In this document: piece by piece, positions 1 to 64,000 of the stretch
Numbering within the stretch: the first letter of the stretch is position 1
How the letters are laid out: each line of letters starts with the position of its first letter
Program-made: the position numbers and the translations under genes
NCBI RefSeq assembly: GCF_030296015.1
Contig: NZ_AP027368.1
Location: forward strand, 2,852,001-2,916,000
DNA length: 64,000 nucleotides
Direction: 5' to 3'
DNA from: Ferrimonas sp. YFM
GTDB lineage: Bacteria; Pseudomonadota; Gammaproteobacteria; Enterobacterales; Shewanellaceae
The notes under the pieces: model-generated
What the model saw: the letters and a program-made list of their open reading frames with translations, nothing else
Databases searched by the model: none
What the model was told of the DNA's origin: nothing

Positions 1-186
1 GACGACCCCAATCAACAGTTGTTTCAGGGCAAGAGTGTGGACGACCTGATGTTCCCCATGCACATGAACTTCAAGTTTTTCGGTATGGTTCCGCTGCCCA
101 CGTTCGCCGCATTTGATGTGATGAAAAACCCCCAAACCGAGCAGGATCTCGTACGCTTTCAGCAGCACCTAAATCAAGTCCTTTAA
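1..186 (+). CDS. C-terminal end of a flavodoxin-fold NAD(P)H quinone reductase-like protein (partial)
   Basis: The reading frame is open from the first base and stops at TAA 184-186, leaving 61 residues. The tail, with [12 protein letters not shown] and FDVMKN, resembles the C-terminal part of Flavodoxin_2-type NAD(P)H dehydrogenases (KefF/MdaB/YwrO relatives), which reduce quinones with two electrons at an FMN or FAD site in the cytoplasm. The nucleotide-binding part lies outside the window, so the assignment rests only on this end. It sits 11 bases before a peroxiredoxin-like gene on the same strand, consistent with a small oxidative-stress operon. An unrelated flavoprotein is possible. Confidence 0.5.
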
Positions 187-197
187 GGAGAGAGAAC

Positions 198-773
198 ATG
201 AGCACCGCCCACAGCCCCAAATTGGCCGCAGGCCAGCCCTTCCCTGAGCTCTCGGTAACCACCTCCGACGGCCAACAGGTGCGCCTGGGACAGCCGCGCC
301 CAGAGACAGGCGCCAACTGGCAGATGGTGCTGGTCTACCGGGGGCGCCACTGCCCGCTTTGCACCAAGTATCTGAACCAGTTGGAAGGGTTTCGCGAAGA
401 GCTTAAGGAGGTTGGCGTGGACATTCTGGCGGTATCCGCTGATTCCGAAGCCCAGCTCAGAGAGCATCGCTCCCGGCTGAATGTGGAGTTCCCAATCGCC
501 TATGGCCTGACCCAGGCGCAGATGGATCAGCTCGGCGTCTACGTCTCCCTGCCGCGATCGGAGCAGGAAACCGACCATAATTTTGCCGAGCCCGGCCTGT
601 TTGTGGTGAACGAAGAGGGCAACCTGCATGTGGTGGACATCTCCAACAACCCCTTCGTCCGCCCGGAACTGCAAGCACTGGTCAACGGATTGCGCTGGAT
701 TCGGGACCCGGACAACCACTATCCGATCCGCGGTACTCGCCAGGGCCCTGAGTCAGAGCTGATCTACAGATAA
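198..773 (+). CDS. AhpC/TSA-type peroxiredoxin-like protein
   Basis: This 191-residue protein has a thioredoxin fold of the redoxin/AhpC-TSA family. The strand YRGRHCPLC carries the peroxidatic-type cysteine at C52 and a second at C55, giving a CPLC motif instead of the usual TxxC. Further family features are DILAVSADS and FVVNEEG. Such proteins reduce peroxides using thiols in the cytoplasm; the exact substrate is unknown. The start has a strong site (AAGGAGAG). It follows the partial quinone reductase-like gene by 11 bases, and the two are probably co-transcribed. No signal peptide is seen. Confidence 0.8.
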   Translation: MSTAHSPKLAAGQPFPELSVTTSDGQQVRLGQPRPETGANWQMVLVYRGRHCPLCTKYLNQLEGFREELKEVGVDILAVSADSEAQLREHRSRLNVEFPIAYGLTQAQMDQLGVYVSLPRSEQETDHNFAEPGLFVVNEEGNLHVVDISNNPFVRPELQALVNGLRWIRDPDNHYPIRGTRQGPESELIYR

Positions 774-795
774 AAAAACGTACTAGCGACAAGTG

Positions 796-819
796 AGAGG
801 ATGGCCTGTGCCATCCTCT
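796..819. terminator. Hairpin between convergent genes
   Basis: A perfect 10-bp stem (AGAGGATGGC / GCCATCCTCT) with loop CTGT lies between the converging peroxiredoxin and ArsR genes. There is no strong T-run on either side, so termination is inferred from position and stem quality. Confidence 0.5.
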
Positions 820-820
820 G

Positions 821-1507
821 TTATTTCAAGCCATAGCGATGGCGAAACTTAGCCAGCCCCCGGTCGCTAAACCGAAGGATGCGTGAGTCCAGATCCCGAG
901 AGGCCCAGCCTCGCTCCAGCAAGTCATCAAGGACCCATTGTCCCAGGCGGCCAGCCAGGTGGTTACGACGCTCGCTCCAGTCAAGACAGGAACGACACAG
1001 GGGACGGCGACTTGGTCCCGGCTCCAGACTGACGCCCAGCCCATCAAAAAACTCGGCACCCGATGCGGTCAACACCGTCTCCTCGCCCCTGTCTTCGATA
1101 TACCCCTTATTGACCAGGGCATCATAGAAGGCAACCCCCAACTCCCCCGCCAGATGGTCATAACAGACTCGGGCACGGCACAGATCCGGATTGGTTGGGC
1201 CCGTATTTACCGGCAACGAGCGCCCGGCAGACAGATGCATCATCCGCTCCATCAACTGAGCCACCTCCTGGCCTCTCAGCTGAAAATACTTATGCCGCCC
1301 CTGTTTACGCACCCTTATCAACTGGCCTTGTTCCAGCTTTGTCAGGTGACTGCTGGCTGTTGGCGGCGTCACATCCGCCAGGGCAGCCAGTTCAGTGGCG
1401 GTCAACGCCTTACCCGCCATCAGGGCGGTCAGCATCTTGGCTCGGGTTGGGTCGCCAAACAGCCCGGCCAATTGAGCCACCCCCAAGTGAAGATCATCGG
1501 ATTCCAT
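821..1507 (-). CDS. ArsR-family winged-helix transcriptional regulator
   Basis: A 228-residue regulator. Residues about 10-90 form an ArsR-type winged helix (FGDPTRAKML, then TPPTASSHLTKLEQ as recognition helix, then KQGRHKYFQL as wing). The C-terminal half is an extension found in a subset of ArsR proteins, with two cysteine pairs (CRARVC and CRSC) and DWSERRNHLAGRLG; the cysteines could bind a metal or sense thiol oxidation, which is inference. It diverges from the ABM monooxygenase gene with 99 bp between the starts, so it probably represses that gene and itself. The ribosome site is weak; the start is placed by family length. Confidence 0.8.
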   Translation of the reverse strand: MESDDLHLGVAQLAGLFGDPTRAKMLTALMAGKALTATELAALADVTPPTASSHLTKLEQGQLIRVRKQGRHKYFQLRGQEVAQLMERMMHLSAGRSLPVNTGPTNPDLCRARVCYDHLAGELGVAFYDALVNKGYIEDRGEETVLTASGAEFFDGLGVSLEPGPSRRPLCRSCLDWSERRNHLAGRLGQWVLDDLLERGWASRDLDSRILRFSDRGLAKFRHRYGLK

Positions 1508-1606
1508 AGTTAGACCAGCAACGAAGTGTGCGCCTTTGAATTGAACTAGCCTGAATTACATCACAGACACCTAAGGCCATACAGCCAAAGCGACTAAGGA
1601 AGAAAC

Positions 1607-1930
1607 ATGTACGCCGTAATTTTTGAAGTGACGCCGCTGGCGGCGGGTCGAGGCCAATATTTGGATATCGCCGCTGGACTTAAGGAAAAGCTCAGTGGGC
1701 TTGAGGGTTTCATCTCCATCGAACGATTTCAGAGCCTGACCCAGGACAACAAATTGCTCAGCCTCTCCTTCTGGGAGAGCGAAGAGGCCATCACCCAATG
1801 GCGCAATCAGATGGACCATATGCTGGCGCAACAACTCGGGAGGAACGAGCTGTTCGACTCCTACCGCATCCGCGTAGCCAATGTGGTCAGAGACTACTCT
1901 CAGGCGGAACGGGCACAAGCCCCCGCCTAG
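1607..1930 (+). CDS. Antibiotic biosynthesis monooxygenase (ABM) domain protein
   Basis: A 107-residue protein whose whole length is one ABM/dimeric alpha-beta barrel domain: an opening strand YAVIFEVTP, central EGFISIERFQS, and LLSLSFWESEEAITQWR, the classic strand and helix that close the barrel. Family members act as cofactor-free oxygenases, quinol monooxygenases or stress proteins. The start is supported by AGGAAG. It is divergent from the ArsR regulator and its stop codon overlaps the convergent HEPN gene by four bases. The substrate cannot be read from sequence; association with electrophile or quinone stress is inferred from the neighbours. Confidence 0.8.
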   Translation: MYAVIFEVTPLAAGRGQYLDIAAGLKEKLSGLEGFISIERFQSLTQDNKLLSLSFWESEEAITQWRNQMDHMLAQQLGRNELFDSYRIRVANVVRDYSQAERAQAPA

Positions 1931-2589
1931 GAGTCACTGATAACCGGATAATAAGGATCCCCCCAATGGGACTGCGCCGCGTCCATCATTATGCTGATGA
2001 TGCTGGGCACCAGCTCCTGCATCAGGTGTGTGCAGTCCCTGACCTGATTGCGATTGACGGCGCTGTTCCAGGTCGCGCCCCCATGAACCAACTGATTTCG
2101 TAGCGTATAGACCCGTGCCAATACGATGGAGAGCAGCTTGGGCGTGTCATTGTTGCTCAGCGCCTTCGAGGCCGCCCCTTTAGCACGGACAAAGCTGGCC
2201 TTCCACGCCTCTTCGCTGAGCTTACCATTCAAATGGTCCCAGTAGGGCTGAAACACAAACTGATTATCCAGCAAAACTCGGATGGGCCCGGTAAAGCTCT
2301 GCCACACCAACTGTGACAGACGCTCCTGTTTATCGTGAGCGTTAAGGCGGCTGATGAAGTCGCCGAAGACGTGCTGCTCACCGGGCCGGTACTCTATGGG
2401 GATGTCGCACGCATAGGCCGCGTTAAAGGCGATCCACAAAAAAATCAGCCTGCTGTCGTCGTCCTCACAGCTCTCCGCACGCTTTAGCCAACTGAGCGCC
2501 CGATGGACTCTCAGATTCAACCCTTCCGGGTAGTTCTCACGCTCACTGCGGTGCCTTCGTTTTAACTCGTCGAAAGATAGGGAAGTCAT
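1927..2589 (-). CDS. HEPN-domain protein of unknown function
   Basis: This 220-residue soluble protein is mainly helical. Near the C-terminus it carries RNQLVHGG, the R-x4-H motif typical of HEPN domains, preceded by a helix (LSIVLARVYTLR) in the expected position. The N-terminal half has LIFLWIAFNAAYACD, which also recurs in HEPN/Apea-like families. Many HEPN proteins are metal-independent RNases in toxin or defence systems, while others are only nucleic-acid binding. No antitoxin partner (for example MNT nucleotidyltransferase) is adjacent, so this is a solo copy. The start has AGGA five bases upstream. It shares four bases with the end of the ABM gene. Confidence 0.7.
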   Translation of the reverse strand: MTSLSFDELKRRHRSERENYPEGLNLRVHRALSWLKRAESCEDDDSRLIFLWIAFNAAYACDIPIEYRPGEQHVFGDFISRLNAHDKQERLSQLVWQSFTGPIRVLLDNQFVFQPYWDHLNGKLSEEAWKASFVRAKGAASKALSNNDTPKLLSIVLARVYTLRNQLVHGGATWNSAVNRNQVRDCTHLMQELVPSIISIMMDAAQSHWGDPYYPVISDS

Positions 2590-3030
2590 TAAGTCCTGCG
2601 ATCTCCTGAGCCGCCGGATTTTGCCAGTTCCCCTAAGGTGCCACAGCCCCCAAATGGCTTTATTGATCTAAATTACCCATTTACTTCAGGTATTTATTTT
2701 TTGGTGTATCCGAACCTGCAAGAGCACACCGATGATAAATTCAGGCAGTAGCCATAACCGGCCCCCCTGCAATCTCTTCCTAGCTGAGGTGCAAACCAAG
2801 CCACCGGAACTGTGGCCTCGATAAGCGCACCGCTAGCACATTGTTTCATTAGAAAGTCATTCAAAAGAAAAGTGCAGACAGAAACTGCCTGTCCCCTCTC
2901 TATTTCTGTCAGTGACTATGCAGTAAGCCCTACGATGCTGTTTTTCTGTTCTAAAATACTAAGTCTCACAAATCAGAACTGCATGACAACGCAGACAAAG
3001 CTAATCCATTAGTTACTAGCAGGTGCAGCC
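2590..3030. other. Intergenic stretch without convincing gene
   Basis: About 440 bp, more AT-rich than the flanking genes, separate the divergent HEPN and membrane-protein genes. A 66-codon frame at 2812-3012 has no family resemblance and no good ribosome site. I see no tRNA, terminator or repeat; it presumably holds both promoters. Confidence 0.5.
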
Positions 3031-3711
3031 ATGACTAACAGCTTTACCTACAGATTGCGGGACGCGGTAGCCTATCGAAAACAGACGAACCTTCCCAACG
3101 TCAATCTTCTTATTGCCTTTGTCACTGTCTCGACACTCGCCTATATCGTCCTGGCAATATTTGCCATCCCTTCGGGGGAGCTTGCTGACTATCACTTTGT
3201 GAATGAAGATGGCGCCATTACCGCACTGTCGGCCATCTATCTGGCCATGGCTAGCGCCTTCTCCATGGGCTCGCTTGCAGTCACCGTTCGCGCGAAGGAT
3301 CCCAATGTCTGGCCCTGGGTGATCATGACTCTGGGATTTGGCATTCTCGCGCTAGATGAGTTACTTCAGTTTCATGAACGCTTCGGGACAGTGCTGGCTC
3401 AATACGTAGACTCGGGCATATTCAGAAACTGGAACGATGTCATTGTCATTCTCTATGGCGTTGTGGCCCTACTTATCATGGCCTCAATTCTTCCGAGCAT
3501 AGTCCGGTGTAAAATGCTGCTTGAGCTTTTTATTATAGGTTTCGCCTTCTATGTGGCTCATACCTTTATTGACGCAACCCATGAACCCAGGACCGTTGTT
3601 TCTGCCATTTTTGAAGAGTCCGCCAAACTCTTTTGTGTGCTGTTTTTAGCCTTGGGTTCCTTTATCGGGTTTCTCGGCGCTTTATGGAATTTCAAGCCGT
3701 CCAACAATTGA
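3031..3711 (+). CDS. Multi-pass membrane protein of unknown family
   Basis: The 226-residue product has about six hydrophobic segments and no signal peptide cleavage site. Polar residues cluster at the membrane boundaries: LALDELLQFHERFG around residue 110, FIDATHEPR around 183 and IFEESAKLF around 195. Repeated acidic and histidine residues of this kind occur in intramembrane hydrolases and metal-dependent membrane enzymes (CREST, CPBP), but I cannot match a family. The gene stands alone, with AGGTG before the start and a minus-strand terminator downstream. Function is not assigned. Confidence 0.75.
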   Translation: MTNSFTYRLRDAVAYRKQTNLPNVNLLIAFVTVSTLAYIVLAIFAIPSGELADYHFVNEDGAITALSAIYLAMASAFSMGSLAVTVRAKDPNVWPWVIMTLGFGILALDELLQFHERFGTVLAQYVDSGIFRNWNDVIVILYGVVALLIMASILPSIVRCKMLLELFIIGFAFYVAHTFIDATHEPRTVVSAIFEESAKLFCVLFLALGSFIGFLGALWNFKPSNN

Positions 3712-3751
3712 TCAGCAGATATTCCATAGCGCGGTACCTCTTTTAACTCAT

Positions 3752-3777
3752 AAAAAAGCCGGTGCAGGTGCACCGGC
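3752..3777 (-). terminator. Rho-independent terminator of the liv/porin operon
   Basis: The stem GCCGGTGC/GCACCGGC (3758-3765 with 3770-3777) has a 4-base loop. It is preceded on the plus strand by six A residues, which read as a U-run on the minus strand, placing it 30 bases after the last gene of the minus-strand operon. Confidence 0.8.
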
Positions 3778-3808
3778 AAACCACTACAGTCAAAGGTTAC
3801 TAGGGAAA

Positions 3809-5038
3809 CTATGAAGGCGAGGGTCGGCGATCCTCGATGACAATGCCGTCTCTGGGCAGGCTGCCAGGCTCCACCCAGTTCACCTCGGCGCCCAGCTTGA
3901 GCAGGGCCCGGGCCAGGGTGGCCACTTCTGACTCTGGCAAGGGCGGCTCCGCCTGGGGCTCACACAGCAGAGTGAGCTGATCATTGTGGGCCTGACGCTC
4001 CACCAGGGCGCGGATGCGGCTCATACCCGCCACCCGGCTGCGCAGGCGCTCCAGCTGCACCGGATGGACAAACATCCCCTTTACTTTGGTGGTCTGATCC
4101 GCCCGGCCCATCCAACCCTTGATGCGACCATTGCTGCGCCCACAGGCACTGGGGCCATCCATCATGGCGGAAAGGTCTCCGGTGGCAAACCGAATCAACG
4201 GATAGTCACGGTTGAAGCTGGTCACCACCACCTCACCCACCTCGCCGTCGGCGACGGGTTCGCCGCTGCCGGGGCGGACGATTTCCACCACTATGTCTTC
4301 CGCCAGCACCAGCCCTTGGTCCGGCTCACTCTCGTAGGCAATCAGACCGATGTCTGCGGTGGCATAGGCCTGGCGCACTTCGATGCCGGCGTCCTGGAAC
4401 ACTTGGCGCAACGCTCCGGGCAGGGCCTCGCCGGTTACCAGAGCATGGGTAAAGGAGAGGGTCTGGCCCTTCTCCGCCGCCCTGTCCAATAGAATCTTCA
4501 AAAACGACGGCGTACCGCAGTAGCCCTGAGGCTTCAGACTGGCGTTGATCTCCAGCTGCAACTCGGTCTGACCCGGGCCGGCGGGAATCACGGTACAGCC
4601 GCAGGCACGGGCGCCGGAATCCAGGATGAAGCCGCCGGGGCTCAGGTGGTAGGAGAGGCAGTTTTGCACCAGCTGACCGGGACGAAAACCGGCGGCATAG
4701 AATGCCCGGCCCATGCGCCACCAGTCGTTGCCGGTGTTTTCCGGTTCGTTGATGGGGCCGGGAGACTGGAACAACCGTTCCACCCTGCCCCCTTCCGGGT
4801 TGAGGCCACCGAAAGGCCCACGCTCCTCCTGCAGCTCAATCAGCTGGGATTTACGGGTCACCGGCAGGCTGGCCAGCGCCTCCCGGCTGGCCACCGGGCC
4901 ACTCAGCTCAGCCAGCAGCGCCCCGAAATAGGGGCTGCTGCCCCGGGCAAAGTCGATAAAACCATCCAGTTGCGCCAACAGGCCCGCTTCCCGCTCCTGC
5001 GGGTCCAGGCACTCCTTGTCGTCGAAAAACTCGCACAT
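3809..5038 (-). CDS. PaaK-like adenylate-forming enzyme (phenylacetate-CoA ligase family)
   Basis: The 409-residue protein follows the phenylacetate-CoA ligase fold: SLPVTRKSQLIELQ near the N-terminus, GTPSFLKILLDRA and VTGEALPGALRQVF centrally, YATADIGLIAYE for the A5-type motif, IRFATGDLSAM for the ATP-ribose aspartate, and KVKGMFVHPVQLE in the C-terminal hinge domain. The glycine-rich phosphate loop is altered (QSPGPINEP instead of SSGTTGKP), so activity may be atypical. It is the last gene of the liv operon, 10 bases after LivF. The likely role is CoA activation of an aromatic or other imported acid; the substrate is unknown. Confidence 0.75.
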   Translation of the reverse strand: MCEFFDDKECLDPQEREAGLLAQLDGFIDFARGSSPYFGALLAELSGPVASREALASLPVTRKSQLIELQEERGPFGGLNPEGGRVERLFQSPGPINEPENTGNDWWRMGRAFYAAGFRPGQLVQNCLSYHLSPGGFILDSGARACGCTVIPAGPGQTELQLEINASLKPQGYCGTPSFLKILLDRAAEKGQTLSFTHALVTGEALPGALRQVFQDAGIEVRQAYATADIGLIAYESEPDQGLVLAEDIVVEIVRPGSGEPVADGEVGEVVVTSFNRDYPLIRFATGDLSAMMDGPSACGRSNGRIKGWMGRADQTTKVKGMFVHPVQLERLRSRVAGMSRIRALVERQAHNDQLTLLCEPQAEPPLPESEVATLARALLKLGAEVNWVEPGSLPRDGIVIEDRRPSPS

Positions 5039-5048
5039 ACCAGCCTCC

Positions 5049-5870
5049 TTAGAGCCAGCGTTTCCGCCGCTTGTAGGACTTGAGGTTCTTAAAGCTCTTA
5101 CGCTCTTCGTTGCCCCCGCCCAGGTAGAACTCCTTCACATCCTCGTTGTTCAGCAGTTGCTCCCTGGTACCGTCGAGCACGATCTTGCCCGACTCCATGA
5201 TGTAGCCGTAATGGGCCGCCTTGAGGGCGTAGTTGGCATTCTGTTCCACCAGCAGCATGGTGATCCCCTGCTCCCGGTTGATCTTCTCGATGATGCCGAA
5301 CACCTCTTTCACCAGCAGGGGTGACAGCCCCATGGAGGGCTCATCCAGCAAAATCATTTTGGGGCGGGCCATCAGGGCCCGGCCGATGGCCAGCATCTGC
5401 TGTTCGCCACCGGAGAGGTAACCGGCCAGACCGGTGCGCTCCTTGAGGCGGGGGAAGTACTCGAACACCATCTCGATGTCGGCGGCCACCTCGTTGTCGC
5501 TGCGGGTATAGGCCCCCAGCTTGAGATTCTCAATCACCGTCATGTCTTCGACGATGCGGCGCCCCTCCATCACCTGGAAGATGCCGGCGCGGACAATCTC
5601 CTCCGCATGGGCAGTATCGATACGCTTGCCCATAAAGTGGATGTCCCCCCGGGTCACCTCGCCATCCTCGGTCTTCAGCAGGCCGGAGATCGCCTTAAGG
5701 GTGGTGGACTTACCGGCCCCGTTGGGGCCCAGCAGGGTGACAATCTTGCCCTTGGGCACCTCGATGCTGACGCCGCGAAGCACCTGAATCACTTCGTCGT
5801 ACACCACCTCGATGTTGTTCACCGCCAGCACCGGCTCCTCGGTTTGAATCTGAACTGCAGCTTCTGTCAT
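5049..5870 (-). CDS. livF: Branched-chain amino acid-type ABC importer ATPase LivF
   Basis: A 273-residue ABC ATPase with Walker A GPNGAGKST, signature LSGGEQQ, Walker B MILLDEPSMGLSP and an H-loop region (MLLVEQNA). The sequence pattern is that of LivF, including FQVMEGRRIVEDMTV. It would power uptake together with LivG, LivH and LivM at the inner membrane. The ATG at 5870 is chosen because AGGAG lies just upstream; an open extension to 5960 has no ribosome site and low-complexity residues. It lies between the binding protein and the PaaK-like enzyme. The basic C-terminus (SYKRRKRW) is longer than in E. coli LivF. Confidence 0.9.
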   Translation of the reverse strand: MTEAAVQIQTEEPVLAVNNIEVVYDEVIQVLRGVSIEVPKGKIVTLLGPNGAGKSTTLKAISGLLKTEDGEVTRGDIHFMGKRIDTAHAEEIVRAGIFQVMEGRRIVEDMTVIENLKLGAYTRSDNEVAADIEMVFEYFPRLKERTGLAGYLSGGEQQMLAIGRALMARPKMILLDEPSMGLSPLLVKEVFGIIEKINREQGITMLLVEQNANYALKAAHYGYIMESGKIVLDGTREQLLNNEDVKEFYLGGGNEERKSFKNLKSYKRRKRWL

Positions 5871-5893
5871 GGGGACTCCTTTATTCCTTGACC

Positions 5894-5913
5894 GGGGGCA
5901 CCGGGGTGCCCCC
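5894..5913. other. Intercistronic GC hairpin between livK and livF
   Basis: An 8-bp perfect stem (GGGGGCAC/GTGCCCCC) with a 4-base loop sits in the 67-base gap after the binding-protein gene. There is no U-run, so it more likely protects the upstream mRNA from 3' exonucleases or gives partial attenuation than ends transcription. Confidence 0.55.
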
Positions 5914-5937
5914 CTTTCCTCTATTGCTTGACTCGGA

Positions 5938-7188
5938 TCAGAAACCCAGCCAGTCGTCACGGCGCTCCAGGGTCATCTGGCTGACACGCTCAATCTGAAC
6001 GTTGCCGTCGTTGTAGTTGCCCTTGTAGATGTTCACCTGGTTGATGCCGCGGTGATCCTCAGCGCTCCAGTTGGCGGCCAGGCACACCCCTTCCAGGCCA
6101 GCCGGTACCCAATTTTCACGGGCGTACATCCCCTTCTTGATGTTCTCGCCGGTGATGCCGCCGTTGTCCTTGGCCCACTCCATCGCTTCCTTCATGTAGT
6201 AGGCGGAGCACACCCCACGGATGTAGTGGTGCAGGCGCTCCTCCTTGCCTGAAGGGTCAGACACCTTGGAGATCTCACGCACCAGTTTCATTCCGGGTAC
6301 ATCGTCGGTCCAGAAGGGGGTCATGGTGGGGAAGATGTAATCCCGAATACCCTCACCGGCGGCCTCAAACACCTTCTTGTCGCCGCCCCAGATGTTGGAC
6401 ATAAACTGGATGTCGGTGCCAACGGTGTTGCAGGATTTCACCAAAGACAGAACCGACCCGCCCAGGTTGCCGATGTAACCATAGTTGGTGCCGGAGCTCT
6501 TCAGGCTCAGGCACTGGGCCTTGAAGTCACCAGGCTTCATGGAGATCACCACGGGAGGCATCACCTCAAAACCCAACTCCTTGGCGTAGATGGCGCAGGC
6601 TTCTTTAGGTGCGTTGGGGTAAGGGTGGTTGGCGCCGATGTGGGTGAACTTAGGCTTGCCGCTGTTACCCTTGGCCTTCCAATCCTCGGCGGCCCACTGC
6701 ACCAGACCACGGCAGGCGTCTGAGTAGGACGCGCCGTAGAAGAAGTTATAGGGGGCCGGCTTGGAGGTCTTGGGGTTTTTGCCCATGGGGTCGGTCAGAT
6801 GACCGGAATAGGACGCGGAGTACACCGGAATCTCGTCCTTGGCCACGAAGGAGATCAGCGCTTCGGTGTCGGCGGTGCCCCACCCCTGCATTGCTACCAT
6901 GCCTTTGCGGGACTTCCACTTCTTGTAGGAAGCGATCGCCTGGGGCACCTTGTAGGCGTAGTCGATGGTCTCAAACTCCAGCTTAGTGCCGCTGATGCCG
7001 CCGTTGGCATTGATGTAGGTCATGGCATCACGCACACCGTCGGCGTACACCTTGCCCACGAAGGCAGTGGGTCCGGACATGTCCGCCAGGTGGCCAACGA
7101 ATACCGAATCCTCAGCCTGAGCAGGCGCGCCCATCATCATGGCCGCAGTGGCGGCGAAGATCGCAGATTTCTTGTACATAGTTTTCAT
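5938..7188 (-). CDS. livK: ABC transporter periplasmic substrate-binding protein (LivK/Peripla_BP_6 type)
   Basis: The 416-residue precursor starts with a Sec signal peptide (basic MYKK, hydrophobic AAMMMGAPAQA). The mature part is a type-I periplasmic-binding fold: VGHLADMSGPTAFVGK, YINANGGISG, then AMQGWGTADTEALISF. It binds the substrate in the periplasm and delivers it to LivHM. Homologues near acyl-CoA ligases often bind aromatic or other organic acids rather than leucine, so the operon context argues against a simple amino acid substrate. ATG 7188 follows AAGGG; a longer open frame up to 7290 has no start signal. GC hairpins lie in the gaps on both sides. Confidence 0.85.
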   Translation of the reverse strand: MKTMYKKSAIFAATAAMMMGAPAQAEDSVFVGHLADMSGPTAFVGKVYADGVRDAMTYINANGGISGTKLEFETIDYAYKVPQAIASYKKWKSRKGMVAMQGWGTADTEALISFVAKDEIPVYSASYSGHLTDPMGKNPKTSKPAPYNFFYGASYSDACRGLVQWAAEDWKAKGNSGKPKFTHIGANHPYPNAPKEACAIYAKELGFEVMPPVVISMKPGDFKAQCLSLKSSGTNYGYIGNLGGSVLSLVKSCNTVGTDIQFMSNIWGGDKKVFEAAGEGIRDYIFPTMTPFWTDDVPGMKLVREISKVSDPSGKEERLHHYIRGVCSAYYMKEAMEWAKDNGGITGENIKKGMYARENWVPAGLEGVCLAANWSAEDHRGINQVNIYKGNYNDGNVQIERVSQMTLERRDDWLGF

Positions 7189-7259
7189 CCCTTGTTTGCG
7201 GGCGCCACAGGCCCGTTTTCCGTTGTTGGGGAGGCCCGACCGCCCGGCATCCCCGCGCT

Positions 7260-7279
7260 CCCCCCGGCATACCGGGGGG
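7260..7279. other. Intercistronic GC hairpin between livM and livK
   Basis: A perfect 8-bp stem (CCCCCCGG/CCGGGGGG) with loop CATA lies in the 107-base leader of the binding-protein gene, just after livM. It has no U-run. Together with the hairpin after livK it brackets the gene expected to need the highest expression. Confidence 0.55.
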
Positions 7280-7295
7280 AAGGATTGCACTCCCC

Positions 7296-8369
7296 TTAAT
7301 AGGCGAAGGGGTAGAATTTCCAGTAGTTCTTCACCTGCTGCCAGCGGTGGGCCAGTCCCTGAGGTTCAAAAATCAGGAACAGGATGATCACCAGGCCGAT
7401 GGCCATCTCCTTGATGTAGGCCAAGCCGTCCACCACCATGGGGATGTTGCCCCAGTCGGTCATCTTCAGCAGGCCAACGCCCCCTTCCAGGGCTTCGGGC
7501 AACAGCACCATGAAGATGCAGCCCAGCAGAGTGCCCTTTACCGAACCCAGGCCGCCGATGATCACCATGGCCAGGAACTGCACCGACATGAAAATGGTGA
7601 AACCCTCTGCGGACACATAGCCCAGGTAGTGGGCGTACAGGGCACCGCCAATGCCGGCGTAAAAGGAGGAGATGCCGAAGGAGAGCAGGCGGTACTTGTT
7701 CAGCTTGACCCCCATGATCTCCGCAGACAGGTAGTGATCCCGCACCGCCACGAAGGCGCGACCATCACGGCTACGCATCAGGTTGCAGCCCCACAGGTAC
7801 ATGAACACCAGGGCGAACAAGGCGATGTAGAAGAAGGTCTCATCGGTGTCGAACACGAAACCAAACAGGTTCACCGGCTCTGCCATGGATCCGGCGCTGC
7901 CGCCGGAGAACCACTCGGCGCGGCCGAAGAAATCCTCGATGATGAACTGGGCCGCCAGGGTGGCGATGGCCAGATACAGTCCCTTGATTCGCGCCGCCGG
8001 CATGCCGAACAACATGCCCACGCCCATGGTCAGGTAACCCGCCAGGGGAATGCAGAGGAACACCGGAATGCCAAAGCTGGTGTTGAGCCAGGCGGAGGCG
8101 AAGGCGCCGAAGCCGAAGAAGGCACCGTGGCCCAGGGAGATCTGCCCGGTGTAGCCCACCAGGATGTTCAGCCCCAGAGCCGCGATCCCCAGATAGGAGA
8201 TCTGAATGAACAGGGTCAGGTAGTAGGCGTCCAGCACAAAGGGCGCCAGACAAGCCAGGGCGATCCCCGCCACCATCAACCAGTGGATGGTGCGGGTCTC
8301 GAAGATGGTGTTGTCCTGCTTATAGCTGGTGCGAAAATCGCCGCATGGACGCATGGCCGGGCTAGACAT
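7296..8369 (-). CDS. livM: Branched-chain amino acid-type ABC permease LivM
   Basis: The 357-residue inner-membrane permease has about nine hydrophobic segments and the LivM/LivH core signature GYTGQISLGHGAFFGFGAF, followed by SFYAGIGGALYAHYLG and MVIIGGLGSVKGTLLG, which contacts the ATPase. It forms the translocation channel with LivH. A soluble 30-residue N-terminal extension precedes the first segment. It lies 40 bases downstream of livH. The start at 8369 fits the length, though a start a few codons further in is possible. Confidence 0.88.
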   Translation of the reverse strand: MSSPAMRPCGDFRTSYKQDNTIFETRTIHWLMVAGIALACLAPFVLDAYYLTLFIQISYLGIAALGLNILVGYTGQISLGHGAFFGFGAFASAWLNTSFGIPVFLCIPLAGYLTMGVGMLFGMPAARIKGLYLAIATLAAQFIIEDFFGRAEWFSGGSAGSMAEPVNLFGFVFDTDETFFYIALFALVFMYLWGCNLMRSRDGRAFVAVRDHYLSAEIMGVKLNKYRLLSFGISSFYAGIGGALYAHYLGYVSAEGFTIFMSVQFLAMVIIGGLGSVKGTLLGCIFMVLLPEALEGGVGLLKMTDWGNIPMVVDGLAYIKEMAIGLVIILFLIFEPQGLAHRWQQVKNYWKFYPFAY

Positions 8370-8409
8370 GGCGCACTCCTTTCACAATAAAACTCATGGT
8401 TACTTCCTT

Positions 8410-9303
8410 TTAAATCCGCTCAATGTCTTTGGTGCCGAACAGGCCGTAGGGCTTGAACCACAGAATCACCAAGAGCACATAGAAGGGCGCAATGTCGTAC
8501 ATGTTGCCGATGTGCAGGTACTGGCTGTCGACAAACTCCGCCAAGTTCTCCAGCACACCGATGGTGATGCCGCCGACGATGGCACCGACGATGGAATCCA
8601 GGCCGCCGAGGATCACCGCCGGGAACACCTTGATCCCCATCACCGACAGGGAGTCGGAGACGCCGTTCACCATACCGATCACCACACCGGCGGTAGCCGA
8701 TACCGTGGCAGCGATGCCCCAGCTCATGGCGAACACCTGCTTGACCGAGATCCCCAGTGACTGGGCCACCTGCTGGTCGAAGGCGGTGGCGCGCATCGCC
8801 AGGCCATGCTTGGAATGGGTAAAGAACAGGTAGAAACCCACCATGATGAGGATGGCGATGCCGGTGCTCATCAGGTACGCCAGCTCGATGTTCAGGCCAA
8901 ACAGGTTGATGCTCTGGGTGTCGAACACCTTGGGATAGCTCTCAGGGGCCACACCGAAGATCCACTTGGTCAGGGACTGGAAGAAGATGGACAGGCCGAT
9001 GGTCACCATGATCACCGAGATGATGGGTTCGCCAATCATGGGCCTCAACACAATCATCTGCAGCGCCACCCCGAACACCGCCATAAAGGCCAGGCTCAGC
9101 AGGAAACCGACGAAAAACGGCAGCTGCAGATAGACCAGCAGGGCCCAGCAGGTCCAGGCGCCCACCAGCAGGAATTCACCCTGGGCGAAGTTCACAATCT
9201 GGGTCGACTTGTACACCAGTACGAAGCACATCCCCACCACCCCGTACAACAGGCCAACGATCAGTCCGTTGACCACCAGTTGCAGTAACAGCTCGAAATT
9301 CAT
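8410..9303 (-). CDS. livH: Branched-chain amino acid-type ABC permease LivH
   Basis: A 297-residue permease with eight or so membrane segments. Family marks are VVNGLIVGLLYGVVGMCFVL at the N-terminus, VNFAQGEFLLVGAW, AMRATAFDQQVAQSLGI and AVILGGLDSIVGAIVGG, the ATPase-contact loop. It pairs with LivM. The start codon overlaps the stop of the acyl-CoA synthetase gene by four bases (ATGA), so the two are translationally coupled. Confidence 0.9.
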   Translation of the reverse strand: MNFELLLQLVVNGLIVGLLYGVVGMCFVLVYKSTQIVNFAQGEFLLVGAWTCWALLVYLQLPFFVGFLLSLAFMAVFGVALQMIVLRPMIGEPIISVIMVTIGLSIFFQSLTKWIFGVAPESYPKVFDTQSINLFGLNIELAYLMSTGIAILIMVGFYLFFTHSKHGLAMRATAFDQQVAQSLGISVKQVFAMSWGIAATVSATAGVVIGMVNGVSDSLSVMGIKVFPAVILGGLDSIVGAIVGGITIGVLENLAEFVDSQYLHIGNMYDIAPFYVLLVILWFKPYGLFGTKDIERI

Positions 9304-11264
9304 GATGCTCTCCTTTGCTCATCGCCCGGTTCATGACCCTTGGGTTGCTCAATGAGGGTGGCCACTTCCAGCTGGGTCTGAACCCGGGTCTTGGAGCCGT
9401 CCTGGAAGGTGATCACCGTGTCGATGTCCACCTGAGGCTCGTCGTTGTAAATCGCTTCGATGATGTCGCCATACTTCTCGGCAACCACGCCCCGGCGCAC
9501 CTTACGGGTTCGGGTCAGTTCACCGTCATCGGCGTCCAGCTCCTTGTAGAGCAGCACAAACTTGGCGATCTTCTGCGCCGGAGGCAGGGTGGCGTTGACC
9601 TTCTCCACCTCTTGAGCCAGCTTGGCGTAAACCTCAGGCAGGCTGGCCAGGTTGATGTAGTTGGTGAATGCCAGGCCCTGCTGCTCAGCCCACTTGGCCA
9701 CGATGGAGAAGCGGATACAGAGGATGGAGGACAGGTAGGGGCGGTTCTTACCCAGGATCACCGCCTCACCGATGAAGCTGGAGAACTTCAGCTTGTTCTC
9801 GATGTACTGGGGGGAGTACTGGATGCCGGTGCTGGTGTGGGCCAGGTCCTTGATGCGGTCGATCACCACCAGATGACCGGACTTCTTGAAGTAGCCGGCG
9901 TCACCTGTGTGCATCCAGCCATCGCGGACGTCCTCATCATAGGCCGCTTGGTTGCCCAGGTAACCGCAGAACATCCCCTCGGTCTTGGCCACCACTTCGC
10001 CCAACCCTTCGGCGTCGGCGTTGATCACCTTCACCTCGGCGTTGTCGAAGGCCACTCCCACACTGTCGTAGTCCACGTCATCGGCGTGGTGGATGGTGTA
10101 GGCACCGCACATCTCGGTCTGACCGTAGAGCTGACGCAGAGGCACACCGATGGACTGGAAGAAACGGAAGGTGTCCGGCCCCATGGCGGCGCCACCGGTG
10201 GCGGCGGACTTGAGGAAGGAGAAACCCAGACGGTCACGCAGCGCCTTCATCAGCAACCAGTCCGCCAGGGTGGATTTCTTGCCCTGCTCCAGGGCCTTCT
10301 CTGCCCGGGTCATGGCAAAGTCATACAGCTTCTGTTTGAGCGGTGTCGAGTCCATCATCCGCGCCTGAACGTCCGCCAGGATCTGCTCCCACACCCGTGG
10401 GGCCAGCAGTACAAAGCTGGGGCCAATCTCCCGCAGGTCGGCCATCATGGTCTCCTGCTCTTCGACGAAGTTGACAATCTGGCGGGCGATGAGCGCCTGG
10501 CCCACGGCGTACACCTGCTCCATGATCCAGGGCAAAGGCAGTACCGACACATAGTTATCACCGGCGCTGCGCGGGTCGGCGCGCAGATAGGCGCTGCAGT
10601 GCTTGATGAAGTTGCCCCCTTTCAGCAGGGCAATCTTGGGCTTGGAGGTGGTGCCCGAGGTGGTGCAGTAGATGGCCACCTCATCCGGGTCGGTGGCGTC
10701 CACCATCTGGTCAAAGCGCTTGGAGTCAGTATTCTCCTGCTCACGGCCGATGCGGTAGAGATCCTCCACATCCACCAGGCGCTCGTCGTCATATTTGCGC
10801 ATCCCCCTGGGATCGCAGTAGACGATGTATTTCACGCCGGGGATCTGGTCCTCCAGCTCCAGCAGCTTGTCGCACTGCTCCTCATCCTCGGCGATCACCA
10901 CTGAGGTGCCGGAGAGGTTGATGAGATAGGCCACCTCTTCGTGCAGGGAGTCCTGGTAGATCCCCACCGAGTAACAGCCCAGGGTGTGCGCCGCCAACTC
11001 GCCCCACACCCACTCGGGGCGGTTGTCCCCCAGCAGAGCAATAGTGTCCTTGGATTGGATTCCCAGCTTGTCCAAAGCCAGCGCCATCCACTTTACCCGG
11101 TCCAGATAGTCGGCCCAGGTGAATTCGTTCCAGATGCCGAACTCCTTCTCCCGCATGGCCACATCATTGGGCCAGTACTGGCCGTTGTGGCGCAAAATCT
11201 TGGGGAAGGTATTGAGTTCGCCCATCTCAAAGCCGTGATCGGCCGCGTTAAATGCCTGACTCAT
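9300..11264 (-). CDS. Long-chain acyl-CoA synthetase family AMP-ligase
   Basis: A 654-residue adenylate-forming enzyme. The phosphate loop is CTTSGTTSKPK, with YGQTEMCGAYT as the A5 motif, DGWMHTGDAGYF as the A7 motif and IDRIKDLAHTSTG/QYIENKLK toward the C-terminal domain, all in the FadD-like order of bacterial long-chain acyl-CoA synthetases. It activates a carboxylic acid with ATP and CoA. Its position inside a Liv-type importer operon, overlapping livG by four bases upstream and livH downstream, suggests it traps the imported acid as its CoA thioester. The substrate could be a fatty, aromatic or branched acid. Confidence 0.85.
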   Translation of the reverse strand: MSQAFNAADHGFEMGELNTFPKILRHNGQYWPNDVAMREKEFGIWNEFTWADYLDRVKWMALALDKLGIQSKDTIALLGDNRPEWVWGELAAHTLGCYSVGIYQDSLHEEVAYLINLSGTSVVIAEDEEQCDKLLELEDQIPGVKYIVYCDPRGMRKYDDERLVDVEDLYRIGREQENTDSKRFDQMVDATDPDEVAIYCTTSGTTSKPKIALLKGGNFIKHCSAYLRADPRSAGDNYVSVLPLPWIMEQVYAVGQALIARQIVNFVEEQETMMADLREIGPSFVLLAPRVWEQILADVQARMMDSTPLKQKLYDFAMTRAEKALEQGKKSTLADWLLMKALRDRLGFSFLKSAATGGAAMGPDTFRFFQSIGVPLRQLYGQTEMCGAYTIHHADDVDYDSVGVAFDNAEVKVINADAEGLGEVVAKTEGMFCGYLGNQAAYDEDVRDGWMHTGDAGYFKKSGHLVVIDRIKDLAHTSTGIQYSPQYIENKLKFSSFIGEAVILGKNRPYLSSILCIRFSIVAKWAEQQGLAFTNYINLASLPEVYAKLAQEVEKVNATLPPAQKIAKFVLLYKELDADDGELTRTRKVRRGVVAEKYGDIIEAIYNDEPQVDIDTVITFQDGSKTRVQTQLEVATLIEQPKGHEPGDEQRRAS

Positions 11265-12061
11265 CAGCCTGCCTCCTGCATCTCGTCACCGTCTTCCAGG
11301 CCCAGGTAGGCGCGTTTGACGTGCTCATCCGCCATCACCTGCTCAGGAAGGCCGCTGATCAGCTTCTTACCGAAGTCCAGCACCATCACTTCGTGGGAGA
11401 TGTCCATCACCACACCCATGTCGTGCTCGATCATCACCACGGTGATGCCAAACTCCTCGTTAAGGTCGAGGATGTAGCGGGCCATATCCTCCTTTTCTTC
11501 CAGGTTCATCCCCGCCATGGGTTCATCCAGAAGAATCAGTTTGGGTTTGAGGGCCATGGCCCGGGCCAGCTCCACCCGCTTGCGCAAACCGTAGGAGAGG
11601 GTGCCCGCCACCGATTTACGCACATGGGTGATGTCGAGAAAGTCGATGATCTGTTCCACTTCGCGGCGGTGGGCCAGCTCCTCCTTCTCTGCCGGAGAGA
11701 ACCAGTAGAGAGGGCCGGTCACCCAGTTGTTCTTCATCAGGTGGTGACGACCCACCATGATGTTCTCCAGCACCGTCATATGACCAAACAGGGCCAGATT
11801 CTGGAAGGTACGGCCTATGCCCAGATCGGCACGATCGTTGGGTCGCAAGTTGGTTACCTCACGACCGTCAAAATGGATGGCGCCCTTCTGGGGACGGTAA
11901 CGACCGGAGATGCAGTTCAGCATGGAGGTCTTGCCCGCACCGTTGGGGCCGATGATGGAAAACACCGATCCCCGGGGCACTTCAAAACTGACGTCGGTCA
12001 GCGCCTTGACTCCGCCGAAGGCGAGAGAGACGTGCTCGACTTTGAGGATGGAATCTGTCAT
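11264..12061 (-). CDS. livG: Branched-chain amino acid-type ABC importer ATPase LivG
   Basis: A 265-residue ATPase with Walker A GPNGAGKTS, LivG-type signature LSYGLRKRVELARAMA and Walker B LILLDEPMAGMN. The line FEVPRGSVFSIIGPNG and GIGRTFQNLALFGHMTV are characteristic of LivG. ATG 12061 is chosen since the homology begins at TDSILKVEHVSLAFGG; the upstream open frame overlaps the porin gene and is not protein-like. The stop overlaps the start of the acyl-CoA synthetase (ATGA). Confidence 0.9.
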   Translation of the reverse strand: MTDSILKVEHVSLAFGGVKALTDVSFEVPRGSVFSIIGPNGAGKTSMLNCISGRYRPQKGAIHFDGREVTNLRPNDRADLGIGRTFQNLALFGHMTVLENIMVGRHHLMKNNWVTGPLYWFSPAEKEELAHRREVEQIIDFLDITHVRKSVAGTLSYGLRKRVELARAMALKPKLILLDEPMAGMNLEEKEDMARYILDLNEEFGITVVMIEHDMGVVMDISHEVMVLDFGKKLISGLPEQVMADEHVKRAYLGLEDGDEMQEAG

Positions 12062-12122
12062 TCCCAAACTCCTGATTCTTGGGTAGGGGCATCCACTGCC
12101 CGATTGGGGTAATGCAGTAGTG

Positions 12123-12146
12123 CGGCGGCGGGAGACCCCGCCGCCG
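12123..12146. other. GC hairpin after the porin gene
   Basis: A 10-bp perfect stem (12123-12132 with 12137-12146, loop AGAC) begins 8 bases after the porin stop. No U-run follows on the minus strand, so I read it as a processing, stabilising or attenuating element that lets the porin be made in excess over the downstream transporter. Confidence 0.55.
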
Positions 12147-12153
12147 GAGGGCG

Positions 12154-13197
12154 TTACAGGGCGTAACGCATGGAGAACTGGCCATAGAAGGAGTCTTTGT
12201 CGACCTCCTCCATCTTGAACTGGCCCACCTCGAAACCGATGGCCAGCTCCTTGGTGAGGTTCTGGAACAGGTTGACGCCCCACTGGCTGCGCTCAACCTC
12301 GGTAATGTCTGTCTCTACCCAACCATAAAGCGCGGTAGAGCGCAGGGTGTCGGTCCAGTAGTGGCGATAGGCCGCCAGCCAGGCGGTGGTGTCTTCCACC
12401 TCTTCACCCACCACGTCCATGGCGGCGCCGCCGGAGATGTAGCGGCCCAGCTCACCCTGGTGATACTGGAAGCGGAAGTCGTCTTTACCGAAGGTGTTGA
12501 TCTTACCGGCGATAGACGCACCAAAAGCGGTTTCGCTGCTGCCACCTATGGTATTCAGTTCGCGGCCCAATACGGAGACATTGACGTTACCCCAGTCACC
12601 CTTGAAGGTGTACTTACCGATCACGTCCGGCATGGAGTCGTTGGAGGTGTCGCCACCGAAGGTCTCGGGGTTTTCCACCGCCACCTGCAAGCCGCCCATG
12701 GAGTAACGAATCATCCCCTGACGCACAAAGGAGAGACCCACCAGGGCACCGGCGAAGTCTGCAGACTCAGGAATGGCGCTGGTGTTCATGAAGGTGGTCC
12801 AGGTCTGACCGGCCAGGATACCTTTGTAGCTCACGAAAGCGTGACGGATACGGGGGCTGGTGGAGTTGGAGATAACCTGGTTGCCGCCGGTACCGAAGAA
12901 ATCCATCTCGATGAAACCGGTGACGTCCCCGTGGATGTACTTGGTGTTGAAGCGGGTTTCATTGGCGAAGATACGGAACTGAGACGCGCTCTCCTCCAGA
13001 GGAGTACCACTGCCGGTCCAGAAATCCTTATAGGCCACATCCCCGTCGACATAACGGGCATCCACCTTGATATAACCGCCGAAAATCAGCTTGTCGTTCT
13101 CTGACAATTCAATCTCGTAGCCGGACAGAGCACTGCCGGAAAAGGCCAGCAGAGAGCTTGCTACCGCGAGTTTGACTGAGTGTTTCATCATCTTCAT
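12154..13197 (-). CDS. DcaP-like outer-membrane porin
   Basis: The 347-residue precursor has a Sec signal peptide ending near GSALS. The mature part has FGGYIKVDARY at the first strand, ANETRFNTKY, and the LAGQTWTTFM motif typical of DcaP-like porins, then alternating amphipathic strands ending in a terminal aromatic-region strand (FYGQFSMRYAL). Such porins pass dicarboxylates or other small anionic compounds across the outer membrane. It is first in the liv operon, so it probably supplies that importer. ATG 13197 follows CAAGGG, the same leader pattern as livK. The promoter region is shared with crbS. Confidence 0.8.
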   Translation of the reverse strand: MKMMKHSVKLAVASSLLAFSGSALSGYEIELSENDKLIFGGYIKVDARYVDGDVAYKDFWTGSGTPLEESASQFRIFANETRFNTKYIHGDVTGFIEMDFFGTGGNQVISNSTSPRIRHAFVSYKGILAGQTWTTFMNTSAIPESADFAGALVGLSFVRQGMIRYSMGGLQVAVENPETFGGDTSNDSMPDVIGKYTFKGDWGNVNVSVLGRELNTIGGSSETAFGASIAGKINTFGKDDFRFQYHQGELGRYISGGAAMDVVGEEVEDTTAWLAAYRHYWTDTLRSTALYGWVETDITEVERSQWGVNLFQNLTKELAIGFEVGQFKMEEVDKDSFYGQFSMRYAL

Positions 13198-13276
13198 CCC
13201 TTGTTGTAGTGGTGCCTTAAACATCGTGAAAGGCAGCCATTCTCACAATTGGGAATAGGTATTAGGCCAGAGGTCT

Positions 13277-13292
13277 TAATACGAAAGTATTA
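13277..13292. promoter_or_regulatory. Dyad TAATAC-N4-GTATTA, candidate CrbR operator
   Basis: A perfect 6-bp-arm inverted repeat lies 80 bp upstream of the porin start and about 88 bp upstream of crbS. Short dyads with AT-rich arms are typical for LuxR-type response regulators. Linking it to CrbR is inference from location only. Confidence 0.4.
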
Positions 13293-13318
13293 GACTTTGA
13301 GCCATTGGGTAGCGTTAC

Positions 13319-13334
13319 ACTGATGGTAATCACA
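13319..13334. promoter_or_regulatory. CRP-like site between porin and crbS
   Basis: ACTGA-TGGTAA-TCACA matches the CRP consensus TGTGA-N6-TCACA at 8 of 10 positions (it also gives 8 of 10 to an FNR box). It is centred about 53 bp before the crbS start. Catabolite control of a carboxylate-use system would make sense, but the match is imperfect. Confidence 0.4.
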
Positions 13335-13379
13335 GCCCAAGGGAGTAGCGGGCTGACACAAAAATAATAGGGATAGTAC

Positions 13380-16300
13380 ATGTTTCCAAACTGGCTCCTG
13401 GTGCTGGTCAGCCTGGGTTATATTGGCCTGCTGTTTGCCATCGCCTTCCTCGGCGACCGCTACCGCCACAAACTGGCCGCCCATCAGCACAGCCTGATCT
13501 ACGCCCTGTCACTCGGGGTCTACTGCACCTCCTGGGGATTTCTGGGCACCGCCGGTCAGGCCTCTCGGGGCGACTTTTCCTATCTGCCGGTGTACATCGC
13601 CCCTATCCTGCTGTTCGTCATCGGCTGGCCCTTCATCCAGCGCATCATCCGGGTCTGCCTGAGACTGAACATCACCTCCATCGCCGACCTGCTGGCGGCC
13701 CGCTTCGGCAAGTCTCAGAAACTGGCGGTGCTGGTGACCCTGGTTGCCCTGTTCGGCACCCTGCCCTACATCGCCCTGCAGCTCAAAGCGATCGTCAACT
13801 CCTACGAAATCCTGCGGGAGACCATGACACTGACCTCCTGGCAGTTGGGGCTGTTGGTCACCCTGGTACTGGCAGGCTTTACCATCATCTTCGGCGTCCG
13901 GGCCATCGACGTCACAGAGCGCCATCCCGGGGTGATGGTGGCCATCGCTTTCGAATCGCTGATCAAACTCATCGCCTTTTTGGTGGTGGGCCTGTTTGTC
14001 TCCTTTGTGGCCTTCGACTCCCCGGCGGAGATCTGGCAGCGGGCCACCGAGGCGGCGGCCGAGCCCGCGTTTACCGGCAACAGCCTGGTGTCCATGCTGG
14101 GACTGACGGTGATCGTAGTGTGTGCCTTCCTCTGCCTGCCCCGGCAGTTTCAGGTCACCATGGTGGAACTGAAAGACCCTGAACAGGCCAAACTCAGCCG
14201 CTGGCTGTTTCCCCTCTACGTACTGGTGTTCGCCTTTTTCGCTGCCCCCCTGGGTCAGGCCGGCGCCCTGCTCTACGGCGATTCCATGGCACCGGACGCC
14301 TACGTGCTGTTCCTGCCCGCCTACCATGGCCACTACTGGCTGAGCCTGCTCAGTTTCCTCGGCGCCATCTCCGCCGCCAGCGCCATGGTGATCATCTCCA
14401 CCATGGCCCTGAGCATCATGCTCAGCAACGAAGTGGTGTTCCCCGCCCTGTTCCGCCGCAGTGCCCTGGAAGAGACCGATTTCCTCAGATTCAGGGCCAG
14501 GCTGCTGATGGTGCGCAAAGGCCTGGTGCTGGTGGTGATCTCCCTGGCATTCGCCATGTTCCTGGTGGCCCCGCCCCACACCCTCTCCTCTTTGGGAGAG
14601 GTCGCCTTTGGTGCCATCGCCCAGATTGGCCCGGCGCTGTTCGCCGCCTTCTGGTGGCGCAAGGTAAGCCTGGCCGGCGTGGTCTCCGGCATTGGCGCCG
14701 GGTTTGGCATCTGGCTGCTGTTCAACCTGGCTCCTCAGTTGGGGCTCTATGCTCACCCCATGGAGGGTTCGCCTTTTGGGGCCACCACCATGGCCACCCT
14801 GTTGGGGCTGCTGGTGAATATGGGGATGATCTGGCTGATCTCCGCCCTGAGCCGGCAGACGGTCAAGGAGCAGATGCAGATGGAGCTGTTCTTCGCCCGC
14901 CCCGACATCCATGAACGTCTGCCCATCAAGGCGGGGCGCATCGACCCCAAGGAGCTGGAGCTGCTGGCGGCCCGCTTCGTCGGCCACGACAAGGCCACTC
15001 AAGGCTTCGATCTCTACTATCGCAACCACCCCAGGTTCAGGGAGGGGCGTCAGAATGCGGATCAGGAGCTGGTGCTCTACACGGAGAACCTGCTGGCGAC
15101 GGTGATGGGCTCGGCTTCGGCCAGGCTGGTGATCTCCTGTGCCCTGCAGGGGCGGGACATCGCCCTGGATGAGGTGGCCCAGCTGATGGACGAAGCCACC
15201 AGCCAGCGCACCGCCCTGAGCCGGGAGCTGCTGCAAAGCGCCATCGAAAACGCCTCCGAGGGGATTTCCGTCACCGACAACAATCACAAGCTGGTGGCCT
15301 GGAACCGCCGCTACCTCAACCTGTTCAACTACCCGGAAGGCCTGGTCTATCCCGGCTGTCCGGTGGAAGATCTCATCCACTACAACCTAAGCCAGCTGAT
15401 CGATGACGATGAGGAGGTGGAGCGTCAGGTGGCCCGGCGTCTTCGCTACCTGCGCCAGGGCAGTCGCCACAGTTCGGAGCGTCAGCTGCCCGATGGCACG
15501 GTGATTCGTATCGAGGGCAACCCCATGCCCGGCGGCGGCTTTGTGATGCTGTTCTCCGACATCACCGTCTACCGGGAAGCGGAAGCGCTGCTGACTGAGA
15601 AAAACCTGGATCTGGAGTCCCTGGTGTCCGAACGCACCAACAAGCTGGCCATGGCCAATGAGCAGTTGGCCCGCTCCAACGCCAAGCTGGACGCTGCCCG
15701 AGAGCAGGCGGAATCCGCTCACCGCCAGAAGAGTCAGTATCTCAAAGCCTGCAGCCACGACCTGCTGCAGCCGCTGTCGGCCGCCAGATTGTTCTCCTCA
15801 ACCCTGATGGAGGAGGGAGACCTCTCCCCCAATCAGAGGGCAGGCCTGGAGCAGATCGACCGCTCCTTGCAGGTGGCCAATGAGCTGCTGCTGGATCTCA
15901 ACGCCATCACCAAGATCGAAAGTGGCACCATAGTGCCCAAGCTGGAATCCTTCCCCTTACAATCCCTGCTGGACTCTCTGGTGGGAGAGTTCGGCGCCCT
16001 GGCCCCCCGTTACCAGGTCACCCTGAGGGCAGTGCCCTGCAGCGCCTGGGTGCACAGCGACAAGCAACTTCTACGGAGAATCCTGCAAAACCTGCTCTCC
16101 AATGCGCTCCGGTACGCCAGTGGCGGCAAGGTGGTGCTGGGCTGCCGCCGCGGCGAACAGCTGGAGATCCAGGTATTGGACAACGGCCCCGGCATCCCCG
16201 CAGAGAAGCAGCAACTGGTGTTCGAGCAATTTACCCGACTGCAGAGCGGCGGCCCCAATGGCCTGGGGCTGGGCCTGAATATCGCCCAGGGATTGAGCCA

Positions 16301-16841
16301 GTTGCTGGGCCACACTCTGTCCCTGGACTCCGAGGCCGGCAGAGGCTGCTGCTTCTCCCTGGCCCTGCCTCCCGCCCGGCCTCAGGTTCAGGCCATGCCC
16401 ACCCAGACCAGCGCCTTTACCCTGCAAGGGGTGCGGGTCCTGTGCATCGACAACGATCCCGCCGTACTCGCCGGCATGGAGCAGTTGCTCGGTAGCTGGC
16501 AATGCAGCGTCTTTGTCGCCGACAGCCTGGCCAGCGCCGAGGCGCTGCTTAACAGTCGCCATGGTGAGATGGACATCATGCTGGTGGATTACCAGCTGAA
16601 CAACGATGAGGACGGCATCTCGGTAATGCAGCGGATGCAGCAGCTCAGTGCCCGGCCCCTGCCGGGCATCCTCATCAGCGCCACCACAGACGAAGGGGTG
16701 GTCAACCAGGCCAAAGAGGCGGGCTTCGGGTTCCTGCGCAAGCTGGTGAAGCCCGTTGCCCTGAGGGCACTGATGAGTGCCACCCTGGTGCGTGAACTGC
16801 AACAGAACTATGGTCAGGAGCTGGATACTCAAAATGGTTAA
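13380..16841 (+). CDS. crbS: CrbS-type hybrid sensor kinase with sodium/solute symporter domain
   Basis: A 1153-residue membrane protein. Residues 1-500 form an SLC5/SSS sodium-solute symporter with about 13 membrane segments. They are followed by a linker, a PAS_7-type domain around 620-720 (HKLVAWNRRYLNLFNYPEG), a coiled coil, a HisKA domain with phosphorylatable H793 in ACSHDLLQPLSAARLF, an HATPase domain (DNGPGIPAEK, GLGLGLNIAQ) and a C-terminal receiver with D1070 (LVDYQL). This architecture is that of CrbS, known to control acetyl-CoA synthetase and acetate use through CrbR. It is divergent from the porin/liv operon and near crbR. The signal sensed here is unproven. Confidence 0.88.
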   Translation: MFPNWLLVLVSLGYIGLLFAIAFLGDRYRHKLAAHQHSLIYALSLGVYCTSWGFLGTAGQASRGDFSYLPVYIAPILLFVIGWPFIQRIIRVCLRLNITSIADLLAARFGKSQKLAVLVTLVALFGTLPYIALQLKAIVNSYEILRETMTLTSWQLGLLVTLVLAGFTIIFGVRAIDVTERHPGVMVAIAFESLIKLIAFLVVGLFVSFVAFDSPAEIWQRATEAAAEPAFTGNSLVSMLGLTVIVVCAFLCLPRQFQVTMVELKDPEQAKLSRWLFPLYVLVFAFFAAPLGQAGALLYGDSMAPDAYVLFLPAYHGHYWLSLLSFLGAISAASAMVIISTMALSIMLSNEVVFPALFRRSALEETDFLRFRARLLMVRKGLVLVVISLAFAMFLVAPPHTLSSLGEVAFGAIAQIGPALFAAFWWRKVSLAGVVSGIGAGFGIWLLFNLAPQLGLYAHPMEGSPFGATTMATLLGLLVNMGMIWLISALSRQTVKEQMQMELFFARPDIHERLPIKAGRIDPKELELLAARFVGHDKATQGFDLYYRNHPRFREGRQNADQELVLYTENLLATVMGSASARLVISCALQGRDIALDEVAQLMDEATSQRTALSRELLQSAIENASEGISVTDNNHKLVAWNRRYLNLFNYPEGLVYPGCPVEDLIHYNLSQLIDDDEEVERQVARRLRYLRQGSRHSSERQLPDGTVIRIEGNPMPGGGFVMLFSDITVYREAEALLTEKNLDLESLVSERTNKLAMANEQLARSNAKLDAAREQAESAHRQKSQYLKACSHDLLQPLSAARLFSSTLMEEGDLSPNQRAGLEQIDRSLQVANELLLDLNAITKIESGTIVPKLESFPLQSLLDSLVGEFGALAPRYQVTLRAVPCSAWVHSDKQLLRRILQNLLSNALRYASGGKVVLGCRRGEQLEIQVLDNGPGIPAEKQQLVFEQFTRLQSGGPNGLGLGLNIAQGLSQLLGHTLSLDSEAGRGCCFSLALPPARPQVQAMPTQTSAFTLQGVRVLCIDNDPAVLAGMEQLLGSWQCSVFVADSLASAEALLNSRHGEMDIMLVDYQLNNDEDGISVMQRMQQLSARPLPGILISATTDEGVVNQAKEAGFGFLRKLVKPVALRALMSATLVRELQQNYGQELDTQNG

Positions 16842-16912
16842 GCCCGCGACAAGACGGGGTTCAGCTCGGTTATGTTAGGGTGCTTGGCCATACCGCAGCC
16901 TCAGGAGAGAGA

Positions 16913-18097
16913 ATGCCCCTTGAATTGACTCTGGTTATCGTATCCAGCCTGATCCTGTTGGGGATCCTGCTGCACAAACCCTCTGCAACCTTGGGTATCC
17001 CCTCGCTGCTGATCTTCATCGGAGTTGGCCTGGCCTTTGGCAACGGTGAGTTCAATTTTGTCTATGACAACCTGACCCTGACCTCGGTCATCGGCACCAT
17101 GGCATTAAACGTCATCGTGTTTGTGGGGGGGCTGAATACTCCCCTGGGCAACATCCGCATCGCCTGGAGAGAGGGGGGAATGCTCTCCACCCTGGGTGTG
17201 GTGTTGACCACGCTGATTCTGGCGGCTCTGCTGCACCTGACCACCGAGTTTTCCCCTCTGATCTGCGTGCTGTTCGCCGCCGTGGTCTCCTCCACCGACG
17301 CCGCGGCGGTGTTTTCCATACTGGAGTCCAAAAAACTCAAGCTGAAACAGCACGCCGACACGGTTCTGGAGTTTGAGTCTGCCACCAATGATCCGGTGGC
17401 TCTGCTGCTGGTGGTGACCCTCACCAGCCTGGTGATGGCCGGCGGCCCGGCACCAGCGCCTACGGAGATCGCCCTCTCTCTGGGATTGCAGCTCGGCATA
17501 GGCCTGTTGATGGGCTTGGGTGCGGCCTGGCTGGCGGTGACTCTGCTCAATGCCATCCACCTGGAGGAGTATGGCCTGATCCCGGTCTACATCCTCGCCT
17601 GCTTCCTGATGATCACCTACGGAAGCGACCTGCTTGGAGGGAACATTCTGGTGGCCTCCTACGCTGCAGGCGTGCTGTTTGGCAACTTGGTAAAGCGGGG
17701 CAGGCACACCATCAAGCACTTCTTCAACAGCCTCTCCTGGCTGGCTCAGTCACTGATGTTCGTTATCCTTGGGCTGCAGTTTTTCCCCAACTCCCTGATA
17801 CAAGACGCCAGCAGCGCCATAGTGCCGGCGCTGACACTGATTCTGGTTGCCCGGCCACTGGCGGTGTTTCTCAGTTATCTGCCCTTCAGGGGCGTCTCGG
17901 TAAACAAGAAATTATTTATCTCGGCCATCGGTCTGAAAGGTGCCACTCCCATCGTCTTTGCGCTGATCCCCGCCGCCGCCGGGGTCGAGGGTGCCCAGCA
18001 GATGGTACACATGGTGTTCTTTATTGTGGTGATCTCTGTGGTGGTGCAGAGCCTGGCCTTGGAACCTCTGGCCAAAGTGCTCAAGCTTAAACAGTAG
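16913..18097 (+). CDS. CPA1-type cation/proton antiporter, short NhaP-like
   Basis: The 394-residue protein has about 12 membrane segments and the NhaP/CvrA core motifs SSTDAAAVFSILE and FESATNDPVALLL, whose acidic residues bind the cation and proton. It would exchange Na+ or K+ for H+ at the inner membrane. Unlike NhaP2 of E. coli (about 578 residues) it ends right after the membrane domain and lacks the RCK_C/CorC-like regulatory tail. ATG 16913 has AGGAGAG upstream. It lies 71 bases after crbS, perhaps co-transcribed, and meets crbR tail to tail with only 3 bases between. Confidence 0.85.
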   Translation: MPLELTLVIVSSLILLGILLHKPSATLGIPSLLIFIGVGLAFGNGEFNFVYDNLTLTSVIGTMALNVIVFVGGLNTPLGNIRIAWREGGMLSTLGVVLTTLILAALLHLTTEFSPLICVLFAAVVSSTDAAAVFSILESKKLKLKQHADTVLEFESATNDPVALLLVVTLTSLVMAGGPAPAPTEIALSLGLQLGIGLLMGLGAAWLAVTLLNAIHLEEYGLIPVYILACFLMITYGSDLLGGNILVASYAAGVLFGNLVKRGRHTIKHFFNSLSWLAQSLMFVILGLQFFPNSLIQDASSAIVPALTLILVARPLAVFLSYLPFRGVSVNKKLFISAIGLKGATPIVFALIPAAAGVEGAQQMVHMVFFIVVISVVVQSLALEPLAKVLKLKQ

Positions 18098-18100
18098 GGA

Positions 18101-18742
18101 TCAGCCGACGGCGCCCGGTTGCAACTGCTTCATGGCGATCACCGCCTGGGTGCGGGTGCGTACCCCCAGTTTGAGAAAGATGGCACTGGCGTGAGCCTTG
18201 ATGGTGGCTTCGGAGAGACCCAACTCCTGGGCAATCTGCTTGTTCAGCAAGCCATCGGCAAACATCATCAGAATCTTGTGCTGACGGGGGGATAGGCTGG
18301 CGATCTTCTCCTCGACACCATCGCTGGCGCCATCGCTCAAGTCCGTTCCCTCAGGCAACCACTGCTGGCCGGACATGACCGCCTTCACCGCCTCTATCAT
18401 TCTGGGCACCGGCTGTGATTTTGGGACAAAGGCGGCGGCGCCACAACGCACGCTCTGGGCGATGGTACGATTGTCCTCCTGACCCGAGATGATGATCACG
18501 CCAAGTTCAGGGTGTTCGGAACGGATCTGCACCAGGGTATTAAAACCATGGGCATCAGGGATATTGAGGTCCAGCAACAACAGATCCGCATCGCTGTGGG
18601 TCTCAAGCAGGGCATTGAGTTGGCAGACCGACTCCCCTTCAAGCACGCTGGCATCGGGAAACTGCTTCTCCAGCACTGACGTCAGTGCCTGTCGAAACAG
18701 GGGGTGATCGTCGGCGATGATGATCTTTTCGGGCTGAAACAT
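18101..18742 (-). CDS. crbR: CrbR-type LuxR/NarL-family response regulator
   Basis: A 213-residue regulator. Residues 1-120 form a receiver (IIIADDHPLFRQAL, phospho-acceptor D58 in LLLLDLNIP, FVPKSQP for the lysine). Residues 145-210 form a LuxR-type helix-turn-helix (LSPRQHKILMMFADGLLNKQIAQ..LSEATIKAHASAIF). It is the expected partner of the nearby CrbS and would activate genes for carboxylate activation. The open frame continues upstream to 18841, but that extension is cysteine-rich and has no ribosome site, while ATG 18742 has AAGGA at normal distance. Confidence 0.85.
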   Translation of the reverse strand: MFQPEKIIIADDHPLFRQALTSVLEKQFPDASVLEGESVCQLNALLETHSDADLLLLDLNIPDAHGFNTLVQIRSEHPELGVIIISGQEDNRTIAQSVRCGAAAFVPKSQPVPRMIEAVKAVMSGQQWLPEGTDLSDGASDGVEEKIASLSPRQHKILMMFADGLLNKQIAQELGLSEATIKAHASAIFLKLGVRTRTQAVIAMKQLQPGAVG

Positions 18743-19125
18743 TTTGGCGTCCTTGTGGGTGCACTGATGCGCCTGCCGACAGGCAGGGGTCGTGCAATGG
18801 ATACACCAGGCGCCGATGCACCTATCCATGGCTGTCATCAATTATTCAAAGTGTATCGGTTTCACCGACTTAAGCCATTAGACCTTTAGTCAATCTGAGC
18901 TTTCGACACAACGGTCACTAACCTACCCGGTTCACAAATTGGGTTCAACCAGAGAACAGAAACAGGCCTTCTCTCCCCCTTCTCAAGTCGATGAGGTCGG
19001 TGCCGATATAAACAGTGACGATGTCCTGAGGGCACACTCCTGACATGGCGATTTTTCCATCGATTTGAAAACTTGCTTATGTATATAATAACAATGGCTT
19101 ATACGTATAACTGGAGGCATTCCAG
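18743..19125. other. Intergenic region between crbR and the monoheme gene
   Basis: This 380-bp divergent promoter region includes a minus-strand open extension of crbR (not thought to be translated) and, near its right end, a good -10 hexamer for the cytochrome gene. I see no RNA gene. Confidence 0.5.
19084..19089 (+). promoter_or_regulatory. -10 hexamer TATAAT of the monoheme gene
   Basis: A consensus TATAAT lies 37 bases before the ATG. TTGAAA upstream (19065-19070) is only 13 bases away, too close for a standard -35, so the promoter may need an activator. Confidence 0.45.
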
Positions 19126-19509
19126 ATGAAACGTCCCATTTTGGCTGTTCTTCTGTCAGCCCTGATCAGCCCGCTTGCCCTGGCACACCCGGTGTTTGCC
19201 GACGCCATGAAAAACCAGTTGAGGCTGTATAAAGTGGAGTGCACCGCATGCCACGGAAAAGATGAGCAATACCACCTGAGAAACGGATTGGGCCTGAGGT
19301 TTGAAGCCGAGTTGCCTAAAAGCCTGACCTGGCAGTACCACTCGGTGCTGGCCATGGGCGATCCTGACGCCATTCGCTCCCAGGAAAAAGCCATGGCCAA
19401 GAGTTTCTCCCTGATTCTGCTCAAGGTGGGCCAGCAACCCCTGGGTGACACCACCTTGATGGACCAGATTAAGGCCGGGGATCTGGAGGGGATCCACCCC
19501 AGCAGATGA
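19126..19509 (+). CDS. Periplasmic monoheme c-type cytochrome-like protein
   Basis: The 127-residue precursor has a Sec signal peptide (MKRPILAVLLSALISPLALA). CTACHG, about 20 residues into the mature part, gives one CXXCH heme-binding site. A distal methionine ligand could come from the Met-rich MGDP or EKAMAK segments, but I cannot decide. The protein is periplasmic and could carry electrons. It stands alone between crbR and the RND adaptor gene and converges on the latter with no gap. GGAGG precedes the start. The family is not recognised beyond cytochrome c-like. Confidence 0.7.
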   Translation: MKRPILAVLLSALISPLALAHPVFADAMKNQLRLYKVECTACHGKDEQYHLRNGLGLRFEAELPKSLTWQYHSVLAMGDPDAIRSQEKAMAKSFSLILLKVGQQPLGDTTLMDQIKAGDLEGIHPSR

Positions 19510-20556
19510 TCAGCTGCGGCTGCCCTGCACCCGCACTTTCTGGCCCTCACGCAGACGCTCGGCGCCGCGCACGGCCACCTGGTCTCCCGGGGCCAGCTCC
19601 CCCTCAACCGCGACCCAGTCGCCGTCGCCATGCCCCACCTCCACCAGACGGCGATGGGCGACATTGTCCTGGTCAATCATCATCACGTAGGACCCCTGAC
19701 GACGCAAAATCAGGGCATCGCGATGCACCGCCAGGGTCTGGCGAGCCTGCTGCACCGGAATCGCCACCTTCACCAGTTCACCGGCCGTCAGGAAGTGGGC
19801 GCTGTCCGCCGGCAGGGTCATTCTCAGCTCAATGGTCTGGGAGCGCGGATCCGCCGCCGGGATGATGGCGCGGATGGTCCCCTGAGTCAGCCTGTTGTCA
19901 CTCAGCACCTGCAGCGGGCGCCCCTTGTCGATGTTGCTCATGTACTTCACCGGCACATGAAGGTGCACCTCCAGATTGCTGGTGTCCATCATCCGCAGCA
20001 GCAGATCGGCCCGGTTCACATCGGTGCCCTCCCGCTGAAGCCGCTCGGTGATCACTCCGTCAAAGGGGGCCCGAACATTGGCCCTGGCCAGTTGATCATT
20101 AAGCTGTTTCAGCTTGAGCTGAGCGATCTCCAGGTCCGCGTTGGCCAGCTCATAGCGACTGCGATTCTCATCCAGCTGATACTCGGCGGCGTTGTTCTGC
20201 GCCTGCAGGGTCACCAGCCGCTCAAGCTCCCGCTTCAGATAGCGCAGGTTGATCTGGGCGCGGCGGATATGAGCCTCCTGCTCCAGCTTGGCCAGCTCCA
20301 GAGGCAGGGTGTCCATCTTCACCAACAGCTCACCCTGACTGACCAGGGTGCCGGGCTCCACCACCCAGGTCAGCTGACCGCTGACCCCGGCGGTAATGGC
20401 GATGTTGTAACGGCTGTGGACGGTTCCCAGCAATTTGGCGGTGGGAGACAAATCGGTGTGGCGCACCTCGGCCACCTCCACCGGCGTTGCCGGCACCTCA
20501 TTGGCCACAGCCCCAAAGCTGAGCAAAGCCAGCAACAATAGTTTCAGGTGTTTCAT
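19510..20556 (-). CDS. RND efflux pump periplasmic adaptor (membrane fusion protein)
   Basis: The 348-residue precursor has a Sec signal peptide ending near GAVANE. Its order is typical for HlyD/AcrA-type adaptors: a lipoyl-like half (AGVSGQLTWVVEPGTLVSQGELLVKMD), a helical hairpin (about 85-155), the second lipoyl half (ARANVRAPFDGVITE) and beta-barrel and membrane-proximal domains. It links the RND permease to an outer-membrane channel, which is not encoded here. The start overlaps the permease stop by four bases. The permease-then-adaptor order is reversed from that of most RND operons. Confidence 0.88.
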   Translation of the reverse strand: MKHLKLLLLALLSFGAVANEVPATPVEVAEVRHTDLSPTAKLLGTVHSRYNIAITAGVSGQLTWVVEPGTLVSQGELLVKMDTLPLELAKLEQEAHIRRAQINLRYLKRELERLVTLQAQNNAAEYQLDENRSRYELANADLEIAQLKLKQLNDQLARANVRAPFDGVITERLQREGTDVNRADLLLRMMDTSNLEVHLHVPVKYMSNIDKGRPLQVLSDNRLTQGTIRAIIPAADPRSQTIELRMTLPADSAHFLTAGELVKVAIPVQQARQTLAVHRDALILRRQGSYVMMIDQDNVAHRRLVEVGHGDGDWVAVEGELAPGDQVAVRGAERLREGQKVRVQGSRS

Positions 20557-23500
20557 CCTCTCGCCTCCAGAGGCACCGCCACAGGCTGGCCCTCGTCACT
20601 TTCTTGTTTAGAGTGTCCCTCCCCCATTCTCAACAGGGCGGGCAACAAAATCAGGGTAAACAGGGCACTGATGGCCATGCCGCCGACGATCACCGTGGCC
20701 AGTCCGCGGTAGATCTCCGACCCCACCCCAGGCATCAACATCAGCGGCAGCATGCCAAACAGGCTGGTCAGAGTACTCATGTAGACAGGCCGGGCCCGGA
20801 TGCGCACCGCCTGGGCCACCGCTTCACGCCGGGCAAGTCCTTCCGCCTCCCCCCGGCGGGTCTGGTCCACCAGCAAAATGGCGTTGTTGACCACCAGCCC
20901 CAGCAGGATGATAAAGCCGATCATGGTCAGCAGATCCAGGGACTGGAAGGTCACCAGATTAAGCAGGGCCAGGGCGATCACCCCACCGCCGGTGGCCAGA
21001 GGCATCACCAGCAGCACCAACAGACTGTCCTTGGCAGATTTGAACAGTGCGGTCATCAGCAAGAACAGAATCACCAGCGCCAGAGCGAAATTCATCAGCA
21101 TCTCATTGATCGCTTCCGCCATCTTGTTGGCGTTGCCACTGAGCTTGATGGTGGCGTTGTCCGGCAGCACCTGGCGCATTTCGGGCAGTACGCTGTCGTT
21201 GAGCTTGGCCAGGGCCTCCTCCATGGACATATCCTCCGGGGGGGAGATCTCCAGGCTGATGGTCCGCTTGCCATCCACCCTTCTGAGCTGGGTGGGTCCC
21301 ACGGTACGCCGCACGTCAGCCAGTTCGCCCAGAGTCTGCAAGCCAGCTAAGGGGGTGTGCACCGGCATCGCCGCCAGCTCCTCCGGAGTGCGCCATTCGC
21401 TGCCCCGCAGGATGACGTTCATCCTGTCATTGCCGTCGAAATACTCACTGATAAACAGGCCATCGGTGTAGGCGCGTACCGTATTAGCCACATCGGCCCG
21501 GCTCAGGCCCGCCTGGGTGATGCGCCTGTCGTTGGGGATAAGCTGCAGCTCTGGCTCAGCGATGGCCAGTCCGGGCACCGGCCGGGCGCTGACCCCGGGC
21601 ATATGGGCCTGAATCGCTGCCAGACCTGCCTGGGCCGTATCAATCAGCTGCTCCAGCTCAGGTCCCTGAATGTTGACGCTGATGGAGCGGCCGTTACCGC
21701 CACCACTGACGTTGATCATCGAGCCGCGGAACAGGAACACCTGGGTATCGGGCAGGCCAGCCAGGATCTCCTCCTGCACCACCGCCATCAGTTCCTCCAC
21801 ATGGGTGGGGTCCGCCGCATAGATGAAGCCGCCGCTGAATCCGGCCCCGAATGAGTAGAAGTTGTAACTCTTGATGGCAGGCTGGCGCTCACCGCTGAGG
21901 TGGGGCTGAATCCGCTCCCGCACCAGCTGGGCCATCTCCCGGTCTACATACTCCAGGTTGCCTCCCGGTGGCAGACTGATGTTGAAGAAGAAACCGTCGA
22001 TGGGTGCTCTGGGCATAAAATCGGTCCTGGGCATCAGCAACAGGGTCACTGCCGCCGAGCCGCCCAGCAGACCGGCAATCCACAGGGTGCGGCGCAGCGG
22101 CGTGCGGGTCAGAGTCATCACCAGAGCGGTCAGCCTGTGCCAATAACCCTGGAAAGGGTCGTTGTCACGGATGCCTGCCAGCCAGTACTTGCTGGCGATG
22201 GGCAAAACGGTGATGGCGGTGATCAGCGAGGCCAACACCGCTATGGAAAGGGTCAAAGCCAGGTCAGAGAACAGCTGGCCCTCAATCCCCTCCATAAAGA
22301 GGATGGGCAGGAAGATGGCCACACTGGTGGCGGTGGAGGCAAACAGGGCACCGGTCACCTGCACCGCCCCTTTGAGCACCGCCTTATGGCTGGCCATCCC
22401 CTCGTTGCGCAGGCGGACGATGTTCTCCTGGACGATGATCGCCGCATCCAACACCAATCCCACGGAAAATGCCAGGCCGGCCAGGGAGATCACATTGAGG
22501 CTGCGGTCAAACAGCCTCAGGCCCAGGAAGGCCACCATGATGGAGATGGGGATGGTGGTGGCGATGATCAGTGTGGTCCTGATGCCCCTTAAGAACAGCC
22601 ACAGGATCCCCAGGGCCAGCAACACCCCCAGACCCAGGTTGCTCTTGACCAGGGTCAGGGCGTTACGAATGTGCACCGAGGAGTCGAAACTAAGATCGAT
22701 GGCCAGTCCTGCCTCGGCCAGGGGGCCGGCATTGAGTTCATCGATGGCCCGGTTCACCTCATCGAGCAGGGTAACGGTATTGGCGTCGTTGGCACGGCTC
22801 AGGGTGATGTAGTAGGCGGGCGAGCCGTTTCTCAGGGTAAAGCCAAAGCGGTCCACCAAAGTATCTTCGACGGTGGCGATGTCCTGCAGGTAGATGGGCC
22901 TGTCGTTCTGATAGCCGACAATCATCTCGCTGAGGTTCTGAACGTCATACTGGCCGGCAAAACGCACCGTGTACTGGCGGCGTCCCACATCGGCAAAGCC
23001 GCCGGATACGTCGGATGCCCGGGCGATGGTCTGGCTGATCTGACCCACCTGAATCCCCATGGCGGCGGCCGCAAAGGGGTCGAAACTGATCCTCAGCTCC
23101 CTGGGGCGCTGGGAGTTGAGGTTGACCTGGCTGATCCCCTGGATGCGGGCCAGCCTGGGCTCAACTACGTCTTCTATCAGCTTCTGATAATGGTCAATCT
23201 CCTGGACCGGACTATCCGGCAGGATCTTCACCAGCAGGGACGCGGCATTGGGGCCATCGCGACCACCGCCCACCGCTACCCTGGGCTCGAAGGCATCCAG
23301 CGGCAGGGGCGGTGCCTGGTTAAGGTTGTTGATCACATCCAGCATCGCCTGCTGCATGTCGGTGCCCACGTCGAAGGTGAGGGTGATGTTGCCGAACCCA
23401 CTGTTGATGGTGGTGGTCACATCCACCACCCCGCGGGTGTTCTTAACCACATTCTCCTGAGGCTCGATGATCACCGATTCCAACTCCTCCGGGGCGGCAC

Positions 23501-23663
23501 TGCGCCAGCCAGTGGAGATGGTGATCTGCGGCTGCTCAATATCCGGAGTCAGCTGAATCGGCAGTTTCAACATCGCCAGGATGCCAAACAGGAAGATCAG
23601 CGCCACGATAACCAGCACGGCAGCAGGATTTTTCAGTGAGGAGCGGGAGAGGTTCATCGCCAT
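20553..23663 (-). CDS. RND-family efflux permease
   Basis: A 1036-residue inner-membrane transporter with 12 membrane segments and two large periplasmic loops. Family motifs are IQLTPDIEQPQITISTGW in the first porter domain, VGLVLDAAIIVQENIVR in TM4 with the proton-relay aspartate, and GFIILLGLVVNNAILLVDQTRR in TM10-11. It matches the HAE1/AcrB-like branch found widely in Shewanella-type genomes rather than CusA, as the metal-binding methionine triad is not evident. The substrate is unknown. It is first in a two-gene operon with the adaptor; no local repressor is present. Confidence 0.9.
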   Translation of the reverse strand: MAMNLSRSSLKNPAAVLVIVALIFLFGILAMLKLPIQLTPDIEQPQITISTGWRSAAPEELESVIIEPQENVVKNTRGVVDVTTTINSGFGNITLTFDVGTDMQQAMLDVINNLNQAPPLPLDAFEPRVAVGGGRDGPNAASLLVKILPDSPVQEIDHYQKLIEDVVEPRLARIQGISQVNLNSQRPRELRISFDPFAAAAMGIQVGQISQTIARASDVSGGFADVGRRQYTVRFAGQYDVQNLSEMIVGYQNDRPIYLQDIATVEDTLVDRFGFTLRNGSPAYYITLSRANDANTVTLLDEVNRAIDELNAGPLAEAGLAIDLSFDSSVHIRNALTLVKSNLGLGVLLALGILWLFLRGIRTTLIIATTIPISIMVAFLGLRLFDRSLNVISLAGLAFSVGLVLDAAIIVQENIVRLRNEGMASHKAVLKGAVQVTGALFASTATSVAIFLPILFMEGIEGQLFSDLALTLSIAVLASLITAITVLPIASKYWLAGIRDNDPFQGYWHRLTALVMTLTRTPLRRTLWIAGLLGGSAAVTLLLMPRTDFMPRAPIDGFFFNISLPPGGNLEYVDREMAQLVRERIQPHLSGERQPAIKSYNFYSFGAGFSGGFIYAADPTHVEELMAVVQEEILAGLPDTQVFLFRGSMINVSGGGNGRSISVNIQGPELEQLIDTAQAGLAAIQAHMPGVSARPVPGLAIAEPELQLIPNDRRITQAGLSRADVANTVRAYTDGLFISEYFDGNDRMNVILRGSEWRTPEELAAMPVHTPLAGLQTLGELADVRRTVGPTQLRRVDGKRTISLEISPPEDMSMEEALAKLNDSVLPEMRQVLPDNATIKLSGNANKMAEAINEMLMNFALALVILFLLMTALFKSAKDSLLVLLVMPLATGGGVIALALLNLVTFQSLDLLTMIGFIILLGLVVNNAILLVDQTRRGEAEGLARREAVAQAVRIRARPVYMSTLTSLFGMLPLMLMPGVGSEIYRGLATVIVGGMAISALFTLILLPALLRMGEGHSKQESDEGQPVAVPLEARG

Positions 23664-24236
23664 GGTCCGAAAATTTTTCGCTCAAGTATACTGGCACTGC
23701 CCCAGAGAGTTGTTATAAAAGTGTTTCAGAATTTAAGGTGGCGTGTCTCACCCGGCCTCGGGTCGTTCATCGAACCCATGCAAAAGACGGAATTAATAGC
23801 ATCTATATTTTTCTTGAAGAAAAATTTTATTGAATCCAGTCACGTTATTTATATCCAAATTTAGTTTTTCCTATTATGAATAATATCAACCAAGCTATAT
23901 ATTGAATTTCAGAGGTTAAATTTTCTTCCCCATGAAAGTTAACCCACCTTAAATCGCACCCTCAAACTGGTGAACTTTCCGCCATCGCAATCTCTAAGCC
24001 GTATAAACCCCGGGCTGGCGAGGCAACCTTTCTTTAACACCAGACAGAAACAGATTACATTGCACTATCCGCAAGACACGATTTTCACTATTGGAAAGAT
24101 GGGAGCGCCTCTGCAATACAATGCTTAAAATATAGCTAATGCTCCCCTCTTAATTCCGTTTCAACTATTTTATTCCCTGCCCAGTTTCTCTTTATTCCGC
24201 CTTGCCAAGTTGGCCGGGCATATTAAAGGACCTCTT
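23664..24236. other. AT-rich divergent promoter region upstream of ttrB
   Basis: About 570 bp, strongly AT-rich around 23790-23900. I found no good FNR or CRP box, no gene and no riboswitch-like structure. It should carry the promoters of the RND operon and ttrBA. Confidence 0.5.
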
Positions 24237-24932
24237 ATGTTAGACAGACGTTCATTACTCAAGATGGCGGCAGGGAGCGCGGCTCTGACCCTGATCCCCA
24301 GCACCAGTCTGCTGGCCCAGACCCAGGGTAAGCGCATGGCCATGGTGTTCGACGTTCGCCGTTGTACCGGTTGCCTCTCCTGCAGCGTATCCTGCTCCAT
24401 CGAAAACCAGGTGCCCGAAGGCCGTGCCCGTACCCGGGTGACCCAATCCTCCGTGGAGACTGCCGATGGCGTAGCCACCCTGGCGGTGCCCAACCAGTGT
24501 AACCACTGTGAGAACCCCTCCTGTGTCGAGGTGTGCCCTAAGAACGCCACCTACAAGCGCCCGGAAGATGGCATCGTGGTCATCGACTACGACAAGTGCA
24601 TCCACTGTCAGCGCTGTGTCAAAGCCTGTCCCTACGGCGCCCGTCGCAAAGATCCCAAGTACAAGACCGCGCCTGAGAAATGTAACTTCTGTGTGCACCG
24701 TCTGGAGCAGGGCCTGCTGCCCGCCTGTGTGGAGACCTGTATCGGCGAAGCCCGGGTATTTGGCGATCTGAACGATCCCAACAGCGAAGTGGCCAAGCTG
24801 GTTCGCGACAACAAGGTTTACGGCATGCTGCCCGAGTCCGGCAACCTGCCCAGCATCCTCTACATCGGCCTGCCACAGCCCAGCGATGACAAGAAGATTC
24901 TGAAACTCAACCACCTGGAATGGCAACGATAG
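24237..24932 (+). CDS. ttrB: Tetrathionate reductase-type iron-sulfur subunit TtrB
   Basis: The 231-residue protein starts with a Tat-type leader (DRRSLLKMAAGSAALTLIP). It carries four groups of cysteines for four [4Fe-4S] clusters, in the DmsB/TtrB order: CTGCLSCSVSC, CNHCENPSCVEVCPK, CIHCQRCVKACPYGARR and CNFCVHRLEQGLLPACVETC. It should pass electrons to the molybdenum subunit in the periplasm. ATG 24237 has AAAGGA upstream; an earlier in-frame ATG would weaken the Tat leader. It precedes ttrA directly. A PsrB or ArrB role is possible, but the order B-A and the partner favour TtrB. Confidence 0.82.
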   Translation: MLDRRSLLKMAAGSAALTLIPSTSLLAQTQGKRMAMVFDVRRCTGCLSCSVSCSIENQVPEGRARTRVTQSSVETADGVATLAVPNQCNHCENPSCVEVCPKNATYKRPEDGIVVIDYDKCIHCQRCVKACPYGARRKDPKYKTAPEKCNFCVHRLEQGLLPACVETCIGEARVFGDLNDPNSEVAKLVRDNKVYGMLPESGNLPSILYIGLPQPSDDKKILKLNHLEWQR

Positions 24933-24941
24933 GAGATGACG

Positions 24942-27900
24942 ATGGACAGAAGAAGCTTTATCACCCGCGCCGGCATCGTCACCGCTGCGGCCGCCACCGG
25001 CACCGCCTGCAGCTCCACCCCCAAGGGGGGCGAGCCCGCGCCATTGAACGTGGCCAAGAGCAACACCCGTTTTGGTAACCCCCTGCCGACGGAAGCCCAG
25101 CTGGGCGCCGACGGCAAGCTGCACAAAACCCCAGGCATCCGCACCATGTACACCCGTTGCTTCACCTGCAACAACATGTGTGGCCTGCGGGTGCGCATCG
25201 ACGAAGCCAGCGACAAGGTGCTCAAGGTAGGCGGTAACCCCTACTGCGAGATGAACTCCGGCTCTCCCCTGCCCCTGAGCATGCCGGTCCGTGACAGCTA
25301 TGCCGCCCTGGCCGGCAACACCGGCCTGGAAAACCGCGCCACCACCTGTGGTAAAGGCGCCAGTGGCGTTGGCTGTGTGGACGATCCACGCCGTGTCACC
25401 CAGGTGCTCAAGCGTGTGGGCAAGCGTGGCGAAGGCAAGTGGAAGAGCATCAGCTATGAGCAGGCCCTGACCGAGATCCTCGAAGGGGGCGACCTGTTCG
25501 GTGAAGGCCACGTGGATGGCATCAAGGCGATTCGTCAGCTGGATAAGCCCGCAGTGCCCGGCTATCCCGAGTTCGGCTCCGCCGCCAACCGCCTGCTGGC
25601 CACCTTCGGTGAAGAGGATACCCTGCGCGGCAGCCTCTACGCCCGCTTCATGCGTCAGGCCTACGGCACCGTGAACCTGGTGACCAAGCACGCCTACTGT
25701 GGTGCGCCCACCGGCATCGGCTATGGCATTGGCCTGGCTCCCGGCCTGGAGCCCGGACTGGGTGACATCGACTGGGATAACGTCGAATACGCCATGTTCC
25801 TGGGTACCGCCCCAAGCGCCTCCGGCGCCAGCCTCAACCTGTTGGGTCGCAACCTGGCAGACGCCCGTGTCGAGCGTAACCTCAAGTACACCAGCGTCGA
25901 CCCCCTGCTGCGCACCGAGGTGGCCAACGACACCCGTGCCCAGTGGCTGCCCATCCGCCCCGGCCGCGACGCCGCCTTTATGATGGCGCTGATGCAGGTG
26001 ATGTTCGCCGAGAACTGGTTTAACGCCGAGTTCCTGGCGATTCCCAACGCCGACGCCGCCAAGGCTGCCGGTGAAGTGAACCACAGCAACGCCAGCCACC
26101 TGGTGGTCACCGACGCCAAACACAAGGATCATACCCTGTTCGCCAAGGCCTCCGACTTCGGTGTGGGCGGCGACGAAGCCATGGTGGTTGAAAACGGCAA
26201 GCTGGTTTCCGCCAACCAGGCGAAGAAGGCCGATCTGTTCGTCGACGACCTGTTCACCGACGTCAACGGCAATCAGGTTCAGCTGACCTCCTCCCTGACC
26301 CTGCTCAAGGCCCAGGCCAACCAGGCGCCCCTGGCCTCACTGTCTTCCGACTGCGGTATCCAGCAGTCCCAGATCAAGCAGGCCGCCAAGGACCTGACTC
26401 ATCATGGTCGCAAGGCCACCGTGGTCACCAACTCCGGTGCCAACAGTGGCGATGCCATCATGGTCGGCTGGCTGGTGTCCACCATGAACACCCTGATCGG
26501 CTCCCACGACGCCAAGGGTGGTACCCTGTATGCCAACGGCGCCTACTGGGGCTTCGAAGGCAACTACAACCTGGGTGGTTTCGACGGTGAACTGGACGTC
26601 AGCGCAGACATCAACATCTGCCGCTCCGGTGCCTATGAGGACTCCACCGAGTACAAGCAGAAGGTGGCCAAGGGCGAGAACCCCTACCCCGCCAGCGACA
26701 TGTGGCACAACCTGGTGGCCGGCTACGCCTCCTTCAACGCCGCCGAGGCACTGACCGCCCACACCAACGCCAACCCCTACACCGCCAAGGCCCTGTTCAA
26801 CTGGCGCAGCAATGCCCTGTACAGCGCCGCCTCCATCAGCAACGATGTGGAGAAGGCGCTGGTGGACACCGACAAACTGCCGCTGTTTGTCGCCATCGAC
26901 TGCTACATGAACGAAACCAACCGCTACGCCGACTACTTCATTCCGGATCGCGTGATGTACGAAGAGTACGCCGCCGACCGCATGTGGGGCGCGTTCAAAC
27001 TGGGTGTGGTCGCCGGTGCACCTCTGGTGACCCCGCGTACTCCCAAGAACGCCAAGGGCCAGCATATCTGCATGGAGCAGTTCATGATCGATATGGCCAT
27101 GGCCATGGACTTGCCCGGCTTCGGTAAGGGTGCCATCCCCGCCGCCGACGGCCGCAAGGTGGACCTGCTGACCTTCGAGGACTGGCACTCCCGCTACCTG
27201 GCCAACATCGCCGGCCAGTGCAGCAAGCTGCCTGAGGTATCCGATGAGGACCGCGAGTGGGCGGCCCTGGAGTACTCCATGGCGCCTCTGCGTCCCCGCC
27301 TGACCGGCGAGGAAGCGGCCAAGGTGGAAGCCCTGCTCTCCCGCGGTGGCTACTATGAGGAAGCCGAGCGATACGACGGCGACTTCATCAACGGCGGAGG
27401 CGGCAAGTTCCTGCAGATCTACAACGCCGACATGGCTCAGCTGCGCCACTGCCACTCCGGCGAGCGTTACCCTGGCGTGCCCTCCTACGAAGCCAAACGC
27501 TTCTGGAACGGCGACACCTGGGAGCAGCACTGGCCTGAGAAGGAGTTCCCGCTGCTGTTCTCCAACTACAAGCCGACCCTGCGCTCCAACTACTCCGCCG
27601 CCTTTGATCGTTGCGCCGAGGTAACACCGCAGAACTTCGTCTACATGAACATCGATACCGCCGCCGAGATGGGGCTGACCGATGGTGACAAGGTTCGGGT
27701 GGTCTCCGGTAACGGCACCCCAGCCGAAGGCGTGTTGCAAGCGGACTCCGGCGTGGCCAAAGGCTCCGTGTGTGTGTCCCACTGCTTCGGCCACAAGAAG
27801 GCCTATGGTGCAGACACCCGGGTCATCGACGGCAAGGTCATCGAAGGCATCGCCCGCCGTGGCGGCGGCACTGCGGTGAACCAGATGATCCCCGCCGATC

Positions 27901-27992
27901 CGACCCGTCCCGGCAAGGTCTCCATGCTCAATGATTACTACGCCGGCACCAACTGCCGTCAAGGCATTCCGGTAAGAGTGGAAAAGGCGTAA
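24942..27992 (+). CDS. ttrA: Tetrathionate reductase-type molybdopterin catalytic subunit TtrA
   Basis: A 1016-residue molybdopterin oxidoreductase with a Tat leader (DRRSFITRAGIVTAAAATG). The [4Fe-4S] ligands are C73, C76, C80 and C136 (CFTCNNMC, then TTCGKG). C253 in HAYCGAPTGIG is the likely Mo ligand. The C-terminal domain has the guanine-dinucleotide-binding fold. Length and the FGNPLPTEAQ motif fit TtrA better than ArrA (about 850). The start is ATG 24942: AGGAG at 24931-24935 abuts the earlier ATG 24936 and so can only serve the later one. The reaction would be tetrathionate, or another sulfur or oxyanion compound, to product in the periplasm. TtrC is absent. Confidence 0.82.
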   Translation: MDRRSFITRAGIVTAAAATGTACSSTPKGGEPAPLNVAKSNTRFGNPLPTEAQLGADGKLHKTPGIRTMYTRCFTCNNMCGLRVRIDEASDKVLKVGGNPYCEMNSGSPLPLSMPVRDSYAALAGNTGLENRATTCGKGASGVGCVDDPRRVTQVLKRVGKRGEGKWKSISYEQALTEILEGGDLFGEGHVDGIKAIRQLDKPAVPGYPEFGSAANRLLATFGEEDTLRGSLYARFMRQAYGTVNLVTKHAYCGAPTGIGYGIGLAPGLEPGLGDIDWDNVEYAMFLGTAPSASGASLNLLGRNLADARVERNLKYTSVDPLLRTEVANDTRAQWLPIRPGRDAAFMMALMQVMFAENWFNAEFLAIPNADAAKAAGEVNHSNASHLVVTDAKHKDHTLFAKASDFGVGGDEAMVVENGKLVSANQAKKADLFVDDLFTDVNGNQVQLTSSLTLLKAQANQAPLASLSSDCGIQQSQIKQAAKDLTHHGRKATVVTNSGANSGDAIMVGWLVSTMNTLIGSHDAKGGTLYANGAYWGFEGNYNLGGFDGELDVSADINICRSGAYEDSTEYKQKVAKGENPYPASDMWHNLVAGYASFNAAEALTAHTNANPYTAKALFNWRSNALYSAASISNDVEKALVDTDKLPLFVAIDCYMNETNRYADYFIPDRVMYEEYAADRMWGAFKLGVVAGAPLVTPRTPKNAKGQHICMEQFMIDMAMAMDLPGFGKGAIPAADGRKVDLLTFEDWHSRYLANIAGQCSKLPEVSDEDREWAALEYSMAPLRPRLTGEEAAKVEALLSRGGYYEEAERYDGDFINGGGGKFLQIYNADMAQLRHCHSGERYPGVPSYEAKRFWNGDTWEQHWPEKEFPLLFSNYKPTLRSNYSAAFDRCAEVTPQNFVYMNIDTAAEMGLTDGDKVRVVSGNGTPAEGVLQADSGVAKGSVCVSHCFGHKKAYGADTRVIDGKVIEGIARRGGGTAVNQMIPADPTRPGKVSMLNDYYAGTNCRQGIPVRVEKA

Positions 27993-28017
27993 GCCTGCCC
28001 CGTTTTTGCTAGCGCAC

Positions 28018-28048
28018 GAGCCCTGCTTTTCAGCAGGGCTCTTTTTTT
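28018..28048 (+). terminator. Rho-independent terminator of ttrBA
   Basis: A perfect 10-bp stem (GAGCCCTGCT/AGCAGGGCTC), loop TTTC, is followed by seven T residues, 26 bases after the ttrA stop. Confidence 0.92.
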
Positions 28049-28054
28049 GCCGGC

Positions 28055-28080
28055 AAAAAAAGCCCCGCACAATGCGGGGC
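28055..28080 (-). terminator. Rho-independent terminator of the TonB/ABC/PIG-L operon
   Basis: The stem GCCCCGC/GCGGGGC (28062-28068 with 28074-28080) is flanked on the left by seven A residues, a U-run for the minus strand. It lies 17 bases after the PIG-L stop. Confidence 0.88.
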
Positions 28081-28096
28081 CTGTTTCTCTTGGGAG

Positions 28097-28843
28097 TTAC
28101 ACCAGAAGTTCGGTCATCTCAAACAACCCCTGACGCCGATAGGGCTCTGCCAGGGCAATGCGGCTGTGGCTGACCAGGCCGGTGTGCAGATAGAGCGCCT
28201 TGTCCATGGCCCGCTGTACCTCCCGCCCCTTGGCCTGGTCCGACGCCAGCTGATCAAAGCCGGGATAGAGTGCCTGTCGCTCGGCGGGACTCAGACGCTC
28301 GCCAAAGTGACGGCCGGAGAAGGTCATCTGGGCCGCCAGACAATCCATGGCCTTCTCCTTCTGTGGCCACACCTCGGCCAGAGACAGGCTGCAGTTGGGC
28401 CTGGAGGGAGACATGTAATAGAGCGTCGCCACCGGATGCGGCGCCAGTTCCGGCATCGCCTCCAGGCCAAAGTCGCGCCCGGCCAGGGCGATCGCCTCCA
28501 GGATCAGCAGCATCGCCGGTCGCCGGTCCGGGTCCAGGTCCTCGAAGCTGTGCTCCGGATCTTGAGTAATGATGATGTCCGGCCTGGTTTCCCGGATCAC
28601 CCGGCACAGGGCCAGCTTGTAGTCGCGACGCAGATCCACCCCACCGCGCTCGAAGCCGTTGAAATAGACCTGCTCCACCCCCAACTCCGCGGCGGCCTGA
28701 CGCACCTCGCTCTGCATGGTGTCGCTGGCCAGCATGATGGAGGCAAAGGAGAAGCCGCCCTGACGGGCGTTGATGGCCAGGGCACCACCGCACTCCACCA
28801 TCTCCATGCCGTAGACGCCCAACAACAGAATTCGTTTGCTCAT
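28097..28843 (-). CDS. PIG-L/LmbE-like protein with degenerate metal site
   Basis: The 248-residue protein follows the PIG-L deacetylase fold: first strand RILLLGV, ECGGALAINARQGG, then an Rx3PD..IITQDPEH segment. The defining zinc motif HPDDE at the end of strand 1 is VYGME here (residues 10-14), and the second histidine motif (HPDH) is DPDR (104-107). Both histidines and the catalytic aspartate are therefore missing, so classical N-acetyl-sugar deacetylation is unlikely. It is last in an uptake operon, 10 bases after the TonB receptor. It may bind or modify the imported compound; this is inference. Confidence 0.7.
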   Translation of the reverse strand: MSKRILLLGVYGMEMVECGGALAINARQGGFSFASIMLASDTMQSEVRQAAAELGVEQVYFNGFERGGVDLRRDYKLALCRVIRETRPDIIITQDPEHSFEDLDPDRRPAMLLILEAIALAGRDFGLEAMPELAPHPVATLYYMSPSRPNCSLSLAEVWPQKEKAMDCLAAQMTFSGRHFGERLSPAERQALYPGFDQLASDQAKGREVQRAMDKALYLHTGLVSHSRIALAEPYRRQGLFEMTELLV

Positions 28844-28853
28844 AGTCTCATCC

Positions 28854-30761
28854 TCAGAAGCGATATTGGTAGCTCAGTTGCAGGTTACGCGGCACCCCAA
28901 GGGTCTGCTTGGGGCCGCGCTCAGACTCCGGCACCGACGAACCGGGATTAAACACGCTGGCGGCGTATTCTTCGTCCAGGGCGTTCTCCAGCCGAAGCTG
29001 CAGCTTATGGTGCTCACCCCACTGGTAGCTGCCCCCCAGATCCAGCAGCCAGTAATCCCCCGCCTCGGCGCCATAGTCGGTGAACTCGCCGGTGTAGGAG
29101 AGGTGCAGGTAGAGGCCGATGTGATCCCAGGGGGTGTGCTCGATGCGAGTGCTGCCCAGCCAGCGTGGCACCTCCTCAATCTGCTCGGAGCTGCCCTTCT
29201 CACTGCTGTCGGCGTAGGTGACGTTGGCCTGCCACTGCCACAGGGCACTGGGGGTCCAGCGCATCAGCAATTCGGCCCCCTGGGTCTCCACCTCCTGATC
29301 CAGGTTCTGATAGCGATTGCCCTTGACCCCAATCAGATCCTCCACCCGACGCCAGAACAGGGTGGGCTCCACCAGCCATTGGGGGTCACTCCAGGTCAGG
29401 CCCAGGTTGAGGTTGAGGCTCTGCTCAGGATCCAGTTCCGGATTGCCAATCAGTCCGCCCTCCCGCTCGACCGAATAGAGCTCGTCCGCATTGGGCAGGC
29501 GAAAACCGGTGCCGGCGGACGCACGTACCCGCCACTGGTCGGCCAGCTGATGCTCGCCTCCGGCGCTCCAGTTGAGGCTGTCACCGGCGGAGTCGATGTC
29601 GCTGTACCTGATTCCCAGAGCCAGGGAGGTGTCCGGCAGAGCCGCCAGCCTGGGGCGGTACTGGGCAAACAGGGACTGGACGGTTTCGGTGTCACTGACA
29701 AAATCCATCACCTCGTCTTCGCCCCGGTAGGATTGCAGCTCGCCGCCCACCAGCCAGCTGCTGCCGCCCTCCATCAGCAGCTTGGCGGAGAGTTTCAGGC
29801 CAAAGTCCTCGAACCCCCAATAGCTGTCGTCATCGAGCACGATGCGCTCCCCCGCCTCGTTCTGATCGATGCGGGTGTAGTAGCTGTCCCAGCCGTGGTA
29901 GTAACCCTTGGCCAGAAGCTGCAGTCTGTCCGACGGGGTGTATTGATACTCCAGGGTGTAGATCTGCTCCTTGCGCACATTGGCGCTGTCCACGGTGGCG
30001 TAGGTGCGCAGCCGCTCCAGATCCCCGTAGTTGTACTGGGCCAGCAGAGTCAGCTGACTGGCGTCCCCCATCAACCAGCGCAGTTTGGTGCCCGCGTTGG
30101 CCACCTGGTAGCCGCGTTTCTTGTCGCCGGCGGCGGTCCAGTGATAGTCCTCATCCTTCCACAGCTGAAACCCCTCACTGGCGGTCACCGAGCCGAACAG
30201 GGACAGCTCGAGATCCTCGATGGCGGTGGTGTAGAACACCGAGCCGCTGCCGCTGCCGCTGGGCAGGGTATCCCCGCCGACGGTCACCGAGCCTTCGGTC
30301 TCCCCCTGGTAGTTTCGGGTGACGATGTTGACCACCCCGGCCACCGCTTCGGTACCGAAGATCACCCCCTGGCCGCCCTTGAGCACCTCGATGCGCTCGA
30401 TAACATTGGGGTTGAGGCTGTCCAGGTAGATGCCGCCATAAAGACGGTTGTTGATGCGGTTGCCATCGATGAGCCACAAAATGTCCTGCTTACGCGACCC
30501 CTGCAGCGAGTGGTAACCGCCGTCGTAGCGGCCCCGGGCCGAGGTGGCGAACAGACCAGGCACAAACTGGCTGAGCAGGGTGTTGATGTCCCCCTCAACA
30601 ATGCTCTCGAACTGGGCACGTTCCACCACCACCAGCTCGGCTCCCAACCCCGCCTGATCCCAGGCCAGGTTCTCCTCGAGGGAGCGGTGCTCCACAGTGA
30701 GTATTTCATCCACCTCAATGGCGGCGCCCATGGGGGCCGCCAACAACAGTGCGGTCAGCAT
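28854..30761 (-). CDS. TonB-dependent outer-membrane receptor, BtuB/CirA-like
   Basis: The 635-residue precursor has a very short signal peptide (MLTALLLAAPMGAA), directly followed by a TonB-box-like VDEILTV. The plug domain shows ILWLIDGNRINNRLYGG and IERIEVLKGGQGVIFGTEAVAGVVNIVTR. A 22-strand barrel ends in the terminal aromatic YQYRF. It takes up a large or scarce ligand such as a corrinoid, siderophore or metal complex using TonB energy. ATG 30761 has AGGAGA upstream; the upstream open frame overlaps the ATPase gene. It lies 17 bases after the ATPase. No cobalamin riboswitch is seen, so corrinoid uptake is not established. Confidence 0.85.
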   Translation of the reverse strand: MLTALLLAAPMGAAIEVDEILTVEHRSLEENLAWDQAGLGAELVVVERAQFESIVEGDINTLLSQFVPGLFATSARGRYDGGYHSLQGSRKQDILWLIDGNRINNRLYGGIYLDSLNPNVIERIEVLKGGQGVIFGTEAVAGVVNIVTRNYQGETEGSVTVGGDTLPSGSGSGSVFYTTAIEDLELSLFGSVTASEGFQLWKDEDYHWTAAGDKKRGYQVANAGTKLRWLMGDASQLTLLAQYNYGDLERLRTYATVDSANVRKEQIYTLEYQYTPSDRLQLLAKGYYHGWDSYYTRIDQNEAGERIVLDDDSYWGFEDFGLKLSAKLLMEGGSSWLVGGELQSYRGEDEVMDFVSDTETVQSLFAQYRPRLAALPDTSLALGIRYSDIDSAGDSLNWSAGGEHQLADQWRVRASAGTGFRLPNADELYSVEREGGLIGNPELDPEQSLNLNLGLTWSDPQWLVEPTLFWRRVEDLIGVKGNRYQNLDQEVETQGAELLMRWTPSALWQWQANVTYADSSEKGSSEQIEEVPRWLGSTRIEHTPWDHIGLYLHLSYTGEFTDYGAEAGDYWLLDLGGSYQWGEHHKLQLRLENALDEEYAASVFNPGSSVPESERGPKQTLGVPRNLQLSYQYRF

Positions 30762-30778
30762 CTTCTCTCCTAGTTTTG

Positions 30779-31522
30779 TTATCGGGCCGGGCCCAAAATC
30801 TGCACCCGGCGCTGGCCGTCGGTGCCAATGTGAATGTCGGTGTTCACCCGAAACGCCTGACGCAGCTTGTCCGGGGTCAGAACCTGCTCGGCACTGCCGT
30901 AGCCCAGTACCCGGCCCTCCCCCAGCAGCAGCAGGGCGTCGCACCACTGGGCCGCCAGGTTCATGTCGTGGAAGCTGGCCACCACTGTGGTGCCCCGGGC
31001 ACGGATGCGTTCCAGGATGTTGTACAGGTGATAGATATCCAGATGGTTGGCGGGCTCATCGAGCAGCAGCAGCGGCGCTTGCTGCAACAGAGACTGGGCG
31101 ATCATGGTGCGCTGCAACTGGCCTCCGGAGAGCTGCTCAAGGGGGCGGCGACGCAAGTCGTCAAGCTCGCACTCCAGCAATACCTGCTCAAGAGCATCGG
31201 GACAGGCCCCCCTCAACGGGCTGGCACCCAGGGCCACGGCCTGCTCCACGGTCAAACCGCCGGTGGGGCCATTGTGCTGGACCAGGATGGCCACCCGCTC
31301 GGCGCGGGCCAGGGGACGCATGCTGGTCAGGCAGGCGCCGGCGTAGCTCACCTGCCCCTCTGTCAGAGGCCAGAGCCCGGCGATGGATTTCAGCAGGGTG
31401 GTCTTGCCGCAGCCATTGGCCCCGAGCAGCCCCAGCCACTGGCCGGGCTCCAGGGTGGCCGACAGCGCCTTGACCAGGGTGTCGCCATCACGGGCGACCT
31501 TCAGTTGGTTAAGCTCAAGCAT
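30779..31522 (-). CDS. Iron-complex/cobalamin-type ABC importer ATPase (FecE/BtuD family)
   Basis: A 247-residue ATPase with Walker A GANGCGKTT, signature LSGGQLQR and Walker B LLLLDEPANHLDIYH, the pattern of FepC/FecE/BtuD importers. It powers the adjacent permease at the inner membrane. Its start overlaps the permease gene end by 8 bases, indicating coupled translation. The next gene is the TonB receptor, and such a receptor inside an ABC operon argues for a shared ligand. Confidence 0.9.
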   Translation of the reverse strand: MLELNQLKVARDGDTLVKALSATLEPGQWLGLLGANGCGKTTLLKSIAGLWPLTEGQVSYAGACLTSMRPLARAERVAILVQHNGPTGGLTVEQAVALGASPLRGACPDALEQVLLECELDDLRRRPLEQLSGGQLQRTMIAQSLLQQAPLLLLDEPANHLDIYHLYNILERIRARGTTVVASFHDMNLAAQWCDALLLLGEGRVLGYGSAEQVLTPDKLRQAFRVNTDIHIGTDGQRRVQILGPAR

Positions 31523-32513
31523 GGGCCTGCCTGCGGATCAGCAACAGAATCAAAGGCACCGTCATCACCGCCATGGGCACGGACAAAGGCAGTTCTTCCG
31601 GTGCCAGCAGCACCCGGCACAGGCCATCCACCAACAGGGTAATCAGGGCACCCAGCAGCGCCGCAATGGGCAACAGAATGCGGTGGGGAGCCCCAACCCA
31701 CATCCGCGCCAGATGAGGCACCAACAGCCCCACAAAGCTCACTGCGCCAGCCGCTGCCACCGCCAGTGCGGTCAGCAGCAGAATGGCCAACGCCATCCCA
31801 CGGCGCTCAGTTTGCAGGTTCACCCCGAGGGAGCGGGCCTTGTCCTGCCCCAGCAGCATCAAGTCCAGCACCCCGGCGCGGCGACACAGCCACCACAGCA
31901 AAGGCGGCAACACCAGCGCTAGGGGCAGCAGCCTTTGCCAATCCGCCCCGGCCAGGGAACCCATCAACCAACGCAGGATCTGGCCCAGGGCGCGCTCGTC
32001 CCCAAGCAGCATCATCAGGGTGGTCAGCGATGAACCCAGGGCACTGATGGCCACGCCGCAGAGAATCAGGGGATAGGGCGACAGCGACAGCCTGGGGTGG
32101 CTGGCCACCACCATCACCAAGGCAAAGGCCAGGGCGCCGCCAATGACCGCCAGCAAGGGCACCGGCAGCCACCAGCCCAGGGTCAGTCCGGTCACCGCCG
32201 CCAGGGCGGCGCCATTGGCCACCCCCAGCAGGTAGGGATCCGCCAGGGGATTACGAACCAGGGTCTGGGTCAGTACTCCGGCCACCGACAGGGCCGCCCC
32301 CACCAGAGCCGCCAGCAGGGCCCTGGGCAGGCGCATCTCCAGCAGTACGATGCGGACCAAAGCCGAGTCGGGGTCGCCGGAAAGGGCCTGCCAGATCTGC
32401 TCCAGACTCAGAGGCACCGCCCCGCGGCTCAGGCACCACATCAGCGCCAGGGGCAGCGCCAGCATCAACAGCGGGCCTGGTGCAGCCTTGAATCGAATCA
32501 CTGTCGCCCTCAT
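31515..32513 (-). CDS. Iron-complex/cobalamin-type ABC importer permease (FecCD/BtuC family)
   Basis: A 332-residue permease with about ten membrane segments. FecCD family marks are LRLPRALLAALVGAALSVAG (here EMRLPRALLAALVG), NPLADPYLLGVANGAALAA and SFVGLLVPHLARMWVG with its ATPase-contact region. The ATG at 32513 overlaps the stop of the binding-protein gene by four bases (ATGA); the longer open frame lies inside that gene. It would form a homodimeric channel. Confidence 0.9.
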   Translation of the reverse strand: MRATVIRFKAAPGPLLMLALPLALMWCLSRGAVPLSLEQIWQALSGDPDSALVRIVLLEMRLPRALLAALVGAALSVAGVLTQTLVRNPLADPYLLGVANGAALAAVTGLTLGWWLPVPLLAVIGGALAFALVMVVASHPRLSLSPYPLILCGVAISALGSSLTTLMMLLGDERALGQILRWLMGSLAGADWQRLLPLALVLPPLLWWLCRRAGVLDLMLLGQDKARSLGVNLQTERRGMALAILLLTALAVAAAGAVSFVGLLVPHLARMWVGAPHRILLPIAALLGALITLLVDGLCRVLLAPEELPLSVPMAVMTVPLILLLIRRQAHA

Positions 32514-33427
32514 CCCTGCCACTCCACTATGGTGTGGTGCAGCCGCTCGATGCCATCGAGCAGGCGAACGCCGCCGACCACCTCCGAAAATGCCAAGGTG
32601 GCCAGTTGCTGCTGACGCACCGCCGTCAATCGGGATAACAGGGGGTGAGTGGCCAGGACCTGCCACTTTTTCTCATAGGGAGACCAGTTGGAGTCCACCA
32701 TCAGAATCAGGTCCGGCTGGGCCGCCGCCACCGCTTCCCAGGAGAGGTGCCCCCAGGGGCGACCTATCTCTGCGGCCACATTGATGCCACCGGCCGCTTC
32801 GATGATCAGATTGCCCACACCGCAGCAACCGGCCACATAAGGCAGTTGGTATTCGCGCAGCCACAGCAGCACCCGGGGGCGGCGCCCCTGGCTCTCGGCC
32901 AGTGCCGCCAGCCTGGCCTGCTGGCCTTCTATCCAGGCTTTGGCCTCGCTCTCCCGGCCGGTGAGACGCCCAAGATTGAGCATATCCAGGTAGAGCGCCT
33001 CGATGCTGACCCCCTCGGGGCGACAGGCGGACTCAAACAGGTAGGTAGGGATCCCCCGCCCATGCCAAATCTCCCGCGAGCCTATGCCCATGGCACGAAA
33101 GGCGCTGGCGAAGCCGCCAACCACCAGATCGGTACCGGAGAGCAGCACCTGCTCCGGGCTGGGATACTCACGACTCAGCCGAGGGAGGGCGTCATAGTCG
33201 GCTTTGAGGTCGGGGCGTATCTCATCATCCTGATAGGCAGTGCCTATCATCTGGGGCGCCAGCCCCAGGGTCAGCAGGGCCTCGCTGGCGTGCTGATTCA
33301 TGGCGATGATCCGCTGAGCCGGCATAGCCAGTTCCAAAGTTTCACCGCAGTTTCGCAACCGAACCTCTGCCTGCGCCGTCATAAAGAAGACAGCAAAACC
33401 CACTGATATCGCGTGGCAAAACCTCAT
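32510..33427 (-). CDS. Periplasmic binding protein of a FecB/BtuF-type importer
   Basis: The 305-residue precursor has a Sec signal peptide (FCHAISVGFAVFFMTAQA). The mature part has the TroA-like fold of iron-complex and cobalamin binders: PAQRIIAMNQHASEALLTLG and MIGTAYQDDEI at the N-lobe, LVVGGFASAF, and a C-lobe with VAGCCGVGNLIIEAAGG and PWGHLSWEAVAAAQPDLIL. The paired cysteines in AGCCGVG are notable and may form a disulfide or contact a metal. A TTG 9 bases upstream is an alternative start with GGGTGG before it. It is first in the operon, with an FNR-type box upstream. Confidence 0.82.
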   Translation of the reverse strand: MRFCHAISVGFAVFFMTAQAEVRLRNCGETLELAMPAQRIIAMNQHASEALLTLGLAPQMIGTAYQDDEIRPDLKADYDALPRLSREYPSPEQVLLSGTDLVVGGFASAFRAMGIGSREIWHGRGIPTYLFESACRPEGVSIEALYLDMLNLGRLTGRESEAKAWIEGQQARLAALAESQGRRPRVLLWLREYQLPYVAGCCGVGNLIIEAAGGINVAAEIGRPWGHLSWEAVAAAQPDLILMVDSNWSPYEKKWQVLATHPLLSRLTAVRQQQLATLAFSEVVGGVRLLDGIERLHHTIVEWQG

Positions 33428-33436
33428 ACAATCCAA

Positions 33437-33568
33437 CCCACCCCAGAAAAGTGTGAAGTATTTTATGATCGTAATACTGGCTCCCCATGATCGAAATCAA
33501 AAGTTATGACGATATTTAAAATCGTGTGATTATTTGCTCGCAATCCCAAAAGGCCTGGAATCATTCTG
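33437..33568. promoter_or_regulatory. Divergent control region with stacked inverted repeats
   Basis: Besides the FNR-type box this 132-bp gap holds AGTATT-N10-AATACT (33457-33478), which overlaps the TAAAAT -10 candidate for the minus-strand operon, and ACGAT-N7-ATCGT (33509-33525). No cobalamin or TPP riboswitch consensus is visible. At least two DNA-binding proteins could act here. Confidence 0.45.
33487..33500. promoter_or_regulatory. FNR-type box ATGAT-CGAA-ATCAA
   Basis: It matches TTGAT-N4-ATCAA at 9 of 10 positions. It is centred about 40.5 bases before the start point predicted from TAAAAT (33460-33465 on the minus strand), the spacing of an FNR/EtrA-activated class II promoter for the binding-protein operon. 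The N4 sequence is identical in the box before the NikR-like gene. Confidence 0.6.
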
Positions 33569-34846
33569 GTGAGATCACTGAAAACACTGGTTACTTTATC
33601 GACTGGCGCCGGTGAGGGAGGTTTGCGTAGGATAGAGGGATATTGCCGATATGGAGTTCATGCCTTGCTCAGACTGCTGTTGCCCATTGCCGTCGCCCTG
33701 TTGCTGCTGGCCTGCATTCAGACGCCTCGGGGTCAGAGTTACCAAGCCTCTTCCTCCCTGCCCGGTTTCGAGCAAGCCAGCTTCGAGGCCTATCGGGAGG
33801 AGACCCGGCAGTGGCTGATGGACAACCGCGCCTTTGTCTCCAGGGACACCCTGGCTGAGATAGAGGCCAACACGCCGTTCGAAATGCTCCCTCAGGGGGA
33901 CACCAGACGAGGAATATTGCTGGTGCACGGCCTGAGCGACTCGCCCGCTTACTTCGAGGACATCGCTCAGAGTCTGGCGAACCGGGGCTTTTTGGTGCGC
34001 ACCCTGTTGCTGCCGGGCCACGGAAGTCGTCCGGCGGATCTGCAGCTGGCCAGCCTGGAGAGCTGGAACAAAGCCGTAGCACACCACACCAAACTGCTGA
34101 GCGACCAAGTGGATGAGTTGTGGTTGGGGGGCTTCTCCACCGGCGCCAACCTGGTGACCACTGAAGCCATAGACAATCCCAGGGTCGAGGGCCTGCTGCT
34201 GTTCTCCCCGGGGTTTGAACCCAGGTTTAAAACCACCGCCCTCTCCCCCTATCTGGACTGGCTGGTGACCTGGGCCAACCTGGATCCGGAAACCAACTAC
34301 TACCGCTACGAGTCACTGACCATGCACGGCGCCGCCCTCTACTACCAAAGTTCGGTGCAGGTGCGTGACGCCCTGGCCGGTAAGGGGTTCGACCGTCCTG
34401 CACTGGTCACCATCAGCGCCGCCGACAGCGTGATTGACGCCCAGGGGGTGCTGTCACTGTTTCAGAACCACTTCGACCACCCCGGCAGCCAGTTGGTGTG
34501 GTATGGCGAGCTGGAGGCACCGATGCCCAGAATCACCGCCTTGCCTGGGCGCCTGCCCAAGCAGCGGATCGCCAGCATCGCCCACATGAGTGTTCTGTTT
34601 CGGCCCGACAACCACTACTATGGCCGGCAGGGGCAATATCGCATCTGTGACAATGGTCAAAGCGAACAGCTGGAAGCGGCCTGCCCCCAAAACCCGCAGC
34701 CTTGGTACGGCGCCTGGGGCACCAAGGAGCCGGGACAGATGGTGGCCAGGCTCAGCTGGAACCCCTACTACCCGGAGCTGGAGACGCAACTGGACTCGGT
34801 GATCGCCACAACCAACAGCCAAAACAGAACCGCCAGGCTGAAATAA
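33569..34846 (+). CDS. Alpha/beta hydrolase, probable lipoprotein
   Basis: The 425-codon frame from GTG 33569 contains an alpha/beta hydrolase: oxyanion region LLVHGLSDSPAYF, RTLLLPGHGSRP, nucleophile elbow GGFSTGAN, and a late acid and histidine. A hydrophobic stretch ending in the lipobox LLLAC (C49) indicates a lipoprotein. With so long a leader the true start may be TTG 33665, which gives an ordinary signal peptide (LRLLLPIAVALLLLAC). The catalytic type (esterase, lysophospholipase) is unknown. It is monocistronic, with a shared terminator downstream and a divergent uptake operon upstream. Confidence 0.78.
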   Translation: MRSLKTLVTLSTGAGEGGLRRIEGYCRYGVHALLRLLLPIAVALLLLACIQTPRGQSYQASSSLPGFEQASFEAYREETRQWLMDNRAFVSRDTLAEIEANTPFEMLPQGDTRRGILLVHGLSDSPAYFEDIAQSLANRGFLVRTLLLPGHGSRPADLQLASLESWNKAVAHHTKLLSDQVDELWLGGFSTGANLVTTEAIDNPRVEGLLLFSPGFEPRFKTTALSPYLDWLVTWANLDPETNYYRYESLTMHGAALYYQSSVQVRDALAGKGFDRPALVTISAADSVIDAQGVLSLFQNHFDHPGSQLVWYGELEAPMPRITALPGRLPKQRIASIAHMSVLFRPDNHYYGRQGQYRICDNGQSEQLEAACPQNPQPWYGAWGTKEPGQMVARLSWNPYYPELETQLDSVIATTNSQNRTARLK

Positions 34847-34848
34847 CA

Positions 34849-34872
34849 AAGGGGAGCCCAATGGCTCCCCTT
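34849..34872. terminator. Bidirectional terminator
   Basis: A perfect 10-bp stem (AAGGGGAGCC/GGCTCCCCTT), loop CAAT, lies between the converging hydrolase and TonB-receptor genes. Confidence 0.75.
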
Positions 34873-34889
34873 CTAATTCAGTTCCCTGC

Positions 34890-37310
34890 TTAGAGACGGT
34901 AAGTCAGACTCAGGCTGAAGTTGCGCTCTTCGCCGGGCATACCGCCGAGGAACATCGCCTTCTCGTAGTAGGTTTCGTCAAACAGGTTGTCCAGGTTCGC
35001 CTGCAGCTTCCAGTCGCCGGCATCATAGGCGATGGCCGCATCCACCTTGGTGTAGGCGGGCACATGGCCGTCGGGGATACCGAATGCGCTGGAGTGGGTG
35101 CTGCGCTCATCCACATAGGCGGCACCCAGGCTCATGCTCAGAGGCTGATTCAGGTTGAACCACAAAGCGTCGTAGGTCACCCAGGCACTGGCGGTCACCT
35201 TTGGCACCCCTTTCTGAGCCACATCATAGTTACGAGCAGGATCCTTCTTATCGCGGGCATCCTGATACATGGCGTTGATGTTCAGTTTCCACTGCTCATT
35301 CAGGTGGGCGTTCATGTCCAGTTCCACCCCCTTGGTCTCCTCCTCGCCATCATACAGGTACTCGGGAACATCGGCAGTGGGATCCTCACGAAGGATGGGG
35401 TTGCCGTATCTCAAATTGGTTCGAGAGCTTTCGAACACCACCAGGGACGCCAGCAGTTGATCGTCGAACCCTTTATAGCGGATGCCGAAGTCGTTGCTGA
35501 TGGACTCTGAATCCTTATGATCTTTACCATCACCAGCAATGCTGCCCAGGATACTGTAAGCGGTGCGTCCCTTGGAGTGGTTGATGAACAGCGACAGGTT
35601 GTCGCTCGGCATATAGGTCACACCCAGGTTGTAGGTGACACCGTTGTCCTTGGTGTCCTGCGCAGGAGTAGCTGCCGCACGGCTGGCACTGTAACGCGGG
35701 TCCACACCGAAATGCTCATAGCTCTGCTCAATCTCGTTGAAGGCCACGCCGATGCGGGTAGTCAGGCCCCAGTCCAGGTAAGCCACATGCTGAATGCCCA
35801 CGCCCCAGGCACTGACGGTCTTGTTGTAGTTATTGGTCATCAGGGGGTCGTAGTCTTCGAAACTGCCATCGCCCCAGTTGGGGTTACGCAAATCGTAGAT
35901 GTAGGGCAGCTTGCCCTGATAGGTGACCTCCCCATCGGAGTTTTTGATCACCTTGTCGGCGTCGTAGATGGAGTACTGCTTGAAGCGAATATCCCGGTCT
36001 TCGTAGTTGGCGTTGACCAGCAGCTCGTTGTCGATGCCGCCCAGGCTGAAGTCATAACGCAGATCGGCGAAATACTGCCAGGAGGACTCATCCGCCTCCA
36101 CCTTGCGATACTCCTGACGGCGGGCCGCATAGGGGTAGAGCACACCGTCTTCCACCAGAGGCGCGCGGGGCTCGGCATTTATCTTGCCACTTCGATTCCA
36201 GTAGACGTAGTTGTAGGCACCGGTCTGGCGGGCAAAGCCACTGTCGTAGTTGCGATACTGCAGCTGCTGGTTAAGGAACAACTCAGGGGTGAAGTGGATG
36301 TTGTGGGTCAGCTTAAATCTGAGCTCCTCACCCTCATTGTCCCTGGCCATGGGGGAGATGAGATTGGAATCCCCCAGATCGACAGGTTCCAGGCCATCAC
36401 CTGAAGCCAGGGAATCCGCCAGTTGCTGACGCTGTTCGTCGGTCAGTTGCAACCCTGCGCCGTTGGGATCGTTGATGAGATCTTCCCAGGTCACCTCGTC
36501 CGCCAGCTTGCCGCCGGTGGACTCGGCGTTGTAGATGCGGATCGGGTGGCCGATGGAATCCACCGCGATGGCATCCTTGATGTAGGCCACGGAGAACAGC
36601 AGGTCCTGATCGTCGCTCAGCAAGCCTTTGAGTGAGGCATACACTTCATCGCGATCGGTGCCCACACCACGGTAGCCGTCGCTGCGTGCGCTCTTAGCCA
36701 CCAGGCGATAGGCGGTGTTGTCGCTCAAGGCGGCAGTGCTGTCCAGGGCCAGGGAATAGGTGTCCCACTGGCCGACTTCGCCGGTGAATTCGTGGCTGGA
36801 TTCGAACTGAGGCTTTTTCTCAATCAGGTTGATCACACCGCCGGCGCTGCCCATACCATAGAGGCCAGTGGCAGGCCCCTTGAGCACCTCGATGGATTCC
36901 ACGTTGGTCATGGAACGGGTGGGATTGAAGGTATTGCCCAGACCGGCACCGCCGTACATACCATCGTAGGTGTAGTTGGCCCCCAGACCACGGATCACCA
37001 GATTGTCACCGATGCCGTAGTTATTGCCCGCCTGGGTCAGGCCGCTGATGTTGCGCACCAGGTCCTGCAGGTTGTCGGCTCCCTGTGCCTGAATCAGATC
37101 CTTATCGATCACCACCACCGCCGCCGGGGTTTCCATCAGGGACATATCGGACTTGGTGGCCAGGCCGGAGTTCATCACCACCTGGTTCTGTCGACCGTAG
37201 ACGGTAATTCGCTCTGGCAGGGCATCCGCATTCTCTTCGGCGGACAAGGCCACCTGGGGCATCATGGCCGCGGTGCACGCCAGGGCCAACAGGGAGTAAC
37301 GAAACTGCAT
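34890..37310 (-). CDS. TonB-dependent siderophore receptor
   Basis: The 806-residue precursor has a Sec signal peptide (YSLLALACTAAMMPQVALSA). The plug has ETPAAVVVIDKDLIQAQGAD and NVESIEVLKGPATGLYGMGSAGGVINLIEK, typical of FhuA/FpvA-type siderophore receptors. The barrel ends with FSLSLTYRL. It should bring in a ferric siderophore using TonB energy. ATG 37310 is preferred over the upstream TTG 37328, and AGAGG precedes it. A Fur box lies 32 bases upstream. No siderophore synthesis or ferric reductase genes adjoin, so the ligand may be a xenosiderophore. Confidence 0.9.
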   Translation of the reverse strand: MQFRYSLLALACTAAMMPQVALSAEENADALPERITVYGRQNQVVMNSGLATKSDMSLMETPAAVVVIDKDLIQAQGADNLQDLVRNISGLTQAGNNYGIGDNLVIRGLGANYTYDGMYGGAGLGNTFNPTRSMTNVESIEVLKGPATGLYGMGSAGGVINLIEKKPQFESSHEFTGEVGQWDTYSLALDSTAALSDNTAYRLVAKSARSDGYRGVGTDRDEVYASLKGLLSDDQDLLFSVAYIKDAIAVDSIGHPIRIYNAESTGGKLADEVTWEDLINDPNGAGLQLTDEQRQQLADSLASGDGLEPVDLGDSNLISPMARDNEGEELRFKLTHNIHFTPELFLNQQLQYRNYDSGFARQTGAYNYVYWNRSGKINAEPRAPLVEDGVLYPYAARRQEYRKVEADESSWQYFADLRYDFSLGGIDNELLVNANYEDRDIRFKQYSIYDADKVIKNSDGEVTYQGKLPYIYDLRNPNWGDGSFEDYDPLMTNNYNKTVSAWGVGIQHVAYLDWGLTTRIGVAFNEIEQSYEHFGVDPRYSASRAAATPAQDTKDNGVTYNLGVTYMPSDNLSLFINHSKGRTAYSILGSIAGDGKDHKDSESISNDFGIRYKGFDDQLLASLVVFESSRTNLRYGNPILREDPTADVPEYLYDGEEETKGVELDMNAHLNEQWKLNINAMYQDARDKKDPARNYDVAQKGVPKVTASAWVTYDALWFNLNQPLSMSLGAAYVDERSTHSSAFGIPDGHVPAYTKVDAAIAYDAGDWKLQANLDNLFDETYYEKAMFLGGMPGEERNFSLSLTYRL

Positions 37311-37341
37311 CTTTGTAAACCTCTGCAAATAATTCGAGGCG

Positions 37342-37360
37342 AATGATAATCAGTTTCATT
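37342..37360 (-). promoter_or_regulatory. Fur box of the siderophore receptor
   Basis: AATGATAATCAGTTTCATT fits the 7-1-7 Fur model TGATAAT-N-ATTATCA with 12 of 14 arm bases. Its distance from the receptor start suits repression by Fe-Fur. Confidence 0.75.
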
Positions 37361-37839
37361 TTCACTTCAAGGAAATATTCTGAAAAATGAGGTCATTAAA
37401 ACAACATTCAATGGTGACAGTGAGATATCCGGCACTTTTTCACCAATTTCTGTTGCTGAGCCCCAACCGTTGTTAATCAGGCGTTAACCGAACGCGGCCC
37501 CTGGCCACCGCCTCCACCACCAACTTAAGCCTGGCTACCAACGCACTTAAGATTCACTTTTGTCGGACAGTAGATTCAACTTACTTTTTTTGTGGGTGGC
37601 TGTCGGAGTCCGCCATTTCCCTGAGTACATCTAGCCCCGCGAGCAGTGCCTTTCGCTGACGATGCCGCTAACCCCATCCGACCTGACCCATGACACCGCC
37701 TTGGCAATCTACCTCAGCAGAATGTGCGAGATCGCCCAGAATAGCAGTGAAAGTCACTAATGAAATGACATTCTCAGTTGATCACACTCATCCCACCTGT
37801 TAAAAAATGAACAAGGTTTAACTCTCAAGGACTGAGAAA
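37361..37839. other. Intergenic region before the lipase gene
   Basis: Nearly 480 bp between the divergent receptor and lipase genes. I see no coding frame or RNA gene. It must contain the lipase promoter, but I could not pick one confidently. Confidence 0.5.
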
Positions 37840-38760
37840 ATGAAATATGGACAATGGATTGTTCTTATCCTGACCCTCTGTTTTGGCCTGCCCAGCACAG
37901 CCCAGGAGGACACAGGCACCCGCTACCCCATCATGATGGTTCACGGCATTTTCGGCTTCGATTCCCTGTTGGGTGTCGATTACTTCTACGGCGTGCCTGA
38001 AGCCCTCTCCCGGGAGGGCAGCACGGTATTCCTGACGGCGGTGTCCGCCGCCAATGCCACAGAGATACGAGGCGAACAGCTGCTGATGGAGGTCGAGCAG
38101 ATCCTGGCACTGACCGGCGCCAAGAAGGTCAACCTGATAGGCCACAGCCACGGCGGCCCGACGGTGCGTTATGTGGCCTCGGTTGCCCCCCACCTGGTGG
38201 CCTCGGTCACCACAGTAGGCGGGGTCAATTGGGGGTCTCCTGTGGCTGACGCCGTTCTGGGCACCTTGCCCGACGGCAGTGTCTCGCGGGAGGTCGCCAT
38301 CACCGCCGCCAATGCCCTGGCCAACCTGATTGAGCTGCTGTCCGGCAGCAGTAATAGGCCAACCGACTCACTGGCGGCGGCGGAATCTCTCAGTACCCAA
38401 GGCACCCTTGAGTTCAACGCTCTCTACCCCGAAGGGGTTCCAGACCAGTATTGTGGTGAAGGCAAAATGCTTGAGGACAACGGCGTCTACTACTTCTCAT
38501 GGAGCGGCAGTCGTGCCTATACCAACCCTTTTGACATCACAGATCCCTTCCTGGCCATCACCTCATTAATCATTCCGGAAGCCAATGATGGCCTGGTTTC
38601 CTCTTGCAGCTCTCGTCTGGGCCGGGTAATCAATGACAGCTACCGCATGAATCATCTGGATGAGATCAATCACAGCTTTGGCCTGAGCCACTTCTGGGAA
38701 ACCGATCCCAAACAGATCTATCTGGAGCACGCACGGCGGCTGAAGCAACTGGGCCTGTAG
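37840..38760 (+). CDS. lipA: Secreted triacylglycerol lipase (family I)
   Basis: The 306-residue precursor has a Sec signal peptide (about 22 residues). The mature enzyme begins with YPIMMVHGIFGFDSLLGVDYF, the oxyanion strand of Pseudomonas-type family I lipases. It carries nucleophile S103 in GHSHGG, and late aspartate and histidine regions (ANDGLVSSCSS, INHSFGL). Two cysteines (C-terminal half) could form the conserved disulfide. It hydrolyses triglycerides outside the cell after type II secretion. The gene is followed at once by a foldase-like gene, as in Pseudomonas and Burkholderia. Confidence 0.88.
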   Translation: MKYGQWIVLILTLCFGLPSTAQEDTGTRYPIMMVHGIFGFDSLLGVDYFYGVPEALSREGSTVFLTAVSAANATEIRGEQLLMEVEQILALTGAKKVNLIGHSHGGPTVRYVASVAPHLVASVTTVGGVNWGSPVADAVLGTLPDGSVSREVAITAANALANLIELLSGSSNRPTDSLAAAESLSTQGTLEFNALYPEGVPDQYCGEGKMLEDNGVYYFSWSGSRAYTNPFDITDPFLAITSLIIPEANDGLVSSCSSRLGRVINDSYRMNHLDEINHSFGLSHFWETDPKQIYLEHARRLKQLGL

Positions 38761-38762
38761 TG

Positions 38763-39551
38763 ATGAGATGGTTCCTGTTGCCGGCGGCAGCCCTCATGGT
38801 GCTGCTGCTGATTCCAACCACTGGAGAGGCCCCCCTTTCTCCCGTCGCTTCAGCCTCACTGAGCCAACTTGAAAACCAACTGCATCAGGAGCAGCAGGGT
38901 GCGTCACAGAGCACCTCAGCGCTGATGGACAAGTTTCGTCAATACAAACGGGCACTGGCTGAAATAAAGAATTCAACGGATCCCCTCACCTTCGATCCTG
39001 AAACCCTGGCCAGCAGGCTTGATGAACAGGAGCGGCTGCAACACAGCATTTTCAGCGAAGAGGAAGTTTTCTCACTGTTCAGTCAACGCAACGAAGCTGA
39101 CAAAGCCGCGATGGAGCGACTGCGAATCCGTCTGGACACCCAACTCAGTCCACAAGATCGCGCCCGGCTGATTCAGGAGAATCTGACCTCTCTGCCCCCT
39201 GACATTGCCCTGGCCTATCAGCCCACCCTGGCTCTGCGAGCAGCCCGGCAGTTAATGGGGTCAAGCAGCGACCAGCAAAGGGCGGAACTGGTTGGCCAAT
39301 TTGGTGAGGAGGCGGGCTCACGACTTCACACCACCCTACAGCGACAACAACAATGGCAGCAGCAGGCGAGTTCACTGGCCAGCCAATGGCAACAATTGCA
39401 AAATGACCCCAGCCTGGGCCCACAGGAGCGTAGGCGACAACAGCAGCAACTTCTGGTTAACCTTTCACCAACCGAGCGAAAACGAATTAGGACCTATCTG
39501 TTAAACTCGTCGGCTCCAGCCCCATCTTGGCACCCAAAAGGGAAACATTGA
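38763..39551 (+). CDS. lipB: Lipase-specific foldase-like chaperone (Lif)
   Basis: The 262-residue protein has an N-terminal membrane anchor (FLLPAAALMVLLLIP) and a long helical, Gln-rich periplasmic part. The C-terminal QRQQQWQQQASSLASQW and LVNLSPTERKRI match the Lif pattern. The usual N-terminal signature RxxFDY(F/C)LSA is not present: the equivalent place reads LMDKFRQYKRALAE. It should fold the lipase in the periplasm. ATG 38763 starts 3 bases after the lipase stop, so expression is coupled. It is slightly shorter than most Lif proteins. Confidence 0.78.
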   Translation: MRWFLLPAAALMVLLLIPTTGEAPLSPVASASLSQLENQLHQEQQGASQSTSALMDKFRQYKRALAEIKNSTDPLTFDPETLASRLDEQERLQHSIFSEEEVFSLFSQRNEADKAAMERLRIRLDTQLSPQDRARLIQENLTSLPPDIALAYQPTLALRAARQLMGSSSDQQRAELVGQFGEEAGSRLHTTLQRQQQWQQQASSLASQWQQLQNDPSLGPQERRRQQQQLLVNLSPTERKRIRTYLLNSSAPAPSWHPKGKH

Positions 39552-39795
39552 AAAACACATAATTAACATTGGCAACAAGCACTTACCTTCTGCTTCGATG
39601 TCTCATTTTTTCATTAGTAATTACGGCTAAGATCCCCTTTTCAGCGAATTGAATCTAAAGATCACACAACCGCACACGGGAGCACCTGAATCGTTGTTTC
39701 ACGCCTGTAGCAGGCATAGGATGGAACTATATCCTCACAGGCAGTAACGAGGCGCTTATGGACAGGCTTACTACAACTATTAACGGGAGACGCCC

Positions 39796-40272
39796 ATGAT
39801 CGAGCGATTCTCCCCCTCAAGAGACGGATTCTTACGCGGCCATGGTCTGGTCGTTACCCTGGTCTTCATTTTCGCCACCCTGGTCTCACTCAGCCTCACT
39901 GGCCATATGGCAGGCGGTCTCTTTGTCGCAGGTGTCATCAGTATCTTCTTTCAGGTCCGCGACAAGGGCAATCATGTGGTCGAAGTAAACCCGCAGAACC
40001 TGTCAGGCATGATGGGTGAGCTGGGTGACAGCCCGGAGCGTGGACGCATCAGTCTCTCTGTGGAGGAGATCGACCTCACCCGCTCCAGGCACCGCACCCT
40101 GCTGGATAAGATCTGCTTCAGTTATCGGGTCCACACCCACACAGGACGCAGTGTCGTGGTCAGTGGCACTCTGTTTGGCCTGCTGGAAGCCCCAAAAGTT
40201 CATGACAGGGTCCTCTCTTTGGTGGACAAGATGCAATCCTCCGGCGGCAACCGGCCCTCTTTTATGGCTTGA
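39796..40272 (+). CDS. Small membrane protein of unknown function
   Basis: A 158-residue protein with two adjacent hydrophobic segments near the N-terminus (GLVVTLVFIFATLVSLSL, AGGLFVAGVISIFF), then a soluble domain of about 100 residues (RISLSVEEIDLTRSRHRTL, VSGTLFGLLEAPKVHDR). No family is recognised. A good GGGAG site precedes ATG 39796. It stands alone between the lipase pair and another orphan gene; 240 bases of leader DNA separate it from the foldase gene. Confidence 0.7.
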   Translation: MIERFSPSRDGFLRGHGLVVTLVFIFATLVSLSLTGHMAGGLFVAGVISIFFQVRDKGNHVVEVNPQNLSGMMGELGDSPERGRISLSVEEIDLTRSRHRTLLDKICFSYRVHTHTGRSVVVSGTLFGLLEAPKVHDRVLSLVDKMQSSGGNRPSFMA

Positions 40273-40714
40273 TTCCACCTGGAAGATCACACAATTTAGA
40301 TTGGCTTCTCTTATTCGCGTGCCTTTGATCTGAAAACTGGATTTTCCTCTCAATTCATTGAATTAAGTTCTCATATAGATTTGAAGGCCCAATCACAAAA
40401 GAGTAATATCCCGACCAGTTATTTTCGCTGGTCGGAGTAATGGGGAGTTCGGGCACAAAAGGAGTTTGGCCTGCAAATCACCGCTTCGCGAAGCGCTGCT
40501 CAATCAAAGGCTCTGCCCTGATATCATAGAAGGATGCTATGACAGCTCTATATCCGCACCACGTCATCTTCAAAGGCCGACATTCTCGGCTCATCTGCTT
40601 TTCTGTGTTACCCGGCTCAAACCCTCCCTTTGAGCAGATAACCCTTTATACCACCTGTTGTAAGCCCTAACCTGAAGTACGACTCCAGAAAGAAGAGTCG
40701 TAGGAGATAAGAAC
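40273..40714. other. Intergenic region with a 14-bp palindrome
   Basis: About 440 bp without a credible gene. It contains the perfect palindrome CGCTTCGCGAAGCG (40492-40505) and, at its right end, the leader hairpin listed separately. No RNA family is recognised. Confidence 0.45.
40679..40701 (+). promoter_or_regulatory. Leader hairpin directly before the ribosome site
   Basis: ACGACTC-N9-GAGTCGT forms a 7-bp stem that ends one base before the TAGGAG ribosome site of the gene at 40715. It could affect translation or mRNA stability. Confidence 0.4.
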
Positions 40715-41152
40715 ATGAGACGGATTTTGACATCTGCGTTTCTACTCACCACCCTACCCGTGTTGGCCCAACCCCTTTCCAGCTCCCCTGTGGGGACCTG
40801 GTGCCAGTCCACCGATGAAGGTCAGAGCTGTTTTCAGTACATGACCTTCCAGGCCGATGGCACCTTGCTCACCCAAGGACAGTACACCAAGATGGGGATG
40901 GGATTCGAAGGTGATGCCACCTGGGTTCAAAAGGGTGATCAGACCTGCATCAGTGAAACCCGCATCGATACCTACAAGCTCGACAGTGGGGTCTGGTTGG
41001 GAGAAGCGTACATTCCAGCCCGCTGTGACACCGTGCTGGCCATTGACGCCAATCATTACAACTACCGAAAGCCTAATGGGGAAACGGAGACGCTGATCCG
41101 AGTCGACGACTCTCTGGCTCGACATCAGGAGTTTACCGCAGGTCGAAATTAG
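40715..41152 (+). CDS. Small exported protein of unknown function
   Basis: A 145-residue precursor with a clear Sec signal peptide (MRRILTSAFLLTTLPVLAQ). The mature part is beta-rich with four cysteines (GTWCQSTDEGQSC, DQTC, PARCDT) that could form two disulfides. GTW and YMTFQADGTLLTQGQY resemble lipocalin-like or copper-resistance-type small beta proteins, but I cannot assign one. AGGAG precedes the ATG. The likely location is periplasm. Confidence 0.7.
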   Translation: MRRILTSAFLLTTLPVLAQPLSSSPVGTWCQSTDEGQSCFQYMTFQADGTLLTQGQYTKMGMGFEGDATWVQKGDQTCISETRIDTYKLDSGVWLGEAYIPARCDTVLAIDANHYNYRKPNGETETLIRVDDSLARHQEFTAGRN

Positions 41153-41203
41153 TGACGTACCTCCAAGGGACGACTTTCAGGATCGCCCCTCCCCGATTCA
41201 TCT

Positions 41204-41217
41204 CTGATCGAAATCAA
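41204..41217 (+). promoter_or_regulatory. FNR-type box CTGAT-CGAA-ATCAA
   Basis: It matches TTGAT-N4-ATCAA at 9 of 10 positions. Using the -10 hexamer at 41240-41245, the start point would be about 41252 and the box would be centred at -41.5, exactly the class II FNR position. Confidence 0.62.
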
Positions 41218-41239
41218 GTTATTATGAACAATAAAAAAT

Positions 41240-41245
41240 TAGTAT
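41240..41245 (+). promoter_or_regulatory. -10 hexamer TAGTAT of the NikR-like gene
   Basis: It lies 27 bases before the ATG and no good -35 is present, as expected if an FNR-type activator at -41.5 replaces it. GAACA-N14-TGTTC (41226-41249) overlaps it and could be an autoregulatory operator. Confidence 0.5.
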
Positions 41246-41271
41246 GTTCCTGTTAAGTGGGGAGATGAGCT

Positions 41272-41694
41272 ATGGGAACTGAACGTATTACCGTATCACT
41301 GGACAGCGAGTTGCTGGGCGAGCTGGATCAGCTGGCCGAGGACGGAGGCTATCGCAATCGCAGTGAGCTGTTCCGGGATATGATCAGAGAGAAGCGTAAA
41401 GACAAACTGCTGGACACCGATCCCTTCACTCCCTGCATCGCCACCCTGAGCTATGTGTTTGACACCCGCAAACGTACACTGGCCACCCGCCTGATGGAAA
41501 ACCTGCATCAATACAGTCATATCGTCCGCTCCACCATGTTGGTCTGCCTGGATGAACACTTCCGCATGGAGTCCATCGCCCTGGAGGGCAACGCTCAAAG
41601 CCTGCAGGAGTTTGCCAATATTCAGCTCAGTGAAAGCGGCGTGCTCAATGGCTGTTTACATCTGGTTCCCCTGGTCGCCGACGAAACCATCTGA
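41272..41694 (+). CDS. NikR-like ribbon-helix-helix regulator with altered nickel site
   Basis: The 140-residue protein follows E. coli NikR end to end: RHH DNA-binding domain (ERITVSLDSELLGELDQLA, NRSELFRDMIR), then an ACT-like ligand domain (LSYVFDTRKRTLATRLMENLHQY). By alignment the high-affinity nickel ligands H87, H89 and C95 become L90, C92 and R98; only the H76 equivalent (H79) remains. Nickel-dependent repression is thus unlikely; it may sense another metal or act without metal. No nik transporter is adjacent. It has its own FNR-type promoter. The start has GGGGAG upstream. Confidence 0.82.
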   Translation: MGTERITVSLDSELLGELDQLAEDGGYRNRSELFRDMIREKRKDKLLDTDPFTPCIATLSYVFDTRKRTLATRLMENLHQYSHIVRSTMLVCLDEHFRMESIALEGNAQSLQEFANIQLSESGVLNGCLHLVPLVADETI

Positions 41695-41703
41695 TCTCTC
41701 AAA

Positions 41704-41726
41704 AAGGGGGATTACCCCACCCCCTT
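41704..41726 (+). terminator. Weak hairpin after the NikR-like gene
   Basis: AAGGGGG/CCCCCTT with a 9-base loop lies 9 bases after the stop; only a short T run follows. Confidence 0.4.
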
Positions 41727-41801
41727 CACAAACTGCTACCACACTATTGACTGCGAATTGTTATCATTTAAACTCTGTGACTCACCATTGAGGAGTTTCA
41801 G

Positions 41802-42140
41802 ATGGACAAGCACACCAAAAAGCAGCTCAAGCGCCAAACCAAGGCCCTCAAGAAATCCCTTAAACGCTCTCTGAAAGAGGCAAAAAAAGCCGCGAAGAAG
41901 CAGCGGGGAGAACTGGTGACACTCGACAAGAAACAGCTGAAGGCGATGACGGATCAGTGGGTGGCCGATGCCCTGAAGCTGACTCCGCCCCAGGCTCAGG
42001 TGATCAGCCTGAGGCCCATCAAGCAGGAACCCATGGCCTTTGCCCGTCGTCCCTACAAGAAGTCCCCCTGCAAGCGTTGCCCCGCCTTAAGTGGTGGTCT
42101 CTGTGCCTGTGCCATCAAGAAGCAGAAGCGAGCCGCCTGA
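41802..42140 (+). CDS. Lysine-rich protein with C-terminal cysteine cluster
   Basis: A 112-residue, strongly basic cytoplasmic protein. The first 45 residues are mostly Lys/Arg helices (KKQLKRQTKALKKSLKRSLK). The end has four cysteines, C-x2-C-x8-C-x-C (PCKRCPALSGGLCAC), suitable for a zinc or iron-sulfur knuckle. Such a combination suggests nucleic-acid or ribosome binding, which is inference. GAGGAG precedes the start. It converges on sixA with 25 bases between. No family is recognised. Confidence 0.7.
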   Translation: MDKHTKKQLKRQTKALKKSLKRSLKEAKKAAKKQRGELVTLDKKQLKAMTDQWVADALKLTPPQAQVISLRPIKQEPMAFARRPYKKSPCKRCPALSGGLCACAIKKQKRAA

Positions 42141-42165
42141 CCACCTGCACCGTCCAGTAGGATGT

Positions 42166-42645
42166 TCAGACCAACTGATACTCGCCTCCCTTTGGGGTCC
42201 AAAGTCTAATGGGCCCGACAATGGCACCATCACTACCCAGCCTGACCCTGGCCATGGCTGCGGTCGGAAACTTATGGATACAGCCCCCCAGCCAATCCCG
42301 GACCATCAGTTCCAAGGTCGGATTGTGGCCCACCCACACCTGAACTTCTCCCTCACACCAATAGCGCTCTAGCAAGACCTTAAACGCGCCACTGTCCGCC
42401 CCATAGAGTTCCGGCAGAGTCTCGAGTCGGGCCTGAGGAAAGGCCTGGGCCACCGCCTCTGCGGTCAGTTGCGCCCGGCAGGCATCACTGGTCAGGATCC
42501 GGTCCACCCCAGGCAACCAAGCCTGCAATTGAGCCACAACCTTTGGCAGGGTTTTCACCCCCCTTGGGTTCAAGCCCCGATGCCAGTCACTCTGATAGGG
42601 CTCCTCCCAGCTGGATTTGGCATGACGCAGCAGTATCAGTTCCAT
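42166..42645 (-). CDS. sixA: SixA-type phosphohistidine phosphatase
   Basis: A 159-residue histidine phosphatase. The catalytic RHG-type motif is LILLRHAKSSW at the very N-terminus (R7, H8). SDWHRGLNPRGVKTLPKVV, ILTSDACRAQLTAEAVAQ and VWVGHNPTLELM (second catalytic histidine) complete the SixA signature. It removes phosphate from histidine, probably from HPt or PTS proteins. ATG 42645 is chosen because the catalytic motif is N-terminal in the family; the longer frame lacks support. It is divergent from lpp. Confidence 0.85.
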   Translation of the reverse strand: MELILLRHAKSSWEEPYQSDWHRGLNPRGVKTLPKVVAQLQAWLPGVDRILTSDACRAQLTAEAVAQAFPQARLETLPELYGADSGAFKVLLERYWCEGEVQVWVGHNPTLELMVRDWLGGCIHKFPTAAMARVRLGSDGAIVGPIRLWTPKGGEYQLV

Positions 42646-42784
42646 TTGCAGTCCGGGCCTCCGACAAACAAGGGTGATCCAATCCTGTTTGGTCACCTAT
42701 CTGTCATCATGGGTGATTTTCACGACAATTTATTAAAACTTATTGCGATTTCAGGAAATTTTTTTATTGTAACCGGATGCAATC

Positions 42785-42798
42785 GCACAAATTTGTGC
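42785..42798. promoter_or_regulatory. Perfect palindrome GCACAAATTTGTGC before lpp
   Basis: A 14-bp perfect dyad 58 bases before the lpp start, next to a strongly AT-rich stretch (42727-42770) that could act as an UP element. Its place suits an operator or a promoter-proximal element. Confidence 0.45.
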
Positions 42799-42855
42799 CA
42801 AACTAGTCTCGGCACATTCGATTCGGTGCCGTGTTGATGAAGGAAAGGAGAGGAT

Positions 42856-43122
42856 ATGAAGTCCAAATTTTTGATGGCGGCCGCAGCCGCTTCTGCACTG
42901 ATGCTGACTGGTTGTGCCAACAACGCCGAACTGGAAGCTCAAGTTAGCGCTCTGTCTAACAAGGTAGAAAGCATGACCAGCGATCAGGCTCGTCAGGATC
43001 GTGAAATCAATGCTACCAAGCAGGCCGCAGCCAATGCTCAGCGTGCAGCCGACGACGCCGCCGCCGAAGCGATGCGCGCCAACCAGCGCATTGACAACAT
43101 CGCCGAGTCATACCGTAAGTAA
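42856..43122 (+). CDS. lpp: Braun-type major outer-membrane lipoprotein Lpp
   Basis: An 88-residue precursor with lipobox LTGC (lipidated C20), followed by 60 residues of heptad-repeat coiled coil (LEAQVSALSNKVESM, then Ala-rich repeats) and a terminal SYRK, matching the YRK end of E. coli Lpp whose last lysine is joined to peptidoglycan. It tethers the outer membrane to the cell wall. The ribosome site GGAAAGGAGAGG is very strong, as expected for an abundant protein. The Ala/Gln-rich second half is longer than in E. coli (mature 69 versus 58 residues). Confidence 0.92.
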   Translation: MKSKFLMAAAAASALMLTGCANNAELEAQVSALSNKVESMTSDQARQDREINATKQAAANAQRAADDAAAEAMRANQRIDNIAESYRK

Positions 43123-43129
43123 GACTGGC

Positions 43130-43155
43130 GGTGGGCTGGCTAAGGCCAGCCCACC
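43130..43155 (+). terminator. lpp terminator overlapping the L,D-transpeptidase 3' end
   Basis: An 11-bp perfect stem (GGTGGGCTGGC/GCCAGCCCACC), loop TAAG, starts 8 bases after the lpp stop; its right arm encodes the last residues of the convergent L,D-transpeptidase. The T-run is short. Confidence 0.75.
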
Positions 43156-44036
43156 ACTTTCGGCACCCCACTCTGCTCAGCCAATGCCTGAGTCACCCAC
43201 TCCGCACTGACGTGATTTTGCTCCACTGCCCTCAACTGCTCCAGCGAGAATTTTAACGGCTGCTTCTGGCCATCTTTCGAGGTCAGGGGCGAATGAACTT
43301 CCAGCATCACCTCTCCCTGAGGCCCAGTGGCCACCTTGATGGGCTGATTGATCACCCTCACCTGCTCTCCCCACTTTACCTGGGCAAACAGCTCCTCGAT
43401 ATCCGACGGCCATAAGCGGATGCAGCCGGCGCTCACGCGCAGGCCGATACCAAAATCCTTGTTGGTACCGTGTATCAGATACTGGCCCTTATCGAAGCCG
43501 AGGCGCAGGGCAAACTTGCCAAGAGGGTTGTTGGGGCCCGCCGGCACCACCTGAGGCAGTTCGATCCCCCGAGCCAGATACTCTGCACGGGTAGAAGCCG
43601 TGGGTGTCCAGGTAGGATCGGGCGTCTTCTGTGTCACCTTGGTGGCCCCCAGAGGAGTATCGTGACCGATGCGACCTATGCCGATGGGGTAGACGTGAAC
43701 CTGTTCACCCTGAAAGTGATACAGTCTCAGCTCAGCCAGGTTGATCACCACCCCCTTGCGGGGGACATCAGGCAACAGCATGTAGGTGGGCAATTTGAGC
43801 TTGGTCCCCGGGGTCGGAAGGAAGGGGTCTACACCAGGGTTGAGCTCCATCAGAGCGATAAGCCCAACCCCATACTTCTCCGCTATGGGGGCCAGGTGCT
43901 CGCCTGGGGCGACCGTATGCCCCTGTGGAAAGCCCACCAGGCGCTCCCCTTCTGCGGGCAACGGGTAGCTCACAGTATGGGCCTGAAAAGCCACCAAAGA
44001 CGCCGACATGATAAAACTCTGAATCCAGCCCTTCAC
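43140..44036 (-). CDS. L,D-transpeptidase of the ErfK/YbiS/YcfS type
   Basis: The 298-residue precursor has a Sec signal peptide, a LysM-like domain (HTVAPGEHLAPIAEKYGV) and a YkuD catalytic domain with HGTNKDFGIGLRVSAGCIRL, where C205 is the nucleophile. Enzymes with this domain order attach Braun lipoprotein to peptidoglycan or make 3-3 crosslinks in the periplasm. Its convergent neighbour is lpp, the expected substrate. GTG 44036 is supported by AAGGAG 6 bases upstream; ATG 44009 would remove part of the signal peptide. Confidence 0.9.
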   Translation of the reverse strand: MKGWIQSFIMSASLVAFQAHTVSYPLPAEGERLVGFPQGHTVAPGEHLAPIAEKYGVGLIALMELNPGVDPFLPTPGTKLKLPTYMLLPDVPRKGVVINLAELRLYHFQGEQVHVYPIGIGRIGHDTPLGATKVTQKTPDPTWTPTASTRAEYLARGIELPQVVPAGPNNPLGKFALRLGFDKGQYLIHGTNKDFGIGLRVSAGCIRLWPSDIEELFAQVKWGEQVRVINQPIKVATGPQGEVMLEVHSPLTSKDGQKQPLKFSLEQLRAVEQNHVSAEWVTQALAEQSGVPKVVGWP

Positions 44037-44085
44037 CCCATCTCCTTACTCTGTACCAGATGCAATACTGCCCTTAATCTTACAA

Positions 44086-44110
44086 AAAAGCCCGCACTCT
44101 GCGGGCTTTT
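44086..44110 (-). terminator. Rho-independent terminator of the formate dehydrogenase gene
   Basis: AAAAGCCCGC/GCGGGCTTTT with loop ACTCT is a perfect 10-bp stem with A and T tracts on both sides, lying 19 bases after the fdhA stop. Confidence 0.88.
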
Positions 44111-44128
44111 ATACATCAACCAGGTCGC

Positions 44129-47100
44129 TTAGGCGACCACTTCTGCCGCTTCCCGCTTCTCCAGGCGTACTGCACACACCTTGAACTCAGGGATCTTAGC
44201 ATGGGGATCCAGGGCTGGGTTGGTCAGCCTGTTGGCCGGCGCCTCCTCGAAGTGGAAGGCGGTAAATACCACCCCTGGCTGAATCCGCTTGGTGACAAAG
44301 GCATTGAGCTCAATCTCACCACGGCGGGTGGTCAGTCGGATGGGATCACCATTGCCGATGCCCAGGCGCTCAGCATCCGGCACCGAGATCATCGCCGTAG
44401 GACCGGCCAGATCATTCAAACCCTGGGTCTTACGGGTCATGGTCCCGGTATGGAACTGCTCCAGCAATCGGCCTGTGGTCAGCACCAGAGGGTATTCCTC
44501 ATCCGGCAGCTCGGCGGCGTACTTGAAGGGGATGGGTTCCATAAAGGCGCGCTCACCGATGGCAAAGGTGTCCACGTGCATCACCGGCATGCCGTCACAC
44601 CTGTCATCCACACAAGGCCACTGCATGCCAGCTATGCCGACCCGATCCCAGCGGATGCCGGCGTACTGAGGCACCGCCAGATTGATCTCATTGCAGATGG
44701 CACGCTCATCCTTGTAGCGCCAGTTGGCGCCCAGGGCCTGAGCCAGCAGCTGCAGGATCTGCCAGTCATTACGCGCCTCTCCCGGTGCCTTCACCGCTGG
44801 GTTCAGGCGCTGGACGCGACGCTCGGTGTTGGTGAAGTGGCCGGTCTTCTCCGCAAAGGCGAAGGCGGGCAGGACCACGTCGGCCATGCGGGCGGTCTCG
44901 GTCATAAAGATGTCCTGCACCACCAGCAGATCCAGCGCCTCGAGGGCCTTGATCACATGCTTCTGGTCCGGATCAGACAGGACCGGGTTTTCCCCCATCA
45001 CGTAGAGGCCGTCCACACGATCATCCAGGATGGCGTCCATCACCTCGGTGACGGTCAGGCCACTGGTGCCGGACAGGTCGGTGTGCCACAGCGCTTCGAA
45101 CTTCTCGCGAATCAGCGGATCTTCCGGGTTCTGGTAACCCGGCAGATAGTTGGGCAGAGCCCCCATGTCACAGGCGCCCTGTACATTGGACTGGCCACGC
45201 AGCGGGTTGATGCCCGCCCCTTCCACACCGATGTTGCCGCACAGCAGCTGCAGGTTGGCGATGGCACGAACGTTGTCATGGCCTGTGGTGTGCTGGGTAA
45301 TGCCCATGGCGTAGTAGACCGCGGTCTTCTCGGCGGTGCCGATAAGGCGAGCCATCTCCCGAACCTGATCGGCAGGCACCCCGGTGACCGCGGCGACGCG
45401 CTCCGGTTCGTAGTCCGGCTTCATCACTTCGGCCTTAAAGGCCTCAAAGCCTTCGGTACGACGGGCAACATAGCCGTCATCCTGCCAGCCGTTGACCAGA
45501 ATCTCTCGGGCGATGCCGTTGAGCAGCATCACGTCGGTGCCTGGGCGATGACAGGCATACAGTTGAGCACTGTCCGCCAGCCCGATGCGTTTGGGATCCG
45601 CCACCATGAGTCTGGCACCGTGGTGACGCACCGCCTGCTTGATGTGGGAGGCGATCACCGGGTGGGCCGCAGTGGTGTCGGAACCGATGACAAAGATCAG
45701 ATCAGACTTCTTGATCGAGGGGATGTCATTGGTCATGGCACCACTGCCCACCGCCGCTCGCAAGCCACTCACCGTGGTGGAGTGACACAGGCGGGCACAG
45801 TGGTCGATGTTGTTGGTACCAATAACACTGCGGAACAGCTTCTGGAACAGGAAGTTATCTTCATTGGTGGCCTTGGCAGACGCAAAACCGGCCATGGCAT
45901 CACCACCCTTGGCCTTGATGATGTTCTCAATCTTGGCCGCAATAAAGCCGATGGCGTTGCTCCAGGTGGTAGGCACCAGCTCACCGTCTTTGCGGATCAG
46001 TGGCTGAGTCAGTCGCTCCTGAGAGCCGATGAAGTCGAAGCCGAAGCGGCCCTTCACACAGAGCATCCCCTCGTTCACCGGAGAGCCTTCCACGCCGGTG
46101 ACCTTAACGATCTTATTCTCCTGCTCGTCCACGTGCAGACGCACGCCACAACCCACACCACAGTAGGTGCAGATGGTGTCGACGGCCTTCAGCTCTTTGG
46201 TACGGCCCTGGCTGCGATCTCTGGCGTCAGTCAGCGCGCCTACGGGACAGGCCTGAACACAGGCACCACATTGACTGCAGTTGGAGTTGGCCATCAACTC
46301 ACCGTTGTCGAAGCAGACACGCTGATGAGGTGCTTCCCTGTCGAAGCCCAGCACACCGTGGACACCGCGCTCGTTACAGGCCACCACACACTGACCACAA
46401 CTGATGCAGCGGTTGGGGTCGAAATTGATGAAGGGCGCACTGGAGTCGATGCGCTTCTGCTGAGCCTTGGAATAATCCAGATCATCGTCACTGATGCGAT
46501 ATTCGGTGGCGTAATCGCGCAGACCACAGTTGGTGTTGACCTGACAACCACACTCCAGGCAACGGGCGGCCTCGGCAATCGCCTTGTCCACGTCGAAGCC
46601 GAGCTCCACCTCGTCGAAGCTGTCACGACGCTCCATGGGCGGAATTTCTGGCATGGCCAGACGGCCCTCTTTCGGCCAGTGGTCCAGGAAGCGGGCTTCC
46701 ACCTCTTTCAGGCTCTTGGCCTTGCGGGCGTTGAACTGGGCCTTAGGCGGAACCACAAGCCCCTGCTGCAGGAAGGCATCGATGGCCACCGCGGCCTTCT
46801 TACCGTCGCCAATCGCTTCGACCGCGGTCGCCGGACCGAGACGGAAATCGCCGATGGCAAACAGGTTGGCCATGCCGGTGTGCATAGTGGTGGGATCCGC
46901 ATCGGCGGTGGTCCAGCGGGTCAGCGGCAGCGCCTCCCCTTTAAGCTGACTGGCTTCGGACGCCAGCAACTCGGCATCCGGCTTCTGGGACACCGCCGCA
47001 ATCACGGTGTCAAACTCCATCCAGCGGAACTCACCGGTGGACTCGGGGCGACGACGACCAGAGGCATCCGGCTCACCCAGTTTCAGGGTTTCCACCTTCA

Positions 47101-48274
47101 CCTTGCAGACGCGGCCATTTTCATCGGCCAGGTTCTCTACCGGCAGGGAGAGGAACTCAAAGTTGATCCCTTCCACCTCGGCTTCGTGAATTTCGTAATC
47201 TTCCGCAGGCATGTCCGCCTTGGTGCGACGGTAGATGATGCTGACCTCGGCCCCTTGACGCAGGGCGGTACGGGCACAGTCGATGGCAGTGTTACCGCCG
47301 CCGATCACCGCGACCTTCTTGCCCACAGACACCTCTTTGCCCAGGGTGAACTCCTTCAGGTAGTCCACACCCAGCATGCAGCCCTTCTGATCGGAGCCGG
47401 TGTAATCCATGGCAACCGCTTTCTGGGCGCCGATGGCCAGACAGACCGCATCATACTCCTGGCTCAGCTGATCCAGGGTAAAGTCGCGGCCCATGGCCTG
47501 GTTGAGGCGAATCTCCATGCCTGCACGGCACATCAATTCAATCTCTTTATCCAGGGTCGCCTTGGGCAGGCGATATTCAGGAATGCCGTAGCGCAGCCAG
47601 CCGCCCGCTTTGGGCATGGCTTCGAAGACCACGGCGTCATAGCCGTTGTGACTGAGGAAGTAACCTGCGGACAGACCTGCCGGGCCACCACCGATGATGG
47701 CCACCTTCTTGCCCTTCTTGGGGGCGATGGGCGCCAGATGCTGCTGGTCATTCAGGTCCAGATCGGCGGCATGACGCTTGAGCTGACGGATCGCCAGAGG
47801 CTCATCCACCAAGGTGCGACGACAGGCAGTTTCACAAAATGCAGGACAGACCCGGCCGATGGAGAGCGGCATCGGCAGGGTGTCTTTAATGGTGTTGACC
47901 GCCTTGGTGTGATCACCCTGGGCGATGTCGTAGAGATAGCCCTGGATGTCCACATCGGCGGGACAGGCCACCTTACAGGGTGCCTCACAGTCGGCGGTAT
48001 GGTCAGACAGAATCCTTTTGAGGGCAGCCCGGCGGGTCTCGGTAAGCGCCTCGCTCTGGGTCTGAACCTGGATCTCCTTGGTGACCGGATAGCGGCAGCT
48101 CAGGGTCACTTCGCCGTCGATTTCGACTGCGCAGAGACCACACGCCTCCTGGCCCTCACCGTTGGGGCCACCGCACAGGGAGGGCACCTCAAAGCCAGCG
48201 GCCCGACAGGCCTCCAGCAAATTGGCGGACTCCTCAACTTCAACTTCTTGATTGTTTATGGAGATCTTTATCAT
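44129..48274 (-). CDS. fdhA: Formate dehydrogenase alpha subunit fused to a GltD-like NAD(P)-FAD module
   Basis: A 1381-residue fusion. In order: [2Fe-2S] domain (SLCGGPNG..CGLC), a His/Cys cluster domain, a glutamate-synthase beta-like FAD/NAD(P) module (VAIIGGGPAGLSAGYFL, VAVIGGGNTAIDCARTAL), a second cluster region, two 4Fe-4S ferredoxin motifs (CISCGQCVVAC, CSQCGACVQACPVGA), then the molybdopterin domain (CTYCGVGCGV). The catalytic residue is C830 in ARLCHSTTVSGL, so it is a cysteine not a selenocysteine enzyme. The protein likely couples formate oxidation to NAD(P) in the cytoplasm. No separate beta or gamma subunits adjoin. Similar long fusions are known in Shewanella. Confidence 0.88.
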   Translation of the reverse strand: MIKISINNQEVEVEESANLLEACRAAGFEVPSLCGGPNGEGQEACGLCAVEIDGEVTLSCRYPVTKEIQVQTQSEALTETRRAALKRILSDHTADCEAPCKVACPADVDIQGYLYDIAQGDHTKAVNTIKDTLPMPLSIGRVCPAFCETACRRTLVDEPLAIRQLKRHAADLDLNDQQHLAPIAPKKGKKVAIIGGGPAGLSAGYFLSHNGYDAVVFEAMPKAGGWLRYGIPEYRLPKATLDKEIELMCRAGMEIRLNQAMGRDFTLDQLSQEYDAVCLAIGAQKAVAMDYTGSDQKGCMLGVDYLKEFTLGKEVSVGKKVAVIGGGNTAIDCARTALRQGAEVSIIYRRTKADMPAEDYEIHEAEVEGINFEFLSLPVENLADENGRVCKVKVETLKLGEPDASGRRRPESTGEFRWMEFDTVIAAVSQKPDAELLASEASQLKGEALPLTRWTTADADPTTMHTGMANLFAIGDFRLGPATAVEAIGDGKKAAVAIDAFLQQGLVVPPKAQFNARKAKSLKEVEARFLDHWPKEGRLAMPEIPPMERRDSFDEVELGFDVDKAIAEAARCLECGCQVNTNCGLRDYATEYRISDDDLDYSKAQQKRIDSSAPFINFDPNRCISCGQCVVACNERGVHGVLGFDREAPHQRVCFDNGELMANSNCSQCGACVQACPVGALTDARDRSQGRTKELKAVDTICTYCGVGCGVRLHVDEQENKIVKVTGVEGSPVNEGMLCVKGRFGFDFIGSQERLTQPLIRKDGELVPTTWSNAIGFIAAKIENIIKAKGGDAMAGFASAKATNEDNFLFQKLFRSVIGTNNIDHCARLCHSTTVSGLRAAVGSGAMTNDIPSIKKSDLIFVIGSDTTAAHPVIASHIKQAVRHHGARLMVADPKRIGLADSAQLYACHRPGTDVMLLNGIAREILVNGWQDDGYVARRTEGFEAFKAEVMKPDYEPERVAAVTGVPADQVREMARLIGTAEKTAVYYAMGITQHTTGHDNVRAIANLQLLCGNIGVEGAGINPLRGQSNVQGACDMGALPNYLPGYQNPEDPLIREKFEALWHTDLSGTSGLTVTEVMDAILDDRVDGLYVMGENPVLSDPDQKHVIKALEALDLLVVQDIFMTETARMADVVLPAFAFAEKTGHFTNTERRVQRLNPAVKAPGEARNDWQILQLLAQALGANWRYKDERAICNEINLAVPQYAGIRWDRVGIAGMQWPCVDDRCDGMPVMHVDTFAIGERAFMEPIPFKYAAELPDEEYPLVLTTGRLLEQFHTGTMTRKTQGLNDLAGPTAMISVPDAERLGIGNGDPIRLTTRRGEIELNAFVTKRIQPGVVFTAFHFEEAPANRLTNPALDPHAKIPEFKVCAVRLEKREAAEVVA

Positions 48275-48307
48275 TTTTTGCTCTTCTCTGGCCGGCGTCA
48301 GCCGCAC

Positions 48308-48782
48308 CGGCCTACTACTTCAGAGGTAATTGTCCGGAAAGGGTCAGCTGAACCCCATTCCTGATCGATCAGGCTATCAACCCCCCAGCCCGGTTTGAAG
48401 AAAACCTGAGTACATCCGTGATCTCAGTCATAAAGACTGCAAGAGGTAAGACCAATCTGACCTTCATGACTTGGATTCAGGAATCCCGGGGGCTCAGAGA
48501 ACAAAGATTTTCGCTAAACCCCCAAAGATTTTAGGGTAATCACCTCTTTGACCGACGAAAAGATGACCATCACAGCTAAGCAGGCAACACAAGGGGTAAA
48601 AGTGTTGCCCATCACCAATCCAGACCCGTGAGTAGACAAAGGCTATCCGTCAAACTCACTTTGAAACAGTGGCTTTTGCCTAACTCAGTTTTTGTCAAAA
48701 ACAGACAATCAGCCGACTCCTCCTAAGTTTAGTCAAGCCAGTCAAGCGAAACAGAAGAGCAACTATTCCGCCCTTAAGCGAG
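48308..48782. other. Intergenic region upstream of fdhA
   Basis: About 475 bp between fdhA and the doxX-like gene, with no coding frame. It holds the fdhA promoter and the palindrome described separately. No FNR box of normal quality is visible. Confidence 0.5.
48360..48373 (-). promoter_or_regulatory. Perfect palindrome CCTGATCGATCAGG before fdhA
   Basis: This 14-bp dyad lies 86-99 bases upstream of the fdhA start. It is not an FNR box (spacing too short). It may be an operator for an unknown regulator. Confidence 0.4.
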
Positions 48783-49115
48783 TCAGAGAGGCAGGGTGTG
48801 GTAACAGAGCAGCAACGACAGAGTCAGGGTGACCATGGCAGGAACCCCCTCTTTCCAGGTATCAAACCTCAAATGGCAGGCGATAGCTCCCAGGGAGATT
48901 GAGGCCAGCAGCAGTGCGCCCAGCCCCGGGGTCAGCCACAAAAGTGCTGCCCCCAGCATCTCCGCCAGGCCCACCAGCGCCATAAACCGACGGCCAAGCC
49001 CATAGCTTCGAAAATAATCCAGTTGCACCGAAAACACCGGCCTGAGCCAACCGGTCAGTTTTATGGAACCGGCCAACAGAAAAAACAGAGTAAGAAGACT
49101 CTTTACCCACACCAT
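48783..49115 (-). CDS. DoxX-like small membrane protein
   Basis: A 110-residue protein with four membrane segments typical of the DoxX/DoxD family (LLTLFFLLAGSIKLTG, FMALVGLAEMLGAALLWL, GALLLASISLGAIACHL, VPAMVTLTLSLLLCYH). Family members have been linked to thiol or redox metabolism, but no reaction is assigned. ATG 49115 follows GGGAG; the longer frame overlaps the control region. It is divergent from the LysR regulator, its likely controller. Confidence 0.75.
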   Translation of the reverse strand: MVWVKSLLTLFFLLAGSIKLTGWLRPVFSVQLDYFRSYGLGRRFMALVGLAEMLGAALLWLTPGLGALLLASISLGAIACHLRFDTWKEGVPAMVTLTLSLLLCYHTLPL

Positions 49116-49198
49116 ATACGGACTCCCGCAGAAAAGTAGAAGCGGACAGAGTAGTAGGCCATAATCATGAACAAAATAGGACGACAACAATAGTCATC

Positions 49199-50101
49199 AT
49201 GCAGGATATTAATAGTATCGATCTCAACCTGCTCAAAGCCCTGAAGGTCCTGCTGCAGGAACGCAGCGTCAGTCGCGCAGCCCAGAGAATGCAACTGAGT
49301 CAGTCGGCAATGAGTCACACTCTAGCCAGACTGCGCCAAAGCCTCGACGACCCACTCTTTGTCCGCTCCGGTGCCGGCCTGGAACCCACCCCAAGGGCCC
49401 TGGCACTGCAACAGCCGTTGGAGTTGTTGCTGGAGCAGCTCAACACCCTGCTCTCTCCGCCGGAGGGCGACCCGCGAAAACTGATACACCGATATCGTAT
49501 CGCCACCCACGATTTTATGGTGGAGGGCCCCCTTGCGCAGGGCATCAGAGCGCTCAGGGCTCAACACCCGGCCATCACGTTGGAGCTCTCTCTGCTGGAC
49601 AGCCACAGCAATCAAGCCCTGGACAACGGAGAGCTGGACCTGATCATTGGTGCCGGCCTTGGCGCCAAGCCCAGGTTCGTGCAGAAGCGACTGCAGAGCG
49701 ACGCCGTGGTCTGTGTGCTGGACTCAGCACACCCCGCCCTGACCCGCTGGCCCCCTGACGTACTGCTTCAGCATCCCCTGGTGCTCCACCAACAACTGAA
49801 TCTCAGCCAGCCGGCCGTAACCGAACTACTGCAAGAGTGCCGGGTGGCGGCGACCACAGGCTCGTTGCAGATGCAGCTTCCCCTGCTCCCGGGCAGCGAC
49901 CTCATTGCCCTGTTACCAGAATCCCTGGCACAAAGAGCATCGGAGGCCCTGGGTCTGGCCACCCGCCCTTGCCCCCTGAAGATGGATGCCATCACCATCA
50001 CCGCCCACTGGCACCAGCGGGCAAAAGTGGATGCCGGCCACCGCTGGGTTCGGGAGATCCTGTTTGCCCCTTTCCTGCAAGGGCCCAATCGCCAAAGATA
50101 A
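49199..50101 (+). CDS. LysR-family transcriptional regulator
   Basis: A 300-residue regulator. Residues 1-65 form the LysR helix-turn-helix (LNLLKALKVLLQERSVSRAA, LSQSAMSHTLARLR, PLFVRSGAGLEPT). The rest is a periplasmic-binding-type effector domain, opening with YRIATHDFMVEGPL. It is divergent from the doxX-like gene with 83 bp between, so it probably regulates that gene. The inducer is unknown. The lon gene follows 83 bases downstream. Confidence 0.88.
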   Translation: MQDINSIDLNLLKALKVLLQERSVSRAAQRMQLSQSAMSHTLARLRQSLDDPLFVRSGAGLEPTPRALALQQPLELLLEQLNTLLSPPEGDPRKLIHRYRIATHDFMVEGPLAQGIRALRAQHPAITLELSLLDSHSNQALDNGELDLIIGAGLGAKPRFVQKRLQSDAVVCVLDSAHPALTRWPPDVLLQHPLVLHQQLNLSQPAVTELLQECRVAATTGSLQMQLPLLPGSDLIALLPESLAQRASEALGLATRPCPLKMDAITITAHWHQRAKVDAGHRWVREILFAPFLQGPNRQR

Positions 50102-50184
50102 AGAGATTTTGCCCTTCTCTGGTTGCATTTTCCGATTCCACCCCCATCTTCAGTGGATAGAGTATTTCTGGCTGGAAAGGGTTT

Positions 50185-52572
50185 ATGCAGCACGAAGAGA
50201 TTGATCTCATTAACGAAGAAGAACACAGCACCACAGAGCTGATCGTCCCGGACGAGCAGCGTCCCAAGCAGCTGTTGATTATGCCCATCCAGAATCGCCC
50301 CTTCTTTCCGGCCCAGGTAATGCCGGTACTGATCAAGCAGGGCGACTGGAGCGAGACCCTCAAGCAGGTGAGCCAGACCGACCACCAGATGCTGGCGCTG
50401 TTCTACAGCGAAGAGTTTGACCGTGACCAGGCCTTCAACCCGGAAGTGTTGCCCAAGACTGGCTGCATGGTGCGCGTGCATCAGGTCAAAGAGAGCGACG
50501 ACGGCGACATCCAGTTTATTGCCGAAGGGATAGAGCGGGTGCAGATAGAAAGCTGGGTCCGCAAGGAGCACCCCTACCTGGCCAACGTCAGTTACCCGGG
50601 TGAGCCCGTGGGTGAAACCAAGGAGATCAAGGCCTATGCCATGGCGCTGATCAGCGCCATCAAAGAGATGCTCCCCATCAACCCCCTGCTCTCCGAGGAG
50701 CTCAAAGACTATCTCAACCGTTTCGGCCCCAATGAGCCTTCGCCCCTCACCGACTTCGGTGCCGCCATCACCACTGCGCCGGCCCCCCTGTTGCAGGAGG
50801 TGCTCGACAACGTTGAGCTTCTGCCGCGAATGCAGAAGACCCTGGCGCTGCTGAAAAAGGAACTGGACGCCTCCCGCCTGCATTCGGAGATCGCCGAAGA
50901 GGTCAACCGCAAGATAAGCAAACATGAGCGCGAATTCTTCCTGAGAGAGCAGCTCAAGATCATTCAGCGTGAACTCGGGGTCGCCAAGGACGACAAGACC
51001 GCGGATCTGGAGGAGTTCCAGTCACGCCTCAAGGGCAAAACCCTGCCAGAGGCGGTAGAGAAAAAGCTCAAGGAGGAGATGCAGAAGTTCTCCGTGCTGG
51101 AGGCTGGCTCCCCTGAATATGGTGTCACCCGCAACTACCTGGACTGGATCACCCAGATGCCCTGGGGCATCACAGGAACAGACAAACTGGATCTGGCCCA
51201 GGCCAGAAAGGTGCTCAACAAGCACCATGACGGACTGGATGACGTCAAGGATCGCATTCTGGAGTTCCTGGCCCTGGGCGCCTTCAAAGGAGAGATCAGC
51301 GGCTCCATCATCCTGCTGGTGGGCCCACCAGGCGTAGGCAAAACCTCCATCGGTCGCTCCATTGCCGAATGCCTGAGCCGTCCTTTCTACCGCTTCAGTG
51401 TTGGCGGCATGCGCGACGAAGCGGAGATTAAGGGGCACAGACGCACCTACATCGGTGCCATGCCCGGCAAGCTGGTTCAAGCACTGAAGGAAGCGGAGGT
51501 GATGAACCCGGTGATCATGCTGGATGAAATTGACAAGATGGGCGCCAGCTACCAGGGCGACCCCGCCTCGGCCCTGCTGGAAACCCTGGATCCGGAGCAG
51601 AACGTCAACTTCCTGGATCACTACCTGGATCTGCGCCTGGATCTGTCCAAGGTGCTGTTTATCTGCACCGCCAACACCCTGGACTCCATTCCCTCCCCAT
51701 TGCTGGACCGGATGGACGTGATTCACCTCTCCGGTTATCTGGCGGAAGAAAAGCTGGCCATCGCCAAGCACCACCTGTGGCCTCGTCAGTTGGAGCGAGC
51801 GGGGATCAAGCGCAGCCAATTGAAGATCACCGAACCCGCCCTGAAGAAGGTGATCAACGATTACTGCCGGGAAGCGGGAGTGCGCAGCCTGGATAAATCT
51901 CTGGCCAAGCTGGTGCGAAAATCTGTGGTGGAGCTGCTGGACGATCCCACCAAGAACATCTCTCTGGGGCTGAAAGCAATTCCCACCCTGCTGGGCCCGG
52001 CCAGATTCCGTGAGGAGCAAACCCTGACAGGGGTGGGCATAGTCACCGGTCTGGCCTGGACCTCCATGGGCGGCGCCACCCTGCCAGTGGAAGCCAACAG
52101 CATCCATGAACAGAGTCGCGGCCTTAAGGTAACCGGTCATCTGGGGGATGTGATGAAGGAATCCGCCGAGATCGCCTTCAGCTTCATCAGCAGCCATCTG
52201 GGCAACTATGGTGGCGAGGAGAGCTATTTCGACAAGCGCTTCGTGCATCTGCATGTGCCGGAGGGGGCCACCCCCAAAGATGGTCCCAGTGCCGGCATCA
52301 CCATCTCCACCGCCCTGCTTTCATTGGCCCTGGGTAAAGCACCTAAACCCAAACTGGCCATGACCGGAGAGATCACCTTGAACGGCTACGTGCTGCCGGT
52401 TGGCGGCATCCGCGAGAAGCTGATCGCCGCCAAGCGCCAAGGGATCACCGAGGCAATTCTGCCTGAAGAGTGCCGGGGCGACTTCGATGAGTTGCCTGAG
52501 CATGTGCGCGACGGACTCACCGTCCACTTCGTCCGCCACTTCGATGAAGTGGCCAAGCTGGCCTTCGACTGA
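50185..52572 (+). CDS. lon: ATP-dependent protease Lon (second-copy type)
   Basis: A 795-residue Lon protease: LAN domain at the N-terminus (IMPIQNRPFFPAQVMPVLI), a coiled coil, AAA+ domain with Walker A GPPGVGKTS at 380-388 and Walker B VIMLDEIDKMG, and a protease domain with the S702/K745 dyad (DGPSAG, then REKLIAAK), 43 residues apart as in E. coli. It degrades damaged and regulatory proteins in the cytoplasm. The usual clpX-lon-hup context is missing and the N-terminus diverges from E. coli Lon, so it may be an extra copy, as seen in other Alteromonadales. Confidence 0.9.
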   Translation: MQHEEIDLINEEEHSTTELIVPDEQRPKQLLIMPIQNRPFFPAQVMPVLIKQGDWSETLKQVSQTDHQMLALFYSEEFDRDQAFNPEVLPKTGCMVRVHQVKESDDGDIQFIAEGIERVQIESWVRKEHPYLANVSYPGEPVGETKEIKAYAMALISAIKEMLPINPLLSEELKDYLNRFGPNEPSPLTDFGAAITTAPAPLLQEVLDNVELLPRMQKTLALLKKELDASRLHSEIAEEVNRKISKHEREFFLREQLKIIQRELGVAKDDKTADLEEFQSRLKGKTLPEAVEKKLKEEMQKFSVLEAGSPEYGVTRNYLDWITQMPWGITGTDKLDLAQARKVLNKHHDGLDDVKDRILEFLALGAFKGEISGSIILLVGPPGVGKTSIGRSIAECLSRPFYRFSVGGMRDEAEIKGHRRTYIGAMPGKLVQALKEAEVMNPVIMLDEIDKMGASYQGDPASALLETLDPEQNVNFLDHYLDLRLDLSKVLFICTANTLDSIPSPLLDRMDVIHLSGYLAEEKLAIAKHHLWPRQLERAGIKRSQLKITEPALKKVINDYCREAGVRSLDKSLAKLVRKSVVELLDDPTKNISLGLKAIPTLLGPARFREEQTLTGVGIVTGLAWTSMGGATLPVEANSIHEQSRGLKVTGHLGDVMKESAEIAFSFISSHLGNYGGEESYFDKRFVHLHVPEGATPKDGPSAGITISTALLSLALGKAPKPKLAMTGEITLNGYVLPVGGIREKLIAAKRQGITEAILPEECRGDFDELPEHVRDGLTVHFVRHFDEVAKLAFD

Positions 52573-52590
52573 CGCCAGGGATCGTAAAGA

Positions 52591-52616
52591 AAGGGAGCCA
52601 ATTGGCTCCCTTTTTT
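52591..52616. terminator. Terminator between lon and the LuxR-type gene
   Basis: A perfect dyad AAGGGAGCCAATTGGCTCCC is followed by six T residues. It ends lon transcription and, with A residues on the left side, probably also that of the convergent regulator gene. Confidence 0.88.
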
Positions 52617-53394
52617 ACAACACCCCTTGCTGATACGCCTTACTCACCAGGTTGGTGCGGTTGCGCGCCGCCAGAATCTGCCTGGCCCTGTCCAGATGGT
52701 AGTTGACGCCCCGCTCGGTCATAAACAGTTGCTGGCCGATCTCCTCGCTGGAAAAACCTTCCGCAACCTGGGCCAGGATCTGGATGCAGGTGGGGGACAA
52801 TACCCCAAAGTTGGCCAGAGGATTGATGCTGCGAAACGTCAGGGCATTGAAGGTCTCAGAGTAGGCCTGAATCAGCTCCGCCAGCTCCTGTCGACTCGAG
52901 GCCAACATCGTCTCCAACTCGTCGGCAGGCTTATCAGAGAACAGCATACACAGTCCGACGATGTCCTCTCGCCCCGGCATCACATGGTAGAACACCAACC
53001 GGGTTTCAAAGCCGTGGCGCTGCTTGAGCTTACGAAAACCAGCCAGGCGTCTTGATGGAATGCCATCGTCATGCCAGACACAGGGCAACAGCTCCCATTG
53101 AGGCTTAAAACCGCCTTGGCGAAAATTGCCGTCGGTATGGGCGAAGCGTTGCAGATACTCCTCCCGATAGCGGAGGATGTCCTCATCGGAAGCAACGGCG
53201 TACCTCATCCGCTTCAAATTAAAAAACCGCTTCCAGTCCAGGGAGCGGTCACAGTCCATCAGAGTTTTCTCTTTCTGAAACAGGTTGGGTAGCAGGGTGT
53301 AGTAGAATCTGCCCAGTCCAAACTCCGCCAGGCGACTGGAAAAATCATCTATTAGCTGCTGGTTTACCAATCCGGTTAAGGGTGCGGCCATCAT
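52615..53394 (-). CDS. Solo LuxR-type quorum-sensing-like regulator
   Basis: A 259-residue regulator with a LuxR C-terminal helix-turn-helix (LSPTCIQILAQVAEGFSSEEI, TERGVNYHLDRARQIL). The N-terminal 180 residues resemble an autoinducer-binding domain in outline (spaced Tyr, Asp, Trp in YREEYLQRF, HTDG, PQWELLP and a later MPG..GLCMLF), but key residues cannot be verified by eye. No luxI synthase is in the window, so it is a solo. Start 53394 or 53391, following GGGAG. It lies 57 bases downstream of the tetraheme lipoprotein gene and may be co-transcribed. Confidence 0.7.
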   Translation of the reverse strand: MMAAPLTGLVNQQLIDDFSSRLAEFGLGRFYYTLLPNLFQKEKTLMDCDRSLDWKRFFNLKRMRYAVASDEDILRYREEYLQRFAHTDGNFRQGGFKPQWELLPCVWHDDGIPSRRLAGFRKLKQRHGFETRLVFYHVMPGREDIVGLCMLFSDKPADELETMLASSRQELAELIQAYSETFNALTFRSINPLANFGVLSPTCIQILAQVAEGFSSEEIGQQLFMTERGVNYHLDRARQILAARNRTNLVSKAYQQGVL

Positions 53395-53451
53395 CTTCTC
53401 CCCATGCTGGGGGAGCCTGAACTCCCCCATCTGTTGTCATGCCTGATTAGA

Positions 53452-55323
53452 TCACTTCTGCGCATCCACGTGGCAGGTCAGACAGCTCTCCGGCTCCTTA
53501 AACTTAGAGTCCTTGCTGTAGTAGTCGGTCTTGTTGGCATACACGTTACCGTGTTTGGCGAGAGTTTGGGAGTGGCAGAAGCCACAGGTATAACGCTCGC
53601 CGTGGTTATTGGGCGCCCCATTGTTACCGTGACACTCGGCACACTCATAAGGGGCCATCGCCTCAACCACATGACTGTTGGAGGGATTGTGGCAGGTGGT
53701 GCAATCCGGCAGTTTCCAGCCAAAGTGACTCTCATCCAGCGGCGCCCGGGCCTGGGCGATGTCCTTGAGGTTGGCGATGTCGATCTCGGGAGAATCCACG
53801 TCACAGCCAGAGGGCACACCATTGTTGGTGTTCAGGGCTCCGAAGGCCACCCCCAGGTAGTTGATGTACTCCGGACCATAGATGATCATGTTGTCACCAG
53901 TCAGGTGAGGGTCGTTAGCGCCAAAGGGCAGACCAAAGCTCATGTAGCCGGTGGGACCATCATTCTCATACAGCTCCCCTGCTCCATAGTTGCGGGGACG
54001 GAACCCCTTGATGCCCGGCACCGAACTGACGCACGCATCCCGGTTCCAGTCTGATGGCATATCCATACGGCCTTTGCACATCACGAACTCATACAGACCA
54101 TGTTGACGGCCACCATCAGCGTAGTTTTCCCACTCACCTGTATGGTGCACAAAACCACACTCGCCGTTGTTCTTATAGGTCTGGTTGATGATGTTGCCGA
54201 GATCATCCTTACCGTTGAAGCTGATGGAGGTGGCCACATAGCCCTGTACATTGGCGTTGGTGCTCAAGCGCGGCCAGTAACTCCAGTTGATCTTAAGGTC
54301 CGGGCGCTGCTCCACCAGGGAGAGCCAGGCATCCAGCTCGGTGATGGTTCCGGGCTGATAGAGATCCAGGCGCAGGTTATGGGGCTTCACTTCAATGTCC
54401 TTGAACACTGCCCGCTGACCCGGCTGCACCAATTCGCCGTTCATGTCGTAGTATGGGGGTTTAAAGTCGATGACAATCTCAGGCACGATCACCTTGCCAC
54501 CGTTGGCCGCCAGCCGGTCCAACTCCTTCTGGTACTTGCGCTTGCGCACCTCCATCTCACCCGGCTGAGCCGGCATCAGTACGATGCTCATCTGGTTCTT
54601 CAGGGCCATGTGATCGATGCGGAAGTACATCTCCTCCTCTTTGTAATAGAGGTGATCCCCATTAAAGTCGCCATCGCCCACCTTGGCTTCCCAGGTGCTG
54701 GGCCCTACCAAGTACTTCCAGCCCTGGCCTTCGGTGGCACCGAGACGGGATTGATCAACACGCTCTGGCGCACCTTCAATGCCGCCAATGGAGGTGACGA
54801 AGTAGGTCTTGAGTGCCTCATCTTTCTCTATCTGAACGTCGATGCCGTACTTGTCACTGACCCACATCAGCAGGTCGAGCACCGAGCCACGCCCCTCAGG
54901 GAACAGATCAGGACGCAGGGTATCAATCTTGATTCCGGACATGTTGATGGCGGTCGGCGGTAACAGATACTCAATCTTCATCCCCATGTCCGCCGCTTGT
55001 TGAGCCATCTTAGTCTCAACCAAACCATCGACAGGGATCACCTTGGTTGCTTGTGGGCCGGAATCCGCCGCTTTAGCATGAGCAGTCTCCCCCTTAGCAT
55101 CGCCCTCTACAGGCACCAGAGACTTCACGATGGCAATCTGGATGGTGCCATCAAGCTGCTCGGTCGGACCACCAAAGACATAGTCGGGCTTAATCACCTC
55201 GGGCGCGGTGGGCGGCGTTGGGGGTTCGGGCTGGGTTACATCATCGCTGTCGCTGCCGCAGCCAGCCAAAACCAGGCTGAGCGCTATCGCAGACATCATT
55301 AAAATTTGTTTTTTCATCATCAT
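53452..55323 (-). CDS. Tetraheme c-type lipoprotein with large non-heme N-terminal region
   Basis: A 623-residue precursor with lipobox VLAGC and GSDSDD after the lipid cysteine, favouring the outer membrane. Residues 30-520 contain no CXXCH and look beta-rich (VIKPDYVFGG, GWKYLVGPSTWEAKVGDGDFNGD). The C-terminus has four heme sites starting at C541, C561, C580 and C614 (CTTCH, CAECH, CGFCH, CLTCH). This suggests electron transfer to or from something bound by the large domain, perhaps at the cell surface. I do not recognise the family. ATG 55323-55317 are alternatives; AAGGA lies upstream. Confidence 0.8.
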   Translation of the reverse strand: MMMKKQILMMSAIALSLVLAGCGSDSDDVTQPEPPTPPTAPEVIKPDYVFGGPTEQLDGTIQIAIVKSLVPVEGDAKGETAHAKAADSGPQATKVIPVDGLVETKMAQQAADMGMKIEYLLPPTAINMSGIKIDTLRPDLFPEGRGSVLDLLMWVSDKYGIDVQIEKDEALKTYFVTSIGGIEGAPERVDQSRLGATEGQGWKYLVGPSTWEAKVGDGDFNGDHLYYKEEEMYFRIDHMALKNQMSIVLMPAQPGEMEVRKRKYQKELDRLAANGGKVIVPEIVIDFKPPYYDMNGELVQPGQRAVFKDIEVKPHNLRLDLYQPGTITELDAWLSLVEQRPDLKINWSYWPRLSTNANVQGYVATSISFNGKDDLGNIINQTYKNNGECGFVHHTGEWENYADGGRQHGLYEFVMCKGRMDMPSDWNRDACVSSVPGIKGFRPRNYGAGELYENDGPTGYMSFGLPFGANDPHLTGDNMIIYGPEYINYLGVAFGALNTNNGVPSGCDVDSPEIDIANLKDIAQARAPLDESHFGWKLPDCTTCHNPSNSHVVEAMAPYECAECHGNNGAPNNHGERYTCGFCHSQTLAKHGNVYANKTDYYSKDSKFKEPESCLTCHVDAQK

Positions 55324-55388
55324 CTTATCCTTGCATCGAATATGCAGGGCAAGGATAAAAATCCGAAGTGGGGTCGTTCACTGGGAAA

Positions 55389-55416
55389 AATCACAGGAGG
55401 AAAACAAGCTGTGATT
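55389..55416. promoter_or_regulatory. Dyad AATCACAG-N12-CTGTGATT upstream of the tetraheme gene
   Basis: Two perfect 8-base arms separated by 12 bases, 66-93 bases before the lipoprotein start. The spacing suits a dimeric regulator; the arms contain CRP-like TGTGA/TCACA cores in the reverse layout. Confidence 0.45.
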
Positions 55417-55454
55417 CACGCCCGCAGGCAGGTCAAAAAAGTGGGAAAGTAACA

Positions 55455-55476
55455 GCCCCCGCACCACGGCGGGGGC
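55455..55476 (-). terminator. GC hairpin after the DUF2189 gene
   Basis: GCCCCCGC/GCGGGGGC with a 6-base loop lies 9 bases downstream of the DUF2189 stop on the minus strand. The U-run is poor, so the function is tentative. Confidence 0.5.
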
Positions 55477-55484
55477 CGGAGAGT

Positions 55485-56288
55485 TTACTCGAAGCGGCGG
55501 GGCCGCTTGGTCTTGATGGTGCGGATGTAGCCATGCCAGGTGGCATAACCCAGGACCGGCATGATCACCAGCATGCCGATGCCGGCAGTGGCAAAGCCGA
55601 CGACAACACAGGCTGAGATGATCAATGCCCACACCGTCATGACGCCGGCGTTGTGATACACGGCACTGATGCTGGTGCTGATCGCCGTCATGATGTCCAC
55701 TCGGCGCTCCATCATCACAGGTATGGAGAAGGCAGAAATGGCGAACACACTCACGGTAAACAACATGCCGAACAGGGTTCCCAGGCTCAAAAAGGGCAGA
55801 AACTGCTCGAAGTGGGCATTCTGGTTGATGGGATAGAGCGCATGGATCATCGCGGCCACCCTCATCCAGAAGATCATCATCACCGCCAGCAAGATGGCAA
55901 AGCCCCACTCTGATACGCCGTTGCGCCGTATGGCCCGGGCCGAGTGAAACAGATTGGGCTTTTTCCCCCGCTCCAGCTGCCAACTGACGTCATAGAGGCC
56001 GGTCGCCAGGAAGGGACCAATCAGCATAAAGACCACCAGAGCTGGCAGAATCACCAGATGGGTGCCGTGAATGAAGACCGCAGCCCAAATAGCCATGGAG
56101 GCGATGGTAAAACAGAAGCCATAAAACAGGCTGACCATAGGGGCGGCAATGAAATCCCTCACTCCCAAATGCATCCAGTGGAAGGGGTCGCGATAGTTGA
56201 GGGTGGCATGGGGAATCACCCGAGCAAAGGCTGGGGTGCGGGTGGGGGATTTCTGTCCCTGCTTAGGGACGGGTACTGTCTGAGGCAT
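55485..56288 (-). CDS. DUF2189 family inner-membrane protein
   Basis: A 267-residue protein with about six membrane segments. The N-terminus has the DUF2189 pattern: a soluble lead-in, WMHLGVRDFIAAPMVSLFYG, then ATGLYDVSWQLERGKKP, and the conserved C-terminal ATWHGYIRTIKTKR. Function is unknown in the family. It lies upstream of the tetraheme gene on the same strand, separated by about 160 bases with a hairpin, so it is probably a separate unit. The start is chosen by family length and GGAGAC upstream. Confidence 0.78.
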   Translation of the reverse strand: MPQTVPVPKQGQKSPTRTPAFARVIPHATLNYRDPFHWMHLGVRDFIAAPMVSLFYGFCFTIASMAIWAAVFIHGTHLVILPALVVFMLIGPFLATGLYDVSWQLERGKKPNLFHSARAIRRNGVSEWGFAILLAVMMIFWMRVAAMIHALYPINQNAHFEQFLPFLSLGTLFGMLFTVSVFAISAFSIPVMMERRVDIMTAISTSISAVYHNAGVMTVWALIISACVVVGFATAGIGMLVIMPVLGYATWHGYIRTIKTKRPRRFE

Positions 56289-56495
56289 AACGTCTCCTGT
56301 GGGCCTTGAGGCCCGGTCGACCTAACGTAAGTACACCGGTTTCGGTTGTGCTCCAATACAGAGCAGGGCCGTGCGTGGTGTACTCCCTACTGTCAGCATA
56401 GTCGCTACAGAAAAGGTTATACGCAGATCTCAGGATTGAGAGAGGTCAGATACTACCGGGTGGCAACGCCCACCCTCAGACATAAAGGGCTGCTG

Positions 56496-56732
56496 CTAGC
56501 CCTCCCGGTGCAGATCGGGACGATCAGAGCGGTACTCCGGCAACTCAGTTTTCAGGGTGAGAAAAACCAGAAACACTATGGCCAGAGGCGGGATAAAAGC
56601 GCTGAAAAACCCCAGGACGGAGCATGCCGCCGGTGATGACACCTTCTTTCGTGCCAGCAAGTAGGTCAGCACCAGCATCACCAGTGCAAAACCGAACAGG
56701 TCGTTGGCAGTGAGAGTGGAGACCAGACTCAT
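56496..56732 (-). CDS. Small two-segment membrane protein
   Basis: A 78-residue protein with two hydrophobic segments (LFGFALVMLVLTYLLA and FFSAFIPPLAIVFLVFLTL) and polar ends. AGGAAAAAG precedes ATG 56732. It looks real from composition and ribosome site but has no recognised family. It is 207 bases upstream of the DUF2189 gene on the same strand. Confidence 0.55.
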   Translation of the reverse strand: MSLVSTLTANDLFGFALVMLVLTYLLARKKVSSPAACSVLGFFSAFIPPLAIVFLVFLTLKTELPEYRSDRPDLHREG

Positions 56733-56942
56733 CTTCTTTTTCCTATCAAAAACATGGATGCCCCACGCCCTTTACAACGAGATAACATCATGATTATAAA
56801 GAAAAGTTTATAACTTCAATCATGTTGGCATTGTACCAGATGAGGGAATTCATTGGGTCTGGCCACGGCAAAAAAGCAGCAACCTCTGTTTGTGAAGCCG
56901 CTCACAGCTCATCCTGTTGGCTTGAGCCCCATCACCCGAGCG

Positions 56943-57425
56943 CTATGAGCCCGGGCGATACTGCGCAGCGCTGATAAATTGGTCGAAAGACTCGCACCAG
57001 ACAATGGCGGTGGTGTACTGGTCGAGTTCGACTCCCTCGGGCAGGGTTAACATGAAGTTGCGAAACACGGAGATCCCCCCCACGTCCACCATGGTGTGAC
57101 GGTTCTTAAGAAAGGCCTCTTCGGTCTCGATAAAGCTGGGGGAGAGATAGAGTCGGTAGGCCGGTCCGGGCGCCAGTTCCCCCTCCAGGGTAATACCCTT
57201 GTCGGACAGATACAGGGTACCCTCTCCCCAATGAAGCAGATCGCTGTCCTCCAGGTCCCGGCGAAACTCTCCCTGATACTCCGCCTGAGTACGAAGCCCG
57301 GCCAGGGCACTCTCGGGTGCCGGCGCGGGCTGACTCAAAATCGGCAGCAGATAGATGCCCAAGGCAATACCTATCAACAGGGCCATCAGGTGGCTGAAGG
57401 TCAGGGTAATGGCGCGTACTGGCAT
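56943..57425 (-). CDS. DM13-domain protein, membrane anchored
   Basis: A 160-residue protein with an N-terminal membrane anchor (LMALLIGIALGIYLLPIL), then a DM13 domain: GEFRRDLEDSDLLHWGEG, YRLYLSPSF, and the ending YTTAIVWCESFDQFISAAQY, whose single cysteine is the conserved DM13 residue. DM13 domains are thought to take part in electron transfer or redox interactions; the partner is unknown. AAGGAC precedes the start. It is divergent from the RegB-like kinase gene and may be its target. Confidence 0.75.
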   Translation of the reverse strand: MPVRAITLTFSHLMALLIGIALGIYLLPILSQPAPAPESALAGLRTQAEYQGEFRRDLEDSDLLHWGEGTLYLSDKGITLEGELAPGPAYRLYLSPSFIETEEAFLKNRHTMVDVGGISVFRNFMLTLPEGVELDQYTTAIVWCESFDQFISAAQYRPGS

Positions 57426-57601
57426 GGTGGCGTCCTTGTCATAACTGAAGGTGTGCTAAGAAAGACCGGAAGAATCAACCCCCACTTTCATCCTGCTCTT
57501 TCCTGATTTCCCGTGCAGGAATGCCAGTTGTCCATTGGCCTTCCTTCTGGACCATGATAGCGTGTTCCTATCAAGAAGTTTGCGATAGTTCCCAATAGCT
57601 T

Positions 57602-58873
57602 ATGCACTATCCTCAGTTTCACTGGTGGGACATGAGACGCGCCTCGGCCATTCAGCGTCTGTTGGTGTTCCGCACCTTTGCCCTCGCGGCCCTGGCCATA
57701 CTCCTGCCTGCCGCAGAGTTCTTCATCGATCCCGAGATAGGCTACCCCGCCCTGATCCCCATCATCACCCTGATGATCGTGTTTCACATCTTCAGCCTGA
57801 TTCGCTATCGCGATAAAACGATGATCAGTACACCGGCCATGTTGGGCCAGGTGATAAGCGACCTGCTGTTTTTGACCCTGATACTCAATAGCACGGGAGG
57901 CGCCACCAATGCCTTTGTCTCACTGCTGCTGTTGCCCATCGTCTTTGCCGGGGTCAGCCTGAGCATTCAGCTGCTTGGGGTGGTCACCCTGCTGGCCATG
58001 GTGGCATACAGCTACCTGCTGCTCACCATGCCCGAGCACGCCATGCACATGATGGACATGAAGCAGCACTTCATCTTTATGGGCGCCAACTTCTTTATCT
58101 CCGCCCTGGTGATCGCCCTGGTGGTGGGCGCCATGGCCAAGATGATCGCCGACAGGGAAAGATTGATGGCTCAGCAGCGCGAAGAGCAGCTGAGGCAGGA
58201 ACAACTTCTGGCCCTGGGCAGCGCCTCCGCCCAGGTGACCCATCAGTTGGCCACCCCTTTGAGTCACCTGCAACTGCTGTTCGATGAACTCAGGGAGAGC
58301 TACCCCAATGAGCCCGTCATCGAGGAGATGGCTCAGCCTCTTGCGCAATCGTCCAAACACCTGGAGTACTTTCGAAGCCTGGCCCAGGCGATTCGGGAGG
58401 GACGTTCAGAGAGGATGACGGTCAATGAGCTGCTGTCGGAGCTGACCGATGCGGTACTGCTTCATTTCCCAGAGCAGACCCTGGATTACCGTCATACCGA
58501 ACACCCAGGCGCCATCGTCTGTGATGCCATGCTGCTTCCGGCGCTGCTCAATCTGGTCCAGAACGCGGTGCAGGCAAACGAACTTCAAGGGGCAAACCGC
58601 CTCGAACTGAGCTGCCTGGTGATGGGCAATACCCTGAGCCTGACACTCAGGGACTTCGGCCCCGGAATCGAGGAACACAACCTGGCGCACCTGGGGGATG
58701 GGCTGCAAAAGAGCGAGTCCGGCCTGGGCATGGCTCTGATGCTCTCCAATGCCACCTTCGAACGGCTCGGTGGCCACCTGACCCTGTCCAATCACCCTGA
58801 AGGTGGTGCCCTGGCCAGGGTGACTCTGAATCTGGAACAAGAGAATGAAACGATTACTGATAGTGGAAGATGA
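57602..58873 (+). CDS. RegB/PrrB-like membrane sensor histidine kinase
   Basis: A 423-residue kinase with six N-terminal membrane segments. The loop STGGATNAFVSLLLLP corresponds to the GGxxNPF quinone-site region of RegB. H214 (VTHQLATPLSHL) is the phosphorylated histidine, and the HATPase part has LVQNAVQANE and SGLGMAL. The redox cysteine of RegB, expected about 40 residues after the histidine, is absent; only two cysteines occur, both in the ATPase region. ATG 57632 is another possible start. Its end overlaps the response-regulator gene by 29 bases, a tight operon. Confidence 0.85.
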   Translation: MHYPQFHWWDMRRASAIQRLLVFRTFALAALAILLPAAEFFIDPEIGYPALIPIITLMIVFHIFSLIRYRDKTMISTPAMLGQVISDLLFLTLILNSTGGATNAFVSLLLLPIVFAGVSLSIQLLGVVTLLAMVAYSYLLLTMPEHAMHMMDMKQHFIFMGANFFISALVIALVVGAMAKMIADRERLMAQQREEQLRQEQLLALGSASAQVTHQLATPLSHLQLLFDELRESYPNEPVIEEMAQPLAQSSKHLEYFRSLAQAIREGRSERMTVNELLSELTDAVLLHFPEQTLDYRHTEHPGAIVCDAMLLPALLNLVQNAVQANELQGANRLELSCLVMGNTLSLTLRDFGPGIEEHNLAHLGDGLQKSESGLGMALMLSNATFERLGGHLTLSNHPEGGALARVTLNLEQENETITDSGR

Positions 58874-59372
58874 TCAGGCTTTTGCGGCCATACTCTCCAG
58901 ACGAATGACCAAGCAGGGGTTTGACACTCAGGTCTGCCACAACGCCACCGATGCCCTACTCTGCGCCAGGCAATGGCACCCCAGCCATCTGCTGCTGGAC
59001 ATGAAGCTGGCCTCAGAGAGCGGCCTGGAACTTCTCAAACCCCTTAGGCAGACATTGCCTGATGCCAGAATCGTGCTGCTCACCGGCTTTGCCAGTATCG
59101 CAACTGCGGTCGAAGCCATGAAGCTGGGGGCCGATCACTACCTGGCTAAGCCCGCCGATACCCACACCCTGCTCAAAGCCCTCAGCGAAGAGTGCCCTTT
59201 GGACACCGAACTGGAGGAAGAAGAGGTGATGTCACCGGAGCGGCTGGAGTGGGAGCATATCCAACAGGCACTCAATGCGCACGATGGCAACGTCTCAGCC
59301 ACCGCACGAGCCCTTGGGATGCACCGCCGAACCCTGCAACGTAAGCTACAAAAAAAGCCGGCCCATCGCTGA
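58845..59372 (+). CDS. RegA/PrrA/ActR-like response regulator
   Basis: A 175-residue regulator with a receiver (LLIVEDDQAF, phospho-acceptor D52 in LLLDMKLASESG, YLAKPAD for the lysine) and a Fis-type helix-turn-helix at the end (ARALGMHRRTLQRKLQKKPAHR), matching RegA. It is the partner of the upstream kinase. In other bacteria RegA controls redox-linked genes such as oxidases and cytochromes; the targets here are unproven, though the divergent DM13 gene is a candidate. Confidence 0.87.
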   Translation: MKRLLIVEDDQAFAAILSRRMTKQGFDTQVCHNATDALLCARQWHPSHLLLDMKLASESGLELLKPLRQTLPDARIVLLTGFASIATAVEAMKLGADHYLAKPADTHTLLKALSEECPLDTELEEEEVMSPERLEWEHIQQALNAHDGNVSATARALGMHRRTLQRKLQKKPAHR

Positions 59373-59669
59373 TGGCCGGCCAACACAGAGAATATCCTTG
59401 TTGCAGGAGGGTGATGCTTTACCTGACGTATCACCACCTTGGGTCATTGTTATCCCCTGCCCCCCGCCCCTTCAAGCCAAGAATCACCAAGTGCGACAAT
59501 CTGCCGCACCTGCTGCGACCGGCAAGAGGGCTAAAGCACATTATTTAAATAAAACAGTTCATTACATTAACAGACCCAAAGGGGTTTGACTTAGCCAACC
59601 CGGCTCATTATTTTAACTTTTCCCCAACATCCACCCGTGACTGGACTGCAGACTCTCAAGGAACCTTCA
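59373..59669. other. Intergenic region between the RegA-like gene and the TAP-type peptidase
   Basis: Nearly 300 bp. It starts with the right arm of a hairpin that includes the end of the regulator gene (GCCGGC arms). It then becomes AT-rich around 59535-59625, a likely promoter for the peptidase-natAB operon. No gene is seen. Confidence 0.5.
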
Positions 59670-61139
59670 ATGATCTTCTCCCTAGCCCGATGCCGAGCAC
59701 TGTTGCTGGCAGCGGTCCCGCTCGTTGCCGGATTGGGGCAAGCCCAAGCCGACAGCCTGGCCCCCTGCTACCTGGACGGGCTAAATGAACAGGTAGAGTG
59801 TGGCAGCCTGACCCTGCCGGAGGATTACAGCCAGCCGAAAGGCCGCACGATTGAGGTGCATTTTGCCCGTATCCCCGCCATCAAGCAGATCCCCGGCATG
59901 GCCCCGCTGCTGGCGATCACCGGAGGCCCGGGGCAGTCAGCCCTCAATGACGCCGCACTGTTTGAGAAGGTGTTCAGCCGAATCCGTCAGAAACGCGACC
60001 TGATTTTGATAGATCAACGGGGAACCGGACGCTCCAACCTGCTCAACTGCGACGCCCACCTGTTCGGCAGTCCCCTGTCCGCCAATGACGAAACCCTGGA
60101 CTATGAGCGGCTGCTCAGCCAGTGCCTGAGCACCATGGACGCCGACGTACGCCATTATGACAGCCTCACCGCCCTCGAAGACTTTGAACAGGTACGAGCG
60201 CACCTGGGAATAAGTCAGTGGCACCTTTATGGCATCTCCTACGGCACCCGTATGGCTCAGCTCTATATGCGTCATCACCCCCAAGCGGTTGAGACCGTCA
60301 CCCTGGATGGCGTGGTGCCTATGGACCAGCCTGTGGTCACCATCAGCGATGCGGTGGCCAGAGCCAGCGCTCAGCTGTTCGAAGAGTGCCGCCAGGACCC
60401 ACACTGCCATCGACAGTTTGGTGACCTCGGGCAAAAACTGGAGACCACCCTGGGCAGACTGGCGGACACTCCGGCTGAACTGCAGGTGATCGATCCCCTC
60501 AGCGCTGCGCCCACCACCTTTCTGGTGACCCCGGCCAAGCTGCAGAGTGCCGTTCGCATGGCTCTGTACTCCCCCTCCAGCCGGGCCCTGATTCCCTTTA
60601 CCATCGATCAGGCGTGGAGAGGCAACTTCCAACCCCTGCTGGGAATGCAGATGACCTCGGAAGAGGATGGGTTTGGCATCGCCCTGGGCATGCATCTGTC
60701 GGTGATTTGCGCCGAAGATCACCCCAGGCTCACGCCGGATGAGGCCCAGCGCCTGTCCGACGCCTCCCTGACCGGGAAGAATATGGTCAAGCTGTTCGCC
60801 ACCGCCTGCTCGCTGTGGCAGATGCCTGCGGCAGCCACAGAGTTCGGTGAGCCCCTGACCAGTGAGATCCCCACCCTGCTGCTCTCAGGTGAAAAAGACC
60901 CCGCCACTCCCCCCTCCTGGGGCATCAAGGCACAAGCGGGTCTGAGCAACAGCCTCCACCTCATTGCGCCTTACGCCACCCATGGCGTGGCCTTCCAGAG
61001 CTGCGCACCCAGGATCATCCAGGCCTTCATCGACTCTGGCTCGATAGAAAACCTGGAAACAGACTGCCTGAAGATGGACACCCGCAGAGCCTTTTATCTC
61101 AATGCCAACGGCGTCGAGCCGGTGACGAGGTTGAAATGA
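59670..61139 (+). CDS. Secreted TAP/proline iminopeptidase-like alpha/beta hydrolase
   Basis: A 489-residue precursor with a Sec signal peptide (ALLLAAVPLVAGLGQAQA). The alpha/beta hydrolase domain has LLAITGGPGQSAL (oxyanion), DLILIDQRGTGRSN and nucleophile elbow YGISYGTRMA. The TAP-type C-terminal domain follows, with PTLLLSGEKDPATPP and a late histidine (THGVAF). Such enzymes release N-terminal residues from peptides or hydrolyse esters, here in the periplasm or outside. AAGGAA precedes ATG 59670. The stop overlaps the start of natA (ATGA). Confidence 0.83.
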   Translation: MIFSLARCRALLLAAVPLVAGLGQAQADSLAPCYLDGLNEQVECGSLTLPEDYSQPKGRTIEVHFARIPAIKQIPGMAPLLAITGGPGQSALNDAALFEKVFSRIRQKRDLILIDQRGTGRSNLLNCDAHLFGSPLSANDETLDYERLLSQCLSTMDADVRHYDSLTALEDFEQVRAHLGISQWHLYGISYGTRMAQLYMRHHPQAVETVTLDGVVPMDQPVVTISDAVARASAQLFEECRQDPHCHRQFGDLGQKLETTLGRLADTPAELQVIDPLSAAPTTFLVTPAKLQSAVRMALYSPSSRALIPFTIDQAWRGNFQPLLGMQMTSEEDGFGIALGMHLSVICAEDHPRLTPDEAQRLSDASLTGKNMVKLFATACSLWQMPAAATEFGEPLTSEIPTLLLSGEKDPATPPSWGIKAQAGLSNSLHLIAPYATHGVAFQSCAPRIIQAFIDSGSIENLETDCLKMDTRRAFYLNANGVEPVTRLK

Positions 61140-61870
61140 TTGAAGTACAAGAATTGAAAAAGCGCATCGGCGATGTTCAGGCGCTGAATGGACTCAGTTT
61201 CAAAGCTGAAGATGGCCAGATCACCGGCCTGCTGGGCCCCAATGGCGCAGGTAAAACCACGGCACTGCGCACCCTGTTTGGCCTGCTTAAGGCGGACGAA
61301 GGCCGGGCACTGGTCAATGGAATGGATGTGCAAAGTCAGATGCTGGAGACCAAGCGTCAATTGGGGCTGTTTCCCGATCCTTTCGGCCTCTATGAGCGTC
61401 TGACTCCCCGGGAATACATCCACTACTTCGCCACCATGAACGGCATGTCCAAACAGGAAGCCATCCAGGCCACCGACGAGGTGCTGGTCAAGATGCACAT
61501 GCAGGAGATCGCCGACCGTCGCTGCAAAGGCTTCTCCCAGGGACAAAGGATGAAAACCGCCCTGGCCCAGGCCATAGTCCATAGGCCTAACAACATCATC
61601 CTGGACGAGCCCTCCCGCGGCCTGGACGTAATGAGTACCCGCATCCTGCGCCAGACTCTCAGCGATCTGCGCGACCAGGGCCACTGCGTGCTCTTCTCCA
61701 GCCATGTGATGCAGGAGGTCGCCGCCCTGTGCGACCAGGTGATTGTCATCGCCAAGGGCAAACTGGTGGCTCAGGGCAGTCCAGAGGAGTTGTGTCGGCT
61801 TACAGGCCAAAGCTCACTGGAGGAGGCCTTTATCCAGCTGATAGGCACAGATGAGGGGATAGCGGCATGA
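61136..61870 (+). CDS. natA: ABC exporter ATPase NatA
   Basis: A 244-residue ATPase with Walker A GPNGAGKTT, signature FSQGQRMKTALAQA and Walker B NIILDEPSRGLDVM. The form of the signature and the PDPFGLYERLTPREYI region fit NatA, the ATPase of a Na+/organic compound efflux pump. Its start overlaps the peptidase gene by four bases and its end overlaps natB by four, so three genes form one coupled unit. Export of something other than sodium is possible. Confidence 0.87.
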   Translation: MIEVQELKKRIGDVQALNGLSFKAEDGQITGLLGPNGAGKTTALRTLFGLLKADEGRALVNGMDVQSQMLETKRQLGLFPDPFGLYERLTPREYIHYFATMNGMSKQEAIQATDEVLVKMHMQEIADRRCKGFSQGQRMKTALAQAIVHRPNNIILDEPSRGLDVMSTRILRQTLSDLRDQGHCVLFSSHVMQEVAALCDQVIVIAKGKLVAQGSPEELCRLTGQSSLEEAFIQLIGTDEGIAA

Positions 61871-63000
61871 TCTCTCGTATTCTCACCATCCTTATCAAGG
61901 AGCTCAAAGACGGCATTCGCGACCGCCGCTCAGTAATGGCGGCCATGTCCTATGCCCTGACCACTCCGCTGGTGTTTGCCGGGATCTTCATGATCACCAT
62001 CAGTGACATCTCAGAAAAAGAGGAGATCGCCATCAGCATAGAGGGCACCGAGTCCGCCCCTGACCTGGTGAGGTTTCTTGGCGCTGTCGGAATTGTCGGC
62101 GACAGTCAGGACCCCCTGGCCATCACCCTGACTATTTCCCCTGACTATGGGTTACAGATGAGTCGGGGCGAGCCGGCCGAAGTGATCCTGACTGCCGATG
62201 CCTCTCGGAAGGAGCTGAGCCAGCCCCTGAGTCAAATCAAGCGGGTCATCCACGCCTACTCCGATGAGATGGCGGCCCTCAGATTGGTGGCAAGAGGCAT
62301 CAATCCCAGGGTGATCGAACCTGTAGATCTGGTGTTTCACGATAGGGCCACCAATGAGTCCAAAGCCAGCCTGATCATGGGGGCGGTGCTGCTCTCTATT
62401 ATGCTGTCGCTGTTTATCTCCGGCATGAACCTGGCCATCGACACCAGCGCCGGGGAACGAGAGCGTAACTCTCTGGCATTGCTGTTGTGTCAGCCTGTCT
62501 CCACTCTGGAGATTGTGCTGGCTAAAGGGCTGGCCGTTACCGGCTTTGCCTTGTTCGGATTGCTGCTGACCATGGTGGTGTCGGTGCTGGTGTTTGCCCA
62601 GGTTCCCTGGCACGAGCTGGGCTTCAGCCTGAAATTCACCCCGGCCATCGCTGGCTTGATCATCATCATCTGCCTGCCCATCGCCCTGTTTGCCGCGACA
62701 ACCCAGCTGTTCTTCTCCTTTTTTGCCAAGTCCTTTAAGGAGGCTCAGTCCTACCTGACGCTGATGCTGTTCATACCCATGGCATTGATCATGTTGCCTA
62801 CCTTCGAGATCTTTGGGGATGTGCTGAAGTGGCTGCCCATCTCCGGGCAACAGCTGGCGATCACCGAGATGCTCAAGGGTCAAACCCTGCCAGCGACCGA
62901 GCTTGCCGTCAGCACCTTGACCACCCTGGCCTTAACCCTGTTGCTGATCTGGGCAAATGCCAGAGCACTGAAGAGTGAGAAAGTGGTGTTCGCGCTCTAA
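61867..63000 (+). CDS. natB: ABC exporter permease NatB
   Basis: A 377-residue ABC-2-type permease: an N-terminal segment (ILTILIKELKDGIRDRRSV), a 150-residue external domain, then about five membrane segments (LSIMLSLFISGMNLAI and so on). The motif ERERNSLALLLCQPVSTLEIVLAKG is typical of NatB. It pairs with NatA. The operon with a secreted peptidase hints that the exported compound is a peptide or peptide-like metabolite, which is inference. A strong terminator follows. Confidence 0.87.
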   Translation: MISRILTILIKELKDGIRDRRSVMAAMSYALTTPLVFAGIFMITISDISEKEEIAISIEGTESAPDLVRFLGAVGIVGDSQDPLAITLTISPDYGLQMSRGEPAEVILTADASRKELSQPLSQIKRVIHAYSDEMAALRLVARGINPRVIEPVDLVFHDRATNESKASLIMGAVLLSIMLSLFISGMNLAIDTSAGERERNSLALLLCQPVSTLEIVLAKGLAVTGFALFGLLLTMVVSVLVFAQVPWHELGFSLKFTPAIAGLIIIICLPIALFAATTQLFFSFFAKSFKEAQSYLTLMLFIPMALIMLPTFEIFGDVLKWLPISGQQLAITEMLKGQTLPATELAVSTLTTLALTLLLIWANARALKSEKVVFAL

Positions 63001-63016
63001 GGAAAGGACAAACTAA

Positions 63017-63050
63017 AAGAGGGACGCCGTGGCGTCCCTCTTGGGTTTTT
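63017..63050 (+). terminator. Terminator of the peptidase-natAB operon
   Basis: A perfect 12-bp stem (AAGAGGGACGCC/GGCGTCCCTCTT) is followed by a T-rich stretch; it lies 16 bases after natB and also serves the convergent ribokinase gene. Confidence 0.85.
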
Positions 63051-63060
63051 ACCGGTTTGT

Positions 63061-63984
63061 TTACCCCTGTTGCGCCATCAACGCCAGAGTCTCCTCTCTG
63101 GAGGGAATGGAGCTTTGAGCGCCCAAGCGGGTGACCGACAGGGCCGCTGCCGCCTGACCAAACTGAAGCGCCTCATCCACAGACTGCCCCTCAAGCAGCG
63201 CAGTCACAAAGCCGCCGTTGAAGGTATCCCCCGCCGCCGTGGTATCCACAGCATCCACCTTGTATCCGGGCACCAGCTGTTGGCGCCCCTGATGGCTGAG
63301 CCACACCCCCCGTTTACCCAGGGTGATGATCACCATCTCGATGCCAAACTTGTCGTGGAGGCAATGGGCCGCCTCGGCCGCAGACTCGTCGCTGACCACC
63401 GCAATACCGGTGAGCTGCTCCGCCTCGGTCTCATTGGGTGTGATGATGTCTACATTGGTCAGCAGCGCGTCCGGCAGCGGTTTGGCTGGGGCCGGGTTGA
63501 GCACCACCTTGGTCCCTGCGGCCTTGGCAAGACGAGCCGCTTCGACCAGGCTGTCTATAGGAGTCTCCAGTTGAATCAGCAGCAGGTCGGCGCCCTCCAC
63601 GGCCTTTTGATGAGACCGAACCCGTTCCACGGACAGGGCTCCATTGGCCCCCGGCCAGATGCCGATGTTGTTCTCGCCCTGAGCATTCACATAGATCATC
63701 GCCATGCCGGTGGCTTCACCAGACACCCTGTCTATCGATGAGGTGTCCATACCATCTTGAGCAAACCCCAGCTTCATCTGTTCACCGATGGCGTCCTCTC
63801 CGATGCACCCCACCATACTCACCTGGGCACCCAGTCGAGCAGCGGCAACCGCCTGGTTGGCCCCCTTACCCCCTGGCACAGTCTGATAGTTGTCTGCCTC
63901 TAAGGTCTGACCAGGCCGGGGGAACTCGGTCACCTGCAACAGGTGATCCACATTGATGCTACCCAGAACGGTGAGCTTCGCCAT
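63061..63984 (-). CDS. rbsK: Ribokinase RbsK
   Basis: A 307-residue PfkB-family sugar kinase. Both family signatures are present: GGKGANQAVAAARLGAQVSM near the N-terminus and DAVDTTAAGDTFNGGF with the catalytic aspartate in the C-terminal part. ANGALSVERV and VLNPAPAKPLP are ribokinase-like. It phosphorylates ribose or deoxyribose at O5 in the cytoplasm. AGGAG precedes ATG 63984. It is the first gene of a minus-strand unit whose upstream partners, if any, lie outside the window. Confidence 0.9.
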   Translation of the reverse strand: MAKLTVLGSINVDHLLQVTEFPRPGQTLEADNYQTVPGGKGANQAVAAARLGAQVSMVGCIGEDAIGEQMKLGFAQDGMDTSSIDRVSGEATGMAMIYVNAQGENNIGIWPGANGALSVERVRSHQKAVEGADLLLIQLETPIDSLVEAARLAKAAGTKVVLNPAPAKPLPDALLTNVDIITPNETEAEQLTGIAVVSDESAAEAAHCLHDKFGIEMVIITLGKRGVWLSHQGRQQLVPGYKVDAVDTTAAGDTFNGGFVTALLEGQSVDEALQFGQAAAALSVTRLGAQSSIPSREETLALMAQQG

Positions 63985-64000
63985 CTAATGCTCCTGAATT

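Follow-up and report, generated by a model that had tools for sequence, protein, structure and literature searches.

We analyzed a 64,000-nucleotide stretch of DNA from Ferrimonas sp. YFM (hereafter the window) and found an operon of five genes, probably a nickel-uptake operon, that ends in a conserved protein of PIG-L fold with replaced zinc-site motifs. The same PIG-L variant accompanies two unrelated types of importer. We propose that the operon codes for a NikR-controlled, TonB-energized importer of a nickel chelate and that its last protein handles the chelate in the cytoplasm, a reading to which we assign a probability of about 0.45. A fuller version is more tentative: the zinc site would have been traded for a new active site, making the protein a cytoplasmic enzyme that opens nickelophores and so releases nickel, a constant partner of two unrelated importer types in at least four phyla, which in Ferrimonas stands under a NikR that senses nickel or its chelate through different ligands.

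The five genes form a FecCD-type TonB/ABC import operon

The features of the window that bear on the proposal are:

32510 to 33427, minus strand: periplasmic binding protein (Peripla_BP_2, Pfam E 1.6e-19)
31515 to 32513, minus strand: FecCD-type permease (PF01032, E 1.5e-83; start read from the open reading frames)
30779 to 31522, minus strand: ABC ATPase (PF00005, E 1.1e-29)
28854 to 30761, minus strand: TonB-dependent outer-membrane receptor (PF00593, E 4.9e-41; PF07715, E 9e-16; start inferred from the sequence)
28097 to 28843, minus strand: PIG-L-fold protein with rebuilt active site (PF02585, 30.5 bits; predicted fold; motif replacements)
28060 to 28082, minus strand: terminator-like hairpin with T-run at the 3' end of the operon, read from the sequence
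33451 to 33477, no strand assigned: NikR-type operator GTGTGA-N15-TAATAC, 24 bp 5' of the first ATG
41272 to 41694, plus strand: NikR-family regulator with altered nickel ligands (PF08753 over cut-off; NF002815, 112.2 bits)

Five minus-strand open reading frames run from 33427 to 28097, with Pfam matches to Peripla_BP_2, FecCD, ABC_tran, Plug plus TonB barrel, and PIG-L. They are joined, in order, by a 4-nt ATGA overlap, an 8-nt overlap, about 17 nt and 10 nt. Reading frames, spacing and matches bear out the claim of an earlier note on this DNA that the genes form one unit, and the terminator said to bound it was found as a hairpin with a T-run at 28082-28060; terminator-like sites for the minus strand are only mildly enriched (6 found, shuffled mean 3.5). 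With receptor, binding protein, FecCD permease and ATPase in a single operon, we class the system as a FecCD-type TonB/ABC importer. The binding protein does carry the pair of adjacent cysteines described previously, and Cys30, Cys138 and the Cys204-Cys205 pair are all invariant in the six Ferrimonas proteins aligned (6/6).

Two known cargo classes were rejected by model scores. For a cobalamin importer (BtuB/BtuFCD), TIGR01779 reached 122.1 against 599.7, the BtuCD models stayed under cut-off and, as previously stated, no riboswitch was seen (no Rfam match at 23000-45000); nor was there a Fur box within 3 mismatches. The models for an F420-0 importer were likewise all under cut-off (TIGR03868 182.0/392.4, TIGR03869 186.3/437.35, TIGR03873 183.2/372.4).

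A second TonB receptor, of siderophore type and under the TIGR01783 cut-off, lies at 34890-37328. In loci L009 and L012 it stands just 3' of the PIG-L gene, and L038 and L039, in which we found none of the operon genes, have kept it. Convergent to the operon, at 24210-27992, are tetrathionate-reductase-like TtrA/TtrB genes. At 738 bits TtrA falls far short of its 1750 cut-off, and its substrate may therefore differ.

The PIG-L protein keeps its fold and has its zinc site replaced

The PIG-L protein had been described as having VYGME for HPDDE and DPDR for HPDH, with loss of the zinc histidines and the catalytic aspartate. We confirmed this with a profile alignment against PIG-L proteins of solved structure: Y11-G12-M13-E14 falls on HPDD and D104-P-D-R107 on HPDH, so that both zinc histidines and the catalytic aspartate are replaced and the zinc aspartate has become a glutamate. 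The first motif reads YGME in the window and in all full-length rows of our main alignment and YGLE in Meiothermus; at the second, where the second zinc histidine would stand, the variant has DPDR or DPGR. We searched all 248 residues of the window protein for an HPDD at another place, which the earlier note had named as a result that would overturn its view, and found none. Because both motifs are absent, a canonical deacetylase is ruled out.

Several comparisons agree that the fold is kept, as had been claimed. The window protein scores slightly above the PF02585 cut-off (30.5 bits, cut-off 28.2), Cytobacillus reaches 29.5 and the Clostridial L023 only 20.8. The predicted model (pLDDT 80.7, built on an alignment of 14 sequences) matched diacetylchitobiose deacetylase (8bgn) with Z 21.1 and rmsd 2.7 over 212 residues (Foldseek E 5.1e-11). 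Our family profile A3 had GalB as its best solved match (E 1.1e-36), a score raised by the two canonical relatives, L008 and L048, that the profile contains; the window protein as lone query gave 2.2e-08 to diacetylchitobiose deacetylase. Judged from the predicted model and these profiles, the match to PIG-L is a real fold and not chance.

In the model, most of the conserved residues come after predicted strands 4-10, 90-94 and 140-144, at the edge that we take to be the place of the active site in the PIG-L family. The pocket therefore seems, on this model, to have been re-lined rather than lost. H226 and E233 fall within a low-confidence stretch.

The altered motif is conserved in a rare clade

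Residues 9-20 (GVYGMEMVECGG) are invariant in 17/17 rows of the main alignment, which makes the altered motif the longest invariant stretch of the family; D95, H98, D102, D104, R107, R108, P149, N150 and C151 are invariant as well. Cytobacillus differs at M15 (V) and C151 (T). The Meiothermus protein, which is more diverged, keeps Y11, G12, E14, V16, E17, H98, D102, D104, R107 and R108 and has L13, I15 and V18 in place of M13, M15 and C18. One copy, L022 7983-8672, is missing about 20 residues around the YYM strand, through either an assembly fault or a real deletion. The PIG-L protein is also the best conserved of the five operon proteins in all six Ferrimonas relatives (6/6), for example at 81% in L009, where the other four stand at 58, 72, 74 and 77%. 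An invariant motif in the best conserved protein of the operon argues that the change is not decay. A decaying deacetylase retained by hitch-hiking would account for the lost zinc ligands, but is contradicted by both kinds of conservation and is hardly credible.

By sequence, the variant is a rare clade of Ferrimonas, Clostridia, a spirochete, Cytobacillus and Meiothermus. From 84,980 species genomes, a pattern scan recovered 15 loci, and a plasmid collection gave five Cytobacillus records and one Meiothermus record with the variant, as well as a single distant archaeal match whose motif looks canonical. Sampled searches of 392, 274, 247 and 394 genomes returned, beyond each center genome, a single weak match (G955, 4.1e-13) in the spirochete phylum. 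The binding protein was found in 1/369 genomes of the class, the window's own, and no match occurred among viral contigs. Since most members came from one pattern scan and the plasmid collection, this distribution is a lower bound. In a tree whose long branches call for caution over its placements, Ferrimonas adjoins the spirochete (95/93) inside a clade separate from two canonical rows (97/98).

The PIG-L variant is linked to two unrelated importer types

We opened 20 loci and found the PIG-L variant beside an importer in every one (20/20). The linkage proposed in the earlier note thus holds, with no unlinked copy among the loci opened, but the type of transporter it accompanies varies: FecCD/TonB in Ferrimonas, Nik/Opp elsewhere. 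The window and six other Ferrimonas loci share the same order of binding protein, FecCD, ATPase, TonB and PIG-L (7/7). This five-gene order, for which the earlier note had advised a search of other genomes, is therefore a Ferrimonas trait, because elsewhere the partner is a Nik/Opp-type ABC system. All nine Clostridial loci have PIG-L beside a binding protein, two permeases and two ATPases of this type; in one of them, L016, an opposite-strand open reading frame lies between PIG-L and the importer genes. The spirochete gene is split across two contigs, with a Nik/Opp operon coming after its second half, and both Cytobacillus plasmids opened have PIG-L beside a Nik/Opp-type importer. Meiothermus has just a binding protein and permeases adjacent to PIG-L. 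In the simplest history, PIG-L would have been tied to Nik/Opp-type importers and its partner swapped in Ferrimonas.

Curated models for NikA, NikB and NikD were all under cut-off in the partner proteins scanned. Among 16 other loci scanned for riboswitch control there were two Rfam matches, to Clostridiales-1 RNA and the glycine riboswitch, both away from the ABC genes. Two kinds of neighbor are recorded here as observations. In the Cytobacillus PIG-L operon, a 209-residue protein with a nitrite/sulfite reductase 4Fe-4S domain follows the ABC genes (L045 18467-19096, L046 16459-17088). In L018, the region 5' of PIG-L (175-7687) has genes for a chelatase resembling CbiK, a NEAT-like protein, an importer of FecB/FecCD type and a P-type ATPase that is His-rich at its start.

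A NikR-family regulator faces the operon in six other Ferrimonas genomes

The earlier note had found no obvious ligand, having overlooked a NikR gene and a NikR-type operator in the window; in Ferrimonas these two elements point to nickel. The protein scores over cut-off for PF08753 and NF002815 (112.2 against 83) and under it for TIGR02793 (94.6 against 175.45). Its gene, at 41272-41694, is about 8 kb from the operon, with an 8-kb block between them. In the six other PIG-L-bearing Ferrimonas genomes NikR is divergent and directly faces the operon (6/6). Among 14 Ferrimonas genomes, NikR occurs in 10 and PIG-L in 7, and all 7 are among the 10. One record with Ferrimonas-like genes, labeled Marinobacter nauticus DP3N21-5 (L011), has the same coordinates as G007, a genome listed under Ferrimonas, and is probably a mislabeled Ferrimonas.

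The regulator also occurs apart from the operon. Genome G009 keeps NikR but lacks the operon cleanly, its conserved flanks being joined by 18 bases where the window has 28050-33587; G012 likewise keeps NikR, in a stretch without any operon gene. In G001, which has no PIG-L gene, the same NikR faces a Nik-type ABC operon. The binding protein of that operon has solved nickel-binding proteins as its nearest matches (2.8e-39), yet scores below the curated Nik cut-offs.

The Ferrimonas NikR has L/V/I, C and R in place of H87, H89 and C95 in all ten copies (10/10), and these are the same columns when aligned against solved NikR structures; a control NikR from G044 keeps all three. H87, H89 and C95 are the letters of E. 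coli NikR, which we take to be its high-affinity nickel ligands. With these missing, its sensing of nickel may be unusual: other residues may bind the metal, or the signal may be something else. Its copies (window, L009-L013, L024-L034) have other cysteines in common, which lie before the ALSYV-like strand, at position 89 and within GCLH and could perhaps be a different sensor site.

The enterobacterial NikR signal given in PMC545781 is GTATGAT-[N13/14]-ATCATAC. Searched at spacing 15, the published half-sites were found with 1 to 3 mismatches in eight upstream regions, several of which are near-copies and so not independent tests. Seven of the eight have a site near GTATGA-N15/16-TCATAC that was reached by no more than 2/300 shuffles each; the exception is L013 (32/300), which is no better than chance. 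The window operator has 2 mismatches to the enterobacterial half-sites and was reached by 2/300 shuffles of its upstream region. The window has two more sites with 2 mismatches, and across its whole length the published consensus, with up to 3 mismatches allowed, shows no enrichment (14 found, 12.08 expected). The weight that we give this candidate operator comes from its position, spacing and conservation. At 33451-33477 it is the sole zero-mismatch match in 64 kb to a looser degenerate pattern, one partly drawn from these same sites. A strict pattern matched 10/51 loci, missing L009, L012 and L013 and including one match inside a coding region (L039). We saw no good operator 5' of the window's own NikR gene and no good second operator for the second TonB receptor (37328).

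Taken together, NikR control and nickel as the cargo are well supported in Ferrimonas, short of proof. Outside Ferrimonas, no nickel marker was found in the loci examined. Nickel enzymes were tried as a marker and did not discriminate: NiFe hydrogenase is present in 14/14 Ferrimonas genomes, with or without the operon, and in 1/10 other hosts, urease in 1/10, and Lar_N over cut-off in 7/10, a count given without a background rate.

A model for the PIG-L protein and its alternatives

In our model, NikR would switch the Ferrimonas operon, and the receptor, binding protein, FecCD permease and ATPase would carry a nickel chelate into the cytoplasm. There, the PIG-L-fold protein, its zinc site exchanged for Y11, E14, E17, D95, H98, D102, D104, R107, R108 and N150, would most likely bind the chelate, once imported, in what was the deacetylase cleft and open or cleave it, so that nickel is released. 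We infer both that the protein acts on the imported chelate and how. The earlier note had suggested that it binds, carries or remodels the imported compound; the importer linkage behind that suggestion stands, and the role itself is our inference. That PIG-L stays constant beside two unrelated importer types is consistent with action on the imported compound and not on one transporter. Given NikR control in Ferrimonas, the likeliest compound is a nickel chelate and the likeliest act its opening or cleavage. The G001 locus, which has a NikR-linked Nik-type importer but no PIG-L, points to a role for the protein with a particular chelate and not in nickel import as such.

The cargo could instead be cobalt, copper, another metal chelate or a peptide-like compound, with NikR re-tasked, which we consider rather doubtful. 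The altered NikR ligands fit such a cargo, as do the Clostridial L016 binding protein, closest to an oligopeptide-binding protein, the copper genes CsoR, CopZ and CopA that adjoin the PIG-L operon in Cytobacillus, and the below-cut-off similarity of the binding protein and ATPase to putative F420-0 importers. The NikR-type operator, the Nik-like importer swapped in under the same regulator in G001, and the missing cobalamin riboswitch speak against such a cargo.

The main rival, which we judge unlikely, makes the PIG-L protein a cytoplasmic nickel-binding chaperone or buffer, its cleft a new metal site that passes metal to maturation proteins with no chelator chemistry. Soft and carboxylate residues (M13, E14, M15, E17, C18, M43, H98, C151) are invariant in the main alignment, and all 14 Ferrimonas genomes encode a NiFe hydrogenase. 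However, the substitutions in Meiothermus (L13, I15, V18) and Cytobacillus (V15, T151) indicate that parts of the clade do without the Met/Cys set, an arginine occupies the place of the second zinc histidine, and no NiFe hydrogenase was seen in nine of the ten hosts outside Ferrimonas.

A non-catalytic regulator that senses imported ligand and acts, for example, on the ATPase would explain importer linkage without a fixed transporter type. The partner ATPases and permeases are unrelated, however, which makes a conserved contact surface unlikely and this role quite improbable.

Relation to known systems

The nickel-release model draws together parts of known kinds. PIG-L/LmbE deacetylases (diacetylchitobiose deacetylase, BshB, MshB) and GalB have the same fold from end to end (Z about 18 to 21); the variant differs from them in YGME, DPDR/DPGR, the lack of zinc ligands and the importer linkage. 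NikR-regulated nickel uptake in Helicobacter (FrpB4 or NikH, NiuBDE) likewise combines a TonB receptor with a FecCD-type ABC importer, but the Ferrimonas NikR lacks the canonical ligands, and the excerpts on the Helicobacter system mention no PIG-L member. Replacement of a FecDE-type nickel importer by a NikZ/Opp-type one has been reported in Helicobacter (PMC5140060), and TonB-dependent nickel receptors are already known (PMC11247825). NikABCDE and CntABCDF (staphylopine) are of the ABC type seen in the partners outside Ferrimonas and in the G001 NikR neighbor, although the curated cut-offs are not reached here and, except in G001, a PIG-L gene is added.

Siderophore-importer operons may include a cytoplasmic release enzyme, such as Fes, IroD or FhuF. 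The logic proposed here would be analogous, chelate import followed by dedicated cytoplasmic release, with a different fold and metal and a putative release role. Our literature search returned no PIG-L protein tied to nickel import, the results for PIG-L terms being unrelated as listed, and the combination and the rebuilt PIG-L clade are undescribed in the literature searched.

To our knowledge, metal release from imported chelates is well understood for iron and hardly for nickel. A conserved protein that follows two unrelated importer types would be a handle on nickel release and on the chelators, and a NikR with replaced ligands raises the question of which signal it senses. The variant is also a case of a widespread zinc-deacetylase fold remade for another task and strongly conserved, so the annotation "PIG-L family deacetylase", as carried in Cytobacillus, is probably wrong.
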